NCBI RefSeq assembly: GCF_023716925.1
Contig: NZ_JAMQQG010000001.1
Coordinates: 1-64,000, forward strand
Origin: Frankia sp. R82
GTDB lineage: Bacteria; Actinomycetota; Actinomycetes; Frankiales; Frankiaceae
Direction: 5' to 3'
Length of the DNA stretch: 64,000 nt
Shown here: positions 1 to 64,000 of the stretch, in pieces
Position numbering within the stretch: position 1 is the first letter of the stretch
How the letters are laid out: each line of letters starts with the position of its first letter
The notes under the pieces: model-generated
Databases searched by the model: none
The model's input: the letters and a program-made list of their open reading frames with translations, nothing else
Told to the model about the DNA's origin: nothing
Position numbers and translations under genes: made by a program

Positions 1-77
1 CCGCACTCGACCTCGCCGCCAGCCTCTACCTACCTGACACCACCGATCACCGACGAACTAACGGCGACGACCACTAG
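1..77 (+). CDS. 3' end of an unidentified gene (partial)
   Basis: Reading from base 3, an open frame runs in from the left edge and stops at TAG 75-77, giving a 24-residue tail that begins ALDLAASLYLP and ends GDDH. The leucine/alanine-rich start looks like the end of a helix. Too little is present to name a family. It would be convergent with the ogt-like gene. It could also be a chance open frame in GC-rich DNA. Confidence 0.35.
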   Translation, partial: ALDLAASLYLPDTTDHRRTNGDDH

Positions 78-182
78 CACCAGCCCGGCCCTCGGCTGGC
101 GCGCCACTCGGTAGTGCAGGTAGACGAACCGGGAGCTGAAGGTGCGGGGCTCGACGAGTTCGAAAAACCTCCGCGGCGCGGT

Positions 183-896
183 CTAGAAGAGGGTGGGTGG
201 TGCGGGCGCGAGGGCACCTTCGATCACGAGCATGCGGCGTTTTGTTTCGATACCGCCGGGAGCCGAGAATCCGTGCATCGCGCCGCCGCTGGCCAGCACC
301 CGATGGCACGGCACGACGATCGGCACCGGATTACGCCCAAGTGCCCGACCGACCGCCTGGGCGGCACCGGGCGCCCCGAGCCGCGCCGCGACCTCACCAT
401 AGGTAAGCGTCGCCCCCGGTGAAATCTCGCGGGTGACCTCGTACACCCGCCGATGGAACGCGGGCACTCCGCTCAGGTCGACGCGCACATCGGCCAGGTC
501 GTCCCGCGCACCGTCCAACAACCTGGCCATCCGGGACGTCGCCCGCGCCACCTCCGCCGACAGGACCGCACCGGGCGCACTCGCACCGGCCACAAGCGCC
601 TCACCGGGCGCGCGCCGGGCACGGTCACGGCGGGCATCCGGCGGGCGGGGATCGTCCCGGCGGTCGTGGAGGTGATGGTCGAGCAGGGCGAGAGTCGCCG
701 CGTCGGTCCCGGCCGGCAGCGTGACGGCGATCAGACCCGCCTCGCCCCAGGCGACCCCGCAACGGCCAATGGCCGTGTCGAACAGCGCCACCCCGCGGAC
801 AGACTCACGGCTGCTCCCCAACCCGGCACCGCCATCAGGGCCGCCATCAGTACCGCCATCAGTACCGCGATCGGCATCCTTCGTCCCAGCGCGCAT
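183..896 (-). CDS. ogt: Methylated-DNA--[protein]-cysteine S-methyltransferase
   Basis: A 237-residue suicide alkyltransferase that moves the alkyl group from O6-alkylguanine (or O4-alkylthymine) to its own cysteine. The active-site motif VVPCHRV is clear, with the acceptor cysteine near residue 197, and the helix-turn-helix region before it (TYGEVAARLGAPGAAQAVGR) is typical. The ATG at 896 is preferred over the longer frame to 1127, because the longer frame would run through the start of the divergent flavoprotein gene. Residues 5-30 are a low-complexity Gly/Asp run and about 40 residues around 75-115 are Arg/Ala-rich linker. It is divergent from the PPOX gene and probably shares bases 897-1038 as promoter region. 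Family assignment is firm; whether it is Ada-controlled cannot be seen. Confidence 0.93.
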   Translation of the reverse strand: MRAGTKDADRGTDGGTDGGPDGGAGLGSSRESVRGVALFDTAIGRCGVAWGEAGLIAVTLPAGTDAATLALLDHHLHDRRDDPRPPDARRDRARRAPGEALVAGASAPGAVLSAEVARATSRMARLLDGARDDLADVRVDLSGVPAFHRRVYEVTREISPGATLTYGEVAARLGAPGAAQAVGRALGRNPVPIVVPCHRVLASGGAMHGFSAPGGIETKRRMLVIEGALAPAPPTLF

Positions 897-1038
897 GGAC
901 TCATCGTGTCGCACCCGTCCGACAGAACTCAGCCGCCTGCACCGGGGCGGGCGGACGTCGTCCGGGTACGGTGCGACATCCAGGACTGCGAGACTCGGCA
1001 GCGAGACGGCACACCGACACGAAAACGAGGTGGGTGGC

Positions 1039-1500
1039 GTGGCCCGCACGATCGCGACGAACACCGAGGTCGATCTGTCCGCGGCGGTGGAGTTCGCACG
1101 CACGCGGCACCGGATGCTGCTCATCACCTACCGCGGCGACGGTTCGGCGCAGGCCTCGCCGGTCACCGGTGGGGTGGACGACGCGGGGCGCATCGTGATC
1201 TCGAGCTATCCCGAGCGAGCCAAGATCCTCAATGCCCGCCGCCGCGCGGACGTGAGCGTCGTCGTCCTGTCCGACGAGTGGAACGGACCATGGCTGCAGA
1301 TCGACGGCCACGCCGAGGTGCTCGACACCCCGGACGCCGTCGAGGCGCTCGTCGACTACTACCGGGCGATCGCCGGCGAGCATCCCGACTGGGACGAGTA
1401 CCGCCAGGCCATGATCGATCAGGGGAAGTCGCTGCTGCGGATCACGGTCACCCGCAGCGGCCCGATCGCGACCGGTGGCTTCCCCGCCCGGCTGGCATGA
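1039..1500 (+). CDS. PPOX-class flavin/F420-binding oxidoreductase
   Basis: A 153-residue split beta-barrel protein of the pyridoxamine 5'-phosphate oxidase-like superfamily. The pattern is typical of the actinobacterial F420-dependent TIGR03618-like group: an N-terminal helix, RHRMLLITYRGDGSAQASPV, then VVLSDEWNGPWLQIDGHAEVL and the helical stretch DYYRAIAGEHPDWDEYRQAM. GTG 1039 is chosen because GAGG (1027-1030) lies 8 bases before it; GTG 1030 would add three residues. Substrate is unknown. It is divergent from the ogt gene and 76 bases before the acyl-CoA dehydrogenase pair, with which it could be co-transcribed. Confidence 0.85.
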   Translation: MARTIATNTEVDLSAAVEFARTRHRMLLITYRGDGSAQASPVTGGVDDAGRIVISSYPERAKILNARRRADVSVVVLSDEWNGPWLQIDGHAEVLDTPDAVEALVDYYRAIAGEHPDWDEYRQAMIDQGKSLLRITVTRSGPIATGGFPARLA

Positions 1501-1576
1501 TGTGGCGGTCGTCACCATAGCGCCCGAGAGGCGAGGGGCGTCCGGATAACGTTCGGTTCGACGGGAGGAGTCGCCT

Positions 1577-2665
1577 GTGGACGTGAGCGAGTTCCGGACG
1601 GGCCTGCGCGCCTGGCTGGAAGACAACGACCTGACCCCCGGCCCCGATGGGTCGCTGGCCGGGCAGGTCGAGCAGCTCGGGCGGGTGCGCCGGGCCCTGT
1701 TCGACGCCGGGTGGATGCGCTACGGCTGGCCGGAGCACGTCGGCGGCCTGGGTGGTCCGGCGGTGCTGCGGGCGGTGCTCGGGGAGGAGATCGCGTCCCG
1801 CGAACTCGCCCCGCCGAACTTCTACGCGCTCATCGAGGTGCTCGTCCCGACGATGATCGATTATGCTCGGCCCGAGCTCGCGGCCGAGATGGTGCCCCGG
1901 CTGCTCAACGGTGACGAGCAGTGGTGCCAGGGCTTCTCCGAGCCGGGTTCGGGTAGCGACCTCGCGTCACTGAGCACCCGGGCCGAGCAGCGCGGCGACA
2001 CCTGGGTGGTCAACGGGCAGAAGGTGTGGACCAGCCTCGCGCAGTTCGCCCAGCGCTGCGTGCTGCTGGCCCGCACCGGCCCCGGGCACGGCGGCATCAC
2101 CGCGTTCTTCCTCGACATGGACACCCCGGGCATCACGGTGCGCCCGATCCTCGCGATGCACGGCGAGGAGGAGTTCTGCGAGGTCTTCTTCGACGACGTC
2201 GTGATCCCGGCCGACCGGCTGCTCGGCAAGGTGGGGGACGGCTGGGCGGTGGCGGGCTCGGTGCTCCCGTTCGAGCGGTCCACGTCCTTCTGGCACCGGA
2301 TCAACCACCTGTACGCCCGGTTCGACCACCTGCTCGCCGAGGCCGTCGACCCGGACGAAGGCGCCCTCGGCGCGACCTACCTGGGCCTGCACACCGCCCG
2401 CTGCCGCTCGCACGGCACCCAGCGGCGGCTGGCCGACGGCCTCCCGCTCGGCCCGGAGACCTCCGTCGACAAGGTGCTGCTGGGCACGTCCGAGCAGCAC
2501 CTGTACGACACGGTCCGCGAGCTGCTGCCCGGCGCGGTCGAGCTGACCGACTCGCAGTGGCGCCCCGAATACCTGTACTCGCGGGCGGCCACCATCTACG
2601 GCGGCAGCAGCGAGATCCAGCGCAACATCATCGCCCGCCGGCTGCTCGGCCTCGGGAAGGAATAG
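1577..2665 (+). CDS. Acyl-CoA dehydrogenase, large subunit
   Basis: A 362-residue FAD-dependent dehydrogenase of the FadE type, introducing the alpha-beta double bond in an acyl- or steroid-side-chain-CoA. It shows the ordinary family landmarks: helical N-domain, QGFSEPGSGSDLASL in the flavin-binding beta domain, and YGGSSEIQRNIIARRLL at the C-terminus. GTG 1577 follows GGGAGGAG (1563-1570) at good distance. The next gene begins three bases after its stop and encodes a shorter, divergent dehydrogenase half. That arrangement is characteristic of actinobacterial heteromeric (alpha2beta2) FadE enzymes for sterol or branched acyl-CoA breakdown, so the two are probably one enzyme. The actual substrate cannot be deduced. 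Confidence 0.93.
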   Translation: MDVSEFRTGLRAWLEDNDLTPGPDGSLAGQVEQLGRVRRALFDAGWMRYGWPEHVGGLGGPAVLRAVLGEEIASRELAPPNFYALIEVLVPTMIDYARPELAAEMVPRLLNGDEQWCQGFSEPGSGSDLASLSTRAEQRGDTWVVNGQKVWTSLAQFAQRCVLLARTGPGHGGITAFFLDMDTPGITVRPILAMHGEEEFCEVFFDDVVIPADRLLGKVGDGWAVAGSVLPFERSTSFWHRINHLYARFDHLLAEAVDPDEGALGATYLGLHTARCRSHGTQRRLADGLPLGPETSVDKVLLGTSEQHLYDTVRELLPGAVELTDSQWRPEYLYSRAATIYGGSSEIQRNIIARRLLGLGKE

Positions 2666-2668
2666 CAC

Positions 2669-3505
2669 ATGGACGCCGCTGAGCGGGACCTGCTCGGGCA
2701 GAGCCTGCGCAAGATCATGACTTCTACCGCCGCGGGCCCCGCGCTGGACGGCGAGCTGACCGACCTGGGCTGGCCCGAGCTGCTCGCCGAGCTGCCCGAG
2801 GTGGCCGTTCCGCTGGTGTTCGGGTTGCTCGGGGAGACGGGCACCGTTGCCTCGGTGCTCAACGACGTGATCCTGGCCGCCGCCGGCCAGGACATCGGCG
2901 GCACCACGACGCTGCCCTATGCCGGTGGCAGCTGGCTGGTCTGGGACCGTGACGTCGAGCCGCCCGCCGAGGCCGGCGCCGAAAGCTCCGGCCCCACCGG
3001 CGCGTTCGCGGTGCTCGACCCCGCCCTGCCGCTGCGGCGGGTCGAGGCCGGCGAGCCGTTGGTGGAATCGGCCCTCGCCGCCGGCCGGCGGGCGCTGGGC
3101 TGGTGGCTGGTCGGTTCGGGACGCGCGATGCTCGCCCTGGCCCGGGAACACGCACTGGCCCGAGCCCAGTTCGGCCGGCCGATCGCCTCGTTCCAGGCCG
3201 TGCGGCACAAGCTCGCCGAGACCCTGGTCGCCCTTGAGGGCGCCGAGGCCACGCTGCTGCTCGCCAGCGACGACTTCAGCTCCCTGCTGGCCAAGGCTGC
3301 GGCCGGCCAGGCCGCGCTCACCGCGGCCAAGCACTGCCAGCAGGTCCTCGCCGGCATCGGCTACACCACCGAGCACGCCCTGCACCATCACATCGAGCGG
3401 GTCCTCGTCCTCGATGGTCTGCTCGGCTCGTCGAAGCAGCTCACCAAGCAGATCGGCGCCACCCTGCGCCGCGACCAGGTCGCCCCCCGCTACGCCCACC
3501 TCTGA
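2669..3505 (+). CDS. Acyl-CoA dehydrogenase, small partner subunit
   Basis: A 278-residue acyl-CoA dehydrogenase-like protein, about 100 residues shorter than a stand-alone enzyme. The C-terminal helical domain is recognisable (ARAQFGRPIASFQAVRHKLAE, then GIGYTTEHALHHHIERV), but the N-terminal and beta domains are compressed. It starts at ATG 2669 after GGAAGGAA and three bases past the upstream stop, so the two are translated as a pair. Known actinobacterial FadE heterotetramers use one complete subunit and one that has lost part of the flavin or base machinery; this gene fits the second role by inference. A hairpin suited to termination follows it at 3573-3590. Confidence 0.9.
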   Translation: MDAAERDLLGQSLRKIMTSTAAGPALDGELTDLGWPELLAELPEVAVPLVFGLLGETGTVASVLNDVILAAAGQDIGGTTTLPYAGGSWLVWDRDVEPPAEAGAESSGPTGAFAVLDPALPLRRVEAGEPLVESALAAGRRALGWWLVGSGRAMLALAREHALARAQFGRPIASFQAVRHKLAETLVALEGAEATLLLASDDFSSLLAKAAAGQAALTAAKHCQQVLAGIGYTTEHALHHHIERVLVLDGLLGSSKQLTKQIGATLRRDQVAPRYAHL

Positions 3506-3572
3506 CCTGCGCGAACGACCATCCCACCCCTGGCACCGCCCCGCCCACCGCACATCCACGACGCGTGCTGGT

Positions 3573-3590
3573 GGGACGGGGTGCCGTCCC
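3573..3590. terminator. Bidirectional terminator-like hairpin
   Basis: GGGACGG (3573-3579) and CCGTCCC (3584-3590) form a perfect 7-bp stem with a 4-base loop. It lies between the convergent dehydrogenase and lipoprotein genes. There is no T run, as is usual for terminators in high-GC actinobacteria. Confidence 0.5.
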
Positions 3591-3669
3591 CCCGGACGGT
3601 TACCCAGGTGGACGGGTGGACGGGACCGGGGAGGACGCCCGGCGCGGCGTGGCGGCTGGACGACCGGGG

Positions 3670-4221
3670 TTAGACGGCGGTCGGGTGGACGGTCGGGGCA
3701 CCAGCCGGCGCCGTAGGAGCAAGCGAGGCGCACGCGCTGCGGGCAGCCGCCCAGGTGGCGGCGTCCACCCCGGCTGGCGCCGCAGTCGACAGCGCACCGC
3801 GACCGCCAGGACCGCCACCTCGACCAATGCCACCACCTGCACCACCGCCACCACCTGCACCGTTCGGGGCGCCGCTGGGCGGAGCGCCGGTCGGGCGGGC
3901 ACCCTGGCCTTGCGGAGCCGTCCCGTCATGCTGTGGCATGGTCGGCGGGGTGGGCAGCGTCACGCCGTTCTGCGCCAGGCAGTTCCGGTAGGCGGTCATC
4001 GCGGAGCGCGCGGCCGACCCGGGACCGGCGGACGCCGACGCGTCCGGGGCCGTGGTGGCCGTCGCGGCAGCGGTGCCCGCGGCTTGGGCACTGGTATCGC
4101 CGCTGCTCCCGCCGCAGGCCGCAAGCACCACGAACAGAACGGGGACGGCCAGCAGACGGCTTGCTCGCAGCCTCCCGCCGCGCTGGCGCCACCAGCGGAC
4201 GGCGGTCCTCTGGACGGTCAT
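3670..4221 (-). CDS. Small secreted lipoprotein of unknown function
   Basis: A 183-residue protein with a twin-basic n-region, a hydrophobic stretch LLAVPVLFVVLAAC and a lipobox cysteine followed by GGSSG, so it should be anchored outside the membrane. After a Ser/Ala/Thr linker comes a short conserved-looking block, AYRNCLAQNGVTLP, the C-x(5-6)-GV-x-LP pattern seen in many small actinobacterial lipoproteins. The rest is a Gly/Pro-rich low-complexity segment and a terminal block with another cysteine (ARSACASL), so a disulfide between the two blocks is possible. The ATG at 4221 follows AAGGAGG. It is divergent from the membrane protein of the copper locus. Confidence 0.85.
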   Translation of the reverse strand: MTVQRTAVRWWRQRGGRLRASRLLAVPVLFVVLAACGGSSGDTSAQAAGTAAATATTAPDASASAGPGSAARSAMTAYRNCLAQNGVTLPTPPTMPQHDGTAPQGQGARPTGAPPSGAPNGAGGGGGAGGGIGRGGGPGGRGALSTAAPAGVDAATWAAARSACASLAPTAPAGAPTVHPTAV

Positions 4222-4522
4222 GGTCCTCCTTGCCGAAACTCACTGGACGGGTTCGACGGATCACCAGACGTGTCCGTGTCGACCCACCCTGCCCATATCG
4301 GCTGTGTGCACGCTGTGCCGCGGCTGGGAATCGACCCTGACTCCGGATCGGAACGCGATCCGGGCGCGGTGGCCGTCGGGCCACCCGACCGGTACAGGTT
4401 CTGGGGGCGCCCCGCCGGGACGTTCTACACTGCGTAGACAAAAGGTCCGATGGCCGTATGGTCCCGGCCGGCACGTGCTGCTGGTCGGCGTGAACATCGA
4501 TGCGCGTGAGGTGCTGGTAGCG
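4222..4522. promoter_or_regulatory. Divergent promoter region with inverted repeat TCTAC-N5-GTAGA
   Basis: This 301-base stretch separates the lipoprotein gene (minus) from the membrane protein gene (plus) and must hold both promoters. At 4424-4438 lies a perfect inverted repeat, TCTAC, five bases, GTAGA. The shape and core (CTAC...GTAG) resemble operators of BlaI/MecI/CopY-type winged-helix repressors. No regulator gene is present nearby, so the assignment is only a suggestion. Confidence 0.4.
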
Positions 4523-5263
4523 ATGAGGCTGGGCGGGGCCGTCGCACCGCGGCTGCCGCGTAGCCTCACCTTCTCGCTTGCCTGCACCGGGCTCGCCGCG
4601 GTGGCTCACACGCTTGCGCACGGCGGGGCGCCGTCCGGGCCCGTGCTGGCGGGGACGGCCGGGGGCGTCGCGCTGCTGGCCGCACCGTTCGCCGCCCAGG
4701 TGCGTCCACGTCCGCTGGTCATTGCGGCGATGGTGGCGCTGCAGGCCGGGCTGCACACCCTGTTCGCCCTGACGGCGAACTCCACCGGACGGATGTACTC
4801 GGCGATCGAGGCCGGGTTGTGCATCGCCGACCGCGGCGCACTGTCGGACACGACCGTCCGGCACATGGTGCGGGTGCAGGCCAGCCTGTTGCCCGCGCCG
4901 CATCAGATGCCGCTTGCGCCCTGGCAGGGTGCGCCGACGATGCTCGGCGCCCATCTCGCCGCCGCCGCCGCGACCGCGTTGCTGTTGCAGCGCTGCGACG
5001 AGGCGGCCAGCACCGCCGCCCGGCTGCTGGCCGCGCTCGCCACCGTGGTCGCCGCCGCCACCCAGCTACTCGGTCGGGCCGTCCAGCTCGGCCGGTGGCT
5101 GCGAACGGCAGCCGCTCTGACCGGCGGGCGACGACCGGCACGCCCGCCCCTGCCCGCTGCCGGCGGACGGCGTCCCGCCATCCGGCTGTTGCGCCACACG
5201 TGTGTCCGGCGCGGCCCGCCGCTCGCACGTCCCGTCATCGGCGCGCTCGCCGGCCGCAGCTGA
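4523..5263 (+). CDS. Multi-pass membrane protein beside copper-handling genes
   Basis: A 246-residue protein with about five hydrophobic segments (for example LTFSLACTGLAAVAHTL, AGTAGGVALLAAPFAAQ, PLVIAAMVALQAGLHTLFAL, LGAHLAAAAATALLLQ) and an Arg/Pro-rich cytoplasmic tail of about 60 residues. The loop between segments 3 and 4 holds several histidines and methionines (residues near RHMVRVQ and PHQMPLAPW), suggestive of metal contact. ATG 4523 is chosen because GAGGTG precedes it by nine bases; GTG 4490 or 4475 would extend it without a ribosome site. No named family was recognised. It lies ahead of the Sco1-DyP-PCu(A)C genes and is probably part of the same copper-related locus, though a 344-base gap follows. 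Confidence 0.7.
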   Translation: MRLGGAVAPRLPRSLTFSLACTGLAAVAHTLAHGGAPSGPVLAGTAGGVALLAAPFAAQVRPRPLVIAAMVALQAGLHTLFALTANSTGRMYSAIEAGLCIADRGALSDTTVRHMVRVQASLLPAPHQMPLAPWQGAPTMLGAHLAAAAATALLLQRCDEAASTAARLLAALATVVAAATQLLGRAVQLGRWLRTAAALTGGRRPARPPLPAAGGRRPAIRLLRHTCVRRGPPLARPVIGALAGRS

Positions 5264-5607
5264 CCGGGCTCGGATCCCCCACCGACTTCGGGTGGCCACA
5301 AGGCGGAACGCTCGGCCGTGCCGCCGCGCCGATACCAGTCACCGACCTGTGCCCGTGCCGGCCCGACACCATGCCGGCCCGACACCATGCCGGCCCGACA
5401 CCATGCCGGCCCGACACCATGCCGGCCCGAGCCTGCGTCGACGCCGAACCACGCCGACGGTCGCCGGCCTGCCGGCCGGGCAGCTGCCCACGGCCCCGCG
5501 ATGCGGCGACCGGCGGACCCGTGTGCTCCACACCGTGCCCGCGGCACCGTCGACGCCCGAGCTCCCGGCCCTCCAGACTTTCTCGACGTGCGAAGGACAT
5601 CCCCAGC
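5264..5607. other. Gap before sco1-like gene containing a tandem repeat
   Basis: Between the membrane protein and the Sco1-like gene. It holds the 16-base tandem repeat listed separately (5357-5429), and a possible ribosome site GAAGGA at 5592-5597. No protein-coding frame here has convincing support. Confidence 0.5.
5357..5429. repeat. 16-base tandem repeat, about 4.5 copies
   Basis: The unit GCCGGCCCGACACCAT is repeated exactly at 5357, 5373, 5389 and 5405, with a partial fifth copy to 5429. The period is not a multiple of three, which argues against it lying in a coding region. It sits about 180 bases before the sco1-like start. Confidence 0.95.
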
Positions 5608-6489
5608 GTGGACGCGACCCCGTCAGCCGAACACCTACCAGCCGAACGCCAAGGAGCCGCACACCAGGTAACCGGACCACGGGCAACCGATTCCCAGCCG
5701 GTTGGCCCCCAGCCGACCAGGCACCATCCGTCCGCAGGCCCTCGATCCACCGGCGGTCAGCGGTCCAGCCGTCCTGCGCGCGGCGGCGGCCGGCCGGCCG
5801 GGCACCGCGGCGGGCGTCGGCACCGAGCCCTCCCCCGGGCCGGGGCGGGCGTGCTGGCCCTCGGACTGGCTGTGGCCATGGCCCTGGCGGGATGCGGCAG
5901 CGGCGCGGCGACCTCGGCGGATGCCAACGGGGCGATCGTCCATCTTGATGACGCCACCGCCGCGCCCGGCCTGCGCGGGACGTCGCTGGCCACGCCGATG
6001 CCCAAGCCGGACGTGCGCCTGACCGACACGAGCGGTCACCCGTACGACCTGCGCGCCGCCACGACCGGGAAACTCACTCTGGTCTACTTCGGCTACTCGC
6101 ACTGCCCGGACGTCTGCCCGACCACGATGGCCGACATCGCCGCCGGCCTGAACGAGACCAGCGCCGCCGTCCGGCAGAAGATCTCGGTGGTGTTCATCAC
6201 GACCGACCCGGAGCGCGACACCCCGACCGTGCTCCATGACTGGCTGGCCCAGTTCGACCCGACGTTCGTCGGCCTCACCGGCACCTGGGAACAGATCTCC
6301 GGCTACGCCGACCAGTTCGGCATCCCGGTGGAGAAGCCGCGCCAGCAGGCCGACGGGAGCTGGGTGGTCGACCACGGCTCGCAGGTCACCGCGTTCGGCC
6401 CGGACGGGGTCGCCCGGGTCATCTACCTGGCCGGCATCACGCCCGCCGACTACGCCCACGACCTTCCCATGCTGGTCAAGGGCGCCTGA
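5608..6489 (+). CDS. Sco1/SenC-family copper metallochaperone lipoprotein
   Basis: A thioredoxin-fold copper chaperone that loads or reduces the CuA site of cytochrome c oxidase on the outer membrane face. The copper-binding CPDVC lies at residues 166-170 within YFGYSHCPDVCPTTM, and the distal histidine is in WVVDHGSQ. Before the domain is a long, basic, Pro/Arg-rich stretch, then the hydrophobic segment VLALGLAVAMALAGC whose lipobox cysteine is near residue 96. GTG 5608 is the only supported start with a ribosome site upstream; it gives an unusually long cytoplasmic lead of about 80 residues. Its stop overlaps the DyP peroxidase start by one base (TGATG). Streptomyces has a comparable Sco/PCu(A)C/DyP gene set. 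Confidence 0.88.
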   Translation: MDATPSAEHLPAERQGAAHQVTGPRATDSQPVGPQPTRHHPSAGPRSTGGQRSSRPARGGGRPAGHRGGRRHRALPRAGAGVLALGLAVAMALAGCGSGAATSADANGAIVHLDDATAAPGLRGTSLATPMPKPDVRLTDTSGHPYDLRAATTGKLTLVYFGYSHCPDVCPTTMADIAAGLNETSAAVRQKISVVFITTDPERDTPTVLHDWLAQFDPTFVGLTGTWEQISGYADQFGIPVEKPRQQADGSWVVDHGSQVTAFGPDGVARVIYLAGITPADYAHDLPMLVKGA

Positions 6490-7892
6490 TGGCGGCGGAC
6501 TCCACCGCTGCCGGCCCGCTTGGCCCGCCCGGCCCATCCGCACCGATCACGGCTGCCCCGGCCAGCCCATCCGCCTCGGCCACGACGGCCGCTCCGTCCG
6601 ACCCGGCCGTCGGGAAGCCGGACGGACGAGAGCAGTCGACGCGAGGGCGGGGGCTGGGCCGGCGGGCGTTCCTGGGACGGGTCGGGCTCGTCGGCGCGGG
6701 TGGGATCGCGGGCGGTGTCACCGGCGCGCTGGTCGAGCACGCCACGGGGTCGAACGGGCCGAGCCCGCGGGAGCGGGAGCGGGCCCGGGCGGTCGCCGCG
6801 GTCCGGCCCACGGGTCCTCACCAGCCAGGAATCGCCGATCCTCCCGCCGCGCATCTCGTGTTCACCGCCTACGACCTGACCGGTGACGCCGCCGCCTCCG
6901 CGGCCCAGGCCCACAGCGCACTACGGGAGCTGCTGACCGCGTGGACGCGTGCCGCCGCCACCCTGATGGCCGGCGAGCAGCCCGCGAGCGGCGGCCAGCG
7001 CACCCTCGGCCTCGCGCCGTCCGCGCTGACGGTCACCTTCGGGCTGGGCGCGTCGGCGCTGACCCGGGCCGGCCTGGCCACCCGGATTCCCCCGCAGCTC
7101 GCCCCGATCCCGGCGTTCCCGCATGACCAGCTCGACCCGGCCCGCCGTGACGGTGACCTGGCCGTGCAGATCTGCGCCGAGGATCCGATGGTGGCCGCCT
7201 CGGCGGCCCGCACCCTGGACGTGCTTGCCCGCCGGCACGCGTCCCCGCGTTGGCGGCAGCACGGTTTCCGGCGTAGCGCGGCGGCCTCGGACGACCCGAC
7301 CGGCACCCCCCGCAATCTGATGGGCCAGCTCGACGGCACCAACAACCCGGCCGCCGGCACCGCCGTGTTCGACCTGGCGGTGTGGGCCGACGCAGGCGCA
7401 CCGGCCTGGATGACCGGTGGCAGCTACCTGGTCGCCCGGCGGATCCGGATGGTGCTGGACCGCTGGGACCTGCTCACCGTCGACGCCCAGGCGAAGGTCA
7501 TCGGCCGGCGCAAGGACAGCGGTGCCCCGCTCAGTGGCGGCAGCGAGCACACCGACCCCGACTTCCTCGCCCGTACCGCGGACGGCAGCCCGATCATCCC
7601 GGCGAACTCGCACGTACGGCTGTCCCATCCGCAGTTCAACAACGGCGTGCGGATGCTGCGCCGCGGCTACTCCTACCAGGACGGCCTGGATGCCGACGGC
7701 GACCCGGACGCCGGCCTTTTCTTCCTCGCCTACCAGGCCGACCCGCGGACCGCGTTCACCGCCGTCCAGCGCAAGCTCGACCGTCTCGACGCCCTGTCGG
7801 CCTTCGTCCGCCACACCGGCAGCGCTCTGTTCGCCATCCCGCCGGCCGCTCCCCCCGGGGGCCACGTCGGCCAGCAGCTTCTGGAGAGCTGA
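6489..7892 (+). CDS. Tat-exported DyP-type haem peroxidase (EfeB/DtpA-like)
   Basis: A 467-residue dye-decolourising peroxidase. The Tat signal is plain (RGLGRRAFLGRVG then a Gly/Ala hydrophobic core near residues 55-80), preceded by a Ser/Ala/Pro-rich lead of about 50 residues. The family motif GxxDG appears as GQLDG at residues 279-283, with the catalytic aspartate 282, and the proximal histidine is probably in HVRLSHPQFNNG. In Streptomyces the homologous DtpA works with Sco and PCu(A)C chaperones in copper delivery to extracellular oxidases; the same three-gene order here supports a related role. It starts on the TGATG overlap with the Sco1-like gene and is followed 4 bases later by the PCu(A)C gene. 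Confidence 0.92.
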   Translation: MAADSTAAGPLGPPGPSAPITAAPASPSASATTAAPSDPAVGKPDGREQSTRGRGLGRRAFLGRVGLVGAGGIAGGVTGALVEHATGSNGPSPRERERARAVAAVRPTGPHQPGIADPPAAHLVFTAYDLTGDAAASAAQAHSALRELLTAWTRAAATLMAGEQPASGGQRTLGLAPSALTVTFGLGASALTRAGLATRIPPQLAPIPAFPHDQLDPARRDGDLAVQICAEDPMVAASAARTLDVLARRHASPRWRQHGFRRSAAASDDPTGTPRNLMGQLDGTNNPAAGTAVFDLAVWADAGAPAWMTGGSYLVARRIRMVLDRWDLLTVDAQAKVIGRRKDSGAPLSGGSEHTDPDFLARTADGSPIIPANSHVRLSHPQFNNGVRMLRRGYSYQDGLDADGDPDAGLFFLAYQADPRTAFTAVQRKLDRLDALSAFVRHTGSALFAIPPAAPPGGHVGQQLLES

Positions 7893-7896
7893 CACC

Positions 7897-8598
7897 GTGA
7901 CCAGGCGTTTCCCCCTCACCCGCCGTTTTCCTGAACCCGCGTCCCGGTGGCCGTCCGGTCATCCGTCCCGGCGCCGGTCCGGACGGCTGCTCGCCGCGAC
8001 CGCGGCGGCCGCGGCGACGCTGCTCACCACCGTGGCCTGCGGCCCGGCCGGCTCGGCCAGCTCGGCCAGCTCGGCCGCCGGCTCGAGCACGTCGGCCGGT
8101 GCCGTTCCGACGGCGGCACCCGGCACCGCCAGCGCCGACCTCGGCGATCTGCACATCCGCGGCGCCTACATCCCGCAGCAGTCGTCCGACACGGAGGCCG
8201 CCGCGTATCTGACCGTCACCAACACCGGTGGCACGCCCGACGCCCTCACCTCGATCGCCACCCCGGCGGCGCCGAAGGTCGGCCTGCACACCACGGTGAG
8301 CCGCGGCGGCTCGGCGTCGATGCAGCAGATCACCGAGCTCGCCGTGCCCGCCCACGGCACGGCCGCGCTCGCCGTCGGACACAACCACGCCATGCTGGAG
8401 AACCCCGTCCACCGGCTGGTCAAGGGCGAGCACGTGCAGCTCACTCTCACCTTCGCCCACGCCGGCACGGTCACCCTCACGGTGCCCGTCGTCGGCTACA
8501 CCGGCCCCAACAGCCACGACGTACCCGACACGGACATGTCCGGCATGGATATGTCCGGCATGGACATGTCCGGGACCTCAACGTCCGGCCGACGATGA
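7897..8598 (+). CDS. PCu(A)C-family periplasmic copper chaperone lipoprotein
   Basis: A 233-residue Cu(I) chaperone. A basic n-region and LLAATAAAAATLLTTVAC give a lipobox cysteine, followed by a Ser/Ala linker and the beta-sandwich domain. The Cu ligands fit the H/M pattern: VGLHTTV, then SMQQITEL, then GHNHAMLENPVHRL. The C-terminus has a methionine-rich run DMSGMDMSGMDMSG made by a 15-base DNA repeat at 8533-8577, possibly an extra copper-binding tail. GTG 7897 follows GGAGAG by eight bases. It forms an operon with the Sco1-like and DyP genes; copper would pass PCu(A)C to Sco to oxidase. Confidence 0.9.
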   Translation: MTRRFPLTRRFPEPASRWPSGHPSRRRSGRLLAATAAAAATLLTTVACGPAGSASSASSAAGSSTSAGAVPTAAPGTASADLGDLHIRGAYIPQQSSDTEAAAYLTVTNTGGTPDALTSIATPAAPKVGLHTTVSRGGSASMQQITELAVPAHGTAALAVGHNHAMLENPVHRLVKGEHVQLTLTFAHAGTVTLTVPVVGYTGPNSHDVPDTDMSGMDMSGMDMSGTSTSGRR

Positions 8599-8648
8599 CA
8601 GCGACAGCGACCAACCGGCGACGGCCCCAGGCGGTTTTTCGTGGGTCA

Positions 8649-8730
8649 AGAGGCTGCCGCGGTCAGGCCGCGAAGCGCGGTCGCTGGGCACGGTGGTTTT
8701 CGGGCTGAGCGACCGCGGTTCGCGGAGTGG
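8649..8730 (+). repeat. Dispersed hairpin element, copy A
   Basis: Intergenic element about 82 bases long, close to 85% identical by eye to the reverse complement of 56719-56800. Arms at 8671-8685 and 8708-8722 pair over 14 of 15 positions with a 22-base loop. Located 50 bases after the PCu(A)C stop. Confidence 0.85.
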
Positions 8731-8806
8731 CCCGGGCGGCTGACAACGGCCAGGGCGGCGACGTCAACGTTGGCGCCCGTCAGCGTCGGTTCCTAGGGTG
8801 GGAGGT

Positions 8807-9637
8807 ATGGGGTATCTGGACGACAAGGTGGTGCTTGTCACCGGTGCTGCAGCCGGATTCGGTGAGCTGATCGCAACCCAGGTGGCTGCGCGGGGGGCGA
8901 TCGCCGTTGCGCTCGACGTCGACGCCGCCGGCGCCACCAGGGTGGCCGCCGCGATCGAGGCCGCCGGCGGTCGGGCGCTCGGCCTCGGCCTCGACGTGCG
9001 GGACCGGCCGGCCTTCGCCGCTGCTGCCGCCCAGGTGATCTCGACGTACGGTCGGCTCGACGTCCTGGTCAACAACGCCGGGGTGATGCCACTGGCGTTC
9101 CTCGCCGACCACGCCCGCGCCGCCGATGCCTGGGACCGGGCCATCGACGTCAACCTCAAGGGTGTCCTGCACGGCGTCTACGCGGTGTACGACCACATGG
9201 CCGCCCGCGGCGGGCACATCGTCAACATCTCCTCGGTGTACGGCAACGCCGGAGTGGCCGGAGCAGCGGTCTACAGCGCCACGAAGGCCGCGGTCGCGAC
9301 CCTGTCGAACGCGCTGCGGGTCGAAAGCCAGGGAAAGATCAAGGTGACCGTGGTGCGGCCCAGCGGAGTGCTCGGCACGAACCTGGGCACCACGGTCGTC
9401 GATGCCACCGCGGCCGCGCCCCTGGCCGCCCACCGGATTCCGTCCTGGCGGGAGCACATCACCGCGCTCAGCGAGGGTCGGCTCACGGCAGAGCAGCGCG
9501 ACCTCGACCATGCGCAGTACTGGACGCTCTCGCCCGGCGAGGTGGCCGACGCCGTCGTCCACGTCATTGATCAGCCACTCGGCGTGGCCATCACCGAACT
9601 GACCCTGCGCGCGACCGGCGAAGACTATGTCTTCTGA
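8807..9637 (+). CDS. Short-chain dehydrogenase/reductase
   Basis: A 276-residue NAD(P)-dependent classical SDR. The cofactor loop TGAAAGFG is near residues 14-21, NNAG follows, the catalytic serine is in NISSVYG, and the YxxxK pair is in VYSATKAAV. An aspartate (ALDVD) after the second strand suggests preference for NAD over NADP. ATG 8807 is preferred; GTG 8798 has no ribosome site, though the purine-rich run directly before ATG makes the exact start uncertain. Substrate unknown. Its stop overlaps the start of the next gene by 11 bases, so the two are co-transcribed. Confidence 0.9.
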   Translation: MGYLDDKVVLVTGAAAGFGELIATQVAARGAIAVALDVDAAGATRVAAAIEAAGGRALGLGLDVRDRPAFAAAAAQVISTYGRLDVLVNNAGVMPLAFLADHARAADAWDRAIDVNLKGVLHGVYAVYDHMAARGGHIVNISSVYGNAGVAGAAVYSATKAAVATLSNALRVESQGKIKVTVVRPSGVLGTNLGTTVVDATAAAPLAAHRIPSWREHITALSEGRLTAEQRDLDHAQYWTLSPGEVADAVVHVIDQPLGVAITELTLRATGEDYVF

Positions 9638-10598
9638 GGCTCCACCACCCAGGCCGACCGAGGCTCCACCAGTCAGGGCCGCCGAGGCGCCGCCGCCCAG
9701 GGCCGCCGCCGGCGGATCATCCGAGGCGGCGCCGGTGGCCGTGGCGGGGGCGCAGGCGCTGGGCCGGTCGGTCGCGGAGGCGGTCGAGGTGTTCGCCACC
9801 CTGCGCGACGACGAGTGGACGATCCCATCCGCGTGCCCCGGCTGGACCCTGCACACGGTGCTCGCCCATCTGACCTTGGGCATCGCGGGCATCAGCGGGC
9901 TACTGACCCCCGAACCGCCGCCGCCGGGCCTCGAGTTCGAAGCGGCAACCGACGTCCAAGCCCGTGCCCTGGCCGCCCGCCCGCCCGCCGAGCTACTCGG
10001 GCTGCTACGCAAGGCCGGCCCCGCCGCGGCCGCCCTGTTCGGCGCGCTGCCCCCCGCCCTGGCGGCTCGGCAGATCACCATGGGTACCGCCGGCACCTAT
10101 CCCTTCGCGCACTTCGCCGATGCCCTCACCTTCGACGCCACCTGCCACCTGCGTTGGGACATCCTGGCCCCGCGCGGCCCCCTCCAGCGGTCCCTGCCGG
10201 ACGTCGACGCCGGACGGCTGTCCGCCGCCGTGCGCTGGCTCGCCGGCGGCATCCCACAGATGACCACCCAGGCCTTCCGGGACCTGCTCACCGATCCACT
10301 CACCATCGTCATCACCGGCCCCGAGCCCATGACGATCCGGATCTCGCCGCACGCCCGGCTGGCCGAGGTGACCCCCGGTGCTGCCGAGCGCGGCCAGACA
10401 CCGGTCGTCGACGATCTGGCCGCCGACGACCGGAGCCCGACGGCCGGCGACAGGAACCCGGCACGGGCAACGGTGCGCAGCTCGGCGGAGGCGTTCATCC
10501 TGTGGGCAACCGGCCGCGAACCACACCGGGACCGGACCGAACTTCTCGGTGATGCCACCTATGCGACCTGGGCGCTGGCGGAGTTCCGCGTCTACTAG
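9627..10598 (+). CDS. Mycothiol-dependent maleylpyruvate isomerase-like (DinB-fold) protein
   Basis: A 323-residue protein of the DinB/MDMPI superfamily of metal-binding four-helix bundles. The opening EWTIPSACPGWTLHTVLAHLTLG matches the family start, whose histidine binds metal; further histidines in YPFAHFADALTFDATCHLRWD complete the site. A C-terminal domain resembles the MDMPI C-domain. The first 40 residues are a Pro/Ala repeat (EAPPPRP, EAPPVRA, EAPPPRA) that may be disordered. It starts inside the end of the SDR gene. Reaction and thiol partner are unknown; many such genes are misnamed isomerases. Confidence 0.82.
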   Translation: MSSEAPPPRPTEAPPVRAAEAPPPRAAAGGSSEAAPVAVAGAQALGRSVAEAVEVFATLRDDEWTIPSACPGWTLHTVLAHLTLGIAGISGLLTPEPPPPGLEFEAATDVQARALAARPPAELLGLLRKAGPAAAALFGALPPALAARQITMGTAGTYPFAHFADALTFDATCHLRWDILAPRGPLQRSLPDVDAGRLSAAVRWLAGGIPQMTTQAFRDLLTDPLTIVITGPEPMTIRISPHARLAEVTPGAAERGQTPVVDDLAADDRSPTAGDRNPARATVRSSAEAFILWATGREPHRDRTELLGDATYATWALAEFRVY

Positions 10599-10602
10599 AA
10601 CC

Positions 10603-10643
10603 GCGCCCAGCGACCACGCATCGCACCCCGCCCATGGCAGCCA
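10603..10643 (-). repeat. Dispersed hairpin element, half copy C
   Basis: The reverse strand matches the first half of the element seen at 8649 and 56800, including the arm at 10609-10623. The second arm is missing because the MDMPI-like coding sequence occupies that side. Confidence 0.7.
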
Positions 10644-10977
10644 CCGTGACGGAAGTTCTGTCCGTGTTCCAGCGTGCTTCCGGCCGTGTACGTCGACCGT
10701 GCACGTCGACCGTGCACGTCGGCCGTGGCGACGCCACGATCCGCGGGTCCGGCCTGACCCCCGACGGGTGGTCCTGGCCCGTCGAGACGCAGGCCTGCCA
10801 TCACGTTCCGCGCAGACATGCCGGAGAGTGACCGTCCCAGGGGCCGGTGGACGTTCCACCAGCACACCCCCGCCCCCATCCACCCCCGACACCCACCAAC
10901 CGGCACCCTCCGTGCCACCCACACCACTTCCTGCAACGAAACCGGCTCGGTCACGGATGACCGAAAGCCATGATCCG

Positions 10978-11038
10978 TTCCTGCCGAGGCTTGGTGAAGG
11001 ATCTGCGGGCCGGAACCTTCACTCCGCCTCGGCAGGAA
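10978..11038. repeat. 61-base nested inverted repeat
   Basis: Outer arms TTCCTGCCGAGGC (10978-10990) and GCCTCGGCAGGAA (11026-11038) are perfect 13-base complements. Inside them GTGAAGG (10994-11000) pairs with CCTTCAC (11016-11022), leaving a 15-base loop. It could be a strong terminator for the upstream genes, an attenuator for the MFS gene, or a remnant of a small palindromic mobile element. Confidence 0.8.
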
Positions 11039-11208
11039 TCCGTGACTTGGCGTACTGGTCGCCGGCCACGGCGGACACGGGCGCACGGGCGCGCGCTGTC
11101 GGATGACGAGCCGGGGCCGGCTGTCGGCGCGCGGCGATGATCGGCTGTAGTGCAAGAGGTGTCTCATGACGGGATGAATCGCGGCTCGGCGTCCTAACGT
11201 GGGGAAAT

Positions 11209-12600
11209 GTGACCGCTGTCGACCCGCAGCCCACGCACCAACCGTGTTCGTCGGCACCTGAGGAACGGTTACTGCCGGGCACACCGACGTCCGGCGAGCG
11301 GTTGCCCCCGGGCTCGGCGACGTCCGAGGGGATGTTGTTGCCGGGCTCACCGGCGCTGCGCCGGCTGCAGACGGCGGTGGTGGCTGCGGGGCTCGCCGCG
11401 TTCGCGATGCTCTATTCGACGCAGGCCTCCCTGCCGCAGATCGCGGACACCTTCGGGGTGGATGCGACCTGGTCCAGCCTGACCGTGTCGGTAACGACCG
11501 GGGCGCTGGCGATCTCGGTGCTGCCGATGTCGGCGCTGGCCGATCGGTTCGGCCCGACCCGGGTCATGATCGTCGGGCTGATGGCGGGCTGTGTGTGTGT
11601 CGGGCTGGGTGCGACCGCGCCGAACCTACCGCTGTTCCTGCTCTCCCGGGGGGCGGCGGGGCTGTCGTTGTCGTCCGTGGTCGCGGTGGCGATGGGGCAC
11701 ATCGGTGATCGGGTGCATCCGCGGGCGGCCGCGGCGGCGGTCGGGATGTACGTGTCGGCGACCTCGCTGGGTGGTCTGCTCGGCCGTCTCGTACCGGCGG
11801 GGCTCGACAGCCACGGCGGCTGGCGGGTCGCGGTCGCCGCGGTGGCGGGAGTCGGAGCCGTGTGCACGGCAATCTTCGCGCTGACCGTCCCGGGTGGAGT
11901 CACCGCTCGCCGTCGCGGCGCCGGACGGCAGGCGGCCGGAACCGGCGGAATCGGCGGAGATGAGCGGACGGTCGGCGCTGTCGGCGCTGGCCGGACGGGC
12001 GGGACCGGCAGAGCTGGGGAGACCGGTGCGGTGATCCGTCGGCATCTGCGAGATCCCGGGATCCTGCGGCTGTGCGGGGTCGGGATGGTGCTGATGGGCG
12101 GCTTCGTGGCCACCTACAACTATCTGACCTACCGGCTCACCGAGGCGCCGTTCCGGCTCTCGAGCGCGACGATCGGCCTGGTGTTCTGCGCGTATCTCGC
12201 CGGCACGGTGACCTCGACGGCGGCCGGACGGCTCACGGTCCGGCTCGGGCGACGGCCCGTGCTGCTCGGGGCGATCGCGATCGCCCTGGCCGGGCTGGCA
12301 CTCACCGTGCCGGACACTCTTGGCTGCGTGCTGGTCGGGCTGGTCGTCTACACCGCCGGGTTCTTCGCGGCGCATTCCGTGGCCAGCGGCTGGGTCGGCG
12401 CGCGGGCGGTGACCGGCCGCGCCGAGGCGTCCGCCCTCTACCTGCTCGGCTACTACCTGGGTTCGAGCGTCGGCGGCACCCTGATCGGCCTGGCCTGGAC
12501 GGCCGCCGGCTGGCCGGCGACGGTCTGCTGTGTCGCCGCGACCCAACTCGCCGCCGCCCTGCTCGCGCCACGGGTCGAACCGATCCCGCCGGCGTCCTGA
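11209..12600 (+). CDS. MFS transporter (12-segment drug/sugar efflux type)
   Basis: A 463-residue major facilitator. After a 45-residue hydrophilic lead with two LPPG/LLPG-like repeats, the membrane domain begins LQTAVVAAGLAAFAMLYSTQ. The loop 2-3 signature ALADRFGPTRVMIVG is the MFS D-R-x-G motif, and a second copy GRLTVRLGRRPVLLG follows the central loop. Order and the ATFGVD-type first loop resemble the YnfM-like subfamily. The central cytoplasmic loop is a Gly/Arg-rich run. GTG 11209 follows GGGGA by four bases. Substrate not predictable. A six-copy 17-base repeat follows the stop. Confidence 0.9.
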   Translation: MTAVDPQPTHQPCSSAPEERLLPGTPTSGERLPPGSATSEGMLLPGSPALRRLQTAVVAAGLAAFAMLYSTQASLPQIADTFGVDATWSSLTVSVTTGALAISVLPMSALADRFGPTRVMIVGLMAGCVCVGLGATAPNLPLFLLSRGAAGLSLSSVVAVAMGHIGDRVHPRAAAAAVGMYVSATSLGGLLGRLVPAGLDSHGGWRVAVAAVAGVGAVCTAIFALTVPGGVTARRRGAGRQAAGTGGIGGDERTVGAVGAGRTGGTGRAGETGAVIRRHLRDPGILRLCGVGMVLMGGFVATYNYLTYRLTEAPFRLSSATIGLVFCAYLAGTVTSTAAGRLTVRLGRRPVLLGAIAIALAGLALTVPDTLGCVLVGLVVYTAGFFAAHSVASGWVGARAVTGRAEASALYLLGYYLGSSVGGTLIGLAWTAAGWPATVCCVAATQLAAALLAPRVEPIPPAS

Positions 12601-12602
12601 AC

Positions 12603-12704
12603 GACGATTCCGGCACCGCGACGATTCCAGTGCCACGGCGATCTCGACACCACGATGATCTCCACACCACGATGATCTCGGTGCCACGACGATCTCGGTG
12701 CCGG
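12603..12704. repeat. 17-base degenerate tandem repeat, six copies
   Basis: Units start at 12603, 12620, 12637, 12654, 12671 and 12688, each of the form GRYGATYYCSRYRCCRC (for example GACGATTCCGGCACCGC). It lies between the convergent MFS and nudC genes, immediately after the MFS stop. Copies differ at a few positions, so the array is not recent. Confidence 0.9.
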
Positions 12705-12733
12705 ATGCCGGGCCACGGGCCGCACCGGTGATT

Positions 12734-13822
12734 TCAGCCGGCAGCCACCCAGGATTCGATCATGTTGCGGGCGATGGAGACCCGGCCCGGCAGCAGCAGT
12801 GGTGGCGCGGCGTCGACATCGGCGTCCGCGCGCACGTCGGCGGCCATAGTGGCCCGGGTGAGGCTGCGGATACGCGGGGCGGCGCGCCACTCCCCACGGG
12901 CCAGCGCCTCGCGCAGCTCGTCGCGGTGCATCCAGCGGGCCTCACTGATCTCGGTCTCGTCCAGGCGCAGCGGCTGGCCCGGATCGGCCAGAGCGTGGAA
13001 TCCGATCATCAGGGATCGCGGGAACGGCCAGGCCTGGCTGCCCAGGTAGCGGACGTCGGTGACGCCGACCCCGACCTCCTCGGCGATCTCCCGCACGACG
13101 CACGCCTCCAGTGACTCGCCGGCCTCGACGAACCCGGCAAGCACCGAGAACCGGCCGGGTGGCCAGGCCCGGTGCCGTCCGAGCAGCGCCCGGTCACCGC
13201 CATCGTGCACCAGGACGATCACCGCCGGGTCCGTCCGTGGGTACTCCTCGTGCCCCGCGGCTTCGCACGCCCGGGCCCAGCCGGCGTTGACCGGCATGGT
13301 CGGCGAGCCGTCCCGGGTGCAGAATCGGGCCCGATCATGCCAGTTGACCAGGCCGACGGCCGTGGCCAACAGAGCGCCGTCGAGGGAGCCCACCTCGCCG
13401 CCCACCACATGTCCGTTCAACCACTCGACCTCGGACCCGGCGCCGGCCAGCGACTGCGCACCACGAAGCACCCAGTAGGCGGTCCCGTCGGCCTCGCCGA
13501 GCAGCATCGCCTCCGGCGGCGGCGAGCCGGCGAACTCCGCACCCGCGCGGGTCCACAGCCGCGACTCGGACCGGGTCACCGGGAGCAGGCCGTCCTGATC
13601 GACGACGAGTACCCGCGCGCTGCCCCAGCCCTCCTTCTGCCGATCGGAATCGCGGCGCAGGTGCTCGTCCCGTTCGAGGGCTGTTCCGGCGAAGGTCGGC
13701 GTGCGCACCAGCTCGAAGTGGGTCGGCCGGCCATGCGCCGACTCGACGCGCGCGGACGGCTCGCCGTGGACTGACGGCTCGCCGTGGACTGACGCTGGGT
13801 GGGTGGGCTCAGGATGGGACAC
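12734..13822 (-). CDS. nudC: NADH pyrophosphatase (NudC-type Nudix hydrolase)
   Basis: A 362-residue Nudix enzyme that splits NAD(H) to NMN and AMP, and in related proteins removes NAD caps from RNA. The Nudix box GFVEAGESLEACVVREIAEEVGV is complete in form and the NudC-specific SQAWPFPRSLM follows it. The zinc-ribbon region is degenerate: the pairs normally CxxC appear as CTRDG and CEAAG, each with one cysteine, so zinc is probably not bound. GTG 13822 has a GGGAG site; the ATG at 13873 has none. The N-terminus contains a duplicated 18-base unit (13755-13790) encoding HGEPSV-type repeats. Convergent with the MFS gene. Confidence 0.9.
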   Translation of the reverse strand: MSHPEPTHPASVHGEPSVHGEPSARVESAHGRPTHFELVRTPTFAGTALERDEHLRRDSDRQKEGWGSARVLVVDQDGLLPVTRSESRLWTRAGAEFAGSPPPEAMLLGEADGTAYWVLRGAQSLAGAGSEVEWLNGHVVGGEVGSLDGALLATAVGLVNWHDRARFCTRDGSPTMPVNAGWARACEAAGHEEYPRTDPAVIVLVHDGGDRALLGRHRAWPPGRFSVLAGFVEAGESLEACVVREIAEEVGVGVTDVRYLGSQAWPFPRSLMIGFHALADPGQPLRLDETEISEARWMHRDELREALARGEWRAAPRIRSLTRATMAADVRADADVDAAPPLLLPGRVSIARNMIESWVAAG

Positions 13823-14002
13823 GGCACCATTCTCCCGCTCGGACCACACACAGGGCACAGTCGCGGGGCGCATCCGGGGTCACGTGACAACGCACGATCA
13901 GAATCAGCCTTCGACGAACCGGGAAGCCTGTCATACTGCTGCTGCGCGCGACTGTCTCGCTACTGGTCTGCCTCTGCGCGCCTGCACCCTGGAGGTTCCA
14001 GC

Positions 14003-15427
14003 GTGAGCAGCGACGGTCCCGGTAGCGGAATCAGCCTGGTCCTGCTTGCGGACCAGGCGAAGCCGGTAGCGGCGATCCCGCCGCACGATCTGCTGGTGTT
14101 TCTGCTCGGAGTGGCTTCGCTTTTGGCCGGGGCGCTGGTGCTGGGCCGGCTGGCCGAGCGGGTGGGACTGCCGGTGATCGTCGGTGAACTGACCACCGGT
14201 GTCCTGCTCGGGCCGTCGGTATTCGCCAGAGCCGCACCGGACACGGCGCACTGGTTGTTCCCCACCGATCCCAGCCGGTTCCATCTGCTCGAGGCGGTCG
14301 GGCAGATCGGTGTCATCCTGTTCGTCGGCATGACCGGCACCGAGATGGACGTCTCCGCCGTGCTGCGCCGAGGTCGTACCGCCGTGCAGGTCAGCCTCGG
14401 CGGCCTGCTCATCCCACTCGGCCTCGGCGTGGTGACGGGCCTGCTCCTGCCGTCCGGCCTGCTGTCCGGGAAGGTCCACACCGGGGTGTTCGCGCTGTTC
14501 CTCGGGGTGGCGATGGCGGTCAGCGCCATCCCGGTGATCGCCCGGATCCTCGTCGATCTGAACCTGCTGCATCATCGCATCGGCCAGCTCACCCTTGCCG
14601 CCGGCACCGTGGACGACGCCGTCGGCTGGCTGTTGCTGTCCGTGGTGTCGGCGCTTGCGACGACCGGGGTGCGCACCGGGGACGTGCTCACCTCGGTGGG
14701 CTGTGTGCTGGCGACCGTGGCCGTGGCGGTCGTGGTGGGGCGGCCCGTCGCCGAGGCCGCACTGTCGTGGAGTGTGCGTCGCCGCACGACGAGCGAGTCC
14801 CCGGCGGCAACGGCCAGCCTGGCCTGCACGGTGATGATCCTCGGTGCTGCGGCCGCGACCCAGGCGCTGAAACTCGAGGCGATCTTCGGGGCGTTCGTCA
14901 TTGGCATGGTGATCGGGTCACGCCGGTCGTTCGATCCGCGGCTCGTGGCGCCGCTGCGCCTGGTCGTGACCGGGGTGCTCGCCCCGCTCTTCTTCGCCAT
15001 GGCGGGGCTGCGGGTGGACCTGGGCGCCCTGGGCCGGCCGAAGGTCCTGGCCGCAGCCGCCGTCGTGCTCGCGGTGGCGGTGGCGGGCAAGTTCCTGGGC
15101 GCCTATCTCGGGGCGCGGCTGAGTCGTCTCAGTCACTGGGAGGCGCTGTCCCTCGGCGCCGGGATGAACGCCCGCGGGGTCGTGGAGATCGTGGTCGCCG
15201 GCACGGGTATGCGGCTCGGGGTGATCAGCCCCGCCGGCTACACGGTGGTGGTGCTGGTCGCGGTCGCCACCTCGGTGATGGCACCGCCGCTGCTGCGCTG
15301 GGCGGTCGCGCGGGGAGCACTCGCCCCCGCCGTCCCCGGCCCCGTTCCTGCGGTAGCCGATCTGGCGGGCGCGCCCCCCGCGCCCCGTGACGAGCTCCCG
15401 GTTCCGGCTCCCGGGCCGATCGGCTGA
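14003..15427 (+). CDS. CPA2-family cation/proton antiporter
   Basis: A 474-residue membrane protein with about 12-13 hydrophobic segments. GLPVIVGELTTGVLLGPSVF is the conserved first-repeat signature of Kef/CPA2 antiporters and TVDDAVGWLLLSVV carries the paired aspartates of the ion site. There is no C-terminal TrkA-N domain; the tail is a short Pro/Ala run. GTG 14003 is fixed by GGAGG at 13991-13995. Likely exchanges Na+ or K+ for H+ at the cytoplasmic membrane. Divergent from nudC and 19 bases from the convergent enoyl-CoA hydratase gene. Confidence 0.92.
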   Translation: MSSDGPGSGISLVLLADQAKPVAAIPPHDLLVFLLGVASLLAGALVLGRLAERVGLPVIVGELTTGVLLGPSVFARAAPDTAHWLFPTDPSRFHLLEAVGQIGVILFVGMTGTEMDVSAVLRRGRTAVQVSLGGLLIPLGLGVVTGLLLPSGLLSGKVHTGVFALFLGVAMAVSAIPVIARILVDLNLLHHRIGQLTLAAGTVDDAVGWLLLSVVSALATTGVRTGDVLTSVGCVLATVAVAVVVGRPVAEAALSWSVRRRTTSESPAATASLACTVMILGAAAATQALKLEAIFGAFVIGMVIGSRRSFDPRLVAPLRLVVTGVLAPLFFAMAGLRVDLGALGRPKVLAAAAVVLAVAVAGKFLGAYLGARLSRLSHWEALSLGAGMNARGVVEIVVAGTGMRLGVISPAGYTVVVLVAVATSVMAPPLLRWAVARGALAPAVPGPVPAVADLAGAPPAPRDELPVPAPGPIG

Positions 15428-15446
15428 GCCCACCCGCCCCGGCCGG

Positions 15447-16232
15447 TCAGACGAACTTCGGCGCCCGCTTCTCGACGAACGCGGCCGCGCCCTCCCGGCC
15501 GTCACCGCCGGCACAGGCGGAGATGCCACGAGCCTCGAGCTCCAGCTGGCTCTCCAGGCCGTTGTCGTAGGTGGCGGCGAGCAGCCGACGGATCGTGCGG
15601 TGCGCATCCGCCGACCCGGACGCGATCCGTCGCGCGAGCGCCGTTGCTTCCGACTCAAGTTCTTCGGCCGGCACGACCCGGGTGACCAGCCCCCACTCCT
15701 GTGCCTCGGCTGCTGACAGCCGACGGTTGGTGAACATCAGTTCCTGGGCGCGGCGCAGGCCGATCAGCCGCGGCAGCGCATAGGAGGTGGCGCCGTCCGG
15801 GCTGAGCCCGACGTTCGAGTAGGCCAGGGTGAACGTCGCCGACTCCGCGGCAAGCACCAGATCGCCGAGGACGGCAAGCCCGATGCCGGCACCCGCCGTG
15901 ACCCCGTTCACCGCCACGACCAGCGGCACGTCCATGCGGGCGAAGGTGGTGACGGCCCGGTGCAGGAGATCGGCGAGTTTCTTCATCTCCGCCTCGCTCC
16001 GATCGCCGTAGCCGACCATCTCCTTCACGTCGCCGCCGGCGCAGAAGAAGCGCCCGGCGCCGGTCAGCAGCACCGCCCGTACGGACGGGTCGCCTGCCAC
16101 GTCATAGGCGGCCTGGGCCAGCTCCGCGGCCAGTTCCTGGGTGATGCCGTTCGCCGCGTCCGGACGGTTCAGCGTGATCCGCGCCACGGCGTTGTCGTGC
16201 TCGACCGTCAGAGTGCGGAACTGCGAGCTCAT
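15447..16232 (-). CDS. Enoyl-CoA hydratase/isomerase (crotonase family)
   Basis: A 261-residue crotonase-fold enzyme. The oxyanion-hole segments are visible as GRFFCAGGDVKEM and VAVNGVTAGAGIGLAVLGDLVLA, and SNVGLSPDGATSYALPRLIG is the usual catalytic loop. One expected catalytic glutamate (as in the hydratase G-x-x-P-E position) is replaced by aspartate in LSPDGATS, which is common in PaaG/PaaB-like isomerases and related subfamilies, so hydration versus isomerisation is open. ATG 16232 has GGAG seven bases before it; the frame extends upstream to 16346 without support. Confidence 0.9.
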   Translation of the reverse strand: MSSQFRTLTVEHDNAVARITLNRPDAANGITQELAAELAQAAYDVAGDPSVRAVLLTGAGRFFCAGGDVKEMVGYGDRSEAEMKKLADLLHRAVTTFARMDVPLVVAVNGVTAGAGIGLAVLGDLVLAAESATFTLAYSNVGLSPDGATSYALPRLIGLRRAQELMFTNRRLSAAEAQEWGLVTRVVPAEELESEATALARRIASGSADAHRTIRRLLAATYDNGLESQLELEARGISACAGGDGREGAAAFVEKRAPKFV

Positions 16233-16422
16233 CGGGGGACTCCGTTCGGGGATCTCGGGCCGGCTGACTTCCGGTTCACCACCCACATCTACCAGTACTG
16301 GCGCCGTGCCGCACAGACAAGGCACAGCAACACCCAGGCCATCCACAGGTAATCAAGCGATATCGCGACTAACGTGGCGTCACTCCGGTAACACCGCCGG
16401 ATATCGAGAAAGGGCGTCGATA

Positions 16423-16527
16423 ATGCCGCTGAAGAAGATTCTTCCGCCACCGCCGAAGCCGAAGCCGAAGCCGAAGAAAGCCAAGAAGCCACTGCCCCAT
16501 TCCTTCCCCGAAAAGCGCTCCTGGTAG
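16423..16527 (+). CDS. 34-residue Lys/Pro-rich small protein
   Basis: Encodes MPLKKILPPPP, a KPKPKPKKAKK run, and a C-terminus PHSFPEKRSW. The 6-base unit GCCGAA/GCCGAAG recurs in the DNA of the Lys-Pro run. A purine-rich site AAAGGG lies eight bases before the ATG, and the gene ends 129 bases before the ABC exporter. Net charge is strongly positive and there is no signal peptide or membrane segment. No family is recognised; it could be a nucleic-acid-binding or membrane-active peptide, or a substrate of the exporter. It is short enough that a chance frame remains possible. Confidence 0.55.
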   Translation: MPLKKILPPPPKPKPKPKKAKKPLPHSFPEKRSW

Positions 16528-16656
16528 GAGACCGGAAAACCCGGGGCCGGTCCGGAGCGCACCAGCGACGCAGTCCCCACTCCGGGCCGGCCAGCCGGCG
16601 ATGACGCGGAACTTCGGGGTGGCAGAAAAGCCGGGCAGCGGCTGGAGGGTCGGGGT

Positions 16657-18585
16657 ATGGGTGGACGACGCGCGGAGCGCTCCAGAACGCACCGCTCGGG
16701 GACGACCGCCCGGGTGCTGCGGCGGCTGTGGCCGTTCGCCCGTCCGCACCGGGGCGTGTTCGCCGCCGCCGCGCTGCTGCTGCTGGTCAGCACCGCGGCG
16801 CAGACCACCACCGGGTGGCTGTTCGGCCGGCTCACCGACAGGGCACTGGTGCACGGCACGACCCGCGGCTTCCTCGGGCCGGCGGCGGCCTGGCTGGTCG
16901 TCGCCGTCGTCGGCGGCGCGGCCAGCTATGCGGGTCATCTGCTGCAGGCCCGGGCGTCCGGACGGCTGTTGGCCGGCCTGCGGGAGGCCATGATGCAGCG
17001 CCTGCACGTCCTGTCCCCGGCGTTCTTCGCCGACAAGCCCACCGGGGACCTGCTGACCAGGTTCGATTCGGACCTCGACGCCGTCGACGAACTCGTGGGC
17101 AGCGGCCTGGTGGAGGCCTCCACCGCCGTGGCCGGCGTGGCCTGCTTCACCGGGGCGGCGTTCCTGCTGCGATGGGATCTCGCACTGGTGGCCTGCGCCG
17201 CCGCGCCGCTGTACTGGCTGCTGACCCGCCAGCTCTCCCGCCGGGTGCAGTCCGCCGCCGAACAACAGCGAGTCGCCGAGGGGCGTATCGCCGCCGTCAT
17301 CGAGGAGAACATCACCGCATCCGCTCTGGTGCAGACGCATGGGATGGCCGCCTGTGAGCGCCGCCGGCTGGGCCGCCACGGCGCGGCCTGGTTCGACGCG
17401 CGGCTGGTTGCCTACCGGGTGGCCACGGCGAACGCGGTGCTGGCCACGTTGCTCGAGACGGTGTTCGTGCTGGCCGTCTTCGGCCTCGGTAGCTGGGAGA
17501 TCTCCACCGGACGACTCACCCTCGGCGGCCTGCTGTCGTTCGCCGCCTTCCTCGGCTATCTGTACGGTCCGATCCAGGAACTCGGTGCTCTGGTCGTGTC
17601 ACTCGGCGCCGCGGTGGCCTCCGGGGAACGGATCGGTGAACTGCTCGACCATCCGGTGGAGGTCCGCGAGGCCCCCGACGCGGGCGAACCGCGCCACGTC
17701 CACGGACACATCCGGTTCGACCGGGTCAGCGTCCGCTTTCCCGGGACGTCCACCCCGGTGCTCGACGAAATCTCGTTCACCCTGTGCCCCGGCCGGCTGG
17801 CGGTGCTCACCGGTGGCAGCGGCGCGGGCAAGTCGACGATCACGACCCTGCTGGTCCGCCTGCGTGACCCGAGCGGCGGGCACGTCCTGCTCGACGGCTA
17901 CGATCTTCGCTCGCTCACCCTGGCGTCGCTGCGCCGTGCGGTCACCGTCGTGGCCCAGGACAGCCCGCTGCTCGACGGATCCCTGTGGGAGAACCTCACC
18001 TGGGGTGTCCCGTCGGCCCAGCCCTCCCAGGTGTTCGCGGTCGCCCGGGCCGCCGGCGTCGACGCGTTCGCGGGGGACCTGCCGGACGGCTACGACAGCC
18101 CCGTCGGCCAGGCCGGACGGCGCCTGTCCGGGGGCCAGCGCCGCCGCGTCGCGATCGCCCGCGCCCTGCTGCGGGACTCCCCCGTCCTTGTCCTGGACGA
18201 GCCCACCGCCGGTCTCGACGACCTCACCGCCGAGCGGCTGGTCCACACCATCCGCCGGCTCGCCGTCGACCGGACCGTTCTCGTCGTCACCCACGACCTG
18301 CGCCTGGCCGCCAGCGCCGACACCCTGCTCGTGCTGGGCGGCGGACGGATCACCCAGCCCCGCCCGTTCCCGCCAGCCCGCCCGTTCCCGCCAGCCCGCC
18401 CGTTCCCGCCAGCCCAGCACGTCGAGTCGACCCAGCCGCTCCGATCGGCCCAGCACCTCCAGTCGGCCCAGCACCTCCAGTCGGCCCAGCACCTCCAGTC
18501 GGCCCAGCACCTCCGGCACGGTCCGCCCGACAACGACGAGTGGGGACGGCTGAGCTCGGCCGGCTCCCGCCTCGGTAACGCATAA
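16657..18585 (+). CDS. ABC exporter, fused permease and ATPase
   Basis: A 642-residue half-transporter of the type I exporter (MsbA/LmrA-like) class. Six membrane segments cover about residues 30-320, and the ATPase has GGSGAGKST, the signature LSGGQRRR and Walker B LVLDEPTAGLDD. ATG 16657 follows GGAGGG. The last 75 residues are an unusual extension built from in-frame 18-base repeats: three copies encoding ARPFPP (18361-18414) and four encoding SAQHLQ (18445-18516). Substrate unknown; the small cationic peptide gene just upstream is a candidate partner. Twelve bases separate it from the aldolase gene. Confidence 0.92.
   Translation: MGGRRAERSRTHRSGTTARVLRRLWPFARPHRGVFAAAALLLLVSTAAQTTTGWLFGRLTDRALVHGTTRGFLGPAAAWLVVAVVGGAASYAGHLLQARASGRLLAGLREAMMQRLHVLSPAFFADKPTGDLLTRFDSDLDAVDELVGSGLVEASTAVAGVACFTGAAFLLRWDLALVACAAAPLYWLLTRQLSRRVQSAAEQQRVAEGRIAAVIEENITASALVQTHGMAACERRRLGRHGAAWFDARLVAYRVATANAVLATLLETVFVLAVFGLGSWEISTGRLTLGGLLSFAAFLGYLYGPIQELGALVVSLGAAVASGERIGELLDHPVEVREAPDAGEPRHVHGHIRFDRVSVRFPGTSTPVLDEISFTLCPGRLAVLTGGSGAGKSTITTLLVRLRDPSGGHVLLDGYDLRSLTLASLRRAVTVVAQDSPLLDGSLWENLTWGVPSAQPSQVFAVARAAGVDAFAGDLPDGYDSPVGQAGRRLSGGQRRRVAIARALLRDSPVLVLDEPTAGLDDLTAERLVHTIRRLAVDRTVLVVTHDLRLAASADTLLVLGGGRITQPRPFPPARPFPPARPFPPAQHVESTQPLRSAQHLQSAQHLQSAQHLQSAQHLRHGPPDNDEWGRLSSAGSRLGNA
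18361..18516. repeat. In-frame 18-base repeats in the exporter tail
   Basis: Units CGCCCGTTCCCGCCAGCC at 18361, 18379 and 18397, then TCGGCCCAGCACCTCCAG at 18445, 18463, 18481 and a one-base variant at 18499. Both have a length divisible by three, so copy number can change without breaking the frame. Confidence 0.93.
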
Positions 18586-18596
18586 CCTCAGTCCCC

Positions 18597-19709
18597 GTGA
18601 CCACCGACGCACCACGGAGCGGACCTCGGCCCGAACGTCGGGATGGCCCGGTCGACCTGCGCAGCGACACCGTGACCCGACCGACGGCGGCGATGCGCCA
18701 GGCCATGGTGACCGCCCCGGTCGGTGACGACCACTACGGCGAGGATCCATCGGTGCGTGCGCTGGAGGAGTACGCCGCGGATCTGCTCGGCCATGAGGCG
18801 GCCGTGTTCGTCCCGAGCGGGACCATGGGCAACTTCGTCGCGCTGCGCGCCAGCGCCACCGTGGGAACCGAGATCATCGCGGACGCCGAGGCGCACGTCG
18901 TCACCTACGAGATGGGCGGGCTCGCCGCGCTCGGCGGGGTGCAGACCCGCACCCTGCCCGGCCTTGCCGACACCGCCGACCTCGCGGAGATCGCCCGCGC
19001 GATCCGGGCCCCCGCACGCGGCGCCTCGGCCAGCGCGAGCCGCACCTACGGGATGGTGCGCACCGCCGCGCTGGCGGTGGAGAACACCCATGCCCGCGGC
19101 GGTGGACGGGTCGTGCCGCCGGCCCGGCTGGACCAGCTCGGTGAGCTCGCCGCCCGCACCGGAATCGCGCTGCACTGCGACGGCGCACGGTTGTGGAACG
19201 CGGCGGTGGCCGGCTCGGTCGAACCACGCCGGCTCGCCGCGCCGTTCACGACGCTGTCGGTGTGCCTGTCCAAGGGGCTTGGCGCACCGGTCGGCTCGCT
19301 GGTGATCTGCCCGGCGGGCCTCGCCGACGACGTCCGCGAGTGGCGTCGTCGGCTCGGCGGCGCGATGCGCCAGGCCGGGGTGCTGGCCGCCGCCGGCCTG
19401 TACGCGCTGCGCCACCATGTGCCCCGTCTCGCCGACGACCATCGGCGCGCGGCGGAACTCGCCGCTGTACTTGCCGACGCCGCACCCGGCCGGGTCGATC
19501 CCGCCCGGGTCGAGACGAACATGGTCCTGGTCGAGGTCGGCGATACCGCCCGGACCATCGGTCAGGCCGCCGAGGCCGGGGTGCTGATCGGCGCGACCGG
19601 CCCGACCACCCTGCGCCTCGTCACCCACCTCGACCTCGACGACACGGCCGTCCACCGCGCCGGCTCTGTGCTCGCCACCCTCCTGCGCGCCGAGCCCCCC
19701 GTCTCCTGA
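18597..19709 (+). CDS. ltaE: Threonine aldolase-family PLP enzyme
   Basis: A 370-residue fold-type I PLP enzyme, most like low-specificity L-threonine/allo-threonine aldolase (GntG/LtaE), cleaving threonine to glycine and acetaldehyde. The start VDLRSDTVTRPTAAMRQAM is the hallmark, followed by GDDHYGEDPSV, the substrate-binding LHCDGARLWNA and the PLP lysine in CLSKGLGAPVGS. GTG 18597 lies 12 bases after the exporter stop, so the gene may be read with it. Nothing connects it to the transporter in function. Confidence 0.92.
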   Translation: MTTDAPRSGPRPERRDGPVDLRSDTVTRPTAAMRQAMVTAPVGDDHYGEDPSVRALEEYAADLLGHEAAVFVPSGTMGNFVALRASATVGTEIIADAEAHVVTYEMGGLAALGGVQTRTLPGLADTADLAEIARAIRAPARGASASASRTYGMVRTAALAVENTHARGGGRVVPPARLDQLGELAARTGIALHCDGARLWNAAVAGSVEPRRLAAPFTTLSVCLSKGLGAPVGSLVICPAGLADDVREWRRRLGGAMRQAGVLAAAGLYALRHHVPRLADDHRRAAELAAVLADAAPGRVDPARVETNMVLVEVGDTARTIGQAAEAGVLIGATGPTTLRLVTHLDLDDTAVHRAGSVLATLLRAEPPVS

Positions 19710-19796
19710 CACCATCCCCACCGGCGAGCAACGCTGACCCCGGCCGGCACAGAACGTCCATCCGCAGCCACGGCGCAGCTGGCCGATGGGGCCGGG

Positions 19797-20594
19797 TCAG
19801 CCGGCCTGCGGCGCCTCTGCCTTGTTCGGGCCGACCAGCTTGAACACGGCGCCGGTGAGATCCGCGGCGATGCCGATGCGGCCGTAGGGGGTATCCTCCC
19901 CCGGCTGGAGCACGGTGCCACCGAGCTCAGCGGCCCGGGCGAGCGTCGCGTCGGTGTCGGCGGCACCGAAGTACACCGACCAGTGCGCCGGGACACCCTC
20001 GGGCAGAAAGGCCGAGGCATCCATGATGCCGGCGCGAACGGACTCGCCCTCGCCATAGGTCGCATAGCGGAACTCGGGGGTGTCGCTCACGATGTGAACG
20101 TCCCAGTCGAACACCTCCCGGTAGAAGTCGACCGCCGCGGTGAAGTCGCGGGTGAACAGTTCGAACCAGCCGGGCGCGCCGGGCTCGGCGAGCACACCGA
20201 AGCCCGCGTGGGTGCCGGGCTGCCACATGCCGATCGCGGCGCCGGTCGGGTCGGTCACCACGGCCATCACGCCGAGCTCGTCGACTGCCATCGGCGGCAC
20301 GATGACTCCGCCGCCGTGCTCGGCCGCCGCGGCCACGGTCTTGTCCGCATCGGCCGTGGCCAGATAGATCGACCAGCCATCCGGCACCGGCCCCGACTCC
20401 GGCTGCTTCGGCATCAGCCCGCCGACCAGGGCACCGCCGAGCTCGAGGTTGGTGTAGCCGCCGAACTTCTCCACAGCGCCCTGTGCGGACCAGCCGAACA
20501 GATCACGGTAGAACGCCTTGGCGCCCTCGGCACCGGACGTCATGAGATCGGCCCAGCAGGGGGCACCGGACGGGATGTTCTCGGCCTTGACCAT
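19797..20594 (-). CDS. Two-domain VOC (glyoxalase/bleomycin-resistance fold) protein
   Basis: A 265-residue protein made of two similar VOC modules, one opening PCWADLMTSGAEGAKAFYRD and the other PGWFELFTRDFTAAVDFYRE, the usual W-x-[DE]-L-x-T-x-D-x(4)-FY pattern. This is the actinobacterial CFP-30/27-kDa antigen-like group, whose biochemical role is unclear. The ATG at 20594 has a strong GAAGGAG site. Metal ligands cannot be assigned with confidence. Convergent with the aldolase gene and divergent from the acyl-CoA synthetase. Confidence 0.88.
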   Translation of the reverse strand: MVKAENIPSGAPCWADLMTSGAEGAKAFYRDLFGWSAQGAVEKFGGYTNLELGGALVGGLMPKQPESGPVPDGWSIYLATADADKTVAAAAEHGGGVIVPPMAVDELGVMAVVTDPTGAAIGMWQPGTHAGFGVLAEPGAPGWFELFTRDFTAAVDFYREVFDWDVHIVSDTPEFRYATYGEGESVRAGIMDASAFLPEGVPAHWSVYFGAADTDATLARAAELGGTVLQPGEDTPYGRIGIAADLTGAVFKLVGPNKAEAPQAG

Positions 20595-20900
20595 GGTGGC
20601 TCCTTCATAGCGCGGTGGGTTCGAGCCCCGGGGTCTCGAACAGCTGGGTCTCGAACAGCTGGGTCTCGAACAGCTGGCTGGGTCTCGAACTGCGGAGGCT
20701 GTCACTACCTTGGACCCCGCCACCGACAAAAATTCATCGCTCCCGTGGCACCGACGTTTCCAACCCACCCGGACCACGTACCCGCCCCCGCGCCGACCAG
20801 CGCGAACGCACCTCCCGAAGCACGGCCGCGTGCGGACACGAGCGGATCCGGAGCACCCGAAGCCTCCCCATCCGACGCGGAACGCGAGAGGATGGCGACC
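20595..20900. promoter_or_regulatory. Divergent intergenic region with a 15-base repeat
   Basis: Separates the VOC gene (minus) from the synthetase gene (plus). GGGTCTCGAACAGCT is repeated exactly at 20631, 20646 and 20661 with a further diverged copy near 20680. The remainder probably carries the two promoters, but no clear -35/-10 pair was seen. Confidence 0.6.
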
Positions 20901-22877
20901 ATGGTCACCGACCAGCAGCGCACCGGCGCCGACCAGCACGACACCGACCAGCACGACACCGACCAGCACGACACCGACCGGCGGAACACCGGTCAGCGCG
21001 GTGCCTACCGGCAGGAGTGGGAGCGGGCCGCGAGCCGTCCGGCGCAGTTCTGGGCGGACGCGGCGCGGGCGGTCACCTGGACCAGACCGCCGCAGCGCAT
21101 CCTCGACGACGACCGTCCGCCGTTCTACCGCTGGTTTCCCGACGCCGAGCTCAACACCTGCGCGAACGCGCTGGACCGACAGGTCGAGGCCGGCCGGGGC
21201 GGCGACGTCGCGCTGGTGTACGACTCACCGGTCACCGGGACCATCCGCCGGTACACCTTCGCCGAGCTGACCGACGAGGTGGCCCGGGCCGCGGGCGCAC
21301 TCGCGGCGCTCGGCGTCGGCCGAGGCGACCGAGTGATCATCTACCTGCCGATGATCCCGGCCGCGGTGATCAGCATGCTCGCGTGCGCCCGGCTCGGCGC
21401 TGTGCACTCGGTGGTGTTCGGTGGATTCGCCGCCACCGAACTCGCCGCCCGGATGGACGACGCCCGCGCCACGGTCGTCGTCAGTGCCTCATGCGGCATC
21501 GAACCGTCCCGGATCGTGGCGTACAAGCCGATGCTCGACGAGGCGATCGCGCTCGCCGCCCATCCGCCCAGGCACACCCTGATCGTCCAGCGTGACCAGC
21601 AGCCCGCGACGCTGACTCCCGGCCGCGACCACGACTGGGACGCGGCCCTCGCCGCCGCCACCCCACATCCACCGGTACCGGTCGCCGCCACCGATCCGCT
21701 GTACATCCTGTACACGTCCGGCACGACCGGACGGCCCAAGGGCATCGTCCGCGACAACGGTGGCCATGCCGTCGCGATGACCTGGTCGATGGGCAACGTC
21801 TACGGCATCCGCGCCGGGGACGTCATGTGGGCGGCCTCCGACGTCGGCTGGGCCGTCGGCCACTCCTACACCGTCTACGCTCCGCTGCTCGCCGGGGCGG
21901 CGACGGTGCTGTACGAGGGCAAGCCGGTGGGCACGCCGGACGCCGGCGCGTTCTGGCGGGTCGTGGCCGATCACGGGGTGAACGTGCTGTTCACCGCGCC
22001 GACCGCGATCCGCGCCATCCGCCGCGAGGACCCCGCCGGTGATCTACCGGGCCGGTACGACCTGTCGTCGCTGCGCGCCCTGTTCCTCGCCGGCGAACGC
22101 CTCGACCCGGCCACCTACGACTGGGCGTCCACCACCCTCGGCATCCCGGTCATCGACAACTACTGGCAGACCGAGACCGGCTGGCCCATCGCCTCGTCAC
22201 CGCTCGGCCTGGAGCCGCTGCCCGTGCGGGCGGGCTCGCCGTCGGTGCCGATGCCCGGCTATGACGTGCAGGTGCTCGACGCCGCCGGCCAGCCCGTCCC
22301 CGCCGGTGTGGAGGGGGCCCTCTGCCTGCGCCTGCCGCTACCACCCGGCACCCTGCCGACCCTCTGGGGCGACGACGAGCGGTATGTCGCGTCCTACCTG
22401 AGCGCCCATGACGGCTTCTACCTCACCGGCGACGGGGGCTACCGCGACGACGACGGCTACCTGTTCGTCCTCGGTCGCACCGATGACGTGATCAACGTGG
22501 CCGGGCATCGACTCTCCACCGGTTCGATGGAGGCGGTGCTCGCCGAGCATCCCGCCGTGGCCGAATGCGCCGTCGTCGGCGTCGCCGACCCGCTCAAGGG
22601 CCAGGTGCCGCGCGGACTGGTCGTCGTCAAGTCCGGCGTGGAGATCACTCCCGACGTTCTTGCCGCCGAGCTCGTGGCCCGGGTGCGCGAGAGGATCGGC
22701 CCGGTCGCCGTGTTCCGGCGGGTCGACGTGGTCGCGGCGCTGCCCAAGACCCGTTCCGGCAAGATCCTGCGCCGCACGATGCGCGAGATCGCCGATGGCC
22801 GCACCCCCGCCGTCCCACCGACCATCGAGGACCCTACCGTCCTGGATGCCCTTCGCCCCGTTCTCCGCTGCGACTGA
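20901..22877 (+). CDS. prpE: Propionyl-/acetyl-CoA synthetase (PrpE-like)
   Basis: A 658-residue AMP-forming acyl-CoA synthetase. The P-loop motif YTSGTTGRPKG is exact, NYWQTETGWPIASS is the A5 core motif, and the acetylatable lysine is in LPKTRSGKILRRTMR near the C-terminus. GIVRDNGGHAVAMTWSM is a signature of propionyl-CoA synthetases rather than Acs. The first 30 residues contain a repeated QHDTD run encoded by a 12-base repeat. ATG 20901 has GAGAGG nine bases upstream; ATG 20892 is too close to that site. Likely supplies propionyl-CoA for odd-chain or side-chain metabolism. Confidence 0.88.
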   Translation: MVTDQQRTGADQHDTDQHDTDQHDTDRRNTGQRGAYRQEWERAASRPAQFWADAARAVTWTRPPQRILDDDRPPFYRWFPDAELNTCANALDRQVEAGRGGDVALVYDSPVTGTIRRYTFAELTDEVARAAGALAALGVGRGDRVIIYLPMIPAAVISMLACARLGAVHSVVFGGFAATELAARMDDARATVVVSASCGIEPSRIVAYKPMLDEAIALAAHPPRHTLIVQRDQQPATLTPGRDHDWDAALAAATPHPPVPVAATDPLYILYTSGTTGRPKGIVRDNGGHAVAMTWSMGNVYGIRAGDVMWAASDVGWAVGHSYTVYAPLLAGAATVLYEGKPVGTPDAGAFWRVVADHGVNVLFTAPTAIRAIRREDPAGDLPGRYDLSSLRALFLAGERLDPATYDWASTTLGIPVIDNYWQTETGWPIASSPLGLEPLPVRAGSPSVPMPGYDVQVLDAAGQPVPAGVEGALCLRLPLPPGTLPTLWGDDERYVASYLSAHDGFYLTGDGGYRDDDGYLFVLGRTDDVINVAGHRLSTGSMEAVLAEHPAVAECAVVGVADPLKGQVPRGLVVVKSGVEITPDVLAAELVARVRERIGPVAVFRRVDVVAALPKTRSGKILRRTMREIADGRTPAVPPTIEDPTVLDALRPVLRCD

Positions 22878-22891
22878 CACCCGTTCCTGCG

Positions 22892-23281
22892 CTACTGGTG
22901 GCTGGTGCTGGTGGGTCGCACCAGGTAGACGACCCGGTGTTCGGCATCGGCCGGTGGTCCGTCCAGCGTCAGGGCATAACGGTCGGCCAGGGTCAGGAAG
23001 AACGCGCCGGTCGGGTCCGGATCGATCCGTTCCACCACCCCACGGACCTCGAGATACCGGTAGGGCTGGTCCGGGTCGTTGATCGAGACGGCGACCTGGG
23101 GATTCGTCGTGACGTTGCGGTACTTGTGCCGGACGGTGGTGTTCGTGAAGTACAGGAACTCGCCGTCCCAGGAGAACCACATGGGGTTCACCTGGGGCAG
23201 CCCGTCCGGCCGGATCGTCGCCAGATGCGCGAACAAGGGCCGTTCCAGCAGATCACGGTGACTTTCGGGAACCACACTCAT
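22892..23281 (-). CDS. PPOX-class F420-dependent oxidoreductase
   Basis: A 129-residue split-barrel protein of the actinobacterial F420/flavin-binding Rv1155-like type. The pattern LFAHLATIRPDGLPQVNPMWF, then NTTVRHKYRNVTTNPQVAVS and RYLEVRGVVERIDPD is typical. The ATG at 23281 is used rather than an upstream start, because the 18 residues before it are unlike the family. Substrate unknown. It ends 14 bases from the convergent synthetase gene. Confidence 0.88.
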   Translation of the reverse strand: MSVVPESHRDLLERPLFAHLATIRPDGLPQVNPMWFSWDGEFLYFTNTTVRHKYRNVTTNPQVAVSINDPDQPYRYLEVRGVVERIDPDPTGAFFLTLADRYALTLDGPPADAEHRVVYLVRPTSTSHQ

Positions 23282-23439
23282 GCGCCACGTCAACACCACC
23301 GGCCGCGATCGTCTTCCCCGCCCCCGTCCCGGCATGCCGCGCCATGGCTGCGGGGCCGGCGGGCACGCGGCGGCGAGGGCCGGACCCTGGATCAGTGACG
23401 GGCCGGACCAGTGGCGGAGCCGGCCAGTTGCCGGCCGGA

Positions 23440-24855
23440 TCAGTGGTGGAACGAGGCGGCGTCCGCGGGTGTGGCGGGGGGAAGGCGGCGGCCACCGGCG
23501 CCGGCGGAGCCGAGCCGGTCGATGGTTCGGCGAAGGTCGGTGAGGAGCAGTTCGGCGAGGTCATGGCTGAATTCGTGGCGCACGACGATGCGCAGCACGG
23601 CGAGGTCGGTCAGCTCCGGCGGGAAGTGGTAGGCGGGTACCAGCCAGCCGCGGGTGCGCAGCAGCTCGGAGACGTCGAAGACGGTGTAGTCGGTGATGTC
23701 GTCACGCAGCCGGAAGGCGAAGGCCGGGATGCCGCTGCCGTCGGAGACCAGTTCGAACGGACCGAGTTCGGCGATCTGGTCGGCGAGCCAGCGGGCGGTG
23801 TCCCGGCAGCCCTGCGCCACCCGCCGGTACCCGGCGAAGCCAAGTTGGAGCAGCGTGTAGTACTGCGCGATGACCTGCGCGCCGGGCCGGGAGAAGTTGA
23901 GCGCGAACGTCGGCATCGACCCGCCGAGGTAGTCGACCTCGAAGACGAGCTCGTCCGGCAGGTGCGCCCGGTCGCGCCACAGCACCCAGCCGACGCCGGG
24001 GTAGACCAGCCCGTACTTGTGTCCCGAGGTGTTGATCGACACCACCCGGTCGAGGCGGAAGTCCCAGCGCAGGTCGGGGTCGCAGAACGGGGCGATGAAC
24101 CCGCCGGATGCGGCATCCACGTGCACGGGGATGTCCGGGCCGCCGTCGGCCGCGGCCAGCCGGTCGAGTGCGGCGGCGATCTCGGCGACCGGCTCGTAGC
24201 TGCCGTCGAACGTCGACCCGAGGATCGCGACCACGCCGATCGTGTTCTCGTCGCAGCGCTTCACCGCCTCGTCGGCGGTCAGATGGGTGCGGCCCGGGCC
24301 CACCGGCACCAGCCGCGGCTCGACGTCCCAGTACCGGGCGAACTTCTCCCAGCACACCTGGACGTTCGCCCCCATCACGATGTTCGGCCGGTCAGCCGCG
24401 GCGCCGGCGCCGTTGCGGGCCGCCCGCCAGCGGCGCAGCATCGCCAGGCCGGCGAGCATGCACGCCTCGGACGACCCGGTCGTCGAGCAGCCGACGGCGT
24501 GTGCGGCATCCGGGGCATGCCACAGATCGGCGAGGATGTTCACGCAGCGCCCCTCGAGCTCGGCGGTCTGCGGATACTCGTCCTTGTCGATCATGTTCTT
24601 CGGCGCGCACTCGGCCATCAGCCGGTCGGCCAGCGGATCCATCCAGGTGGTGACGAACGTGGCCATGTTCAGGCGCGCGTTGCCATCGAGCATCAGCTCG
24701 TCGTGCACCAGCTGGTAGGCCGTCTCCGGCGCCATCGACTCGGCCGGCAGCCGAAACCGCGGCACACTCGTGTCACCCCCCGGCCGGACCAGCCGCGGTC
24801 GCACCTCGACCGACTCTTTCGCCCGCTCCCCGTCCGCCTGCCGATGTAGCGCCAT
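23440..24855 (-). CDS. gadB: Glutamate decarboxylase
   Basis: A 471-residue group II PLP decarboxylase converting glutamate to GABA with proton consumption. Landmarks include GCSTTGSSEACMLAGLAM, HVDAASGGFIAPF and the PLP lysine in INTSGHKYGLVYPGVGW. The C-terminus lacks the typical terminal histidine-containing calmodulin-like tail of plants but ends with two histidines (SFHH), similar in position to the acid-switch histidine of bacterial GadB. ATG 24855 follows AGGGG. It lies 62 bases downstream of the nSTAND-TPR gene on the same strand, so co-transcription is possible. No gadC-type antiporter is nearby. Confidence 0.93.
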   Translation of the reverse strand: MALHRQADGERAKESVEVRPRLVRPGGDTSVPRFRLPAESMAPETAYQLVHDELMLDGNARLNMATFVTTWMDPLADRLMAECAPKNMIDKDEYPQTAELEGRCVNILADLWHAPDAAHAVGCSTTGSSEACMLAGLAMLRRWRAARNGAGAAADRPNIVMGANVQVCWEKFARYWDVEPRLVPVGPGRTHLTADEAVKRCDENTIGVVAILGSTFDGSYEPVAEIAAALDRLAAADGGPDIPVHVDAASGGFIAPFCDPDLRWDFRLDRVVSINTSGHKYGLVYPGVGWVLWRDRAHLPDELVFEVDYLGGSMPTFALNFSRPGAQVIAQYYTLLQLGFAGYRRVAQGCRDTARWLADQIAELGPFELVSDGSGIPAFAFRLRDDITDYTVFDVSELLRTRGWLVPAYHFPPELTDLAVLRIVVRHEFSHDLAELLLTDLRRTIDRLGSAGAGGRRLPPATPADAASFHH

Positions 24856-24917
24856 GTCCGGTTACCCCTTTGCACTCGTTACTGAAGGTCAAGGTCAGAC
24901 GGCAGACGATCGGTGCT

Positions 24918-27155
24918 TCAGGCCATGGCTCCCGGACGTCGCAGCGTCTGCTCAACCCGCTCCTGCTGATGTGGCAGCAGAGCGGGTTCCCGGGCGTCGA
25001 GCGAGCGCCGTAGCAGCGCGTCGGCCTGCGAATCCCGGCCGTGGGCCCGCTCCACCCCACTCGCGCGCCAGAGCACCTCCCCGCTGTTCGGCTCCGCGTC
25101 CAGCGCAGCGGCTGCCTCCCGGCCGGCTTCCTCCAAGCGGCCCAGTCGAGCCAGGACGAGAGCACGGGCCGCCCGCAGCAGCGCGGTACGGGCCAGGTCT
25201 GGAGACAGCCGGGCCAATCGTTCGAGATCCTCCAAAGCGGCGGCGTCGTCACCGAGCTCCGCGCGCAGCCGGCCCCGTCCGGCCAGCGCCGCGACCGCCC
25301 CGGGCGCTATTCCGAGAGCGGTCGAGTAGATCGCGGTGGCCGCCCACGGTTGTCCGCTGTACCACAGGGCCCGAGCGAGATCGGCCTGGACGTTCACGTC
25401 GCCGGGGAGCCGCAGGGAAGCGGCCTGGAGATCCTCGATCGCCCGTCCATACCAGCCGGCCTGCAGCAGCAGCCGCCCGACGGCAGCCAGCGTCCGACCC
25501 GAGGCCTCGGCATCGGGCAGGGCTTCGTAGAGACCGGCCGCTTCACGATAGCCCCCGCGGGCCGCCTCCAGCTGTTCATGAGCCTCGTCGATCTGCGCCC
25601 GCAGTTCGACCGTCCGGGCGAGCGTACGGACCCGTCGAAACGCCTCAGCGAACTCTGACGTGCCAACAGCACCGGTCTGAATGACGACCGGATCGCCGAG
25701 ACCGGGATCCGCCGACCCCTGGCGCAACGCCTCCGCGGCAAGCTCACCTGCTGCGGTCAGGTCGCCGTCGGCGAAATGGAGCAGCGCCGCGTTCAGCAGG
25801 TCATCGGCATCGGTCTCGGGGGCCGAGCCGCCCGCGCGAAGGCACTGCGGGAACGCCGCCTGAAGTGCCGGGACAAGGCGATCGTCAAACAGTTCGAAGC
25901 GGCGGGCACCGGAACGCTGTTCGCTGGCCAGGACGTACCGACCGGTGAGATCGTCGAGCACCGCGTTCGGCATACCGGCGGTGGACGCGATGCCCTCGTC
26001 GACGCTGCCCCGCCGGCCCCGCTCGGTGATGAAGGTACGAGTCAGCCAGGTGCGCACGAATGCGTCGTCGAGATTGTGCGCCTGGGCGACCGCCAGCAGC
26101 GCCGAGGTCAGGTAGCCACCCAGAGCTGCGTCCACGCCACCCGACGAGCCCAGGTCCGCAAGCGTGACCGAACCGTCCTCCACATCTGCGGGCACAGGTA
26201 CGTCCCTCGACGCATCCGCGGACGCAAGACCGCGAATCGCCGCGGCCAACAGGACCAGAAAGACCGGCTGTACCCGGTCGGCCACCAGAATCGATTCGGC
26301 CCCGGTGGCATCGATGACCCGACTGGTGCGTAGATCCTCGACACACGCCTCGACGACGCCCGGGCCCAGCCGGCGACCGCGGGCCCGCAGTGACTCGGCC
26401 AGAGCCATGCCCGCCGTTGGCAGGTCGAACGGCTCCACGGGCACCCGGGTTACCGGCAAACCGTTCGTGATGCGGCGCTCGAACCGGGCGAGCGCACCCA
26501 GCGCGTCGCTGCGCACCACCAGAAGCAGATTGAGCTGGGGTAGACCGGCCATGACCGCCGCTAGTACCTGTATGCATTGTTCGCGGTTCGCCTCCAGCCG
26601 CGGCGTGTCCGCCCGGAACAGATCGTCGAAATCGTCGATCGCGGCCAGAATCGGTCGACTCGCCCTGCGATGGTCCCCAGCTGTGCCGATCGTGGCGCCT
26701 CGCCCGCCACCGGTTTCCGACTCGGTGACACGGCGTAGCACGTCCAGCAGTGGGGACGATGGCTCGTCCGCCGACCAGGAGCGCAGCAGTGCGACCAGGA
26801 AGGGATTCGCGACATCAATCGAACCGTGCGCCGCGGCGGGGCTCGTGCCATCCGGTCCGGAATCAGCGGGCGGGGCCGTGCTTCCCGCGGATTCGCCCGG
26901 CTGGTCGAAATATCCGACGGGAAGAACGTTGGCTTCGACGGAGGCGAGGTTCGGCAGGATACCGGCCCGTAGCAGGGAGGACTTGCCAACCCCGGCCGAT
27001 CCGTGCAGGACCACAAGCCGGCAGCGCAGCCAGAGTGCCAGCACCTCATGGGTGGCCGCATCCCGACCGAAGAACACGCCGGCATCCCGTTCGAGGAGCG
27101 GGCCCAGTCCCGTACCGGGACCGGTATCCGCGCGGACCGACCGCAGGGAAACCAT
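24918..27155 (-). CDS. nSTAND-type NTPase with C-terminal TPR repeats
   Basis: A 745-residue STAND-class protein. The P-loop GSAGVGKSS is at residues 52-60, after ERDAGVFFGRDAATHEVLALW, the opening typical of the nSTAND1 group; Walker B is PILAAIDDFDDLF. The helical arm and winged-helix region reach about residue 450. From about residue 480 to the end are TPR-like repeats (for example AIEDLQAASLRLPGDVNVQAD and ALRLP..., EDLERLARLSPDL). Such proteins act as signal-sensing switches, often in antiphage or stress systems; no effector domain is fused. ATG 27155 has AGGTG eight bases upstream. It is adjacent and divergent to the Fxs locus, so a link is possible but unproven. Confidence 0.8.
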   Translation of the reverse strand: MVSLRSVRADTGPGTGLGPLLERDAGVFFGRDAATHEVLALWLRCRLVVLHGSAGVGKSSLLRAGILPNLASVEANVLPVGYFDQPGESAGSTAPPADSGPDGTSPAAAHGSIDVANPFLVALLRSWSADEPSSPLLDVLRRVTESETGGGRGATIGTAGDHRRASRPILAAIDDFDDLFRADTPRLEANREQCIQVLAAVMAGLPQLNLLLVVRSDALGALARFERRITNGLPVTRVPVEPFDLPTAGMALAESLRARGRRLGPGVVEACVEDLRTSRVIDATGAESILVADRVQPVFLVLLAAAIRGLASADASRDVPVPADVEDGSVTLADLGSSGGVDAALGGYLTSALLAVAQAHNLDDAFVRTWLTRTFITERGRRGSVDEGIASTAGMPNAVLDDLTGRYVLASEQRSGARRFELFDDRLVPALQAAFPQCLRAGGSAPETDADDLLNAALLHFADGDLTAAGELAAEALRQGSADPGLGDPVVIQTGAVGTSEFAEAFRRVRTLARTVELRAQIDEAHEQLEAARGGYREAAGLYEALPDAEASGRTLAAVGRLLLQAGWYGRAIEDLQAASLRLPGDVNVQADLARALWYSGQPWAATAIYSTALGIAPGAVAALAGRGRLRAELGDDAAALEDLERLARLSPDLARTALLRAARALVLARLGRLEEAGREAAAALDAEPNSGEVLWRASGVERAHGRDSQADALLRRSLDAREPALLPHQQERVEQTLRRPGAMA

Positions 27156-27242
27156 CACGCGCACACCTGATCACCACGTTCGCGTGGCCGGTATCCAGCA
27201 GGGAAGGGCGCATCCGCACCCAACTGGAAGGCTCTGTTCACG

Positions 27243-27368
27243 ATGATCGACATCAACCCGAATTTCGCCATGACAGCCACCCAAAATTCTCCGGAAATGG
27301 CCAGCGTGCGACCGCCCAGGCGGGACGAGCTACACACCAGTAAACAACGTGACGCAAATCCCCCTTGA
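27243..27368 (+). CDS. Possible 41-residue peptide of unknown function
   Basis: Begins MIDINPNFAMTATQNSPEMA and ends QRDANPP. Codon use (several AAT, AAA, CAA and TCT) is AT-richer than nearby genes. GGAAGG lies 11 bases upstream, a little far. No match to the Fxs precursors and no recognised family. It may be chance. Confidence 0.25.
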   Translation: MIDINPNFAMTATQNSPEMASVRPPRRDELHTSKQRDANPP

Positions 27369-27730
27369 TATTTCTCGACCAACGCCCCACGCAGGATATC
27401 GGACGTGCACCGCAACAGGCCAGGAGCAGCCGAAGGAGCAGGAGCAGCCGATGCACCGACGGGCGGCCAGCGGCAGCGACGACAAGGATGGGACAACCTC
27501 GTTGCCCTGCACGCGACCGGGGAAGCTTGTACGGTTTTCGGTACACCCGGACGGACATCGTCCACACACGCGGACGATGTCCACAAGATGTCGGCGAGGA
27601 CGGATGAGGCCCTGGTCCGAGGCACAGCCAGAGCAGCTGTACCCGATGCCCGCTTGACCTACAGGAGCGGAGTCGGTGAGGTAGCTCAAAAGCAAACAGC
27701 CGGGACGACGTCCTGGCAGGTTGAGGACAC

Positions 27731-27788
27731 GAGGGAAGCAGCGAAGCTTCCCTCCACCCACAATGGGGTGTAGTATAATGCACACCCC
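27731..27788 (+). promoter_or_regulatory. Twin hairpins with embedded TATAAT before the FxsT-like gene
   Basis: First hairpin: GAGGGAAGC (27731-27739) with GCTTCCCTC (27746-27754), a perfect 9-bp stem and 6-base loop. Second: GGGGTGT (27765-27771) with ACACCCC (27782-27788), whose 10-base loop holds TATAAT (27774-27779). They end 80 bases before the GTG at 27869. They may form an operator, terminator or attenuator. Confidence 0.55.
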
Positions 27789-27868
27789 GCAGGCGGCAAC
27801 GTTGATGACCGACGGCGCACCGCGAGGCAGCACGCTGCCGTGGTGGGTCGAGATTGCGGGGGTATAGA

Positions 27869-30451
27869 GTGGCCTCGGAGTTGGAGCCGGATCCGGTCCA
27901 GGAGAAGAGTTCCGACATTTCACTTTCCTGGGGCCGCAATGTTCCGGTCATCTGGGGGAATGTTCCGCCGCGGAACAAGAATTTCACCGGGCGAGCTGAT
28001 CTGCTCGTCGAGCTGCGGCGTCGGCTCGGCTCGGGCGATCTCGACGTAACCGCGGTACTACCGCACGCGCTCCAGGGTATGGGTGGGGTGGGCAAGACCC
28101 ATCTCGCCATCGAATATGCCTACCAGTATCAGAACGAATACGATCTGGTCTGGTGGATCCCGGCGGACCAGCATCTGCTGGTCCGATCCCATCTCGCGGC
28201 GTTGGCTGGCCGACTCGGTCTCATGCAGCCAAGCCCGCTGCGGGTGGAGGATGCCGCGGCCGCAGTGCTGGATGCGCTGCGCCGGGGCGAACCGTACCGG
28301 CGTTGGCTGCTCATCTTTGACAATGCCGACCAGCCCGAGACCGTTCGAAGCCTCATGCCACACGGGCCCGGCCATGTTCTCGTCACCTCGCGTAACCGGC
28401 AGTGGCAGGGCCTCGTCGATGCGCTGGAGGTCGACGTGTTCGCCCGGCAGGAGAGCCTGGAGTTTCTCCGCCGTCGGGTGCCGGGAATCAGCACTGTCGA
28501 TGCGGACCAGCTCGCCGAGGAGCTCGGAGATCTTCCCCTGGCGCTGGAGCAGGCCGGCGCGCTGCAGTTCGAGGCAGGAATGGAGGTCAGCGAATATCTC
28601 GACCTGCTGCGCACCGAATCCGGAAAGGTGCTGGCCGAGAACCGACCGATGGACTATCCGGCCCCGGTCGCCGCGGCTTGGAGTCTCTCGGTCAGTCGAC
28701 TCAAGGAGCAGGCTCCCTTCGCCCTCGAACTGCTCCGCCGATGTGCCTTTCTCGGTCCCGAACCGATCTCGCTGGAGATCCTGGACCGCGGCAAGTACAT
28801 TCTTGACTCCGAGTTCGGCACCGCCATGCGGGACCGTCTCCTGGTCAGCCGCGCCATGCGAGAGCTCGGCCGGTACGCCCTCGCCCGTATCGACCCAAGC
28901 CGCAAGACCGTCCAGGTCCACCGGCTCGTCCAGAAAATGATCGGCAATGACCTTTCGGACGAGGAGCGGCGCCGGCTGCGCGCGGAGGTCCATCAACTGC
29001 TGATTGCGGCCGACCCGGATGACCCCGGCGACCCGGAGAAATGGCCACACTTCGCCAAACTGCTGCCACACATCGTGCCGTCCGAGGTCTACACCGCCCA
29101 TTCTGTGCCAGGACGCCAGCTGCTCGAGCACATTGTCGGCTATCTCTTCGCCGTGGGCGACTTCACCACCGGCCTGGCCGAGGCGGACCGCGCCCTCGCC
29201 CGCTGGATGGCCGACTCCGGCAGCCACAATCCTGATGTGCTCGTCCTGCAGGGCATCAAGGCCGACATTCTCTGGGCGCTCGGCCGATACGAGGAAGCCT
29301 ACGAGCTGCGCCGGCCGACGCTGGATGCCATCACCGACGTCCTCGACGCGGACCACGAGGAAACCCTCGTCATCCTGAACGGCCACAGTGCGGACCTGCG
29401 CGCACGAGGCGATTTCCAGGGGGCACGCGATCTGGACGAGGATTCCCTGGATCGACACCGTCGCGTGTTCGGCGACGACAACCGCACCTTCAATGCGGCC
29501 AACAACCTGGCCATCGACTACAGCATGACCAGCGCTTACGAAGCCGCACTGGAACTGTGCCAGCAGACCCTGACCGAACGGCGGAACCTGTTCGGCCGTG
29601 ACGACCACTGGTGGGTCGCGTTCCAGGTGGCGGCGCTCGCCCGCTGCGAGCGGCAGGCGGGCCAGTACCTGAAAGCCGTGAGCACCGCGGAACAGGCCTA
29701 TCTGATCTACCTCGACCTGGTCGGTCGTCAGGTCCTGCCGCAGGACCACGTCCATGTACTTCTCCAGGCGAAAGATCTTTCGGTGGCCCGCCGGAAGGCC
29801 GGACGTTTCACCGAGGCCCTCGACCTCGCCGAGGTGGTGTACGCCCGGTACACGGACAGCCGGCAGTTCGGAGCTGGGCACCCGGACACTCTGGCCGCCG
29901 GAATCAACCTGGGTAACGCACAACGAGTCGCTGGCGATGCACAGGAGGCAGCCGACCGGATCGAAAAGACCGTGCAGCGTTACCGGGAGGTTCTTGGTCC
30001 AGATCATCCCTTCACCTATGGCTGCGATCTGAACCTCGCGCTGATTCACCGCCAGCTCGGGCGGGTCGAAGAGGCCCAACAGCTCCTGAAGCACGCTCTT
30101 TCCGGACTGGAGCGGCGCCTCGGCAGCGGCCATCACTACACCCTCACCTGTGTCACTAACCTGGCAACGGTGCGGGCGAGTCTCGGCGCTACCGACGAGG
30201 CACTGGTCATGGGTGAAGGAGCATTGCAGAGTTTTCGGGATCTGCTGGGGCCGGATCACCCGCACACCCTGGTCTGTGCGACCAACCTTGCGCTCGACAT
30301 GGCAGCGACGGGCCACGATGAGAAGGCCCAGGTTCTGACCGACGAGACGATGCGGCGATACCGTCGGGTCCTCGGTGAATCCCATCCGGACGTTCTGGCC
30401 GGGTTGCGCGGCGAACGCCTTGATTTCGATTTCGAGCCGCCCCCGCTCTGA
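27869..30451 (+). CDS. fxsT: NB-ARC/TPR protein of the FxSxx-COOH system (FxsT-like)
   Basis: An 860-residue STAND protein. PPRNKNFTGRADLL precedes the NB-ARC domain, with P-loop GMGGVGKTH near residue 70 and Walker B WLLIFDNADQPE. The winged-helix region ends near residue 390 and tandem TPRs fill the rest, many with DHPHTL/GHPDTL-type loops of the TPR_10/12 kind. It ends RGERLDFDFEPPPL, a tail also seen in the large protein at 36081-40085 and in FxsT proteins generally. GTG 27869 follows GGGGG by six bases; a TTG at 27854 would add five residues. It is convergent with the HExxH gene and lacks the ATPase and TIR parts of its larger relative, so it may be a sensor or scaffold. Confidence 0.85.
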   Translation: MASELEPDPVQEKSSDISLSWGRNVPVIWGNVPPRNKNFTGRADLLVELRRRLGSGDLDVTAVLPHALQGMGGVGKTHLAIEYAYQYQNEYDLVWWIPADQHLLVRSHLAALAGRLGLMQPSPLRVEDAAAAVLDALRRGEPYRRWLLIFDNADQPETVRSLMPHGPGHVLVTSRNRQWQGLVDALEVDVFARQESLEFLRRRVPGISTVDADQLAEELGDLPLALEQAGALQFEAGMEVSEYLDLLRTESGKVLAENRPMDYPAPVAAAWSLSVSRLKEQAPFALELLRRCAFLGPEPISLEILDRGKYILDSEFGTAMRDRLLVSRAMRELGRYALARIDPSRKTVQVHRLVQKMIGNDLSDEERRRLRAEVHQLLIAADPDDPGDPEKWPHFAKLLPHIVPSEVYTAHSVPGRQLLEHIVGYLFAVGDFTTGLAEADRALARWMADSGSHNPDVLVLQGIKADILWALGRYEEAYELRRPTLDAITDVLDADHEETLVILNGHSADLRARGDFQGARDLDEDSLDRHRRVFGDDNRTFNAANNLAIDYSMTSAYEAALELCQQTLTERRNLFGRDDHWWVAFQVAALARCERQAGQYLKAVSTAEQAYLIYLDLVGRQVLPQDHVHVLLQAKDLSVARRKAGRFTEALDLAEVVYARYTDSRQFGAGHPDTLAAGINLGNAQRVAGDAQEAADRIEKTVQRYREVLGPDHPFTYGCDLNLALIHRQLGRVEEAQQLLKHALSGLERRLGSGHHYTLTCVTNLATVRASLGATDEALVMGEGALQSFRDLLGPDHPHTLVCATNLALDMAATGHDEKAQVLTDETMRRYRRVLGESHPDVLAGLRGERLDFDFEPPPL

Positions 30452-30480
30452 GCTCCTCCCGCGTGGAGCTCGCTCGCGAC

Positions 30481-32523
30481 TCAGGGAACCCGGCCCACGG
30501 ATCCGCGTGGGACCGGCAGCCAGGCAGCGAGGGCCTCGGGGTCGACCCGGGTCCCGGTGAGGTTCTCAATGCCGTGATACACCGCGCGGACCAGTTCTGG
30601 TCGTTCCAGTAGCCGGCGGCCTGCGGCCGACGGGACGTCCCGCAGGCACAGGACGAGCCCGGCCCACGCGTCGAGATGGTCCGGATTCTGGGCTATTTCC
30701 TTTTTATATGCATGGGCGGCCACATCCAGTTGGTCGAAGCCGAAGGCCAGATCGGCCGGGGAAACCGCGGGGTCGACGTGCCGGTCGTCGAGGCTCCCAC
30801 CCATCTCAGCTGCACCGCTTTCCACCCCGTTCATCCCGGTAGCCTTGAACCCGGTCGGGTCGGCCAGCCGCCGGTGGATCAGGGCCAGGCGGGTGTTATG
30901 CACGAGGCCGCGGGCCGCCGGCACCGTCGTCGTACGGATCATCAGATCGGGCACGGCGGTTCCGTCCACCCATGCCTGAGCCAGACGGTCAACCTGTTCG
31001 GGCGCCGGTTCCAGATTGCGCAGTCGCCACAGCAGACGGGTGTCGGCGATCACCTGGTGAGCAAGCCGCAGCGGCACAGCCGGCACCGTCGTCCGTCGGT
31101 AGGCGGCAGCCGCGCTCTGCATACCTGCCACGAACCGCCGACCCAGCGGGGTCAGCTCGCCCGATGCCCGGACCTCGACGACAACCCGCCAGACTTCCTC
31201 TCGCCAGCGGGCGAACTCGAAGTGAGCGTGATTCGATCCCGCGTCAAGACGGCGGCAGGAGTCCCACAGGCCAACGAGACCGAGGAATGCATATGCTCCC
31301 TGCAACAATCCGGACAGCGGCCGAGGATCGCTGCGCCACGGCGCATAGAACAACCGGCTGCTCCCACTGTCGAAAAGATCCACGAGATCCAGTAGGGCAG
31401 AGAGCTTGCTGTGCTGGAACTCATGAACCAGGGCGGCCGCGAAGGAGAAACCGTCCTTGGGGAGAGTCATCGCCGGCCCGCCAAAGGCCTCGCCCGACGA
31501 CGCGCTCAGCTCCGCTTCCCGATCCGTCGGCCGCAACGGAAAGATTGCGGCCATGCCGCTGCCAATCGCCATGGCGCGCTGCGGGTCTGCCTCGGACAGC
31601 AGCCGCCATCCTTCGGTGAGCCGCTGTTGCCAGAGCTCGGCTGGTTCGCCGGCACCGCTGGATGCCACAGGAAGATCAAGCATCAACCGCGCCGGGTCAA
31701 GATCGTCTAAGACGATGGCGAGCTGGGCGGTGCCTGCCCCTGCGACGAGTCGGCGGACCGGGATAAAGCCGACCCGCGGCCCGTCCGGGATCCCCGTGGT
31801 CACCAACCCGCTGCCGGCCGGCCCCGCACCATCCGCTCCCACGTCGTCCGGCCCGGTGGCGTCTGGCGCTGTGCCGTCGGGCACCATCACGACCGAAGCG
31901 ATCGCGGCAGGCAGCGGCGTGACACCCGGCGCCGGTTCGCTGCCGGGCCGGCCCGCAGGAAGCGGGACGGTGCTCGAGGCATCCGTCTGAATGATCGCCA
32001 CACCCGGCGCCGCCGACAGCCGCATGACCCCGTCAGTCATGCTGGCCCTCGCCCAACCAGAGAAAGTTGCTGTTATCAGCCCACAGCCCGGCAGATACAG
32101 GCCGCCGTCCCGCAGCACAACCGTGACCTCCGCGGTGACACCGCTGCGCAGGGCTGCGACGGCGGCGAGCGCGCCCAGTCCCGCAAGGTCCTCCTCCAAG
32201 GGCACCGAGGCGGACACCGAACCACGCAACCGCCGCAGGCAGTGCATCGACCACAACCCGACGCCCGGTGACAGCAGGAGTGCGTCGACCACTGCCTGCG
32301 ACCGCTGCTGTGCCTGTGCGAGTACGGCATAACTATGCGCCACATCGCTTCGTGCCAGCAGGGCCGGGGCGCGCTGGGCCGTATCGTCCATGAGTGCACG
32401 CAGCACCAGTAGGCGACGGCTGAGCTGCGTCGCCCACAGCATCCGGACAATCTCCGGTCCGCCGCCGCCGTGGGCGAGCTCGTCGAAGGCCGCGCCCGGC
32501 AGCCGATGCCATCGCATGTTCAC
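30481..32523 (-). CDS. HExxH-domain peptide-modifying enzyme (probable alpha-ketoglutarate-type beta-hydroxylase)
   Basis: A 680-residue protein whose central motif HEFQH, in ALVHEFQHSKLSALLDLVDLF near residues 367-371, is the metal site of the HExxH domain found in radical-SAM RiPP loci. A third ligand may lie in the following helix region (SNHAHFEFARWREE). Known relatives are alpha-ketoglutarate-dependent beta-hydroxylases of cyclophane peptides; no protease activity is implied. The N-terminal 330 residues are helical and partly Pro/Ala-rich; the C-terminal part has LAFGFDQLDVAAHAYKKEIAQNP, a TPR-like pair. The GTG start overlaps the fxsB stop by four bases (GTGA), so it is translated with fxsB. 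Confidence 0.8.
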   Translation of the reverse strand: MNMRWHRLPGAAFDELAHGGGGPEIVRMLWATQLSRRLLVLRALMDDTAQRAPALLARSDVAHSYAVLAQAQQRSQAVVDALLLSPGVGLWSMHCLRRLRGSVSASVPLEEDLAGLGALAAVAALRSGVTAEVTVVLRDGGLYLPGCGLITATFSGWARASMTDGVMRLSAAPGVAIIQTDASSTVPLPAGRPGSEPAPGVTPLPAAIASVVMVPDGTAPDATGPDDVGADGAGPAGSGLVTTGIPDGPRVGFIPVRRLVAGAGTAQLAIVLDDLDPARLMLDLPVASSGAGEPAELWQQRLTEGWRLLSEADPQRAMAIGSGMAAIFPLRPTDREAELSASSGEAFGGPAMTLPKDGFSFAAALVHEFQHSKLSALLDLVDLFDSGSSRLFYAPWRSDPRPLSGLLQGAYAFLGLVGLWDSCRRLDAGSNHAHFEFARWREEVWRVVVEVRASGELTPLGRRFVAGMQSAAAAYRRTTVPAVPLRLAHQVIADTRLLWRLRNLEPAPEQVDRLAQAWVDGTAVPDLMIRTTTVPAARGLVHNTRLALIHRRLADPTGFKATGMNGVESGAAEMGGSLDDRHVDPAVSPADLAFGFDQLDVAAHAYKKEIAQNPDHLDAWAGLVLCLRDVPSAAGRRLLERPELVRAVYHGIENLTGTRVDPEALAAWLPVPRGSVGRVP

Positions 32524-33776
32524 CGGGCATGGACCCGCGCGCGTTCAAGGTCATGACGGACGCGTGCATCGATGTGCGTGATCAGGGCGAGCAGATCGGG
32601 ACAGTAGACCGATCTGTTGCGAAACCCGTCGCCGCGACGGTACCGATGCGGATAGAAGCCACCGCCACAGACGTTGCGCACTCTACACTCGCCGCACTGC
32701 TCCCCCAGCGCCGCGCGGCCGATCTGGCGGGCAATCACGCCGGGATGGCGCAGTGCCTGGTCGAACCCGTCATTCAGCACGTTCAGGCCGGTGGAAGCCG
32801 CACCGTGATAGGCCGACTTGAGCGCATCCACCTGTTCGATGGAGCCATCCGATTCGACCACGATCACCGTGGACGGAGAGAGACCCACCGTCTCGAGCCG
32901 GCTGTGCCCACCGAGCAGCAGCACCATGATCTCCTGAAAGATCCGAATTTCGACCTCCTCGCCCGCCGCGTCATACCACCGGTCGAACAACGGGACCAGC
33001 CAGTCCGCATAGGGGGTGAGCTGCTCGTCCGCGGGGCGCCCGGGCGGGCGGACCGTCCAGTTTCCGTGCGGCAGGAGGAAGTCGACGGCCGGTGGCTCCC
33101 ACGTGAGCAGGCTTTCGTAGACCTCGAGCGGATCCGACAACGGATCGATGACACCAAGCAGCCCGGCGAAGACGGGCCGAAACCGGGCCGAGGTCAGCCG
33201 ATGCAGACCTGCGGTCGTCTCCCGTAGACTGTCCGCACCATCGTGACGCGGTCGCCGCCGGTTGTGGTGTGTCAGGGCACCGTCCAGACTCACCCCGACC
33301 TGGATGTTCTCGGCCAGGCAGGCCTCGAGAATCCGATCGCTCATCAGCGTGCCGTTGGTCTGGACGCTGAACTGAACGGAAACGAAAGGCTCAACGACAT
33401 CGCGGAAAGTCCGGGCGACCGCGCGAAGAGAGTCTGCGCCGGCCAGCAGCGGCTCACCGCCGTGCAGGACGATCTCGACCGACTCGAGGCCGTGTCGTTG
33501 AGCATGATCTAGAATCTTGCCGGCCGTTACCGTGACGATTTCCTCGCTCATCGCCACAGGCTGGTCACGCCAGCTCTCGTCGACCTGACTGTAAACATAG
33601 CAATAGGTACACGACAGATTGCAGCGGCTTCGGACCTTGAGGACGAACTGCCGGAATGGCGTCGGCACCCACCCGGCCGACCGGGGTGCGAGGTGACCGG
33701 GCACACCGTATGGCCAGCCGACCGCGGCGCCAGTGTCCATGTGTGGTGTCACAGAGGTGTTTCGAACTGCCGTCAA
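32520..33776 (-). CDS. fxsB: FxsB-type radical SAM/SPASM peptide maturase
   Basis: A 418-residue radical SAM enzyme. CNLSCTYC gives the 4Fe-4S/SAM triad at residues 52, 56 and 59, next to LHGGEPLLA and SVQTNGTLM typical of peptide maturases. The SPASM-like C-terminus has cysteines near residues 361, 364, 370 and 392 (CGECRVRNVC...VYC) for auxiliary clusters. FxsB-family enzymes join a Phe ring to the beta carbon of the residue two positions on, giving a three-residue cyclophane; here F-x-S is present in both precursors. TTG 33776 overlaps the precursor stop (TTGA), so coupling is likely; ATG 33740 is an alternative start that loses 12 residues. Order: precursor, fxsB, HExxH gene. Confidence 0.93.
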   Translation of the reverse strand: MTAVRNTSVTPHMDTGAAVGWPYGVPGHLAPRSAGWVPTPFRQFVLKVRSRCNLSCTYCYVYSQVDESWRDQPVAMSEEIVTVTAGKILDHAQRHGLESVEIVLHGGEPLLAGADSLRAVARTFRDVVEPFVSVQFSVQTNGTLMSDRILEACLAENIQVGVSLDGALTHHNRRRPRHDGADSLRETTAGLHRLTSARFRPVFAGLLGVIDPLSDPLEVYESLLTWEPPAVDFLLPHGNWTVRPPGRPADEQLTPYADWLVPLFDRWYDAAGEEVEIRIFQEIMVLLLGGHSRLETVGLSPSTVIVVESDGSIEQVDALKSAYHGAASTGLNVLNDGFDQALRHPGVIARQIGRAALGEQCGECRVRNVCGGGFYPHRYRRGDGFRNRSVYCPDLLALITHIDARVRHDLERARVHAR

Positions 33777-33946
33777 CCGCCAAGGTGAATGCGGGAGCTG
33801 AACCCGCTGGACGGAGCCTCCCGCTGCATCGCCTCACGGCAGACACGCAGCTGGGCGGAACGCAATCGTGGGTTACGCGCTTCTTCCTCCGAGGGGAGCC
33901 TGGTCACCCAGGGCTGGTACGTATCGATGTCGGACGACTCGTTCAC
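33773..33946 (-). CDS. fxsA: Fxs-type RiPP precursor 1 (GFSSRI-HLGG)
   Basis: A 57-residue peptide with an acidic, helical leader (RLPSEEEARNP, then RSAQLRVCREAMQRE) and the C-terminus GFSSRIHLGG. F49-S50-S51 is the predicted cyclophane site. The GTG at 33946 has an excellent AGGAGGT site six bases upstream, which decides this start in a frame that otherwise stays open to 34474. It sits directly before fxsB with a 4-base overlap. Canonical FxsA ends at F-x-S-x-x; this one has four extra residues. One cysteine in the leader (residue 36) is unusual. The mature product cannot be stated without cleavage data. Confidence 0.82.
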   Translation of the reverse strand: MNESSDIDTYQPWVTRLPSEEEARNPRLRSAQLRVCREAMQREAPSSGFSSRIHLGG

Positions 33947-34355
33947 CCGTGGACCTCCTCCGCCGTCCAGGTCCTCCAATCTATCCCGGCCGACGGTGTG
34001 GCGCGCGCATTCCGATCGACCGGGTCCGGCGGGCGCAACGGCGATGCCCGTCCGTGGACCGGTGGTCGACCGGGCGTGGGAACCCGTCGTTCGCCGGTTT
34101 CGCCTGCCCGCACCGGGCCGGGTGGCGATGCTCGTGGGCCGCTCGGAGTGCCGGAGCGCAACGGTTGCAGGATCCCCGACGGCCGTCCAACCGGCTCGCC
34201 GCCGCCCGATCGATGCAATCATCGGGAGGACAACGAACGCGGACGAGAGGCCGGGACGTAGACTCTCTTCGCACTTAGTAGTGAGAGTAAGGGGCCGAGC
34301 GCACGGTACTCCGGGATGACTCGATCCACCGCACCGGGAAGACAGGGGGTACCGG
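33947..34355. promoter_or_regulatory. Divergent promoter region of the Fxs locus
   Basis: 409 bases between precursor 1 (minus) and the leader ORF/fxsC (plus). At 34262-34288 ACTCTC and GAGAGT flank CACT-TAGT-AGTG, an imperfect palindrome that could be an operator for the plus-strand genes. The longer open frames are low in recognisable content, and no gene is called. Confidence 0.5.
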
Positions 34356-34451
34356 GTGGCAAACAAGATCGACAGAATCCTCCGGCAGGATTCACCGTCG
34401 CGGTCGGGAAAGAACGGCGGCGGCGAATCCACGGCCCGTGACCGCCGCTGA
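34356..34451 (+). CDS. 31-residue leader ORF overlapping fxsC
   Basis: GTG 34356 lies six bases after AGGGGG and begins MANKIDRILRQDSPSRS; the frame closes at TGA 34449-34451, 14 bases inside fxsC. The fxsC start (GTG 34438) has no good ribosome site of its own. The arrangement suggests that ribosomes finishing this ORF reinitiate at fxsC. It is basic and Gly-rich near the end, without the FxSRI motif, so it is not a third precursor. Confidence 0.5.
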   Translation: MANKIDRILRQDSPSRSGKNGGGESTARDRR

Positions 34452-36084
34452 GCCCGTGGCGGCGGGCGAGCCACCGCTCTACTTCTTTATCAGCTACGCT
34501 CGGCCGGACAGCAACGACGGCACCTTCCTCCTGCGCTTCTTCCGAGACCTACGTCACGAGGTCAGGGTGCGCTGTGGCCACGCCCGGGCCGAGGAGGTCG
34601 GTTTTCTCGACCGGTCGAGCCTGCGGCCGGGGGACGACTGGTCGGCGGAGCTCGTCGCCGCGCTGGCTCGGGCGCGGACCTTTGTCGCGATCTGCTCGCC
34701 CACCTTCTTCGCCAGTGAGAACTGCGGACGCGAGTGGGAGTTCTTCGACGACCGGCTTCGGCAGCTCGAAGAGAAAGGAAGCAGTCGCGCTCCGCTCATC
34801 CTGCCGATTATGTGGATCCCGATGCACCCGCCGCCCATCCTCGCCGAGCTGCAGTACAGCCACGAGGACCTGGGCGCGGACTACGCCCGCTACGGCCTGC
34901 GGTACCTGCTGCAGCTGAAGCGCAACCGGGACCAGTACCAGCACTTTCTCGTGATGTTGGCGGACCGCATAGTCGAGCTCGCCCTGGCCATAGAGCTTCC
35001 GCCGTTGACGGATCTTCCGCACTTTCCGGAGATCGGCAACGCATTCGAACGGCGGGACCGGCGCTCCGGCCGCCCCGGCTCCGCAGAGCCTTCCGGACCG
35101 AGGCCTGCGGAACTGATGCCTTCGGGCTCGACAGCCGCGGAGCCGATGCTTCCGGGGTTGACCCGGCGGCCCCGCGCGGAGGCGGGTGGAGAAGCCGCGG
35201 CGCAGGAGGCCCGGCCGGACCCGGAGGACGCAGCGGCACCGGGCTCGATCGGCGGCGCTCGCGGCGAGATGACAGCCACGGCCGACCAGGTTGGCGGCGC
35301 GCAGTCCACCAGCCAGGACCAGGAAACGGACACCGAGCAGGAGCACGCCGTCGGGGACCCGGCTACCGAAAAACCCACCGGTGGACCAGTGGAGGGGTAT
35401 TCTGACAACCATGGTCGGCAGTTGCCACCCGTCGACACCAAAGACCGGCTCGCGAGTCTCGGCATGGTAAGTGGAGTCAGCGGGCCGAAGCGCGTCACTT
35501 TCGTGCTGGTGGTCACTTCCAGCAGCCAGCTCGCCAACGTGCGACAGCACCTTGTCTACTATGGGCACGACTTCGCCGACTGGAAGCCCTACCACCCGCA
35601 CCCCGATCGGCGGGTCTGCGTTGCGGCGCAATTTGTCGCTGCCCGCCAGGAGATGGAATCCCGGATCGAGATGCTCACCCCGAGCGTTGTCGGCCTGCTC
35701 GAACAGTCACGGAATAACAACGAGGTTGTCGTCTTCATCATCGATGTGTGGACGGCGACGATGGAACCTTTTCGCTCCGAGCTGCGCGCGTACGACCGGA
35801 GAAACGAGCCGACCACCGGTGTCATGGTGCCGTGGAATCCGGACGACGAAGAGACGCGGGAGCATCACGATCGGTTGCGGGCCGAGCTCGCCGAGACCCT
35901 GTCGAACAACATGATCCGGTTGGACGGTCTTTTTCAGGACGAGGTCACCGCGCACCAGTTCGAAGAGGCGCTGGCGAAGATTATCGCCGGCATACAGGCG
36001 CGTATCTTCGCCCGGAAGAGAGCCTTTCGCCGTCCGGCGGGCTCTCGTCCCCGCCCGCGCCCGTCGATCGAAGGGCCGCGGTGA
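34438..36084 (+). CDS. fxsC: FxsC, TIR-like protein of the FxSxx-COOH system
   Basis: A 548-residue protein. The N-terminus is a TIR-like domain: YFFISYARPDSND, FLDRSSLRPGDDWS, ARTFVAICSPTFFAS and NCGREWEFF, where the glutamate corresponds to the catalytic residue of TIR NADases. A Pro/Ala/Gly-rich linker of about 130 residues follows (roughly residues 210-340), then a second domain from about 345 with FVLVVTSSSQLANVR and VVVFIIDVWTATMEPFRSEL, and a basic tail. This two-domain layout matches FxsC. Whether NAD is cleaved is untested. The stop overlaps the next start by four bases (GTGA), so the two are coupled. Confidence 0.88.
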   Translation: MTAAEPVAAGEPPLYFFISYARPDSNDGTFLLRFFRDLRHEVRVRCGHARAEEVGFLDRSSLRPGDDWSAELVAALARARTFVAICSPTFFASENCGREWEFFDDRLRQLEEKGSSRAPLILPIMWIPMHPPPILAELQYSHEDLGADYARYGLRYLLQLKRNRDQYQHFLVMLADRIVELALAIELPPLTDLPHFPEIGNAFERRDRRSGRPGSAEPSGPRPAELMPSGSTAAEPMLPGLTRRPRAEAGGEAAAQEARPDPEDAAAPGSIGGARGEMTATADQVGGAQSTSQDQETDTEQEHAVGDPATEKPTGGPVEGYSDNHGRQLPPVDTKDRLASLGMVSGVSGPKRVTFVLVVTSSSQLANVRQHLVYYGHDFADWKPYHPHPDRRVCVAAQFVAARQEMESRIEMLTPSVVGLLEQSRNNNEVVVFIIDVWTATMEPFRSELRAYDRRNEPTTGVMVPWNPDDEETREHHDRLRAELAETLSNNMIRLDGLFQDEVTAHQFEEALAKIIAGIQARIFARKRAFRRPAGSRPRPRPSIEGPR

Positions 36085-39000
36085 CGCCTCTCATGAATGA
36101 TCACGCCGCAGGCAGGATCATCACGTTCTATTCCTACAAGGGTGGCACGGGCCGGTCGATGGCACTGGCGAATGTGGCCTGGTTGCTTGCCATGGCCCGC
36201 CAGCGGGTCCTGGCCGTCGACTGGGACCTGGAGGCACCGGGCCTGCATCGGTACTTCCATCCGTTCCATCACGACCCGGAGCTGCGGTCGACGCGTGGCA
36301 TCATGGACATGATCTGGGATTTCACCGCCATGGTGATGTCGCCGGAGTCCGACGGGGACACCGACTGGTTCGACCGGATGACTTCGATCGCACCGTACGC
36401 CGTTTCGCTGGACTGGCCCTTTCCCGGAGATGGCACCATCGACCTGGTCTGCTCCGGCCGCCATGATGCCACCTACTCCCGCAAACTGAGTTCCTTCGAC
36501 TGGGACAACTTCTATGAGTCACACAACGGTGCCGACTTTATCGACGCCCTGGGCGAGAACATGCGGTCGTCCTACGACTGGATCCTCATCGACAGCCGGA
36601 CGGGGCTGAGCGACACAGCCGGAATCTGTACGGTCGGGCTGCCGGACACGGTGGTCAACTGTTTCACCCTCAACACCCAGAGCATCGAGGGAGCAGCTGC
36701 CGTCGCGCGATCGATCGAGGCGCAGAAAAAGATTCGCCGGATCGCCCTGCTACCCGTCCCCATGCGTGTGGAGGACGGGGAACAGAAGAAGCTCGAGCTC
36801 GGTCGAGACCTGGCACGTGCAACATTCGACCAGTATCTTCACGATCTCAGCGGTGCGGAGAAGGATCGCTACTGGGGAGATGTCGAGGTTCCCTACAAAC
36901 CGTTTTACGCCTACGAGGAGATACTGGCGGTCTTCGGTGACCGACCGTTCCAGGAAGGCACCCTGCTGGCCGCCTACGAGCGGCTCACCACCTACCTCAC
37001 CGACCGGGAGATCCACACGTTCCGCCCGATGGAGGAACGGGTGCGCCGGCGCGCGCTCGCCGTCTTCGAGCGCACGGTGGCTCCGATCCCAACCGAGATC
37101 GTGGTCAGCCACGTTGCGAGCGACCGGAGCTGGGCGGACTGGATCTCGGTTGAGCTGACCGGCGTTGGCTTCGCCGTCAGTCTGGAGCAGGTCAGCGACC
37201 TCGGTCAGTCCCTGGATCCGGCGCTGGTTTATCTCCCCGATCGGGGATTCGACCTCCTCGGCGACGGCGACGATGCTGGCACGCCCGCGCCCACCGGCCC
37301 CATCCGGATGTTTCGCACAGTGGCGCTGGTCTCGTCCGCCTACCTGGCCACCGAGGCCGCGCGGAAGCGGTGGCGTGCGGCCGTCTCCGATGACCCGGAC
37401 GGGCTGGGGGGCCCGCTGCTGCCGGTGCGCATTGAGGATTTCCAGCTTCCGGCCGAGTTCGCCGGCCGTGCCTACACCGACCTCGTGGGCCTCGATGAGG
37501 GGCCGGCCCGCCAGACGCTACTGGCCCGCGCAGGCCGGCCGCTGCGGCCCGCAGCCCGACTTTCCCCGCGCGCCACCGACGCGGGTGCCGTTCGCTTTCC
37601 TGGCTCGCCGCCCCAGGTCTGGCGCGGGGTGCCGGAACGTAATCCCAGCTTCATCGGCCGGGAGGCCCTGTTGCTGCGGCTGCGGGACCGTTACCTCGGC
37701 GCCGATGGCCGGCCGGCCAACGTCCAGGTGCTGCAGGGGCTCGCGGGCGTCGGGAAGACCCAGCTCGCGGTGGAGTACGTCTTCCGGTTCGGCGCATCCT
37801 ACGATCTGGTGTGCTGGATCGGCTGCGACCAGGTCGACCTGGTCCGCAGCAGCCTCACCCGGCTGGCCACTGACCTGCGCCTGCCCGAGCAGGCGGACCG
37901 GGAGATGTCGGACGAGGTGATCAACGCCCTGCGTCGCGGCGAGCCGTTCCGGCGCTGGCTGCTTATCTTCGACAACGCCGACGCCCCGGACGACGTGACC
38001 GCCCTGATTCCGCCTGGCCCGGGACATGTTCTGGTCACCTCGCGCAACCAGCGCTGGCGAGGCCGCTACGAGCAGGTCGAGGTCGGGATGTTCAGCCGCG
38101 AGGAGAGCATCACGCTGCTGCAACGTCGGGCGCCGGCCCTTACGTCGGAGGTGGCGACGCAGCTCGCGGAGGCGTTGGGTGACCTGCCGCTGGCCCTCGA
38201 ACACGCAGGTGCCTGGCATGCGGAAACGGGTATGGCGCCGGAGCGCTATCTGGAACTGCTGCACGACAGCCCCCGCCCGCTGTTGCTCGAAGGCGAGATC
38301 CCGACCTACTCCGGCCCTGTGGCCACCACCTGGCTGCTGTCCATGGACCGACTGCGCAGCCAGCTCCCGATGGCGGCCCGCCTGGCCGAGCTGTGCGCTT
38401 TCTTCGGGCCGGATCCAATCAGCCTCGAGCTTTTCAACGGAGAGGGCCTGGAGCTGCTGGCCGACCCCGTCGATGAGGAGTTCCGTGATCCTCTGGTGCT
38501 GAGCGCCGCGGTCCGTCAGATCAGCGAGCACGCGCTGGTGCACATCGATCACCGTAACCAGCGCCTGGCCATGCACCGGCTGGTCCAAGCGGTGATCCGA
38601 GATAGTCTACCGCTCGACCGGCGGGAGCAGGTCCGCCATCGGGTCCACGCACTGCTGGCCGCGGCCGATCCCGGCGAGTCCCGACTGCCGGAGAACTGGC
38701 CGCGCCATGCCATGATCAGGCCGCATCTGGTGCCTTCCGGCGCCGTCCGATGCACGCATCGACGGGTGGCCACCCTGGTCATTCACCAGGTCCAGTGGCT
38801 CTACGAGCAGCGTGACCACACCGGTTGCCAGAGCCTCGCGAGCACCACTCTCGACATCTGGCAAGGTCTGTTCGGGGACAATGACGAGCGGACTCTGACC
38901 CTCGCTCTCGATCTCGCCGACAGCCTCCGTGCCCAGGGTTTCGCGGAGCGCGCCCGGGGGCTTGACCAACCCGCGTTCGACCGGCTCTCCCGGATCTTCG

Positions 39001-40085
39001 GCAGCAATCACCAGCTGACCCTGCGTGCGGGCCGGGCCCTGGGCGGAGATCTCAGGGGTCTCGGCGAATATCAGGAGGCACTGCGGCAGGACGAGAACAC
39101 ATATGCCCGATACCGGGATGTCGGCAGCCTCGACGACCAGGGCGCCATCATGCTCGCCAACAACATCGCGGTGTCCCTGCGGCTGACCGGCGAGTTCCGC
39201 CTCGCGCTGGAGATTGGAGAGGATGTTTACACCAGGCAACGACGGACGGTGGGCGAAAACGCGATCTACGCACTCCAGAGCGCCGACAGCCACGCCCGAG
39301 ATCTGCGAGAGTGCGGTCGCTACCGAGAATCGGTGGATTTGCTGCTGGACACCCTCACCCGTTGCCGACGTGTGCTCGGCGATAATCATCCTGACACTCT
39401 TCGTTCACTGCGGAACTACGCCACCTCGCTGCGCCGGGCCGGCCAGCTACGCGCCGCCTGGCACACTTCCCAGGAAGCACTGCAAAAGTTCCAGGCTCTG
39501 GTCGGCGAGAACAGCTCGGAGAGCATCGCCGCCGCCATCGGTCTCGTCAACGACCTGTGCCTCACCGGTGATCCGGTCGGTGCCCGCCGGTTGGCGGAAA
39601 AAACCCACCGACGAGCCAAGCGACGCCTGGGCGCGGACAGCCTCTACACCCACGCCGCCGCGAACGCGTTGATGGTGGCCACCCGAGGCTCGGGCGAGCC
39701 GACCGCGGCCGCCGCCGTGGGCGAGCCGACTGTTGCCCGGCTGCGCGCGCTACTACCGGACGGACACCCCTTTTCGTCCTATTGTGCAGCGAACCTGGCG
39801 AACTGCCGCTACGACGCGGACGAGGCCGCCGTTGCCCGTACGCTGGACGAAGAGGCTGCGGCACGGCTGCGGGACCGGCTGGGCGATGATCACCCCAATA
39901 CACTGCTGGTCAACGCCAATCTGGCAGTGGATCTGGCTGCCACAGGTGAGCCCGGCACGGCCGAGACTCTGCGTACCAGCGTGCTGGCTTCGCTCGCCGA
40001 GTCGATCGGCGCCGACCATCCGCTTGTGGGAGCCGTCGGCCGCGGCGAACGCGTAGATCTGGAAATCGACCCGCCGCCGCCCTGA
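36081..40085 (+). CDS. fxsT: Large FxsT-type protein: MinD-like ATPase, TIR, NB-ARC, TPR
   Basis: A 1334-residue multidomain protein. Residues 1-330 are a MinD/ParA-like ATPase with variant P-loop YKGGTGRS (residues 19-26; arginine replaces the usual Walker lysine) and WILIDSRTGLSDTA. Residues about 335-480 form a degenerate TIR domain (IPTEIVVSHVASDRSWADWI). NPSFIGREALLLRLRD near 520 opens an NB-ARC domain with P-loop GLAGVGKTQ near 552 and Walker B WLLIFDNADAPDD. TPRs fill about 860-1310, ending RGERVDLEIDPPPP. GTG 36081 is set by the overlap with fxsC; ATG 36093 is a close alternative. The architecture is that of FxsT of the Fxs RiPP system; the role of the ATPase-TIR half is unknown. Confidence 0.9.
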   Translation: MTPLMNDHAAGRIITFYSYKGGTGRSMALANVAWLLAMARQRVLAVDWDLEAPGLHRYFHPFHHDPELRSTRGIMDMIWDFTAMVMSPESDGDTDWFDRMTSIAPYAVSLDWPFPGDGTIDLVCSGRHDATYSRKLSSFDWDNFYESHNGADFIDALGENMRSSYDWILIDSRTGLSDTAGICTVGLPDTVVNCFTLNTQSIEGAAAVARSIEAQKKIRRIALLPVPMRVEDGEQKKLELGRDLARATFDQYLHDLSGAEKDRYWGDVEVPYKPFYAYEEILAVFGDRPFQEGTLLAAYERLTTYLTDREIHTFRPMEERVRRRALAVFERTVAPIPTEIVVSHVASDRSWADWISVELTGVGFAVSLEQVSDLGQSLDPALVYLPDRGFDLLGDGDDAGTPAPTGPIRMFRTVALVSSAYLATEAARKRWRAAVSDDPDGLGGPLLPVRIEDFQLPAEFAGRAYTDLVGLDEGPARQTLLARAGRPLRPAARLSPRATDAGAVRFPGSPPQVWRGVPERNPSFIGREALLLRLRDRYLGADGRPANVQVLQGLAGVGKTQLAVEYVFRFGASYDLVCWIGCDQVDLVRSSLTRLATDLRLPEQADREMSDEVINALRRGEPFRRWLLIFDNADAPDDVTALIPPGPGHVLVTSRNQRWRGRYEQVEVGMFSREESITLLQRRAPALTSEVATQLAEALGDLPLALEHAGAWHAETGMAPERYLELLHDSPRPLLLEGEIPTYSGPVATTWLLSMDRLRSQLPMAARLAELCAFFGPDPISLELFNGEGLELLADPVDEEFRDPLVLSAAVRQISEHALVHIDHRNQRLAMHRLVQAVIRDSLPLDRREQVRHRVHALLAAADPGESRLPENWPRHAMIRPHLVPSGAVRCTHRRVATLVIHQVQWLYEQRDHTGCQSLASTTLDIWQGLFGDNDERTLTLALDLADSLRAQGFAERARGLDQPAFDRLSRIFGSNHQLTLRAGRALGGDLRGLGEYQEALRQDENTYARYRDVGSLDDQGAIMLANNIAVSLRLTGEFRLALEIGEDVYTRQRRTVGENAIYALQSADSHARDLRECGRYRESVDLLLDTLTRCRRVLGDNHPDTLRSLRNYATSLRRAGQLRAAWHTSQEALQKFQALVGENSSESIAAAIGLVNDLCLTGDPVGARRLAEKTHRRAKRRLGADSLYTHAAANALMVATRGSGEPTAAAAVGEPTVARLRALLPDGHPFSSYCAANLANCRYDADEAAVARTLDEEAAARLRDRLGDDHPNTLLVNANLAVDLAATGEPGTAETLRTSVLASLAESIGADHPLVGAVGRGERVDLEIDPPPP

Positions 40086-40110
40086 TCCGCCCAGCCAGCC
40101 GACGTCTCAC

Positions 40111-40133
40111 CGCCGACGGCATCTCGGTCGGCG
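40111..40133. terminator. Hairpin between convergent FxsT and precursor 2
   Basis: CGCCGAC (40111-40117) pairs with GTCGGCG (40127-40133) around a 9-base loop in the 53-base gap between the two stop codons. A bidirectional terminator is likely. Confidence 0.45.
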
Positions 40134-40138
40134 ACGCG

Positions 40139-40324
40139 TCAGGACAGCTCGGGGGCGATGCGGGACATGAATCCCGCAGCGGGCGTGGCCGGATTTTCCG
40201 CGTCTCTCTCCACTCGCAGGACGGCTCGGGCCAGCGCCGCGTTCGACAACGTGTCGAGGGTGGCGAGACCGACGTTGGATAGATCGGGCAACCCCGTCTC
40301 GATCTCGTCCGGCCAGCCGACCAT
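40139..40324 (-). CDS. fxsA: Fxs-type RiPP precursor 2 (GFMSRI-APELS)
   Basis: A 61-residue peptide beginning MVGWPDEIETGLPDL, a typical FxsA leader, continuing with TLSNAALARAVLRVERD and ending AAGFMSRIAPELS. F52-M53-S54 is the predicted cyclophane site. The GFxSRI block is shared with precursor 1, but the tail is five residues and unrelated in sequence. The ATG at 40324 is chosen because it gives the family-like leader; GTG 40363 is possible. The preceding ribosome site is a GC-rich G run rather than a clean AGGAGG. It lies 6.2 kb from fxsB, convergent with the large FxsT-type gene, and has its own short upstream region, so it is probably controlled separately. Confidence 0.75.
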   Translation of the reverse strand: MVGWPDEIETGLPDLSNVGLATLDTLSNAALARAVLRVERDAENPATPAAGFMSRIAPELS

Positions 40325-40464
40325 GCGTCCGCCCGCCCCCGTTCCTACCTGTTCTGACCGCACACTGACATATGCAGCGTACGGCCACTGCTCGCACCCA
40401 TCTGGAGGTGGCCCGACCGCCAGCCCAAATTTCTGCGGCACGACGTCACCGAACCAGTGGCCGG

Positions 40465-41193
40465 TCACTGTTCGAAGCCGCATAGCAGGCCGGTGTAGGC
40501 CTTGACCGGAGGTGGAGCGTACTCCCCGCGACGACTTGTGTGCAGACCGAGAGCGGCGAGTCCGGTGACCATCGCGGTGGCGGTCGAGACGCCATCGATC
40601 ACGGGGAGACCAAGGTCTGCGGACAACAGGGTGCATAGATTAGCCATACCGGCACAGCCCAGGACAATGACATCGGCGCCGTCGTCGTCACGGGCCGCGC
40701 GGCACTCGGCGAGGATGCGGTCCGGCGCGCACGGCTTTGCCTCCAAGTCAAGGACTGGGATTTCGCAGGCTCGCACGCTGACGCAGGTGGATCGCAGGCC
40801 GTAACGATCGACGAGCTCGCGTGCGCGTCCGCGGGTGCGGTCCAGCGTGGTGACGACGCTGAATGCCCGGCCGAGGATGGACGCGGCCCGCATCGCCGCC
40901 TCGGCGATGCCGAGCACCGGGCCGGTGGCGAGTTCACGGGCGGCGTCGACACCCGGATCACCGAAGCAGGCAATCACGTAGCCGGCGGCGCCAGCGGCCT
41001 CCCCCGCGGCGATCTCGCTGAGGATGCCCGGGACGCTGAGGGCCTCGTCATAATGGCTCTCAATGGAGGCCGGGCCCATCGCCGGGGTGACGGCCTCGAC
41101 CTGCACGCCTGGTCCGGCGGCGAGGCAGGCCGATTCGCCGATCAGCTTGGTCATGGCCTGAGTGGTGTTCGGATTGATGACCCGGATGAGCAT
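40465..41193 (-). CDS. Hydantoin/Asp-Glu racemase-family protein
   Basis: A 242-residue cofactor-independent racemase of the hydantoin racemase (HyuE-like) group. The two catalytic cysteines are visible: VIACFGDPG and VIVLGCAGMANL. The start MLIRVINPNTTQAMTKLIGE is typical of the family. ATG 41193 is a good start. It ends the operon of an NCS1 permease, 130 bases downstream of it on the same strand, which suggests uptake and racemisation of hydantoin, allantoin or a related compound. No hydantoinase or carbamoylase is in the window. Confidence 0.88.
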   Translation of the reverse strand: MLIRVINPNTTQAMTKLIGESACLAAGPGVQVEAVTPAMGPASIESHYDEALSVPGILSEIAAGEAAGAAGYVIACFGDPGVDAARELATGPVLGIAEAAMRAASILGRAFSVVTTLDRTRGRARELVDRYGLRSTCVSVRACEIPVLDLEAKPCAPDRILAECRAARDDDGADVIVLGCAGMANLCTLLSADLGLPVIDGVSTATAMVTGLAALGLHTSRRGEYAPPPVKAYTGLLCGFEQ

Positions 41194-41323
41194 GACGCGA
41201 CGACCGTCCAGGAGAAGTCCGAAAGAAAGCAGAAGGTGGTCCAGAGAACGGGTCCGGCGCCATGGGCCACAGCCGCATGACGCCGGACGGGGCGGAGGAA
41301 CACAGCCAGCGTGTTGTCTGCCG

Positions 41324-42922
41324 TCAACGGGTCGCGGTCTGCGGGGGGGACTGTGGGGCGCGGGGGCTGGGCACCGGGGTGGGCAGGGAGCGGGCGGTGA
41401 TCGGGGAGCGGCGGGCGAGCAGGAAGTAGACGCCGAGGCCGAGACCCATGCCGATGAACCAGCTGTACTGGGCGGCGGTGTTGATCCAGGAGATGGCCGA
41501 CCCGGGGATCACGACGGTGAGCATCGCGATGACCGCGCCGACGACCGTGGCGATGACCGCCGGCGGGTTGACACCCTTGTGGTACCAGTAGGTGCCGCGT
41601 TCGGACATGGTGAACAGGTCGTCCACGACGAGGGTCTGGCGGCGGATCAGGTAGAAGTCGGCGATCAGCACGCCGAACAGCGGGCCGATGAACGCGCCCA
41701 GCGTTTCCAGGGTGTAGCGGATGACGTCCGGGTTGTTGTAGAGGTTCCACGGAGTGATGAGCACGGAGCAGACCGCGGCGATCATTCCACCGGCCCGCCA
41801 GCTGATGCGCTGCGGGCTGACGTTGGAGAAGTCGAACGCCGGGGAGATGAAGTTCGCGACGATGTTGATGCCGATGGTGGCGGTGGTGAAGGTGAGGGCG
41901 CCGAGGACGATGGCGAACGTGCTGTCGATCCGGGCGACGGTCTGGACCGGATCGGTGATGAGCTCACCGAAGACCGGAATCGTCAGCGAGGAGGTGAGCA
42001 CGACCAGCAGCGAGAACACCAGGAAGTTCACCGGAAGGCCGAGCAGGTTGCCGCGCCGGACGGCGCCGAAGTCCTTTCCGTACCGGGCGAAGTCGCCGAA
42101 GTTGAGCATCGGCCCGGAAAAATAGGAGACGACGAGCGCGATCGCGCCGAGCATGATCGAGATGGTGGAGCCGCCGTGGTGCTCGCCACCGAGGTTGAGG
42201 CTCATCGCGCCCCAGCCGGCCTTGTAGATGAGGTAGCCGGTGAGCGCGAACATGACGACGTAGACGGCCGGGCCGCAGAAGTCGATGAAACGGCGGATCG
42301 TCTCCATACCCGTCCAGAACACCGCGGCCTGCAGGATCCACAGGGCGGTGAAGCTGCACCAGCCGAGCAGCGGCAGGCCCAGGAAGCCGTACTGGTGGAC
42401 GTCGGCGTAGGGGGTGAGGCCGTGGAACAGCTTGAGCAGGACGACGTCCAGCGCCGCCGAGGCCAGATAGGTCTGGATGCCGTACCAGGCCACCGCGATC
42501 AGACCACGGATGATCGCCGGTACGTTGGCGCCGAGCACACCGAAGGACGCGCGGCAGACCACGGGATAGGGCACCGCGCCCTGCTGGCTCGGCCGGGCCA
42601 CGAGATTGCAGAAGAAATAGACGATGGTGATGCCGACGAGCAGCGCGACCAGCACCTGCCAACTGGTCAGCCCGAGTGCGAACAGGCTGCCGGCGGTGAC
42701 GTATCCGCCGACGCTGTGTACATCGGACATCCAGAAGGCGAAGATGTTGTAGGAGGACCAGGTCTGCCTGGGCAGCGGGGCGAGGTCCTCATTGGCGAGA
42801 CGAGGGTCGTAACCTGGCTTCACCGCACTTGACCCGATCTGCTGATCAGTGGTCCCGACCAGGTTGTCACGGCCCGTCGGCAAAGCCCCTGGCGGGGCCG
42901 TGGTCGTATTGGTCTCGTTCAT
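41324..42922 (-). CDS. NCS1-family nucleobase/hydantoin permease
   Basis: A 532-residue transporter with 12 membrane segments of the LeuT fold. NEDLAPLPRQTWSSYNIFAFWMSDVHSVGGYVTAGSLFALG is the classic NCS1 opening and GAVPYPVVCRASFGVLGANVPAIIRG is the segment-3 signature. It resembles Mhp1/allantoin permeases and probably symports a hydantoin or allantoin with Na+ or H+. The ATG at 42922 follows GGGAG. The downstream racemase supports the substrate class. A GntR-type regulator lies upstream on the same strand. Confidence 0.92.
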   Translation of the reverse strand: MNETNTTTAPPGALPTGRDNLVGTTDQQIGSSAVKPGYDPRLANEDLAPLPRQTWSSYNIFAFWMSDVHSVGGYVTAGSLFALGLTSWQVLVALLVGITIVYFFCNLVARPSQQGAVPYPVVCRASFGVLGANVPAIIRGLIAVAWYGIQTYLASAALDVVLLKLFHGLTPYADVHQYGFLGLPLLGWCSFTALWILQAAVFWTGMETIRRFIDFCGPAVYVVMFALTGYLIYKAGWGAMSLNLGGEHHGGSTISIMLGAIALVVSYFSGPMLNFGDFARYGKDFGAVRRGNLLGLPVNFLVFSLLVVLTSSLTIPVFGELITDPVQTVARIDSTFAIVLGALTFTTATIGINIVANFISPAFDFSNVSPQRISWRAGGMIAAVCSVLITPWNLYNNPDVIRYTLETLGAFIGPLFGVLIADFYLIRRQTLVVDDLFTMSERGTYWYHKGVNPPAVIATVVGAVIAMLTVVIPGSAISWINTAAQYSWFIGMGLGLGVYFLLARRSPITARSLPTPVPSPRAPQSPPQTATR

Positions 42923-43221
42923 TGTTTCTCCCTCGGACGGCTGCTCGGTCCACGCGGGTGATCGGGCGTATGTTGACGCGCGACGGGTCGCCGGAAGCGC
43001 GGCCCGCTTCGGCGTCAGACCGCTCCGGTCACGGCGAGGTGAATCCACCGGCCGGCCTCTGTTGAGAGACAGTAGGGTGGCGATGTTTCTGTCGAATGAC
43101 ACGACAGATATATCCGTGGGCTACCGACCGAAGCACCGTTGCTCCGTGCTGTGCTGATCGGTGCTCCGTCTGATCGGCGCTCCGTCCGGTCAGGACAGCA
43201 GCCGGTCAGGACAGCAGCCGG
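42923..43221. promoter_or_regulatory. NCS1 operon promoter region with inverted repeat and tandem repeats
   Basis: TCTGTCG (43088-43094), 7-base spacer, CGACAGA (43102-43108) is a perfect inverted repeat and a good candidate operator for the adjacent GntR protein. Nearer the regulator gene, GGTCAGGACAGCAGCC is repeated twice in tandem, with further part copies, across about 43189-43222. Confidence 0.5.
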
Positions 43222-43911
43222 TCAGGGGGTGGGTCCACCGGGAAGGGAGGCCTGCAGACGGGCGTGGTGCAGGCGGGAGATCTCCAGCAGGGCGTGTGCA
43301 TCGCGGGCCTGGAAGGCGGCGAGCATCCGCTCGTGGTCGTCGTTGAGCGCGGTGACGACCTCCCGCGGCGCGTGGTCCATCGGCCGCGCGGGCTCTGTCA
43401 TGTTCCAGGCCGATTCGTACATGCGCGCCAGGCGTGGCATGCCGCCGGCGTTGACGAGCGCTAGGTGAAACCGTCGACTCTGGCGATGGTGCCCGCGGGA
43501 GTCGCCGGCCTCGATCGCCGCCGCGGTGGCGACGTGCGCTGCCAGCACCCGTTCGTCGTCCGCGGTCGTGGCCCGGAGTACGGCCGCCGCCAGGGCCGAG
43601 GCCTCCAGCGCCTCCCGCACCAGGTAGAACTCGCGCAGCTCGGCGGGGGTCGGCGCCGCCACCGTGTAGCCGGCGCGAGCCCGGTGCTCGACGAGCCCCT
43701 CACCGACCAGGCTCATCAGCGCCTCCCGGACCGGAATCCGGCTGACCTGGTAGTGCGCGGCGACCTCGTCGACCGGGATGGGCAGGCCCGGACCGGCCGC
43801 GCCGTCGAGGATGACCCGCTTGAGCTCGCCGAGGATGGCCTCGCGCGCCGATCCGTCCCAGCTGGTGGACAGGGTTGCGACCCAGGTCGCCGGTGGCCGG
43901 GGGACTCGCAT
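43222..43911 (-). CDS. GntR-family transcriptional regulator, FadR/FCD type
   Basis: A 229-residue regulator. A winged helix-turn-helix comes first (ILDGAAGPGLPIPVDEVAAHYQVSRIPVREALMSLVGEGLVEH), then an FCD all-helical effector domain (LREFYLVREALEASALAAAVLRA, HLALVNAGGMPRLARMYES, DHERMLAAFQARDAHALL) whose D/H residues bind metal and ligand. The ATG at 43911 follows GAGGGTG; the frame continues to 44097 without support. It lies upstream of the NCS1 permease gene on the same strand and probably controls it, sensing a hydantoin-type effector. Confidence 0.92.
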   Translation of the reverse strand: MRVPRPPATWVATLSTSWDGSAREAILGELKRVILDGAAGPGLPIPVDEVAAHYQVSRIPVREALMSLVGEGLVEHRARAGYTVAAPTPAELREFYLVREALEASALAAAVLRATTADDERVLAAHVATAAAIEAGDSRGHHRQSRRFHLALVNAGGMPRLARMYESAWNMTEPARPMDHAPREVVTALNDDHERMLAAFQARDAHALLEISRLHHARLQASLPGGPTP

Positions 43912-44223
43912 CGCACCCTCCGTGGACGGGTCCGGCGAGGCGGGCTGCGGGCCGGATCTGCAGCGGACGTCCGGGACTGTAGCCCTGCACTGTTTCGTCC
44001 GATCCGCCGCCAGATCACGTTTGCGGACCAGGCCGCCCACGCCCCGCACGGGCCATACCGGACCAGATGCGCGGTCATGACTGTGAGCCGGACACAATGG
44101 TCGTCAACGGCAGCCCACCGTCGCAGCGCCAAACCACCGACCCGCCGTCCCTCGGAACTTCCGAACCACCGAACTCCTGAACCACAGAACTTCCGAACCG
44201 CCGGAGAGAGGAGATGGCCGCCT
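43912..44223. promoter_or_regulatory. Divergent region before the kinase gene
   Basis: Holds the promoters of the GntR gene (minus) and the kinase gene (plus). GAACTTCCGAACC occurs at 44155-44167 and 44187-44199, with near copies between, forming a short direct-repeat array just before the kinase ribosome site AGGAG. Confidence 0.5.
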
Positions 44224-45924
44224 GTGCCGGTCTCACCCCTGCGGCCCACCGATCCGGCGCAGATCGGTGGTTATCCGGTCGCCGCCCGGCTCGGCTCGGG
44301 CGGAATGGGCGTGGTCTACCTGGCCACCGATCCTGCCGGCCGGCCCCTTGCCATCAAACAGATCGCCACCCGGCTGGCCGCTGACCCGGACTTCCGGCTG
44401 CGTTTCCGCCGTGAGGTGAGGGCCGCCCGAGCGGTCGGCGGGACGTGCGCGGTGCGGGTCGTGGCCGCGGATCCGGACGCCGAGCGCCCATGGCTGGCCA
44501 CCGAGTACGTCGCCGGCTCCAGCCTGACCGAGGTGGTGGAGGCGGAGGGTGCCCTGGTCGGGGACGTCCTGGACAGCCTCGCGGTGGGTCTCGCGGAAGC
44601 GCTGTATGCCATGCACGGCGTCGGGGTGGTGCACCGGGATCTCAAACCGTCGAACGTCATTCTGACCGCAGACGGACCCAGGGTGATTGATTTCGGGGTG
44701 TCCTGGTATGCCGAGTCGACGCCGCTGACCGGCCCGGGCTCGTTGTTGGGAAGTCCGGGTTATATGGCGCCCGAACAGGTCGCCGCCGGCGAGACCGGGC
44801 CGTACACCGATGTGTACTCGTGGGCGCTGACCCTCGCCTTCGCCGCGACCGGGCGCCCCCCGTACGGCCTGGGTCGGCCGGAGGTACTGCTCTACCGGGT
44901 GATCGGGGAACGCCCCGACCTGACCGGCGTGCCCGACCGTCTGCTGCCCGTCCTGCAGGCCGCCCTGCGCCCCGACCCGGGCAGCCGGCCGAGCACAACG
45001 GACCTGCTGCATCAGCTCCTGCCCGGCGAGGCGGCCGACCCGGCCGAGGCCACGCAACGCCTGTTGGACGAGCGGTGGCAGCTGCCCGGCCTCCCCCGCA
45101 CCGTCACCGACCTCGGCTCCCTGCCCGTGGTTGCGCCTTCGACGTCCGCCGTGGCGCCTGTTTCCGCGCCGGCCGCGGCATCACCCGCTCCGGCCGCGCC
45201 CAGCCGCGCCACAGCACCTGGACGTGGCGCCGCACCGGCAGCGCCGGGGCATGGTGGCGCGTCGACGTCCACGTCGGCAGGAAAGCCGGGGGCGACACAG
45301 CGGCGGCGGCCGGGTTGGCTGTCGGGCCCGTGGATCCCGGCCGCCGTCGCGATCGCGGGCGCGCTCACCATCGCGATCGTCGCGACCCTGCTCACGCGCG
45401 GCGGATCGGTGAAGTCGACCGGCCTGGCTCCCGCCGGTACCGGCGGCGCACTGACCGGCTCCACACCGATACCGGTGTCGACAGCGCCGCTACCCACCAG
45501 CACTGCCTTTCCCGTTCCGGTGCCGTCTGCGCCGTCAACCGCTGGCGGTGCCACACCGGTGGCTCCGAATCCCGCGGCCACGCCGCCGATCGCACTGCCC
45601 GGCCTGTGGCGGGGTGGATACGTCTGTTCGCAGGGCCCGACCGGGCTATTGCTCAGTATTGTTCTGACCCCGAGCCAGGATCTGTGGGCACGGTTCGACT
45701 TCTACCCGCTACCGTCGAACCCCGGGGTGCCGCGCGGTTCTTATCTGATGCGGATCATCTACGCCGACGGGGTGCTGAACTTCACCGGCGTGCGCTGGAT
45801 CGAGCAGCCACCCGGCTACAACATGGCCAACCTCACCGCACGTCCCCTGGCCGGCACACCGGATGAGCTGACCGGCCGGGTCCGCCTGAACGGCTGCACG
45901 ACCTTCGCCGTCCACCGGCAGTAG
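44224..45924 (+). CDS. Membrane-anchored Ser/Thr protein kinase (PknB-type)
   Basis: A 566-residue Hanks-type kinase. The Gly-rich loop GSGGMG spans residues 24-29, catalytic lysine K45, HRDLKPSN at 137-144 with proton acceptor D139, DFG in VIDFGVSWY, and the activation segment ends GYMAPEQ. A Pro/Ala/Ser-rich juxtamembrane linker follows, then one membrane segment near residues 373-395 (AAVAIAGALTIAIVATLL). The outer part is a Thr/Pro linker and a beta-rich domain with two cysteines (GGYVCSQGP and RLNGCTTF) that may form a disulfide. GTG 44224 has AGGAG 11 bases upstream; the ATG at 44213 is out of frame. Confidence 0.93.
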   Translation: MPVSPLRPTDPAQIGGYPVAARLGSGGMGVVYLATDPAGRPLAIKQIATRLAADPDFRLRFRREVRAARAVGGTCAVRVVAADPDAERPWLATEYVAGSSLTEVVEAEGALVGDVLDSLAVGLAEALYAMHGVGVVHRDLKPSNVILTADGPRVIDFGVSWYAESTPLTGPGSLLGSPGYMAPEQVAAGETGPYTDVYSWALTLAFAATGRPPYGLGRPEVLLYRVIGERPDLTGVPDRLLPVLQAALRPDPGSRPSTTDLLHQLLPGEAADPAEATQRLLDERWQLPGLPRTVTDLGSLPVVAPSTSAVAPVSAPAAASPAPAAPSRATAPGRGAAPAAPGHGGASTSTSAGKPGATQRRRPGWLSGPWIPAAVAIAGALTIAIVATLLTRGGSVKSTGLAPAGTGGALTGSTPIPVSTAPLPTSTAFPVPVPSAPSTAGGATPVAPNPAATPPIALPGLWRGGYVCSQGPTGLLLSIVLTPSQDLWARFDFYPLPSNPGVPRGSYLMRIIYADGVLNFTGVRWIEQPPGYNMANLTARPLAGTPDELTGRVRLNGCTTFAVHRQ

Positions 45925-46169
45925 TCAGCCACGCGCCGCCGGGAGAACCCGCCACATCGGCCGGAGCATATCCACGCGAACCAGATCACGCCGACGAAAG
46001 CCGGCAGATGATCTAGGCCGGGCATATGGTCGCAGGTGGGGCACGGGGATCGACGAGGCAACCCGGCGACGCACGGCGATCCGGTGGACGGTGAACCCGC
46101 GCGACGCGGGGCGGGTCGCGCCGCGACCCGGACGCCCAGGCACAGCGGTCGACGGGCAGGAACGGACAG

Positions 46170-46787
46170 GTGCGGACACGGCAGGCGTCCCCAGCGGACT
46201 GGGATGCGATCTGGCCTGTCTGGCATGCCGTCGTCGTCGAGGGTGAGACCTGTGCGTGGCCGCCGGACACCGACGAGCAGACCGCCCGCGGAGCGTGGAT
46301 GCTGCCGCCGCCGGCCGACGTCCTGGTGATGGAGCAGGAGGACGCCGACGGCCGGGTCGCCGTGGTGGCCACCGCCCTGCTCATGCCCAGCCTGCCCGGG
46401 CTCGGTGACCATGTCGCCCAGGCCACCCTGCTGGTCGACCCGAAGTGGATCGACCACGGCGGTCCGCCGCAGCGCGCCCGGGTGCTCGGCACCGGTCGCG
46501 GTCGCCCCAACGTGGGTGGCGGGACCGGCGGAGTCGGCGGCAACGGCGGGCACTGGGAGAGCGCGAGCCGCCTGGCCGCCGAGCAGATGATCGAGTACGC
46601 AACCGACCGTGGTTACCGGGCAATGCAGCTCAACGCCGTCATCTCGGTGAATCCCAAGCTTGTCGCCCTGTGGCGTTCGCTCGCATTTCGCCTGGTCGGC
46701 ACCCTGCCTGCCGCCTACCGTCACCCCTGGCTCGGCGACGTCGACCTCTACGTCATGTACCGTTTCCTGCCCACCGGGGAACACTGA
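46170..46787 (+). CDS. GNAT-family N-acetyltransferase
   Basis: A 205-residue GNAT-fold protein. The acetyl-CoA region is not the plain RxxGxG/A loop: the usual position carries a Gly/Arg-rich insertion (GRGRPNVGGGTGGVGGNGG, about residues 110-130) before SASRLAAEQMIEYATDRGYRAMQLNAV. The end (SVNPKLVALWRSLAFRLVGTLPAAYRHP) is characteristic of GNAT proteins. GTG 46170 has AGGA eight bases upstream. The acceptor is unknown. The insertion may be a disordered loop produced by repeat expansion. Confidence 0.85.
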   Translation: MRTRQASPADWDAIWPVWHAVVVEGETCAWPPDTDEQTARGAWMLPPPADVLVMEQEDADGRVAVVATALLMPSLPGLGDHVAQATLLVDPKWIDHGGPPQRARVLGTGRGRPNVGGGTGGVGGNGGHWESASRLAAEQMIEYATDRGYRAMQLNAVISVNPKLVALWRSLAFRLVGTLPAAYRHPWLGDVDLYVMYRFLPTGEH

Positions 46788-47244
46788 GCAGCTATCCCGG
46801 CAGAACAGCGATCGAAGCTGCGACAGCGGTTTGGGCAGTGGGCGGTGGGCAGTAGGCAGATTTTTGCTCCCGGAAAGAGGCGTCAGTTCGTCGCACGCCG
46901 AACACAATCAATGCACAATGAGACGGTGAGATCTCTCTCCCGGCCGTTGCCCGGTCTATGCCGCGATCCTGTCCAGCCGGGTTGCCGAGGTAACTCCTGG
47001 CTGGTGTCCGTCGGTCGGGAAATCAGGCCACGCCATCCCACCGGTCGGTCCGACATGAACACGAGGATGCGCACCGGGGCGCACCGCTCCGAGCCCAACC
47101 GTGGCCTGCTCGGTCACGAATGGCCGCCCGGGGGCGGAACCGCTGGCGCCCGGACCGGGCCGGGACGGGCGGCTGGCCGTCCCGGGTGTGCACCCACCGG
47201 CAGCCGAATCCCGTACGGCCAGCGCATTCAGGGGCAGAGCGACG
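46788..47244. other. 457-base stretch without a convincing gene
   Basis: Contains a run of GGGCAGT/GGGCGGT units near 46833-46858 and a slightly AT-richer patch after it. Open frames here have no ribosome site and no recognisable sequence. It probably holds the promoter of the GNAT/SCO2525 group. Confidence 0.5.
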
Positions 47245-47823
47245 ATGGCGAAGGGGGTCGCGGTGGAGTCGCGGATGGAAGTACGCAGGGTCTTGGCACA
47301 GGATCTCGGGTCGTTGCACGACCTCGACCGAGAGGTCTTCGGAACGCTGGCATATCCATATTTTGCGCTTCGTCAGATCTTCGACGTGCATGCCGACGAG
47401 ATCCTGGTTGCGCAGATCAACGGCCGGATGTGCGGGTACTCCCTGACCATGACCGCCAGATCGTCGGACGCGAGCTGGTTCCAGGGCCTGGGTGTTGTCA
47501 CGCCGATGCGGGGTCGGGGTATCGGCCGGCGGCTCGCCCGGGCCGCACTCGTCCTGCTGCACCAGCGTGGCAGCACCCAGGTGCGGCTCGCCGTGCGTTC
47601 GGACGACGTAGTCGCGAAAGCACTCTACGAGAGTCTTGGTTTTCAACCCGAAGCGGAGGAGGCGGACTACTACGGGGTGGGCGAGAACAGAACACTCATG
47701 TTCTGTACGCTGACTTCGGCACTGGTCGACCCATGGTCGACCGGGGGACTCCCCGCCTCCACCAGGCTCGTACGCCACAGCTCCGAGCCGGAGCGGGCAT
47801 CAGGGTCCTCGCTACGGGGCTGA
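47245..47823 (+). CDS. GNAT-family N-acetyltransferase, RimI-like
   Basis: A 192-residue acetyltransferase. GLGVVTPMRGRGIGRRLARAAL is the acetyl-CoA-binding R/QxxGxG/A motif and RSDDVVAKALYESLGFQPE is the usual final block. ATG 47245 follows AGGGG. It lies 73 bases before the SCO2525-type methyltransferase gene on the same strand and could be part of that cassette. The acceptor is unknown. Confidence 0.85.
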   Translation: MAKGVAVESRMEVRRVLAQDLGSLHDLDREVFGTLAYPYFALRQIFDVHADEILVAQINGRMCGYSLTMTARSSDASWFQGLGVVTPMRGRGIGRRLARAALVLLHQRGSTQVRLAVRSDDVVAKALYESLGFQPEAEEADYYGVGENRTLMFCTLTSALVDPWSTGGLPASTRLVRHSSEPERASGSSLRG

Positions 47824-47896
47824 GGTCAATGCCGTCGGCAGCATTGACGTTTCCTCCCGTCCCGACCCTCGGCAGCCGGCCTCGGAGGTACGCCGC

Positions 47897-48679
47897 ATGA
47901 CCGTGCACAGCAATCCGTCACACGCGACCACGCAAGACTCCGAGCTGACAGCCAACTCCGACGCACCGTGGGACGAGTTCGACCCCACCGCCTACTTCGC
48001 CCACAACTATCTGCATCTGCGTGCCGATGACACGGAAATTCTGCGCCTCACCCGGGACCACTTCGTGCGGGCGGAACTGCCTGGTGGCCTGCACGGGGTC
48101 GACGTCGGCACCGGATCCAACCTGTATCCGGCACTGGCCATCCTGCCGTGGTGCAGAAAGATCACAATGGTGGAACGCGCGACACACAACGTCGCCTGGC
48201 TGGAGCGGGAGTTGGCCCACGGTTATTCCACCGACTGGGATCAGTTCTGGTCGGTTCTAGCCCAACGGGACTGCTACCGCGACGTCGCCGACCCGCGTGC
48301 GCAGCTCTCCGCGGCGGCGCACGTCCAGCAGGGCAGCGTCTTCGACCTGCCTCGCCAGGAGTGGGACATCGGGACGATGTTCTTCGTTGCCTGCTCCATA
48401 TCCAATGTGATCGACGAGTTCGAGCAGGCGGTGGACAGCTTCCTGCAGGCGTTGCGGCCGGGCGCGCCGTTCGCCATGGCCTACATGGAGAACTCGAAGG
48501 GCTACGAGGTGAGTAGCCAGGAGTTCCCTGCCGTCGAGGTCGGCGTCCAGGATGTGCGCAGGTGTGTGGAGGCCGCGGCATCGGACGTGCAGATCCACCG
48601 GATTCCCAGCGACTCGCTACGAGTGGGGTATACCGGGATGCTGGTCGCCCTCGGCCGCGCCCGACCGACACATACCTGA
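47897..48679 (+). CDS. SCO2525-family SAM-dependent methyltransferase
   Basis: A 260-residue class I methyltransferase resembling the NNMT/PNMT small-molecule group. GVDVGTGSNLYPAL is motif I, and CSISNVIDEFEQAVDSFLQALRPGAPFAMAYMENSKGYEV is characteristic of this actinobacterial family. ATG 47897 follows GGAGGT by eight bases. It heads the conserved SCO2525-to-SCO2521 gene order. Substrate unknown. Confidence 0.8.
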   Translation: MTVHSNPSHATTQDSELTANSDAPWDEFDPTAYFAHNYLHLRADDTEILRLTRDHFVRAELPGGLHGVDVGTGSNLYPALAILPWCRKITMVERATHNVAWLERELAHGYSTDWDQFWSVLAQRDCYRDVADPRAQLSAAAHVQQGSVFDLPRQEWDIGTMFFVACSISNVIDEFEQAVDSFLQALRPGAPFAMAYMENSKGYEVSSQEFPAVEVGVQDVRRCVEAAASDVQIHRIPSDSLRVGYTGMLVALGRARPTHT

Positions 48680-48836
48680 TCGGCGCACATCACCCCGAGA
48701 ATCGGAGAACCGGGTTGAGAATGAATGTTCTACCGTCGGCGCCCGATGCCGGCGGCCGCGGTCCGGCGGTAGCGGTGACGCCGGTTACAGTGGCGAGGGC
48801 GACCGCGACGAAAACAGCGGAAAAGGCGGCCGGGCG

Positions 48837-50702
48837 ATGAGGATCCAGCCGCGACAGTTGATGCTCGAGCTTTGGCAGGCCGCGTCCGCGTACTCCCATC
48901 AGAAGGGCGAGTGGCAGTTCGGCGGTCGCGCCCAACCCAACTCGACCGCCGACGCCGAGCAGCTGCTCTGCCTGATGTATCCAGCGACCGCCGAGGCATC
49001 TTATTTTCGGCTGGAGCAGCCCGACCGGACCGGGAAGGACGTTGCCCAGGCCCTCCAGGCGCTGGGCGAGCCCATCGAGATACCACAGGTCCTGCTGCGG
49101 GCGGTGAGCACCTTCATGCGGCGTTACAGCGACGAGGACGGCCTCCCCGTCTTTCACGGTGGCGCATACCTGCAAGCCACCCAGGCCGGCCACATACTCA
49201 GCCCGGAAGACCGCAGGATCGACATCGTCGACTCGATGTCGATGTCGATTACGCTCTGCCTGGCGACGTTGGGCTTCTTCAAGGAGTACCGGCGGACCGG
49301 GATCCGCCGGGCACAGCTGCTCAGGGACGTGGAGTGGCTGGAGAACGCGGCCAGCACCCGGCTGACTGCGGCAATGGTCGGCCTGCTCCGTAGTTTCACC
49401 GTTCACACGTTCTCGCCGACCTCTACCGCCGGCGCGGCGCTGCTGCGCACCGTCGATCAGGATGGATATTCCGAGGAGCAGCTCCTGGCCCGGCTACGCG
49501 CATCACTCAACAGCATTCGAGCCGACCTCCCGGAAGCCACCGACGGAACCACGGGCCTGGATGGCCTGGAGAACGAGAACCACCTGTTCGAATGCGGCTG
49601 GTCGTGGGGCGTGGTACACGGCGCGCCCGCGGTCGAGGCGGACCTGCCGGAGTCCGCCCAGAAGCCGGGGCGCGCCGTCGCCCGCCCGAACCTCTATTTC
49701 ACGTTGTCGGCTCTGGACGGCATAGCCGACCTCTCCTCGGAACGCACCCGGCGGCTGAACCTGCTGACGTCGACGCAGCAGTCGCTGTCCCGACGCCTGC
49801 AGCTGCGTTGGGAGCTGGCGCAGCGGTACTGGTCGGCCATCGCCGACTTCGGTGATCGGCGCACGGCACTGGCCGACATTCCGTGGCAGCCGACGGACCG
49901 GGCTGGCGGCGAGAGCCCCGTGACCGATCACTACTACTCGCTTCAGGTGGCGGGCATGGTGATCGAGAACCTGCACCAACGGCGGCCCGCGGAGAACGAG
50001 CTGGCCAGCATTGCCCAGATCCTGGCGGAGCTGGCGATCCGGGCACGTGTCACCCGGCGGGCCAGCCAGCAGGAGACCGCCGTGGAGATGCACGTCCCAG
50101 GTCTGGAGATCCCCCTGGCCGAGGCCGACGGCAAGCCGGTCGTGCTGGCCTGGCGGGTCACCGACTTCGCCACGGCCCTGCTCAAACGGACCATGCGCCT
50201 TGTCCTGCTGGCTCGCAGTGCCGAACTGCGCCAGCAGCTGCTGGACCTGGCCGACGAGATCTGGGGGCATGTCGAACAGCGCATGATCCTCGATGGCCCG
50301 GGCGCCGGGCTGTGGGACGACCCACGGCGGCCTTTCCCAGGACTACCGGACGAGGCCGGCGAGCCATCCTGGTACTTCACTGAACGTGTGGTGGAATGCC
50401 TTGTGGCCGCGGTCAGCGTCATCGACATGTCACCGGTCACAAACGTCGCCGGAATCTCCGCGGCCCGCACGATGCTCAGCGAGGCTGACCATCTTTACCA
50501 TCGCGAGCTTCTCAACGGTGCGCTGAACGCAGGGGGCGCGATGCGGGCCGAACTTGAGGATGTCGCCATCCAGATCGACCGCGCCCGTGCCGCTGTGGAG
50601 CGGCGGCCGGGGACCGCCCAGGCGATCCTGCTGGAGGTACTGCGCAGGCTCAACAGCCTGGAGGCCGCCCGGCCGTCGATTGTTCTGGAGGGCAGGTTGT
50701 GA
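48837..50702 (+). CDS. SCO2524-family protein of unknown function
   Basis: A 621-residue, mostly helical cytoplasmic protein beginning MRIQPRQLMLELWQAASAYS. No catalytic motif, signal peptide or membrane segment is visible. It has several Arg/Glu-rich helices (RTRRLNLLTSTQQSLSRRL, RDVEWLENAASTRLT). Its place between the methyltransferase and variant P-loop genes matches SCO2524. The stop overlaps the SCO2523-type start by four bases (GTGA), so a complex with that ATPase is likely. Assignment is by context and overall form. Confidence 0.75.
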   Translation: MRIQPRQLMLELWQAASAYSHQKGEWQFGGRAQPNSTADAEQLLCLMYPATAEASYFRLEQPDRTGKDVAQALQALGEPIEIPQVLLRAVSTFMRRYSDEDGLPVFHGGAYLQATQAGHILSPEDRRIDIVDSMSMSITLCLATLGFFKEYRRTGIRRAQLLRDVEWLENAASTRLTAAMVGLLRSFTVHTFSPTSTAGAALLRTVDQDGYSEEQLLARLRASLNSIRADLPEATDGTTGLDGLENENHLFECGWSWGVVHGAPAVEADLPESAQKPGRAVARPNLYFTLSALDGIADLSSERTRRLNLLTSTQQSLSRRLQLRWELAQRYWSAIADFGDRRTALADIPWQPTDRAGGESPVTDHYYSLQVAGMVIENLHQRRPAENELASIAQILAELAIRARVTRRASQQETAVEMHVPGLEIPLAEADGKPVVLAWRVTDFATALLKRTMRLVLLARSAELRQQLLDLADEIWGHVEQRMILDGPGAGLWDDPRRPFPGLPDEAGEPSWYFTERVVECLVAAVSVIDMSPVTNVAGISAARTMLSEADHLYHRELLNGALNAGGAMRAELEDVAIQIDRARAAVERRPGTAQAILLEVLRRLNSLEAARPSIVLEGRL

Positions 50703-51616
50703 TCGTGCTGGCCACCTCCGACAAGGGTGGCACCGGGCGGTCGGTGACCACCACCAACGTGGCCTACCGGCGGGCGTTGCAGGGGGATGACGTCTGTTTC
50801 CTCGACTTCGATTTCGGATCTCCGACAGCCGGCGCCATCCTGGACGTGGAGTCGGTGAGCCGTGGAATCAAGATGGGTACCGGCCTGCACTCCTATCTGC
50901 ATGGTGAGACAGCGGAACCAGCCAGGATCGACGTGTGGCGGCACGCGGGCTGGTCGGGGCGGCGACGCCCGCTCGGCGCGGGCCGACTGGTGCTCCTGCC
51001 CGGCGACGAGGGCGGTGGTGAGTTCCCGGTCGACGCGGCGATGATCGAGCGGTGCCGGCAGCTTTTCCTGGGCCTGGCAGAGGAGTTCAGCATCATTCTC
51101 GTTGATCTGAGCGCCGGCCGCTCCTACGCGGCCGAGCTCGTACAGGAGGCCACCAGCAACCTCGGTTCCGGCGGCGAGGCCGTCCGCTGGCTGGTCTTCC
51201 ATCGCTGGACCCGTCAGCACATCCTGGCCGCGCACGGACTCGTGTTCGGTGAGCGCGGCATCGTGAACAACGGCGTACAACTCGGTATCGACCGAGAGGT
51301 AATGGAGGATTCCATCCGTTTTGTCCGGACGGCGGTTCAGGAACCGGATTCCGCACAGCTCAGCCTGCTTCGGCCGGCACAGGCGTCCTGGTTGCAGCGG
51401 TGCCACGAGGAGCTGCTTGAGCTCGCGGCCCGCCGGCGTCTCGGCCGGAGCATGATGATCGGCGCGATCCCGCTGGATCCCGTCCTGCAGTGGCGTGAGC
51501 AGATCATCCGGGACCTGGATGTCAGAAGCACTCAGATCGCGAACCCGGAAACCGTCGCCGCCTTCGAAGATCTTGCTAGCAAGCTCACGCAGCAAAACTA
51601 CTGGGCGGCAGTCTGA
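50699..51616 (+). CDS. SCO2523-family variant P-loop ATPase (MinD/ParA-like)
   Basis: A 305-residue SIMIBI-class protein. The deviant Walker A reads SDKGGTGRSV near residues 7-16: the signature lysine is present but arginine replaces the lysine before S/T. FLDFDFGSPTAG and IILVDLSAGRS are the switch and Walker B regions. Members of this class act in positioning or regulated assembly. The GTG start overlaps the SCO2524-type stop. The same K-to-R change is present in the large FxsT-type protein of this window. Confidence 0.82.
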   Translation: MIVLATSDKGGTGRSVTTTNVAYRRALQGDDVCFLDFDFGSPTAGAILDVESVSRGIKMGTGLHSYLHGETAEPARIDVWRHAGWSGRRRPLGAGRLVLLPGDEGGGEFPVDAAMIERCRQLFLGLAEEFSIILVDLSAGRSYAAELVQEATSNLGSGGEAVRWLVFHRWTRQHILAAHGLVFGERGIVNNGVQLGIDREVMEDSIRFVRTAVQEPDSAQLSLLRPAQASWLQRCHEELLELAARRRLGRSMMIGAIPLDPVLQWREQIIRDLDVRSTQIANPETVAAFEDLASKLTQQNYWAAV

Positions 51617-51697
51617 AGAATCCGGCAGAAATATGGCAACAGCAGGCCGCGGAACGGTCACTATTACAGTGAAACCGTAGTCCGTGGGGAGATGCCA
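51617..51697. promoter_or_regulatory. 81-base gap with an interrupted palindrome
   Basis: ACGGT-CACT-ATTAC-AGTG-AA-ACCGT spans 51654-51678 and can fold as a two-part hairpin. It could end transcription of the first three genes or be an operator for the inserted gene. Confidence 0.4.
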
Positions 51698-52648
51698 ATG
51701 CAACCCTTACTACCTCGTGTTGCCGTTGCCCTGCTCACCGGCACGATCAGTTTCGGCCTGACCACCCTGGCCCATGGTTCGGTCGCCTCCACCCTGACCC
51801 TTGGCGTGTTCGTTGCCGGCGCGGTGCTGGTCGTGGAGTTCCTACGGGACGTGGAGCGTTCCATGTCAGACATCGAGCGGACCATCTCCCAGGTGAACGA
51901 CGCCGCGCGGCTGCGTGCGGCCATGGAGAAGTCGCCGTTGGACGCCCAGCCCAGCGCCGCCCATCCGCTGCGTAGCCTCCTCGACACCGTGGTGACATTC
52001 GCTCCGCCGTCCTCGGTACTCGGTCGTCTCGTCACCGAGGAGATCCGGTCGCTGACCGCTCTGTTGCACGGCCTGACCGCCGAGGGGCCGGCGGCGTTCG
52101 CGGCAGGCTGCGAGGGCGAGGACCGCGACTGGCTGCTCGCGCTGACCCGGGCGGCCAGCAGACAGATTTTCGCGATCAGTACAACGGCCGCCGACGGTGG
52201 CCGGGGAAATTTCGAGGACGGGTTCTGGAAGACCGAACTCGGCCGGGATTACCTCAATGCCCAGCGCGCGGCGGTCGAACGCGGGGTCGCCGTCCGACGG
52301 ATCTTCATCCTGACCAATCCGGACGTGCTCACCAGCCCTGATTTCGTCCGGACCTGCGAGAAGCAGGCGAGTGCCGGTGTGGAGGTGCGCACGAACGAGG
52401 TGTACAACCTGTCCCCGTCCTCCCGGTACGACGACTGGACGGCCCTGTTCAAGGACTTCATCCTTTTCGACGACGATGTGAGCTACGAGGTGGAGCTGGA
52501 GGGGGTTCCCCCCACAGTGAGCATCGCGCGGACGAACCTTCGATATCATCGGGACACGCTCCGGGATCGTCGGGACAGGTTCGACGCGATCTGGGAGGCC
52601 AGCACGCCGTTCCCGGCCCCGCCCGCGCCTCCGCCCGATGCGGAGTGA
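51698..52648 (+). CDS. Membrane-anchored protein inserted in the SCO2521-2525 cassette
   Basis: A 316-residue protein with two N-terminal hydrophobic segments (PRVAVALLTGTISFGLTTL and STLTLGVFVAGAVLVVEFL), a short coiled-coil-like stretch (VERSMSDIERTISQVNDAA) and a C-terminal domain. That domain has WKTELGRDYLNAQRAAVERGVAVRRIFILTNPD and a later DDWTALFKDFILFDDDVSYE, a pattern like phospholipase D-fold sensory proteins, but no HxK motif is visible, so it is probably not a nuclease or lipase. ATG 51698 has GGGGAG six bases upstream; ATG 51692 adds two residues. It may tether the P-loop protein to the membrane. Confidence 0.7.
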   Translation: MQPLLPRVAVALLTGTISFGLTTLAHGSVASTLTLGVFVAGAVLVVEFLRDVERSMSDIERTISQVNDAARLRAAMEKSPLDAQPSAAHPLRSLLDTVVTFAPPSSVLGRLVTEEIRSLTALLHGLTAEGPAAFAAGCEGEDRDWLLALTRAASRQIFAISTTAADGGRGNFEDGFWKTELGRDYLNAQRAAVERGVAVRRIFILTNPDVLTSPDFVRTCEKQASAGVEVRTNEVYNLSPSSRYDDWTALFKDFILFDDDVSYEVELEGVPPTVSIARTNLRYHRDTLRDRRDRFDAIWEASTPFPAPPAPPPDAE

Positions 52649-52690
52649 CGGTCCCGGCGGCCGGGGCGCACGACGAAACGGGTTAAACCG

Positions 52691-53674
52691 GTGGACGCGG
52701 TCTATGTGGAGTCCTCGGCGCTCGCACGGACCAGCGAGGTGCCCCTGGCCCAGGTATCGGTCGAGCTCGGCCATCTGTACCTGGAGGATCTTCATACCGT
52801 CGATCTTGATCGGTTTTTTGCCCGAATCGCTCCCTGGGTCGACGAAGCCCGAGTCCAGGCCGTAGCCTGCCTGCCCGCCGGCCGCCGGCCGCGGGTAAGC
52901 ACCTGTCTGCTGCTGGACGACTACTCCAGTCCCACCGATCCCCAGGCCCGCCCGACCCCGTCACCGACCACGGCCATCCCCCGCCTGCTGGCCGCCGCCG
53001 AGCGGGCAGGTACCCGGCTGGACTACCTGGCGCGCGAGTCGGCCTTGGCACAGGGCCCAGCCGCCTCCTCACTCGCTGACCTCGTCGAGGGCCTGCTGGT
53101 GGCGGACCCGCCGTTCGGCGCCAACGGTTCGCGGCCTCCGGTCACCCAGACCGGCTGGCTGACCAATGGCCAGCGTTCACCGTCGACCGAGGCACGCCAG
53201 GCGATGGGGCAGCGGGCACGCTGGGCTCCACCGACCGAGAACGGTCGCCACCTGCACTCGATCTTCCATGACGTGGAGCTGTGGAGCAGCCCGGCCGGTG
53301 ACGGCACCCGGAACTGGTCCTGCGCCTACCTGGCCGCCGTGTGGCAGCTTGTCCGCCTTGGCGTGCTGCGCCGTGACGGCGGGAGTGCCGTCGCGGCCGA
53401 GCTCGTCGACCCGGCCGAGCTGCCCGACAGCTGGTCCGCACTGCCCGCCGTCACACAGGTCACCCGCACTCCGGCGCCATTGTGCGCCTACCGCACCCTT
53501 TCGGTACTGGACAGCCGGTTTCTGCCGGTCGAGGCCGCGGTGCGCACGATCCTCTGCCAGGTCGCGGCTGATCCCGTCACCGCCCGGCAGGCGGTGCGGC
53601 GAGCCACCGCCGAAGGGATCGACGTGCCGCTGGAGCTCATCAACCGGATTTCCTATGTTCTGCTCGGCCCTTGA
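52691..53674 (+). CDS. SCO2522-family protein of unknown function
   Basis: A 327-residue soluble protein starting VDAVYVESSALARTSEV. LGHLYLEDLHTVDLDRFF and STCLLLDDYSS may be parts of a conserved alpha/beta core with two acidic residues. No named catalytic motif was recognised. GTG 52691 is 42 bases after the inserted gene. The stop overlaps the next start (TTGA), so it is coupled to the SCO2521-type gene. Confidence 0.72.
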   Translation: MDAVYVESSALARTSEVPLAQVSVELGHLYLEDLHTVDLDRFFARIAPWVDEARVQAVACLPAGRRPRVSTCLLLDDYSSPTDPQARPTPSPTTAIPRLLAAAERAGTRLDYLARESALAQGPAASSLADLVEGLLVADPPFGANGSRPPVTQTGWLTNGQRSPSTEARQAMGQRARWAPPTENGRHLHSIFHDVELWSSPAGDGTRNWSCAYLAAVWQLVRLGVLRRDGGSAVAAELVDPAELPDSWSALPAVTQVTRTPAPLCAYRTLSVLDSRFLPVEAAVRTILCQVAADPVTARQAVRRATAEGIDVPLELINRISYVLLGP

Positions 53675-54672
53675 CCGGCGACAGCGCACCCGGCCCCCGA
53701 CCCACGCTGCTGCTCGTGGAAGCCCGCACCACGCTGCTGCGCCACTCGCACGCGGTCAACCCGGACATGGCCCGGGAGATTCTCGCGTTCACACCGGCCG
53801 CCAGTGTACGGACGACATCCCGGCCGCTGGCTCGCGCGGTGTCCCCGGACACCGTCGAAGGGGTGTATTGCAGGCTGCCTTCCGCCGCCGGGCGGCGCAC
53901 GGATGGTATTGGCACCGTGGCAAGCCGTGGAGTACTCATCGGCGGACGTATCGCGCTGGCCTCAAGTCGCACGCTGATCGCCGCCGGTCGGCCCGGCGTC
54001 CCGGCCCGGCGGCGTGGATGGTTCACTCACCTGGCCAACCCCGGCGTCCTGGAGCAGATCGGCCGGGCGGACGATGACGACCTCGCCCGCGGGTTCACTG
54101 GTCCCTCGCGTCCAGGCGTGCTGGACCTGGCGGCAATCGCGAGCCGACTGCTGGATCGGGTGCAGGCTGCGACCATGCTCGACGGCACCATCCCCCTGCG
54201 CACGGCGCGCACCCGGTTTCGCTTCGCCGTTCATGACGTCGGCCCGCACGGCTCCGCGCCGTCCCCTTCCTTCACCATCGACGACGCCGGGGTGCGGACG
54301 TTGGTCGTGCACGCCGCGCTGGACGCACCCGAGCAGCTGGCAACTCTCTGTGAGGAGATCGCCGCGCACGACTGGTTACTGACCACCATGCAACGGCTTG
54401 TGGACGGACTGGACGAACCACCGGCGCGGGCCGGTCGCATCGAACGGATCGCGCCGGCCGTTGAGCAGCTTCTGCATCTGTGGATGCCGGGGGCGCACTC
54501 GGAACCGGAGCTTTCGTGGGTGTGGTCGGCGTTGGAACGGCGTCCGGGGTTCTCCCGCCAGTGGGCCAGCATCGTCGCCCGCATCCGCAACGAGCTGGAC
54601 CTTTCCATCCTGCGCGCCCTGTCGGACGGTGCCGAGCCAACGCACCAGGCCCGGCTACGCCGGGAACTATGA
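53671..54672 (+). CDS. SCO2521-family protein of unknown function
   Basis: A 333-residue soluble protein beginning MTGDSAPGPRPTLLLVEART (TTG start). It contains TTLLRHSHAVNPDMAREIL and a helical C-terminal domain rich in Arg and Glu. No enzyme motif is visible. The TTG at 53671 overlaps the SCO2522-type stop by four bases. It is the last gene of the cassette; a 77-base gap with GACGAGGAG precedes the MscS gene, which may be read from the same transcript. Confidence 0.72.
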   Translation: MTGDSAPGPRPTLLLVEARTTLLRHSHAVNPDMAREILAFTPAASVRTTSRPLARAVSPDTVEGVYCRLPSAAGRRTDGIGTVASRGVLIGGRIALASSRTLIAAGRPGVPARRRGWFTHLANPGVLEQIGRADDDDLARGFTGPSRPGVLDLAAIASRLLDRVQAATMLDGTIPLRTARTRFRFAVHDVGPHGSAPSPSFTIDDAGVRTLVVHAALDAPEQLATLCEEIAAHDWLLTTMQRLVDGLDEPPARAGRIERIAPAVEQLLHLWMPGAHSEPELSWVWSALERRPGFSRQWASIVARIRNELDLSILRALSDGAEPTHQARLRREL

Positions 54673-54749
54673 CGCGGATCACTCCATCGACTCGCCTGTT
54701 CACGGGCAGGGCTACCGGGAACTGTCCCTGACGGACGAGGAGCCTGCCT

Positions 54750-56579
54750 GTGCGTGTGAGCGCCGCGCCCGATGTGTCCTTTTCGAACATGCAGTCGACT
54801 GTTGCCGTGCTGACCGTGGTGGCCGGGGCGGTGATCGTCGCTCTGGCCGCCTCGCTGCTGCTACACCGGGGAGCGCGACGGATCGGCCACCACTCGGGGA
54901 TCGTCGCCGATCTGGCCCATCGCGGGCGCCGACCGGTCCGCTTCGCCCTGGTGCTGATCGCCGTCCAGATCAGTCTGGGCACCACGCCCGAACAGGACTG
55001 GACCACCTCGGCCTCCCGCGTCTGCGGGGTTCTGCTGATCGCCGCCCTCGCCTGGTGTGTGACGGTCCTGGCGTTCGTGTTCGAGGAACTGGCGCTGCTG
55101 CGCTATCGGGTCGACGTGGTCGACAACCGGCATGCCCGAAGGGTCCGCACCCAGGTCAGCCTGCTGCGGCGCATCACGGTCGCGGTCATCTCGGTCATCG
55201 CCGCCGCGTCGATTCTCATGACGATTCCGAGCGTGCGGGTCGCCGGGGCGAGCATTTTCGCCAGCGCCGGCGTGGTCGGCATCGTCGCGGGCCTGGCCGC
55301 CCAGACGTCCCTGGCCAACGTGTTCGCCGGACTGCAGATCGCCTTCACCGACGCGATGCGCGTGGACGACGTGGTGGTCGTCGAGGAGGAGTGGGGCCGG
55401 ATCGAGGAGATCACCCTGACCTACGTGGTCGTCCACATCTGGGACGACCGGCGGATGATCCTTCCGTCCACCTACTTCACCACCACCCCGTTCCAGAACT
55501 GGACCCGCAAGGAGTCCGCGGTCCTCGGCGCCGTCGAGCTCGACCTGGACTGGGAGGTCCCGATCGAGGAAATGCGCGCGGAGATGCACCGGGTCCTCGA
55601 GGCCAACGAGCTGTGGGACCGGCGGGTGTCCGTGCTGCAGGTGACCGACGCCGTCGGCGACCACATCCGGATCCGCGTCCTGGTCAGCGGCAAGGACGGC
55701 CCGACCACCTTCGACCTGCGCTGCCACGTGCGGGAGGCGCTCGTGCTGTGGCTGCAGCGCAACCATCCCGGCGCCCTGCCGCGCACCCGCGTCGAGTTCG
55801 AGGCCGCCGCCCACCTGTTCGCACCCGCCACGGCCGGCTCCGCACCGGACCGGACCGGAACCGACGGATTCGCCACCGCGATGTTCGCCGCGGCCGCCGA
55901 CCCTCGCTCCGAAGCCCCCGGGACGCGCCGCCGTACGGCCAACAGCCACGCCACCACCGGAGACGACCGCAACGGTGTGGACGGTCACCATCGCGGCGGC
56001 ATCGGAACGCTCGTGCGCGGACCGGAGGACGGCAGCGCCGCCCGCGCGCCCGGCGACCGACTCCGCAAGCGTGACCCCGACGGCCAGCGCGGCCACGGCG
56101 ACAATCCCCGCCACAGCGACAATCCCCGCCACAGCAACGATCCCAGCGACGGCAACGATCCCCGCGACGAGGGCGGGGGGAACGGCAACGGACACGTCGG
56201 CTGGGAACCGATTGCCACAGTCGCCCTGTCACGGGACGCCGGCGGCGACCGGGACGGTGCTCACACCGGCGCCCCCGCACCAGCCCAGCGGGCATCCGGC
56301 GACCAGACCCGTACTGATCACAGAGCTGATCGCAGAGTCGATCACAGAGCCGATCGCCCCGGCGATTCGACCGGCTCGACCGGTGGCCCCGGCCAGCGCC
56401 GCAACGCCCAGCAGCCGGCATCCACCTCGTCGTCACCGCCCACCCAGAGCGAGGTGTCCCCCGATGCCTCACTGTTCTCCGGCGACAGCCCCGACGCCGC
56501 CCAGCGGGCCCGCGACTTCAGCGAAACCCCTGCCGACCCGGACGACGACCCGTCCGCCGAGGACGGCCGTACCGGCTGA
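54750..56579 (+). CDS. MscS-family mechanosensitive channel
   Basis: A 609-residue small-conductance channel homologue. Four hydrophobic segments precede the pore helix and beta domain: ASIFASAGVVGIVAGLAAQTSLANVFAGLQIAFTDAMRVDD is the diagnostic TM3-beta region with conserved A/G packing. The beta domain (WGRIEEITLTYVVVHIWDDRR) and vestibule follow to about residue 370. The last 230 residues are a long, hydrophilic, probably disordered tail containing an in-frame 18-base repeat (56100-56171). GTG 54750 follows GAGGAG. It should release solutes on osmotic down-shock; the tail may regulate it. Confidence 0.92.
   Translation: MRVSAAPDVSFSNMQSTVAVLTVVAGAVIVALAASLLLHRGARRIGHHSGIVADLAHRGRRPVRFALVLIAVQISLGTTPEQDWTTSASRVCGVLLIAALAWCVTVLAFVFEELALLRYRVDVVDNRHARRVRTQVSLLRRITVAVISVIAAASILMTIPSVRVAGASIFASAGVVGIVAGLAAQTSLANVFAGLQIAFTDAMRVDDVVVVEEEWGRIEEITLTYVVVHIWDDRRMILPSTYFTTTPFQNWTRKESAVLGAVELDLDWEVPIEEMRAEMHRVLEANELWDRRVSVLQVTDAVGDHIRIRVLVSGKDGPTTFDLRCHVREALVLWLQRNHPGALPRTRVEFEAAAHLFAPATAGSAPDRTGTDGFATAMFAAAADPRSEAPGTRRRTANSHATTGDDRNGVDGHHRGGIGTLVRGPEDGSAARAPGDRLRKRDPDGQRGHGDNPRHSDNPRHSNDPSDGNDPRDEGGGNGNGHVGWEPIATVALSRDAGGDRDGAHTGAPAPAQRASGDQTRTDHRADRRVDHRADRPGDSTGSTGGPGQRRNAQQPASTSSSPPTQSEVSPDASLFSGDSPDAAQRARDFSETPADPDDDPSAEDGRTG
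56100..56171. repeat. In-frame 18-base repeat in the MscS tail
   Basis: Four units start at 56100, 56118, 56136 and 56154; the first two are identical (GACAATCCCCGCCACAGC). They encode DNPRHS/NDPSDG/NDPRDE steps in the cytoplasmic tail. Confidence 0.9.
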
Positions 56580-56718
56580 CCGACTCCGGAACCGTTGCCC
56601 GCAGACGATTACGCAGGGTCGCTCCCCGCGGATCTCCGAGTGCGCCCGTCAGCCACAAAAAGTCACCATTCGATCATCATGAGTGCACGTTCCGGCCCTG
56701 TCGCCGTCCTACCCGAAG

Positions 56719-56800
56719 CCACCCCACGAACCGTGGTCGCTCAGCCCGACTCTGACCGTGCCCAGCGACCACGCTTCGCGCCCTGACCGCGGCAGCCCCT
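56719..56800 (-). repeat. Dispersed hairpin element, copy B
   Basis: Reverse complement of copy A with about 85% identity by eye. Arms at 56727-56741 and 56764-56778 pair over 14 of 15 positions. One pair differs from copy A by a compensated change (C-G there, T-A here) and both copies share the same single mismatch. Confidence 0.85.
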
Positions 56801-57040
56801 GATCCACAGGAGACTGCCCCACGGAACCCACCGGACCGGGTCGAGGGTGTCTGCCGCCGGCGGGAACAGCCGCGAAAGCGCCGTAACCGGCACGCTGCTG
56901 AATGCGGCGAACAGCAGGGATGACGGCCGCTGGCCCAGCCGAACCACCGGCGGTCGTCATCCTCGGCAGAGAACAAGACCCCGGTAACGACCTGCCGCCA
57001 GAGCGGCGGACGATCGCAGCAGAGCGGAGGCCGAAAAGCC

Positions 57041-57112
57041 GGATCGGCCACACAAACCAGATCGGCCACACAAATCGGATCGGCCATACAAACTGGATCG
57101 GTCGCATCGGGT
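57041..57112. repeat. 18-base tandem repeat, four copies
   Basis: Units of the form GGATCGGCCACACAAAYC at 57041, 57059, 57077 and a more diverged copy at 57095. It encodes nothing recognised. Confidence 0.88.
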
Positions 57113-57337
57113 GATGACGGTCGTCGACTTCGACAGCGCTGTCCAGCCATGGAAAGAACTCGGTCGTTGTGTTTGGAACGGGACGAAGGATTCCCGGACA
57201 TGACTGACGGCGGCCACGGGAGCCGCCGGTGAGAACCATGTCTGGTTCCTACCGGAGACCTCCCGTGACCGCCGTCAGAGGTGCTCGGCAGTCCCGGAGA
57301 TCACCTGTCGGTGCCGCCGTGACCAGTGCCGGTTCGA

Positions 57338-57649
57338 TTACCGGCGGGCGTAGCGCCGGCTACGACCGTGCGAGCGGCCGTGGCTGTGACCGGTGCCCAC
57401 GTTCCGCCAGATCAGCAGCACGAGGATGGCACCGATGATCGAACCGACGATGCCGGACGGCTGCAGGGCGCCTTCGCCCAGGTCCTTACCGAACAGGACG
57501 TAGCCGAGGAAACCACCGACGAAAGAGCCGATGATGCCGACGACGATGGTGCCGACGATACCAATGGGATCGGGCCCGGGAAGCACCACTCGCGCGACCG
57601 CGCCAGCGACCAGTCCGAGCAGAATCATGACGACAACGAATGTGACCAT
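57338..57649 (-). CDS. GlsB/YeaQ/YmgE (transglycosylase-associated) membrane protein
   Basis: A 103-residue protein with three short Gly-rich hydrophobic helices (VTFVVVMILLGLVAGAVARVV, GIVGTIVVGIIGSFVGGFLGYVLFG, GIVGSIIGAILVLLIW), the standard form of this stress-associated membrane family. A basic His/Arg/Ser tail follows (GHSHGRSHGRSRRYARR), made by a short repeat. The ATG at 57649 has GGGAG upstream. Despite its name the family has no proven transglycosylase activity. Confidence 0.92.
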   Translation of the reverse strand: MVTFVVVMILLGLVAGAVARVVLPGPDPIGIVGTIVVGIIGSFVGGFLGYVLFGKDLGEGALQPSGIVGSIIGAILVLLIWRNVGTGHSHGRSHGRSRRYARR

Positions 57650-57805
57650 TTTATTCTCCCTGCCGAGGTGACTGGTTCATTCGTTCCCGCCGACCCGGGC
57701 GACAAACACCTTATTTCAAGCTTCCTCTCGGACGCCCCGATGCCACCCGGACACCCCTGATGCCGCGAACGGCCCGGATGCCACCGGAAGGGTGCCGGGG
57801 TCCGC

Positions 57806-58633
57806 TCAGTCCGCCTTACGCCGACGCCGTCGGATCCGTCGGACCACGGACAGTACGACGACGGCGGCCACCACCCCGCCGGTCGCCCGTGGGTTGCCGC
57901 GAGCCCGCTGCCCAGCGGAGCGGACGGCCTTGCCACTGGTGGCGATGGCCTTCTCCGCCGCGGCGTTGGCCTGCGGATGCTGGGCCAGGCGCTCGAACGC
58001 GGTGCCGAGGGCCCGGTCCCGGGCGTCGATGGAGCGAGCGCCCGCCGCGGCCAGCCGCGGGTTCTCGGCGGCCTTCTCCAGCACGGTGCCGGCGACCTTA
58101 CCCGCGGCGTCGCGGGTACGTCCGGCGGCAGCACCCAGCTGCGGCGCCAGCGTCTGCGCGGCCCCGGTCACCCGCTGACGCACCTCGGCGGCCCCGGAGG
58201 CGACCCGCTCACGGGTGGCCGCCCCGCCCGACGGCTCCGCCCCGGTGTCACCGGCAGCCGGGCGGTCTGCCGCCGACTCGCCGCCGGGCGCCTCGTCCGC
58301 GGGTGGCTCGTCGGTGGCCGATTCGTCGGTGGCCGATTCGTCGGTGTAGGACGCCGCCGAGCGGGCCGGGGTGGAAACGGCCAGCTCGTCGGCGTCGGAG
58401 GGCGACAGGTCGACGGCCGAGTTCGTCGCTGCCGGTGGGGTGGGTGCGGTGGGTGGGATGGGTGGGGTGGGTGGGATCGGAGCAGACGCTGGCGGCTCGG
58501 GCGAGCCGGACCCGGCAGGGGTGGCCGCGGGGGTGGCGTTCGGCGGCGCAGCCGGGGGGATGGTGGGCCGCGAGCTGTTCGGCGTCACGATCAACGTGGG
58601 ATCGGGCGTCGCCGGGTTCGGGTCCGCTGACAT
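57806..58633 (-). CDS. Pro/Ala-rich protein with helical repeat region and C-terminal membrane segment
   Basis: A 275-residue protein. The first 140 residues are Pro/Ala/Thr-rich low complexity (including PIPPTPPIPPTAPTPP). A helical, apolipoprotein-like region follows (ATRERVASGAAEVRQRVTGAA, RTRDAAGKVAGTVLEKAAEN), then a short hydrophobic segment GGVVAAVVVLSVVRRIRRRRR at the C-terminus. The helical part resembles membrane- or envelope-associated repeat proteins. No family name can be given. The ATG at 58633 is preferred over ATG 58660 and GTG/ATG starts to 58729; the ribosome site is weak. Confidence 0.65.
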   Translation of the reverse strand: MSADPNPATPDPTLIVTPNSSRPTIPPAAPPNATPAATPAGSGSPEPPASAPIPPTPPIPPTAPTPPAATNSAVDLSPSDADELAVSTPARSAASYTDESATDESATDEPPADEAPGGESAADRPAAGDTGAEPSGGAATRERVASGAAEVRQRVTGAAQTLAPQLGAAAGRTRDAAGKVAGTVLEKAAENPRLAAAGARSIDARDRALGTAFERLAQHPQANAAAEKAIATSGKAVRSAGQRARGNPRATGGVVAAVVVLSVVRRIRRRRRKAD

Positions 58634-59167
58634 CGTCCTGGTTCCCTTCGTCTGGTCCATCTGGCCTGTCTGGCCTGTCCGGTCTGTCTGGTCTCGACGT
58701 CTACCCCGACCTGGCCTGCTCCCGCTCACCGCATGCCCCGTCCGGGACCCATGTGGCCCGGCCCGCCGACACGGTGCGGTGACCGCGGCGCGTCGTCGGG
58801 TCGGTGGCGGTGCCGCTGCCGGAGTCGGTGGCGGTGCCGGTGGTGGAGAAAGAGTTCACCGCCTGTTTCCCGGACGGCGGTACCCCATCATCGATGTTGA
58901 TAACACGACGTGGCCAGGGTGATGCTCCACTGCGCCGCAGATCCCATGGCGATAATGCCTATATCGGATCAATCTGGACAGATTTGCCGCCCGGTGGCCG
59001 CACACATCCACACCATGATCCATATCCGAACACTTCACGGACAACGGATGAGGTAATGCCTCGAGCGTGTTGCGGCGGCCCGACGTCGGTTACGGTGCCA
59101 GGGACAGGAGCAGGAGCAAGCTCGACAGCGGCCCCGGTGGCCGGGTGGCAGCTGGCAGGGAGTGCTC
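58634..59167. promoter_or_regulatory. 534-base divergent region
   Basis: Between the Pro/Ala-rich protein gene (minus) and the amidase gene (plus). TCTGGCCTGTC-type units recur near 58660-58695. The part from 58890 to 59060 is AT-richer (for example TATATCGGATCAA) and probably holds the promoters, though no -35/-10 pair is clear. No gene is called. Confidence 0.5.
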
Positions 59168-60826
59168 ATGGCCGACCCGCGACGAGCCTTCGTCAACTCG
59201 GACAACGCGGCTGCGTACGGCCCGGATCCGAACCCGGACAGCCCGAACCCGGACAGCCCGAACCCGGACGGCCCGAGTCCGGACAGCCCGAGTCGGGACA
59301 GCCCGAGTCGGGGTAACCCAGGCCGCCGGCTCCGTACCGCGGCCCACGGCACCGGCACGTCGGCGGAGCTGGACGGGGTGGCCGAGCTGGCCGCCCGGCT
59401 TGCCCGCGGTGAGATCACCTCACGGGAACTGGTCGAGGCGGCGCTCGGCCGGATCGAGGCGACGCAGTCGACCCTGAACGCCTTCCGCCGGATCCGAGCT
59501 GTGGAGGCCCTCGAGGAGGCGACGGCGGCCGACGCCGCACTCGAGGCGGCTTCGGCGGGCGCCGCGAGCGCTGACGCCGACGGCGCTCGTGCCACGGCCG
59601 CCAGCCGGCACCGTCCCCTGCTCGGCGTGCCGATAGCGATCAAGGATGACACGGACATCGCCGGGATGCCCACGGCGTTCGGGGCGATGGGCGAGTTCCC
59701 GCCCGCGGCGCGCGACAGCGAGATGGTCCGGCGGTTGAAGGCCGCGGGGGCGATCATCGTCGGCAAGACCAACACCCCCGAGTTCGGCCAGTGGCCGTTC
59801 ACCGAGGGCCCGGCGTTCGGGGTGACCCGCAACCCGTGGGATCTCGACTACTCGCCCGGCGGATCGTCCGGCGGCGCGGCGGCGGCGGTCGCGGCGGGGC
59901 TCGTCCCGGGCGCGATCGGCTCGGACGGCGCGGGGTCGGTACGCATCCCGGCGGCGTGGACGCATCTGGTCGGCATCAAGCCCAGGCGGGGGCGGATCTC
60001 CAGCGCCCCGGTGCGCGAACAGTTCCACGGCCTGACCGTCTTCGGTCCGCTGACCAGGACGGTCGCCGACGGCGCCCTGCTGCTCGACGCCCTGTCCGGC
60101 AGCCTGCCGAGCGACCGGGACCACCCTCCGGCGCCGGCCGAGACATTTCTCGCCGCGGCCGGGCATCCGCCGCCCCGGCTGCGGATCGGCCTGTCGCTGC
60201 ACCGCCCCTACAGCGGCGTGCCGGCGAACCTCGACCCGGCGGTGCGGGTCGCGGTGGAGCGGATCGCCGAGGTCCTCGCCCGGCTTGGGCATGAGATCGT
60301 CCCGATCGAGCCGCCCTACGGCCTGCTCGGCACGCTTTTCCTGCCCCGGTCGATGGACGGCATCCGCGACTGGGCCGGCCGGGTGCCCGACCCGTCCCTG
60401 CTCGACGCGCGCACGCTGGCGAACGCCCGCACCGGCCGGCTGCTGCGTCCGTTGCTTCCGCTGGTCCGGGCGGCCGAGCCGGTGGCCCGGCTCAACATCG
60501 CCCGCGTCTTCCGCCGGGTGGACGTCGTGCTCGCCCCGACCACGGCGACTCCGCCGCCGCGGGTCGGCGAACTCAACCGGGACACGAACTGGGCGACCGA
60601 CCAGGCGATCGTGGCCGCCTGCCCGTTCGCCTGGCCGTGGAACGTGCTCGGCTGGCCGGCGGTCAACGTGCCCGCGGGGTTCACTGCGGCGGGCCTGCCG
60701 GTGGGCGCCCAGCTGATGGGCCCGGCGGCCGCCGAAACGCGGCTGATCTCGCTCGCCGCACAGCTCGAGGCCACCGAACGGTGGCAGCTGCACCATCCGG
60801 GGGAACGTGTCGCCTACACCGGATGA
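59168..60826 (+). CDS. Amidase signature-family enzyme
   Basis: A 552-residue Ser-Ser-Lys hydrolase. Catalytic lysine is in [13 protein letters not shown], cis-serine in [16 protein letters not shown] and the nucleophile serine in [13 protein letters not shown], all in family order, which confirms an active triad. ATG 59168 follows GGGAG by six bases. Residues 20-50 are a Pro/Asp/Ser repeat ([15 protein letters not shown]) encoded by six 15-base units (59231-59320). The C-terminal half has the usual [12 protein letters not shown] and [19 protein letters not shown]. Possibly an aliphatic, indole-acetamide or peptide amidase; GatA is unlikely because GatC and GatB are absent. Confidence 0.92.
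59231..59320. repeat. In-frame 15-base repeat in the amidase N-terminus
   Basis: Six units: AACCCGGACAGCCCG at 59231 and 59246, then variants at 59261, 59276, 59291 and 59306. Encodes N/S-P/R-D-S/G-P steps in what should be a flexible leader. Confidence 0.9.
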
Positions 60827-61015
60827 CCTGCTGCGAGCCGCCGCGCACCCACGTCGGAACGAAGAAGGAGCCGCTCCGGGGCAGCAGGTGATCGCCGGGC
60901 AGTCGAGGAGCGGTGACGGTGCGTCGGTGTGACCGTCTGGTAAGATTCTGGTCACCTTCCGGACGTCCTGCCAGGGTCTCTGGCCGAACGCCTGGTCGGG
61001 CCGGGACAATGGCCC

Positions 61016-62173
61016 ATGCGCACTGTCCGGACGGATGCCCCCGCCGCCCTGATACCGCCGGACGAGCGGGCGGATAATCTCGCGTTCGTCATCACCGGCG
61101 CCGCCGTCCTGCTCAGCACGCTGCTCGTCGACGTCTTCTCCTCCGTTGCCCTGGCCGGGTATTTCGGCCTCGGCCCGCTGATCCTCGCCGCGGCCTGCCC
61201 GACGCTCATCACCGCCGGTGTCGGCGCGGTGACGGTGCTGCTCGGGATCGTGTCCGGCCTGTGGGACGACCGGTTCGGCACCGGCCAGCACATCGCCGCC
61301 ATCGTGCTGATCGCCATCCAGGCGATCATCGCCGTGATGATCTGCGTGTTCCGGGAGCAGCAGCGTTCGAAGCTGCAGCGCGTCCAGGCGGTGGCCGAGG
61401 TGGCGCAGCGGGCGCTACTGCCCGCCGTGCCCGGCCGCCTGGACGGCGCCGGTTTCGCCGCCCGCTACCTGTCCGCCGCGCGGGAGGCCTCCGTCGGCGG
61501 AGACCTCTACGAGGTCGTGCCCACCGCACACGGCATCCGAGTGATCATCGGGGATGTCCGGGGCAAGGGGTTACCGGCGGTGCGCCTGGCGTCGGTGGTC
61601 CTGGGTGCGTTCCGGGAGGCCGCCGTCACCTGGCTTGATCCCGAGCAGGTCGCCGCGGCGTGTGCCCGCGCGGTCGCCCGGGAGGCCGGGCCGGAGGACT
61701 TCGTCACCGCGCTCGTGCTCGACATCCACCCGGACGGCCGGCTCGGGATGTGTTCCGCGGGGCACCACCCGCCGCGGCTGGTGTCCCCGCAGGGCGCGAC
61801 GCGCACGCTGATGCTGCGCTCCCCGAGCCCGCCGCTGGGCCTCGCCGACCAGTTCACCGTGACGAACGCGTTCTGGGAGGTCGGCGACCGGCTGCTGCTG
61901 TTCACCGACGGCCTGATCGAGGCCCGGGACGCCGGTGGCCGCTTCTTCGACCTCGACGAGCATCTCGACCTGCTGCTCGGCGGCGACCAGGAGGAGGCCC
62001 TCGACCGTCTCACCACCGCCCTGGACGCCCACGCCGGCGGCGCCCTGCACGACGACCTCGCCCTCCTGCTCGCCGAACGCCACCCCGCCCCCGCCCAGCC
62101 CGGCGCCCCGGTCTCGCCGGCCGCCGACTCCCCCGCCGCCTCGACCCCGGCCGCCCGCGCCACCGCCGACTGA
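61016..62173 (+). CDS. SpoIIE/RsbU-type PP2C phosphatase with membrane domain
   Basis: A 385-residue protein. Three hydrophobic segments in the first 110 residues (FVITGAAVLLSTLLVDVFSSVALAGYF, PLILAAACPTLITAGVGAVTVLLGI, HIAAIVLIAIQAIIAVMICV) precede a short coiled linker (REQQRSKLQRVQAVAEVAQRALLPAVPG) and the phosphatase domain. The metal-binding DxG pairs are in EASVGGDLYEVV and IIGDVRGKGLPA, with DRLLLFTDGLIEARD and GGALHDDLALLL later, so it should be active. Probably dephosphorylates an anti-sigma-antagonist (STAS) protein; no STAS or kinase partner is adjacent. The tail is Pro/Ala-rich. Confidence 0.93.
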   Translation: MRTVRTDAPAALIPPDERADNLAFVITGAAVLLSTLLVDVFSSVALAGYFGLGPLILAAACPTLITAGVGAVTVLLGIVSGLWDDRFGTGQHIAAIVLIAIQAIIAVMICVFREQQRSKLQRVQAVAEVAQRALLPAVPGRLDGAGFAARYLSAAREASVGGDLYEVVPTAHGIRVIIGDVRGKGLPAVRLASVVLGAFREAAVTWLDPEQVAAACARAVAREAGPEDFVTALVLDIHPDGRLGMCSAGHHPPRLVSPQGATRTLMLRSPSPPLGLADQFTVTNAFWEVGDRLLLFTDGLIEARDAGGRFFDLDEHLDLLLGGDQEEALDRLTTALDAHAGGALHDDLALLLAERHPAPAQPGAPVSPAADSPAASTPAARATAD

Positions 62174-62571
62174 GGACTTCTCCTGACAGCGTGTCTCGCG
62201 TCAGCCGTCCATCCTTGCATGACATAACGTAGCCATTCGAGCGCCCAAAGTATCTCTCGTCACTCGCGGTCACAGCCCGGACCTCCGGGAACAGACCCGC
62301 ACCCATGCCACGACCGTGATCAACGACACTGGCACAGTTGCCGCTCTCTCTGTGGAACGAAACGGACGCCGCACCCCACAGAGCGAACAGCGCCAGCCCC
62401 GGCGACGCAGACAACCGGCAAAACGAGTAAACGGAACCGCGACGGAGTGCAATAAGCGGTGGCCGCCAAGCAGCGACCACACAAGACGCACTCTGGGCGG
62501 TTGTCCAGCTACTCACCGGCCGTCCGGCTCTGCCGGGAGCCAGAGCGGTTCCCGGCGAGCGGGCGTTGACC
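62174..62571. other. 398-base stretch without a gene
   Basis: Lies between the phosphatase gene (plus) and the small minus-strand gene, so both transcripts end here. Open frames are short or without ribosome sites. Nothing else stands out. Confidence 0.5.
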
Positions 62572-62775
62572 CTATGCGCGGGAGCGACTGCGGCCCTCAC
62601 GGCGGTAGGAGAAGGGACCGGGGAGGTCGACGCTGGACAGGCCGCCGCGGCGGTGCCGCGACCAGACCCGCCAGGAGACCCGGCCGAGCTTCAGCGTCAC
62701 CGAAGAAACGCCGTTCTCGCTGACATTGACGTGGAACGGCCCGTACTTCGGCCGGCGGGTGTATCGCAGACCCAT
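62572..62775 (-). CDS. Small DUF4236-like protein
   Basis: A 67-residue basic protein beginning MGLRYTRRPKYGPFHVNVSE, with KLGRVSWRVW and SSVDLPGPFSYRR. The pattern, a short Arg/Lys-rich protein starting MGxR and ending with a LPGxGxSY-like step, recalls DUF4236 proteins. GGAGGAGGTG immediately upstream is one of the best ribosome sites in the window. Function unknown. Confidence 0.75.
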   Translation of the reverse strand: MGLRYTRRPKYGPFHVNVSENGVSSVTLKLGRVSWRVWSRHRRGGLSSVDLPGPFSYRREGRSRSRA

Positions 62776-62964
62776 CTGGCACCTCCTCCAGCCCGCAGGC
62801 AGGCCTTTGTCCGGCCCTGACCTGGCTCGATATCCGCGCCGAAATGGCGACAAGGCGCTTGTTTCCGGTATTCGGCCTTTTACACATCGCGGTCTCGCAC
62901 ACGACCCGGGTGATGTGCGTGGCGATCCGTGACGGATACCGACTTGACCCATTACTTTCCGAGT

Positions 62965-63609
62965 ATGCGGATCGATCTCACCCTGCGCACGGACGCGGCG
63001 ATGGCGCCCGAGGTCATGCTGGGCGGAGATAACCCGACTATCGACCGGTCCGTGCTGCGGGTGCTTGTTGTTCTGGTTGTGCTGCTCAGTGCGGTGGCCG
63101 CCTTTGCCGTCGGGGGGCTCGTCGCGCTCTCGCAGCAACGGGCGGCTTCCTCCTCCGACCGCGCTGGCAGTGGTGCTGGGGGCGGAGACGAGGACGGCAG
63201 GGATGGCGCCGGCGGTGGCGACGGTGGCGGTGGCGGTGGCGGTGAGAACGGTGTGGCGGTGTCGGCGGCTGCGGCCAGTGAGATCGGTCGGCTGGTGAAG
63301 GCGGATGACCTGACGGCGAGCAGGCCGCTGGCCGGGCGGATTCCGCTGGCCATCACACCGGCACCGCGCACGGCGAGACCCCGCACGGCGACACCACGGG
63401 ATCCGGGTGACGTCAAACAGGCCGTGGCGACGGCGGGGACCGCTGCGGCGACGTCGCGAGCTGCGGCGACGTCGCGAGCTGCGGCGCCGGTGCCGGTGCG
63501 GAGCGCGGGAGCAGCGGGTCCGGCGGTGCCGACGCCCCGCTGTACGCAGGCCACCACGCGGGCCATCACAGGGTCGGGCCCGCCCGTTCCGATCTTCCCG
63601 CTCTGCTGA
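62965..63609 (+). CDS. Possible single-pass membrane protein, Gly/Ala-rich exterior
   Basis: A 214-residue frame beginning MRIDLTLRTDAAMAPEV, with one strong membrane segment (VLRVLVVLVVLLSAVAAFAVGGLVAL) followed by a Gly/Asp-rich stretch, an Arg/Pro/Thr stretch and a terminal Cys pair (TPRCTQ and FPLC). The segment is followed by an in-frame 18-base duplication near 63441. GTG 62929 would add 12 residues. The ribosome site is weak, and the opposite strand also stays open, so coding is likely but not certain. No family recognised. Confidence 0.5.
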   Translation: MRIDLTLRTDAAMAPEVMLGGDNPTIDRSVLRVLVVLVVLLSAVAAFAVGGLVALSQQRAASSSDRAGSGAGGGDEDGRDGAGGGDGGGGGGGENGVAVSAAAASEIGRLVKADDLTASRPLAGRIPLAITPAPRTARPRTATPRDPGDVKQAVATAGTAAATSRAAATSRAAAPVPVRSAGAAGPAVPTPRCTQATTRAITGSGPPVPIFPLC

Positions 63610-63712
63610 GGTGCTGACCGCATCTCACGGATCCGCAGGCCAGGTGCCAGACCCACGGGGTGCCGGGCGAGGTGAGGTACCGGCCGGGCCGGGTGCGGAG
63701 CCGAGGCGAGAC

Positions 63713-64000
63713 TCAGCTGGCGGGCTGGGGTGGGTGCCAGTTCGGGGAGCGGCCGGACAGGGCGACCAGACGGGTCCACTCGTCGGCGTCGGGGGGCACG
63801 GTGACGGGGTCGGCGAAGATGCCGACGACGCGCCAGGCGTCGATCTGGCGGGCGAGGGTGTGCTGCACCCAGCGGACGAGATCACGGTTGCTGCCCACCG
63901 TGCGTGCCGAGGTGCTGTCGCCGGGGAGTCGACCGGCCTCGTCGACGGCGCGGGCGAGATCCCAGCTGTGCAGAAGCAGGTCGGCGGTGAGCTGGAAGGC
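63713..64000 (-). CDS. TIGR03086-type DinB/maleylpyruvate isomerase-like protein (partial)
   Basis: The C-terminal 95 residues of a protein that continues past the right edge. LTADLLLHSWDLARAVDEAGRL is the characteristic second metal-binding block of the mycothiol-dependent DinB-like family, and GIFADPVTVPPDADEWTRLVALSGR with a terminal WHPPQPAS is typical of TIGR03086. The start and the first metal ligand lie outside the window. Confidence 0.8.
   Translation of the reverse strand, partial: AFQLTADLLLHSWDLARAVDEAGRLPGDSTSARTVGSNRDLVRWVQHTLARQIDAWRVVGIFADPVTVPPDADEWTRLVALSGRSPNWHPPQPAS

Follow-up and report, generated by a model that had tools for sequence, protein, structure and literature searches.

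A conserved Fxs variant with two precursors on a bounded chromosomal island of Frankia sp. R82

The 64,000-nucleotide stretch of Frankia sp. R82 DNA analysed here (the window) carries an island of eight genes, two of them encoding small precursor peptides, that is a distinct and conserved two-precursor variant of the known actinobacterial Fxs system. Its best reading, held tentatively, is an intracellular conflict system of STAND and TIR proteins gated by a modified peptide, with a presumed sensing step and outcome. The island (24856..40464, approximate limits; 15.6 kb) lies between a decarboxylase gene on one side and a racemase gene on the other, and its extent was set by comparison with an empty site, since the same two flanking genes are just 133 bp apart in a Frankia genome without the block (L103); in another genome (L062) these flanking genes enclose the same block. 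The original prediction had described a complete Fxs-type cyclophane locus. The genes that it named (FxsA1, FxsA2, FxsB, the HExxH gene, FxsC, and an ATPase-TIR-NB-ARC-TPR protein) are all located where it had placed them, and curated models, each exceeding its cut-off, bear out the identities of FxsB, HExxH, FxsC, and the NB-ARC-TPR protein. The locus was not complete as described, two STAND genes (24918-27164 and 27854-30451) having been overlooked. A scan for promoters and terminators yielded no signal exceeding that of shuffled sequences, and PADLOC, which holds no model for the Fxs system, matched only the viperin-type radical SAM superfamily (FxsB) and PDC-M28B (in the ATPase region of the ATPase-TIR-NB-ARC-TPR protein, hereafter T1).

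FxsA1 is a 57-residue precursor (33773..33946, minus strand) with a GTG start and a GGAGGAGG ribosome-binding site. It ends in SSGFSSRIHLGG, where the F-S-S core (Phe49-Ser50-Ser51; 33794..33802, minus strand), the predicted site of a Phe-to-Ser cyclophane, is followed by the tail R-I-H-L-G-G. FxsA2 (61 residues; 40139..40324, minus strand) is convergent with T1 and ends in AAGFMSRIAPELS, with an F-M-S core (Phe52-Met53-Ser54; 40163..40171, minus strand) followed by R-I-A-P-E-L-S. FxSxx is therefore C-terminal in neither precursor, four residues following it in FxsA1 and five in FxsA2. FxsA2 scores 24.1 bits against TIGR04268, under the 28-bit cut-off, and FxsA1 does not match this model; given these scores and the tail after FxSxx, both peptides are to be regarded as variants and not as canonical FxSxx-COOH precursors. 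A hidden Markov model built solely from the homologous precursors of other genomes ranked them as the top two of the 1064 stop-to-stop open reading frames of the window (E-values of 4e-18 and 2e-6, the next being 0.6). F-x-S is present in all 22 precursors of 11 loci, and precursor pairs average 41-47% identity. The GFxSRI motif put forward in the original prediction is not conserved as such: only G-F-x-S is, and the arginine is specific to this genome. The shared type of core motif, the similar leaders, and the presence of a single FxsB for both peptides would fit redundant copies of a single peptide with no separate role. This is nevertheless unlikely, for the two precursors keep separate sites and separate sequences in all 11 loci, branch apart in a tree with modest support, and score best in leave-one-out models with those of their own position: FxsA1 reaches 30.4 bits (E-value 1.6e-8) with the A1 model of other genomes against 15.4 bits with the A2 model, and FxsA2 reaches 56.0 bits (E-value 1.7e-16) with the A2 model against 40.4 bits with the A1 model.

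The island also encodes STAND and TIR proteins. The left-most gene (24918..27164, minus strand) encodes an nSTAND1 NTPase with C-terminal TPRs (Pfam nSTAND1, 85.7 bits), and is followed by a second FxSxx-system NB-ARC-TPR protein, T2 (27854..30451, plus strand; NF040586, 958 bits, cut-off 300), with an intact P-loop (GMGGVGKTHLA). T2 is 67-72% identical across the 10 other two-precursor loci, and an nSTAND1 gene lies beyond it in all 10; nSTAND1 also has a weaker counterpart (30-35%) in most of the FxsB/HExxH loci with a single precursor. FxsC (34438..36084, plus strand) combines an N-terminal TIR domain (TIR_2, 48.9 bits) with the FxsC C-terminal domain (NF040588, 170.6 bits, cut-off 130; TIGR04276, 114.5 bits, cut-off 55). 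Its Glu99, within CGREW, and the adjoining W100 are invariant in 11 homologues, and its position in the motif makes Glu99 the probable catalytic residue; an AlphaFold2 model from an 11-row alignment (mean pLDDT 41.5) is too poor for the TIR active site to be read. T1 (36081..40085, plus strand) comprises a KGGTGRS (KGGVGR-type) ATPase-like domain, a degenerate TIR domain, NB-ARC, and TPRs (NF047398, TIR_2, NB-ARC, and NF040586, the last at 881 bits with a cut-off of 300), and at the catalytic glutamate position of its TIR domain an arginine or another residue is found in all 11 loci. The invariance of this glutamate in FxsC and its loss in every T1 were counted in favor of reading the island as a conflict system.

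The eight-gene block, with both precursors in the same places, is found in 10 other Frankia and Parafrankia genomes (11 in all), and this conservation, together with the sharp borders and the empty site, was counted in favor of the best reading. In Frankia the block occupies one chromosomal site; that it does not shuffle as a defense island would was counted against the conflict reading. This fixed location and the root nodules formed by Frankia and Parafrankia are what might be expected of a developmental or symbiosis signaling module with no role in defense, which is nonetheless improbable, as the block is present in only about half of 13 Frankia genomes, is cleanly missing from the same site in one, and has related loci in the Micromonosporaceae. 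In three of the latter (L086-L088) two T1-type proteins occur with one detected precursor, an arrangement that breaks any general rule of one precursor per STAND protein and that was also counted against the best reading. Loci with FxsB and HExxH that lack FxsC carry a single precursor. Such loci (L032-L034, L037-L039, L044, L047-L051, L056) share FxsB and an intact HExxH with the island and usually, as here, a T2-type NB-ARC-TPR protein and nSTAND1, but FxsC was not detected in them and most of their lone precursors end exactly in AGFQSSI. For FxsB-like genes without HExxH, no precursor was found in six of seven cases.

Enzymes that modify ribosomally synthesized peptides often serve antibiotics, and cross-linked peptides of the darobactin type are antibiotics. 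Hence, the elaborate post-translational chemistry of the island might serve an exported antibiotic or signal peptide, with the STAND and TIR genes merely regulating or protecting the producer. Several features render such a role doubtful. No transporter, peptidase, or immunity gene is found among the identified genes of the 15.6 kb island, and because of this absence the peptide is most probably intracellular, although its release by an exporter or peptidase encoded elsewhere could occur. Furthermore, the three STAND genes and one TIR gene outnumber the biosynthetic genes, and in some relatives (L066-L071) HExxH, FxsT, and a leader peptide form loci that lack FxsB.

FxsB (32520..33776, minus strand) belongs to a cyclophane-forming family of radical SAM/SPASM enzymes (TIGR04269, 422.5 bits, cut-off 370), with cysteines at C52xxxC56xxC59 and SPASM cysteines at 361, 364, 370, and 392, and matches the radical SAM domain of ChlB (9gm3) with an E-value of 4.5e-79. 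MscB, of the same family, reportedly joins the C4 of Phe to the C-beta of Ser (PMC11002830), a precedent that upholds the Fxs-type cyclophane assignment; by analogy, the formation of a three-residue cyclophane by FxsB at the F-x-S of FxsA1 and FxsA2 is a well-supported prediction. The two systems share an FxsB-family enzyme and an F-x-S substrate, and differ in the two precursors found here and in the tandem F-x-S cores seen in some relatives. The adjoining gene (30481..32523, minus strand) encodes a stand-alone protein of the alpha-ketoglutarate (aKG)-HExxH-type peptide hydroxylase family (TIGR04267, 179.8 bits, cut-off 40) with C-terminal TPR-like helices and an HEFQH metal motif (H367/E368/H371; 31411..31425, minus strand) that is invariant in 21 homologues. 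Its structural model (pLDDT 83.9) aligns with nickel-bound SjiH (22ob; Z 31.7, 408 aligned residues at 32% identity, rmsd 2.8) and with the HExxH domain of ChlB (8s5f; Z 20.6, 313 aligned, rmsd 3.0). These matches support aKG-dependent oxidation and sustain the family assignment made originally; by family, the protein may be inferred to hydroxylate FxsA1 and FxsA2. SjiH and ChlB likewise pair a cyclophane enzyme with an aKG-HExxH oxygenase, but in a single fused chain, whereas the island encodes them separately; the literature searched returned nothing relevant for Sji protein names. At the third metal-ligand position this protein has Gln408 where the ChlB domain has His, a difference suggestive of inactivation; that reading was rejected, since crystallized SjiH also has Gln at this position and Gln is near-invariant in homologues. 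Across 58 related genomes HExxH adjoins 28 of 35 FxsB genes, and 27 of the 28 that have an FxsA-like peptide. This co-occurrence was the check named beforehand, and the finding that was to refute the claim, HExxH never occurring with Fxs genes, did not hold. Kaur et al. 2020 term HExxH a zincin-like metallopeptidase and propose that it frees the C-terminal peptide of the precursor (PMC7159879). That it acts here as such a peptidase and not as a hydroxylase is very unlikely in spite of the backbone cleavage of which HExxH enzymes such as PflC/PosC are also capable (PMC12636437), given the strong structural match to SjiH and the aKG-dependent ChlB-HExxH, the aKG-dependent oxygenase activity of characterized family members, and the occurrence of HExxH with tail-less precursors too.

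In canonical Fxs systems of the FxSxx-COOH type (TIGR04268, TIGR04269, TIGR04276, NF040586), represented here by L089-L091, a lineage with large genomes within the same taxonomic class, FxsB, FxsC, a KGGVGR-ATPase/TIR/NB-ARC/TPR protein, and a small F-x-S precursor are found, as they are in the island. The island departs from them in its separate and intact HExxH gene, two precursors, second NB-ARC-TPR protein, nSTAND1, and post-motif tails; L089-L091 instead carry a single precursor whose last residues are FxSxx, and their FxsB is part of a fused FxsBH; an intact HExxH was not detected there. In the open-access literature on Fxs, the only relevant source was Kaur et al. 2020 (PMC7159879). In its available portions, FxSxx peptide systems are described as adjoining AP-ATPase-TPR and inactive MinD/ParA proteins and placed among conflict systems, with the peptide predicted to be a toxin or signal; this independent placement was counted in favor of the conflict reading. 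The stand-alone systems described there combine, as here, an FxSxx peptide, a radical SAM-SPASM enzyme, HExxH, and an AP-ATPase with inactive MinD/ParA. Two precursors, a second AP-ATPase-TPR protein, and nSTAND1 do not feature in those portions of the description.

In the intracellular peptide-gated conflict system that we tentatively favor, FxsB would form Phe-Ser three-residue cyclophanes in the F-x-S cores of FxsA1 and FxsA2, and HExxH would then oxidize the peptide, most likely by beta-hydroxylation and possibly by oxidative trimming of the C-terminal tail. Most probably kept inside the cell, the mature peptide may be what the TPR sensor arms of T1 and T2 respond to, whether as a ligand or as a licensing signal. 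T1 and T2 would then govern the TIR domain of FxsC, which its sequence marks as an intact, probable NADase and whose output under attack or stress may be dormancy, death, or signaling. A more elaborate proposal, and quite a speculative one, is that of a two-channel immune module, in which FxsB and HExxH would mature two cyclophanes, A1 being read by T2 and A2 by T1, with both channels converging on the FxsC TIR domain. Its FxsC-T1-FxsA2 half would have joined an older, single-channel nSTAND1-T2-HExxH-FxsB-FxsA1 unit, a type of unit that is found alone in relatives.

With a bounded 15.6 kb island, a relative with an empty site, two conserved precursors, and a single maturase, this locus provides a compact test of the role of Fxs peptides. 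If a self-made cyclophane does gate an NLR-like receptor, the chemistry of ribosomally synthesized and post-translationally modified peptides would be joined to bacterial innate immunity.

The six genes that the original prediction assigned to an Fxs-type system, a class already known in general, were all found, and NCBIfam names four above curated cut-offs: the radical SAM/SPASM enzyme FxsB (32520-33776, minus strand; TIGR04269, 422 bits), the HExxH protein (30481-32523, minus; TIGR04267, 180 bits), FxsC (34438-36084, plus; NF040588, 171 bits; TIGR04276, 115 bits) and the KGGVGR-ATPase/TIR/NB-ARC/TPR protein T1 (36081-40085, plus; NF040586, 881 bits). Precursor FxsA1 (33773-33946, minus) lies beside fxsB, and the second, FxsA2, occupies 40139-40324 (minus). 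The locus had been called complete, but a second FxSxx-system NB-ARC-TPR protein, T2 (27854-30451, plus; NF040586, 958 bits), and an nSTAND1-TPR ATPase (24918-27164, minus) were overlooked; both recur in the other loci with two precursors and in the majority of FxsB/HExxH loci with one. Because a glutamate-decarboxylase-like gene (23440-24855) and an Asp/Glu racemase gene (40465-41193) enclose exactly this block and stand 133 bp apart at an empty site in another Frankia (L103), we delimit an island at ~24856-40464, none of whose identified genes encodes a transporter, a peptidase or a recognisable immunity function. The same two genes enclose the block in the related locus L062. In three further Frankia (L104-L106), acyl-CoA-dehydrogenase-like reading frames, read from translations, adjoin the decarboxylase gene, and the chromosomal site is therefore variable.

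Sequence comparison indicates that both precursors are genuine and long established. In 11/11 two-precursor loci (the window, L052, L054, L055 and L057-L063), whose carriers include Frankia torreyi CpI1, F. canadensis, F. tisae, Parafrankia soli and Parafrankia sp. EUN1f, one precursor adjoins fxsB and another lies past T1 and convergent with it. HMMs made without window sequences rank the window's precursors as the exact top two of 1064 ORFs, with A1 scoring 30.4 bits against the A1 model vs 15.4 against the A2 model, and A2 scoring 56.0 bits against its own model vs 40.4. Loci that have FxsB and HExxH but lack FxsC hold one precursor each, in most cases with AGFQSSI at its end. F-x-S is kept in all 22 precursors of the two-precursor loci, but the longer GFxSRI motif originally proposed is not, relatives showing SSI, SSV, SSA and others. 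Whereas canonical FxSxx-COOH peptides end two residues past Ser, as do both precursors of L055, L057 and L061, those of the window run on after FxSRI with tails HLGG (A1) and APELS (A2), and TIGR04268 consequently scores A2 below its cut-off (24.1 vs 28 bits) and does not match A1. In three relatives, A1 carries two F-x-S cores in tandem (L058 8908-9339, GFNSSLAFTSALSAL; L062 8844-9347, GFQSSVGFNSQISTP; L063 10594-10851, GFTSSAGFNSSLSAP), suggesting two cyclophanes per peptide.

FxsB keeps the CxxxCxxC motif and SPASM cysteines, among solved structures the ChlB radical SAM domain matches it best, and MscB is a precedent for a Phe-Ser cyclophane (PMC11002830); family resemblance strongly favours formation of this crosslink on the F-x-S core. 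Micromonosporaceae loci L086-L088 each encode a pair of T1-type proteins, and a single precursor was detected in each (16370-16576, 15188-15421 and 16451-16675), ending FNNYV, FNNFM and FSNYV, respectively; the third core residue is here Asn, not Ser, next to FxsB-like enzymes, and an F-x-N cyclophane is possible. The co-occurrence of HExxH with Fxs genes was borne out: HExxH lies within 4 kb of 28/35 FxsB genes in 58 related genomes, near 27/28 FxsB loci with an FxsA-like peptide vs 1/7 without (Fisher p 3e-5, indicative only because the genomes are related). At six loci (L036, L040, L042, L043, L045 and L046), FxsB-family genes that score above cut-off have no HExxH gene and no recognisable FxsA precursor nearby. 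In L089-L091, large-genome relatives that belong to another family and are probably Streptomyces, FxsB is fused with an HExxH-derived domain and no intact HExxH was found, in agreement with NCBI's 'inactivated' FxsBH form.

PMC7159879 puts forward HExxH as a peptidase. The predicted structure (pLDDT 83.9), however, aligns with SjiH-Ni (22ob; Z 31.7, 408 residues, 32% identity) and the ChlB HExxH domain (8s5f; Z 20.6), and this fold match supports an aKG-dependent oxygenase over a peptidase. Among relatives, hydroxylation of His, Asp, Phe, Gln and Pro is on record (PMC13060819), and two of them additionally cut off a C-terminal tail (PMC12636437); by analogy, and more weakly, the window's enzyme may hydroxylate its peptides or trim their tails. 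ChlB-HExxH has His at the position of Gln408 (codon at 31300-31302), whereas SjiH and almost every Frankiaceae HExxH protein share the Gln; a 2-His-1-Gln iron site is possible. Loci L066-L071 combine HExxH and NB-ARC-TPR genes without FxsB, and their FxsA-like leader peptides lack F-x-S (example ends RFGGYST, SGFSKQGKLS), implying that HExxH acts there on peptides that carry no cyclophane.

The C-terminal domain of FxsC is uncommon, being present in 5/396 genomes of the phylum. A second, FxsC-like C-terminal domain (85 bits; L092 9033-10373, own-genome contig C334) lies within a 1237-codon open frame, apart from any fxs genes found and adjoining what by eye appears to be a MoxR-type AAA ATPase gene. 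Across the 11 loci, the FxsC TIR keeps the Glu of its C-x-x-E-W motif, whereas the T1 TIR has lost it in every case and the T1 N-terminal ATPase retains a KGGTGRS loop; the NB-ARC P-loops of T1 and T2 are intact in the window. This pattern suggests a division of labour in which T1 and T2 would be STAND sensors and scaffolds and FxsC the active TIR enzyme.

The original prediction holds both in what it observed and in its general assignment. Comparison of sequence or structure shows the gene families, block borders, conservation and HExxH fold. The new elements are an eight-gene island and its empty site, two precursors that are conserved as orthologous pairs across 11 genomes, cores with tails or in tandem, and a TIR glutamate kept in FxsC vs lost in T1. 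Speculatively, the mature peptide might bind the TPR domains of the STAND proteins, which would then control the FxsC TIR enzyme, a scheme related to that of Kaur et al. (2020; PMC7159879), who proposed a 'toxin or signal' for this family.
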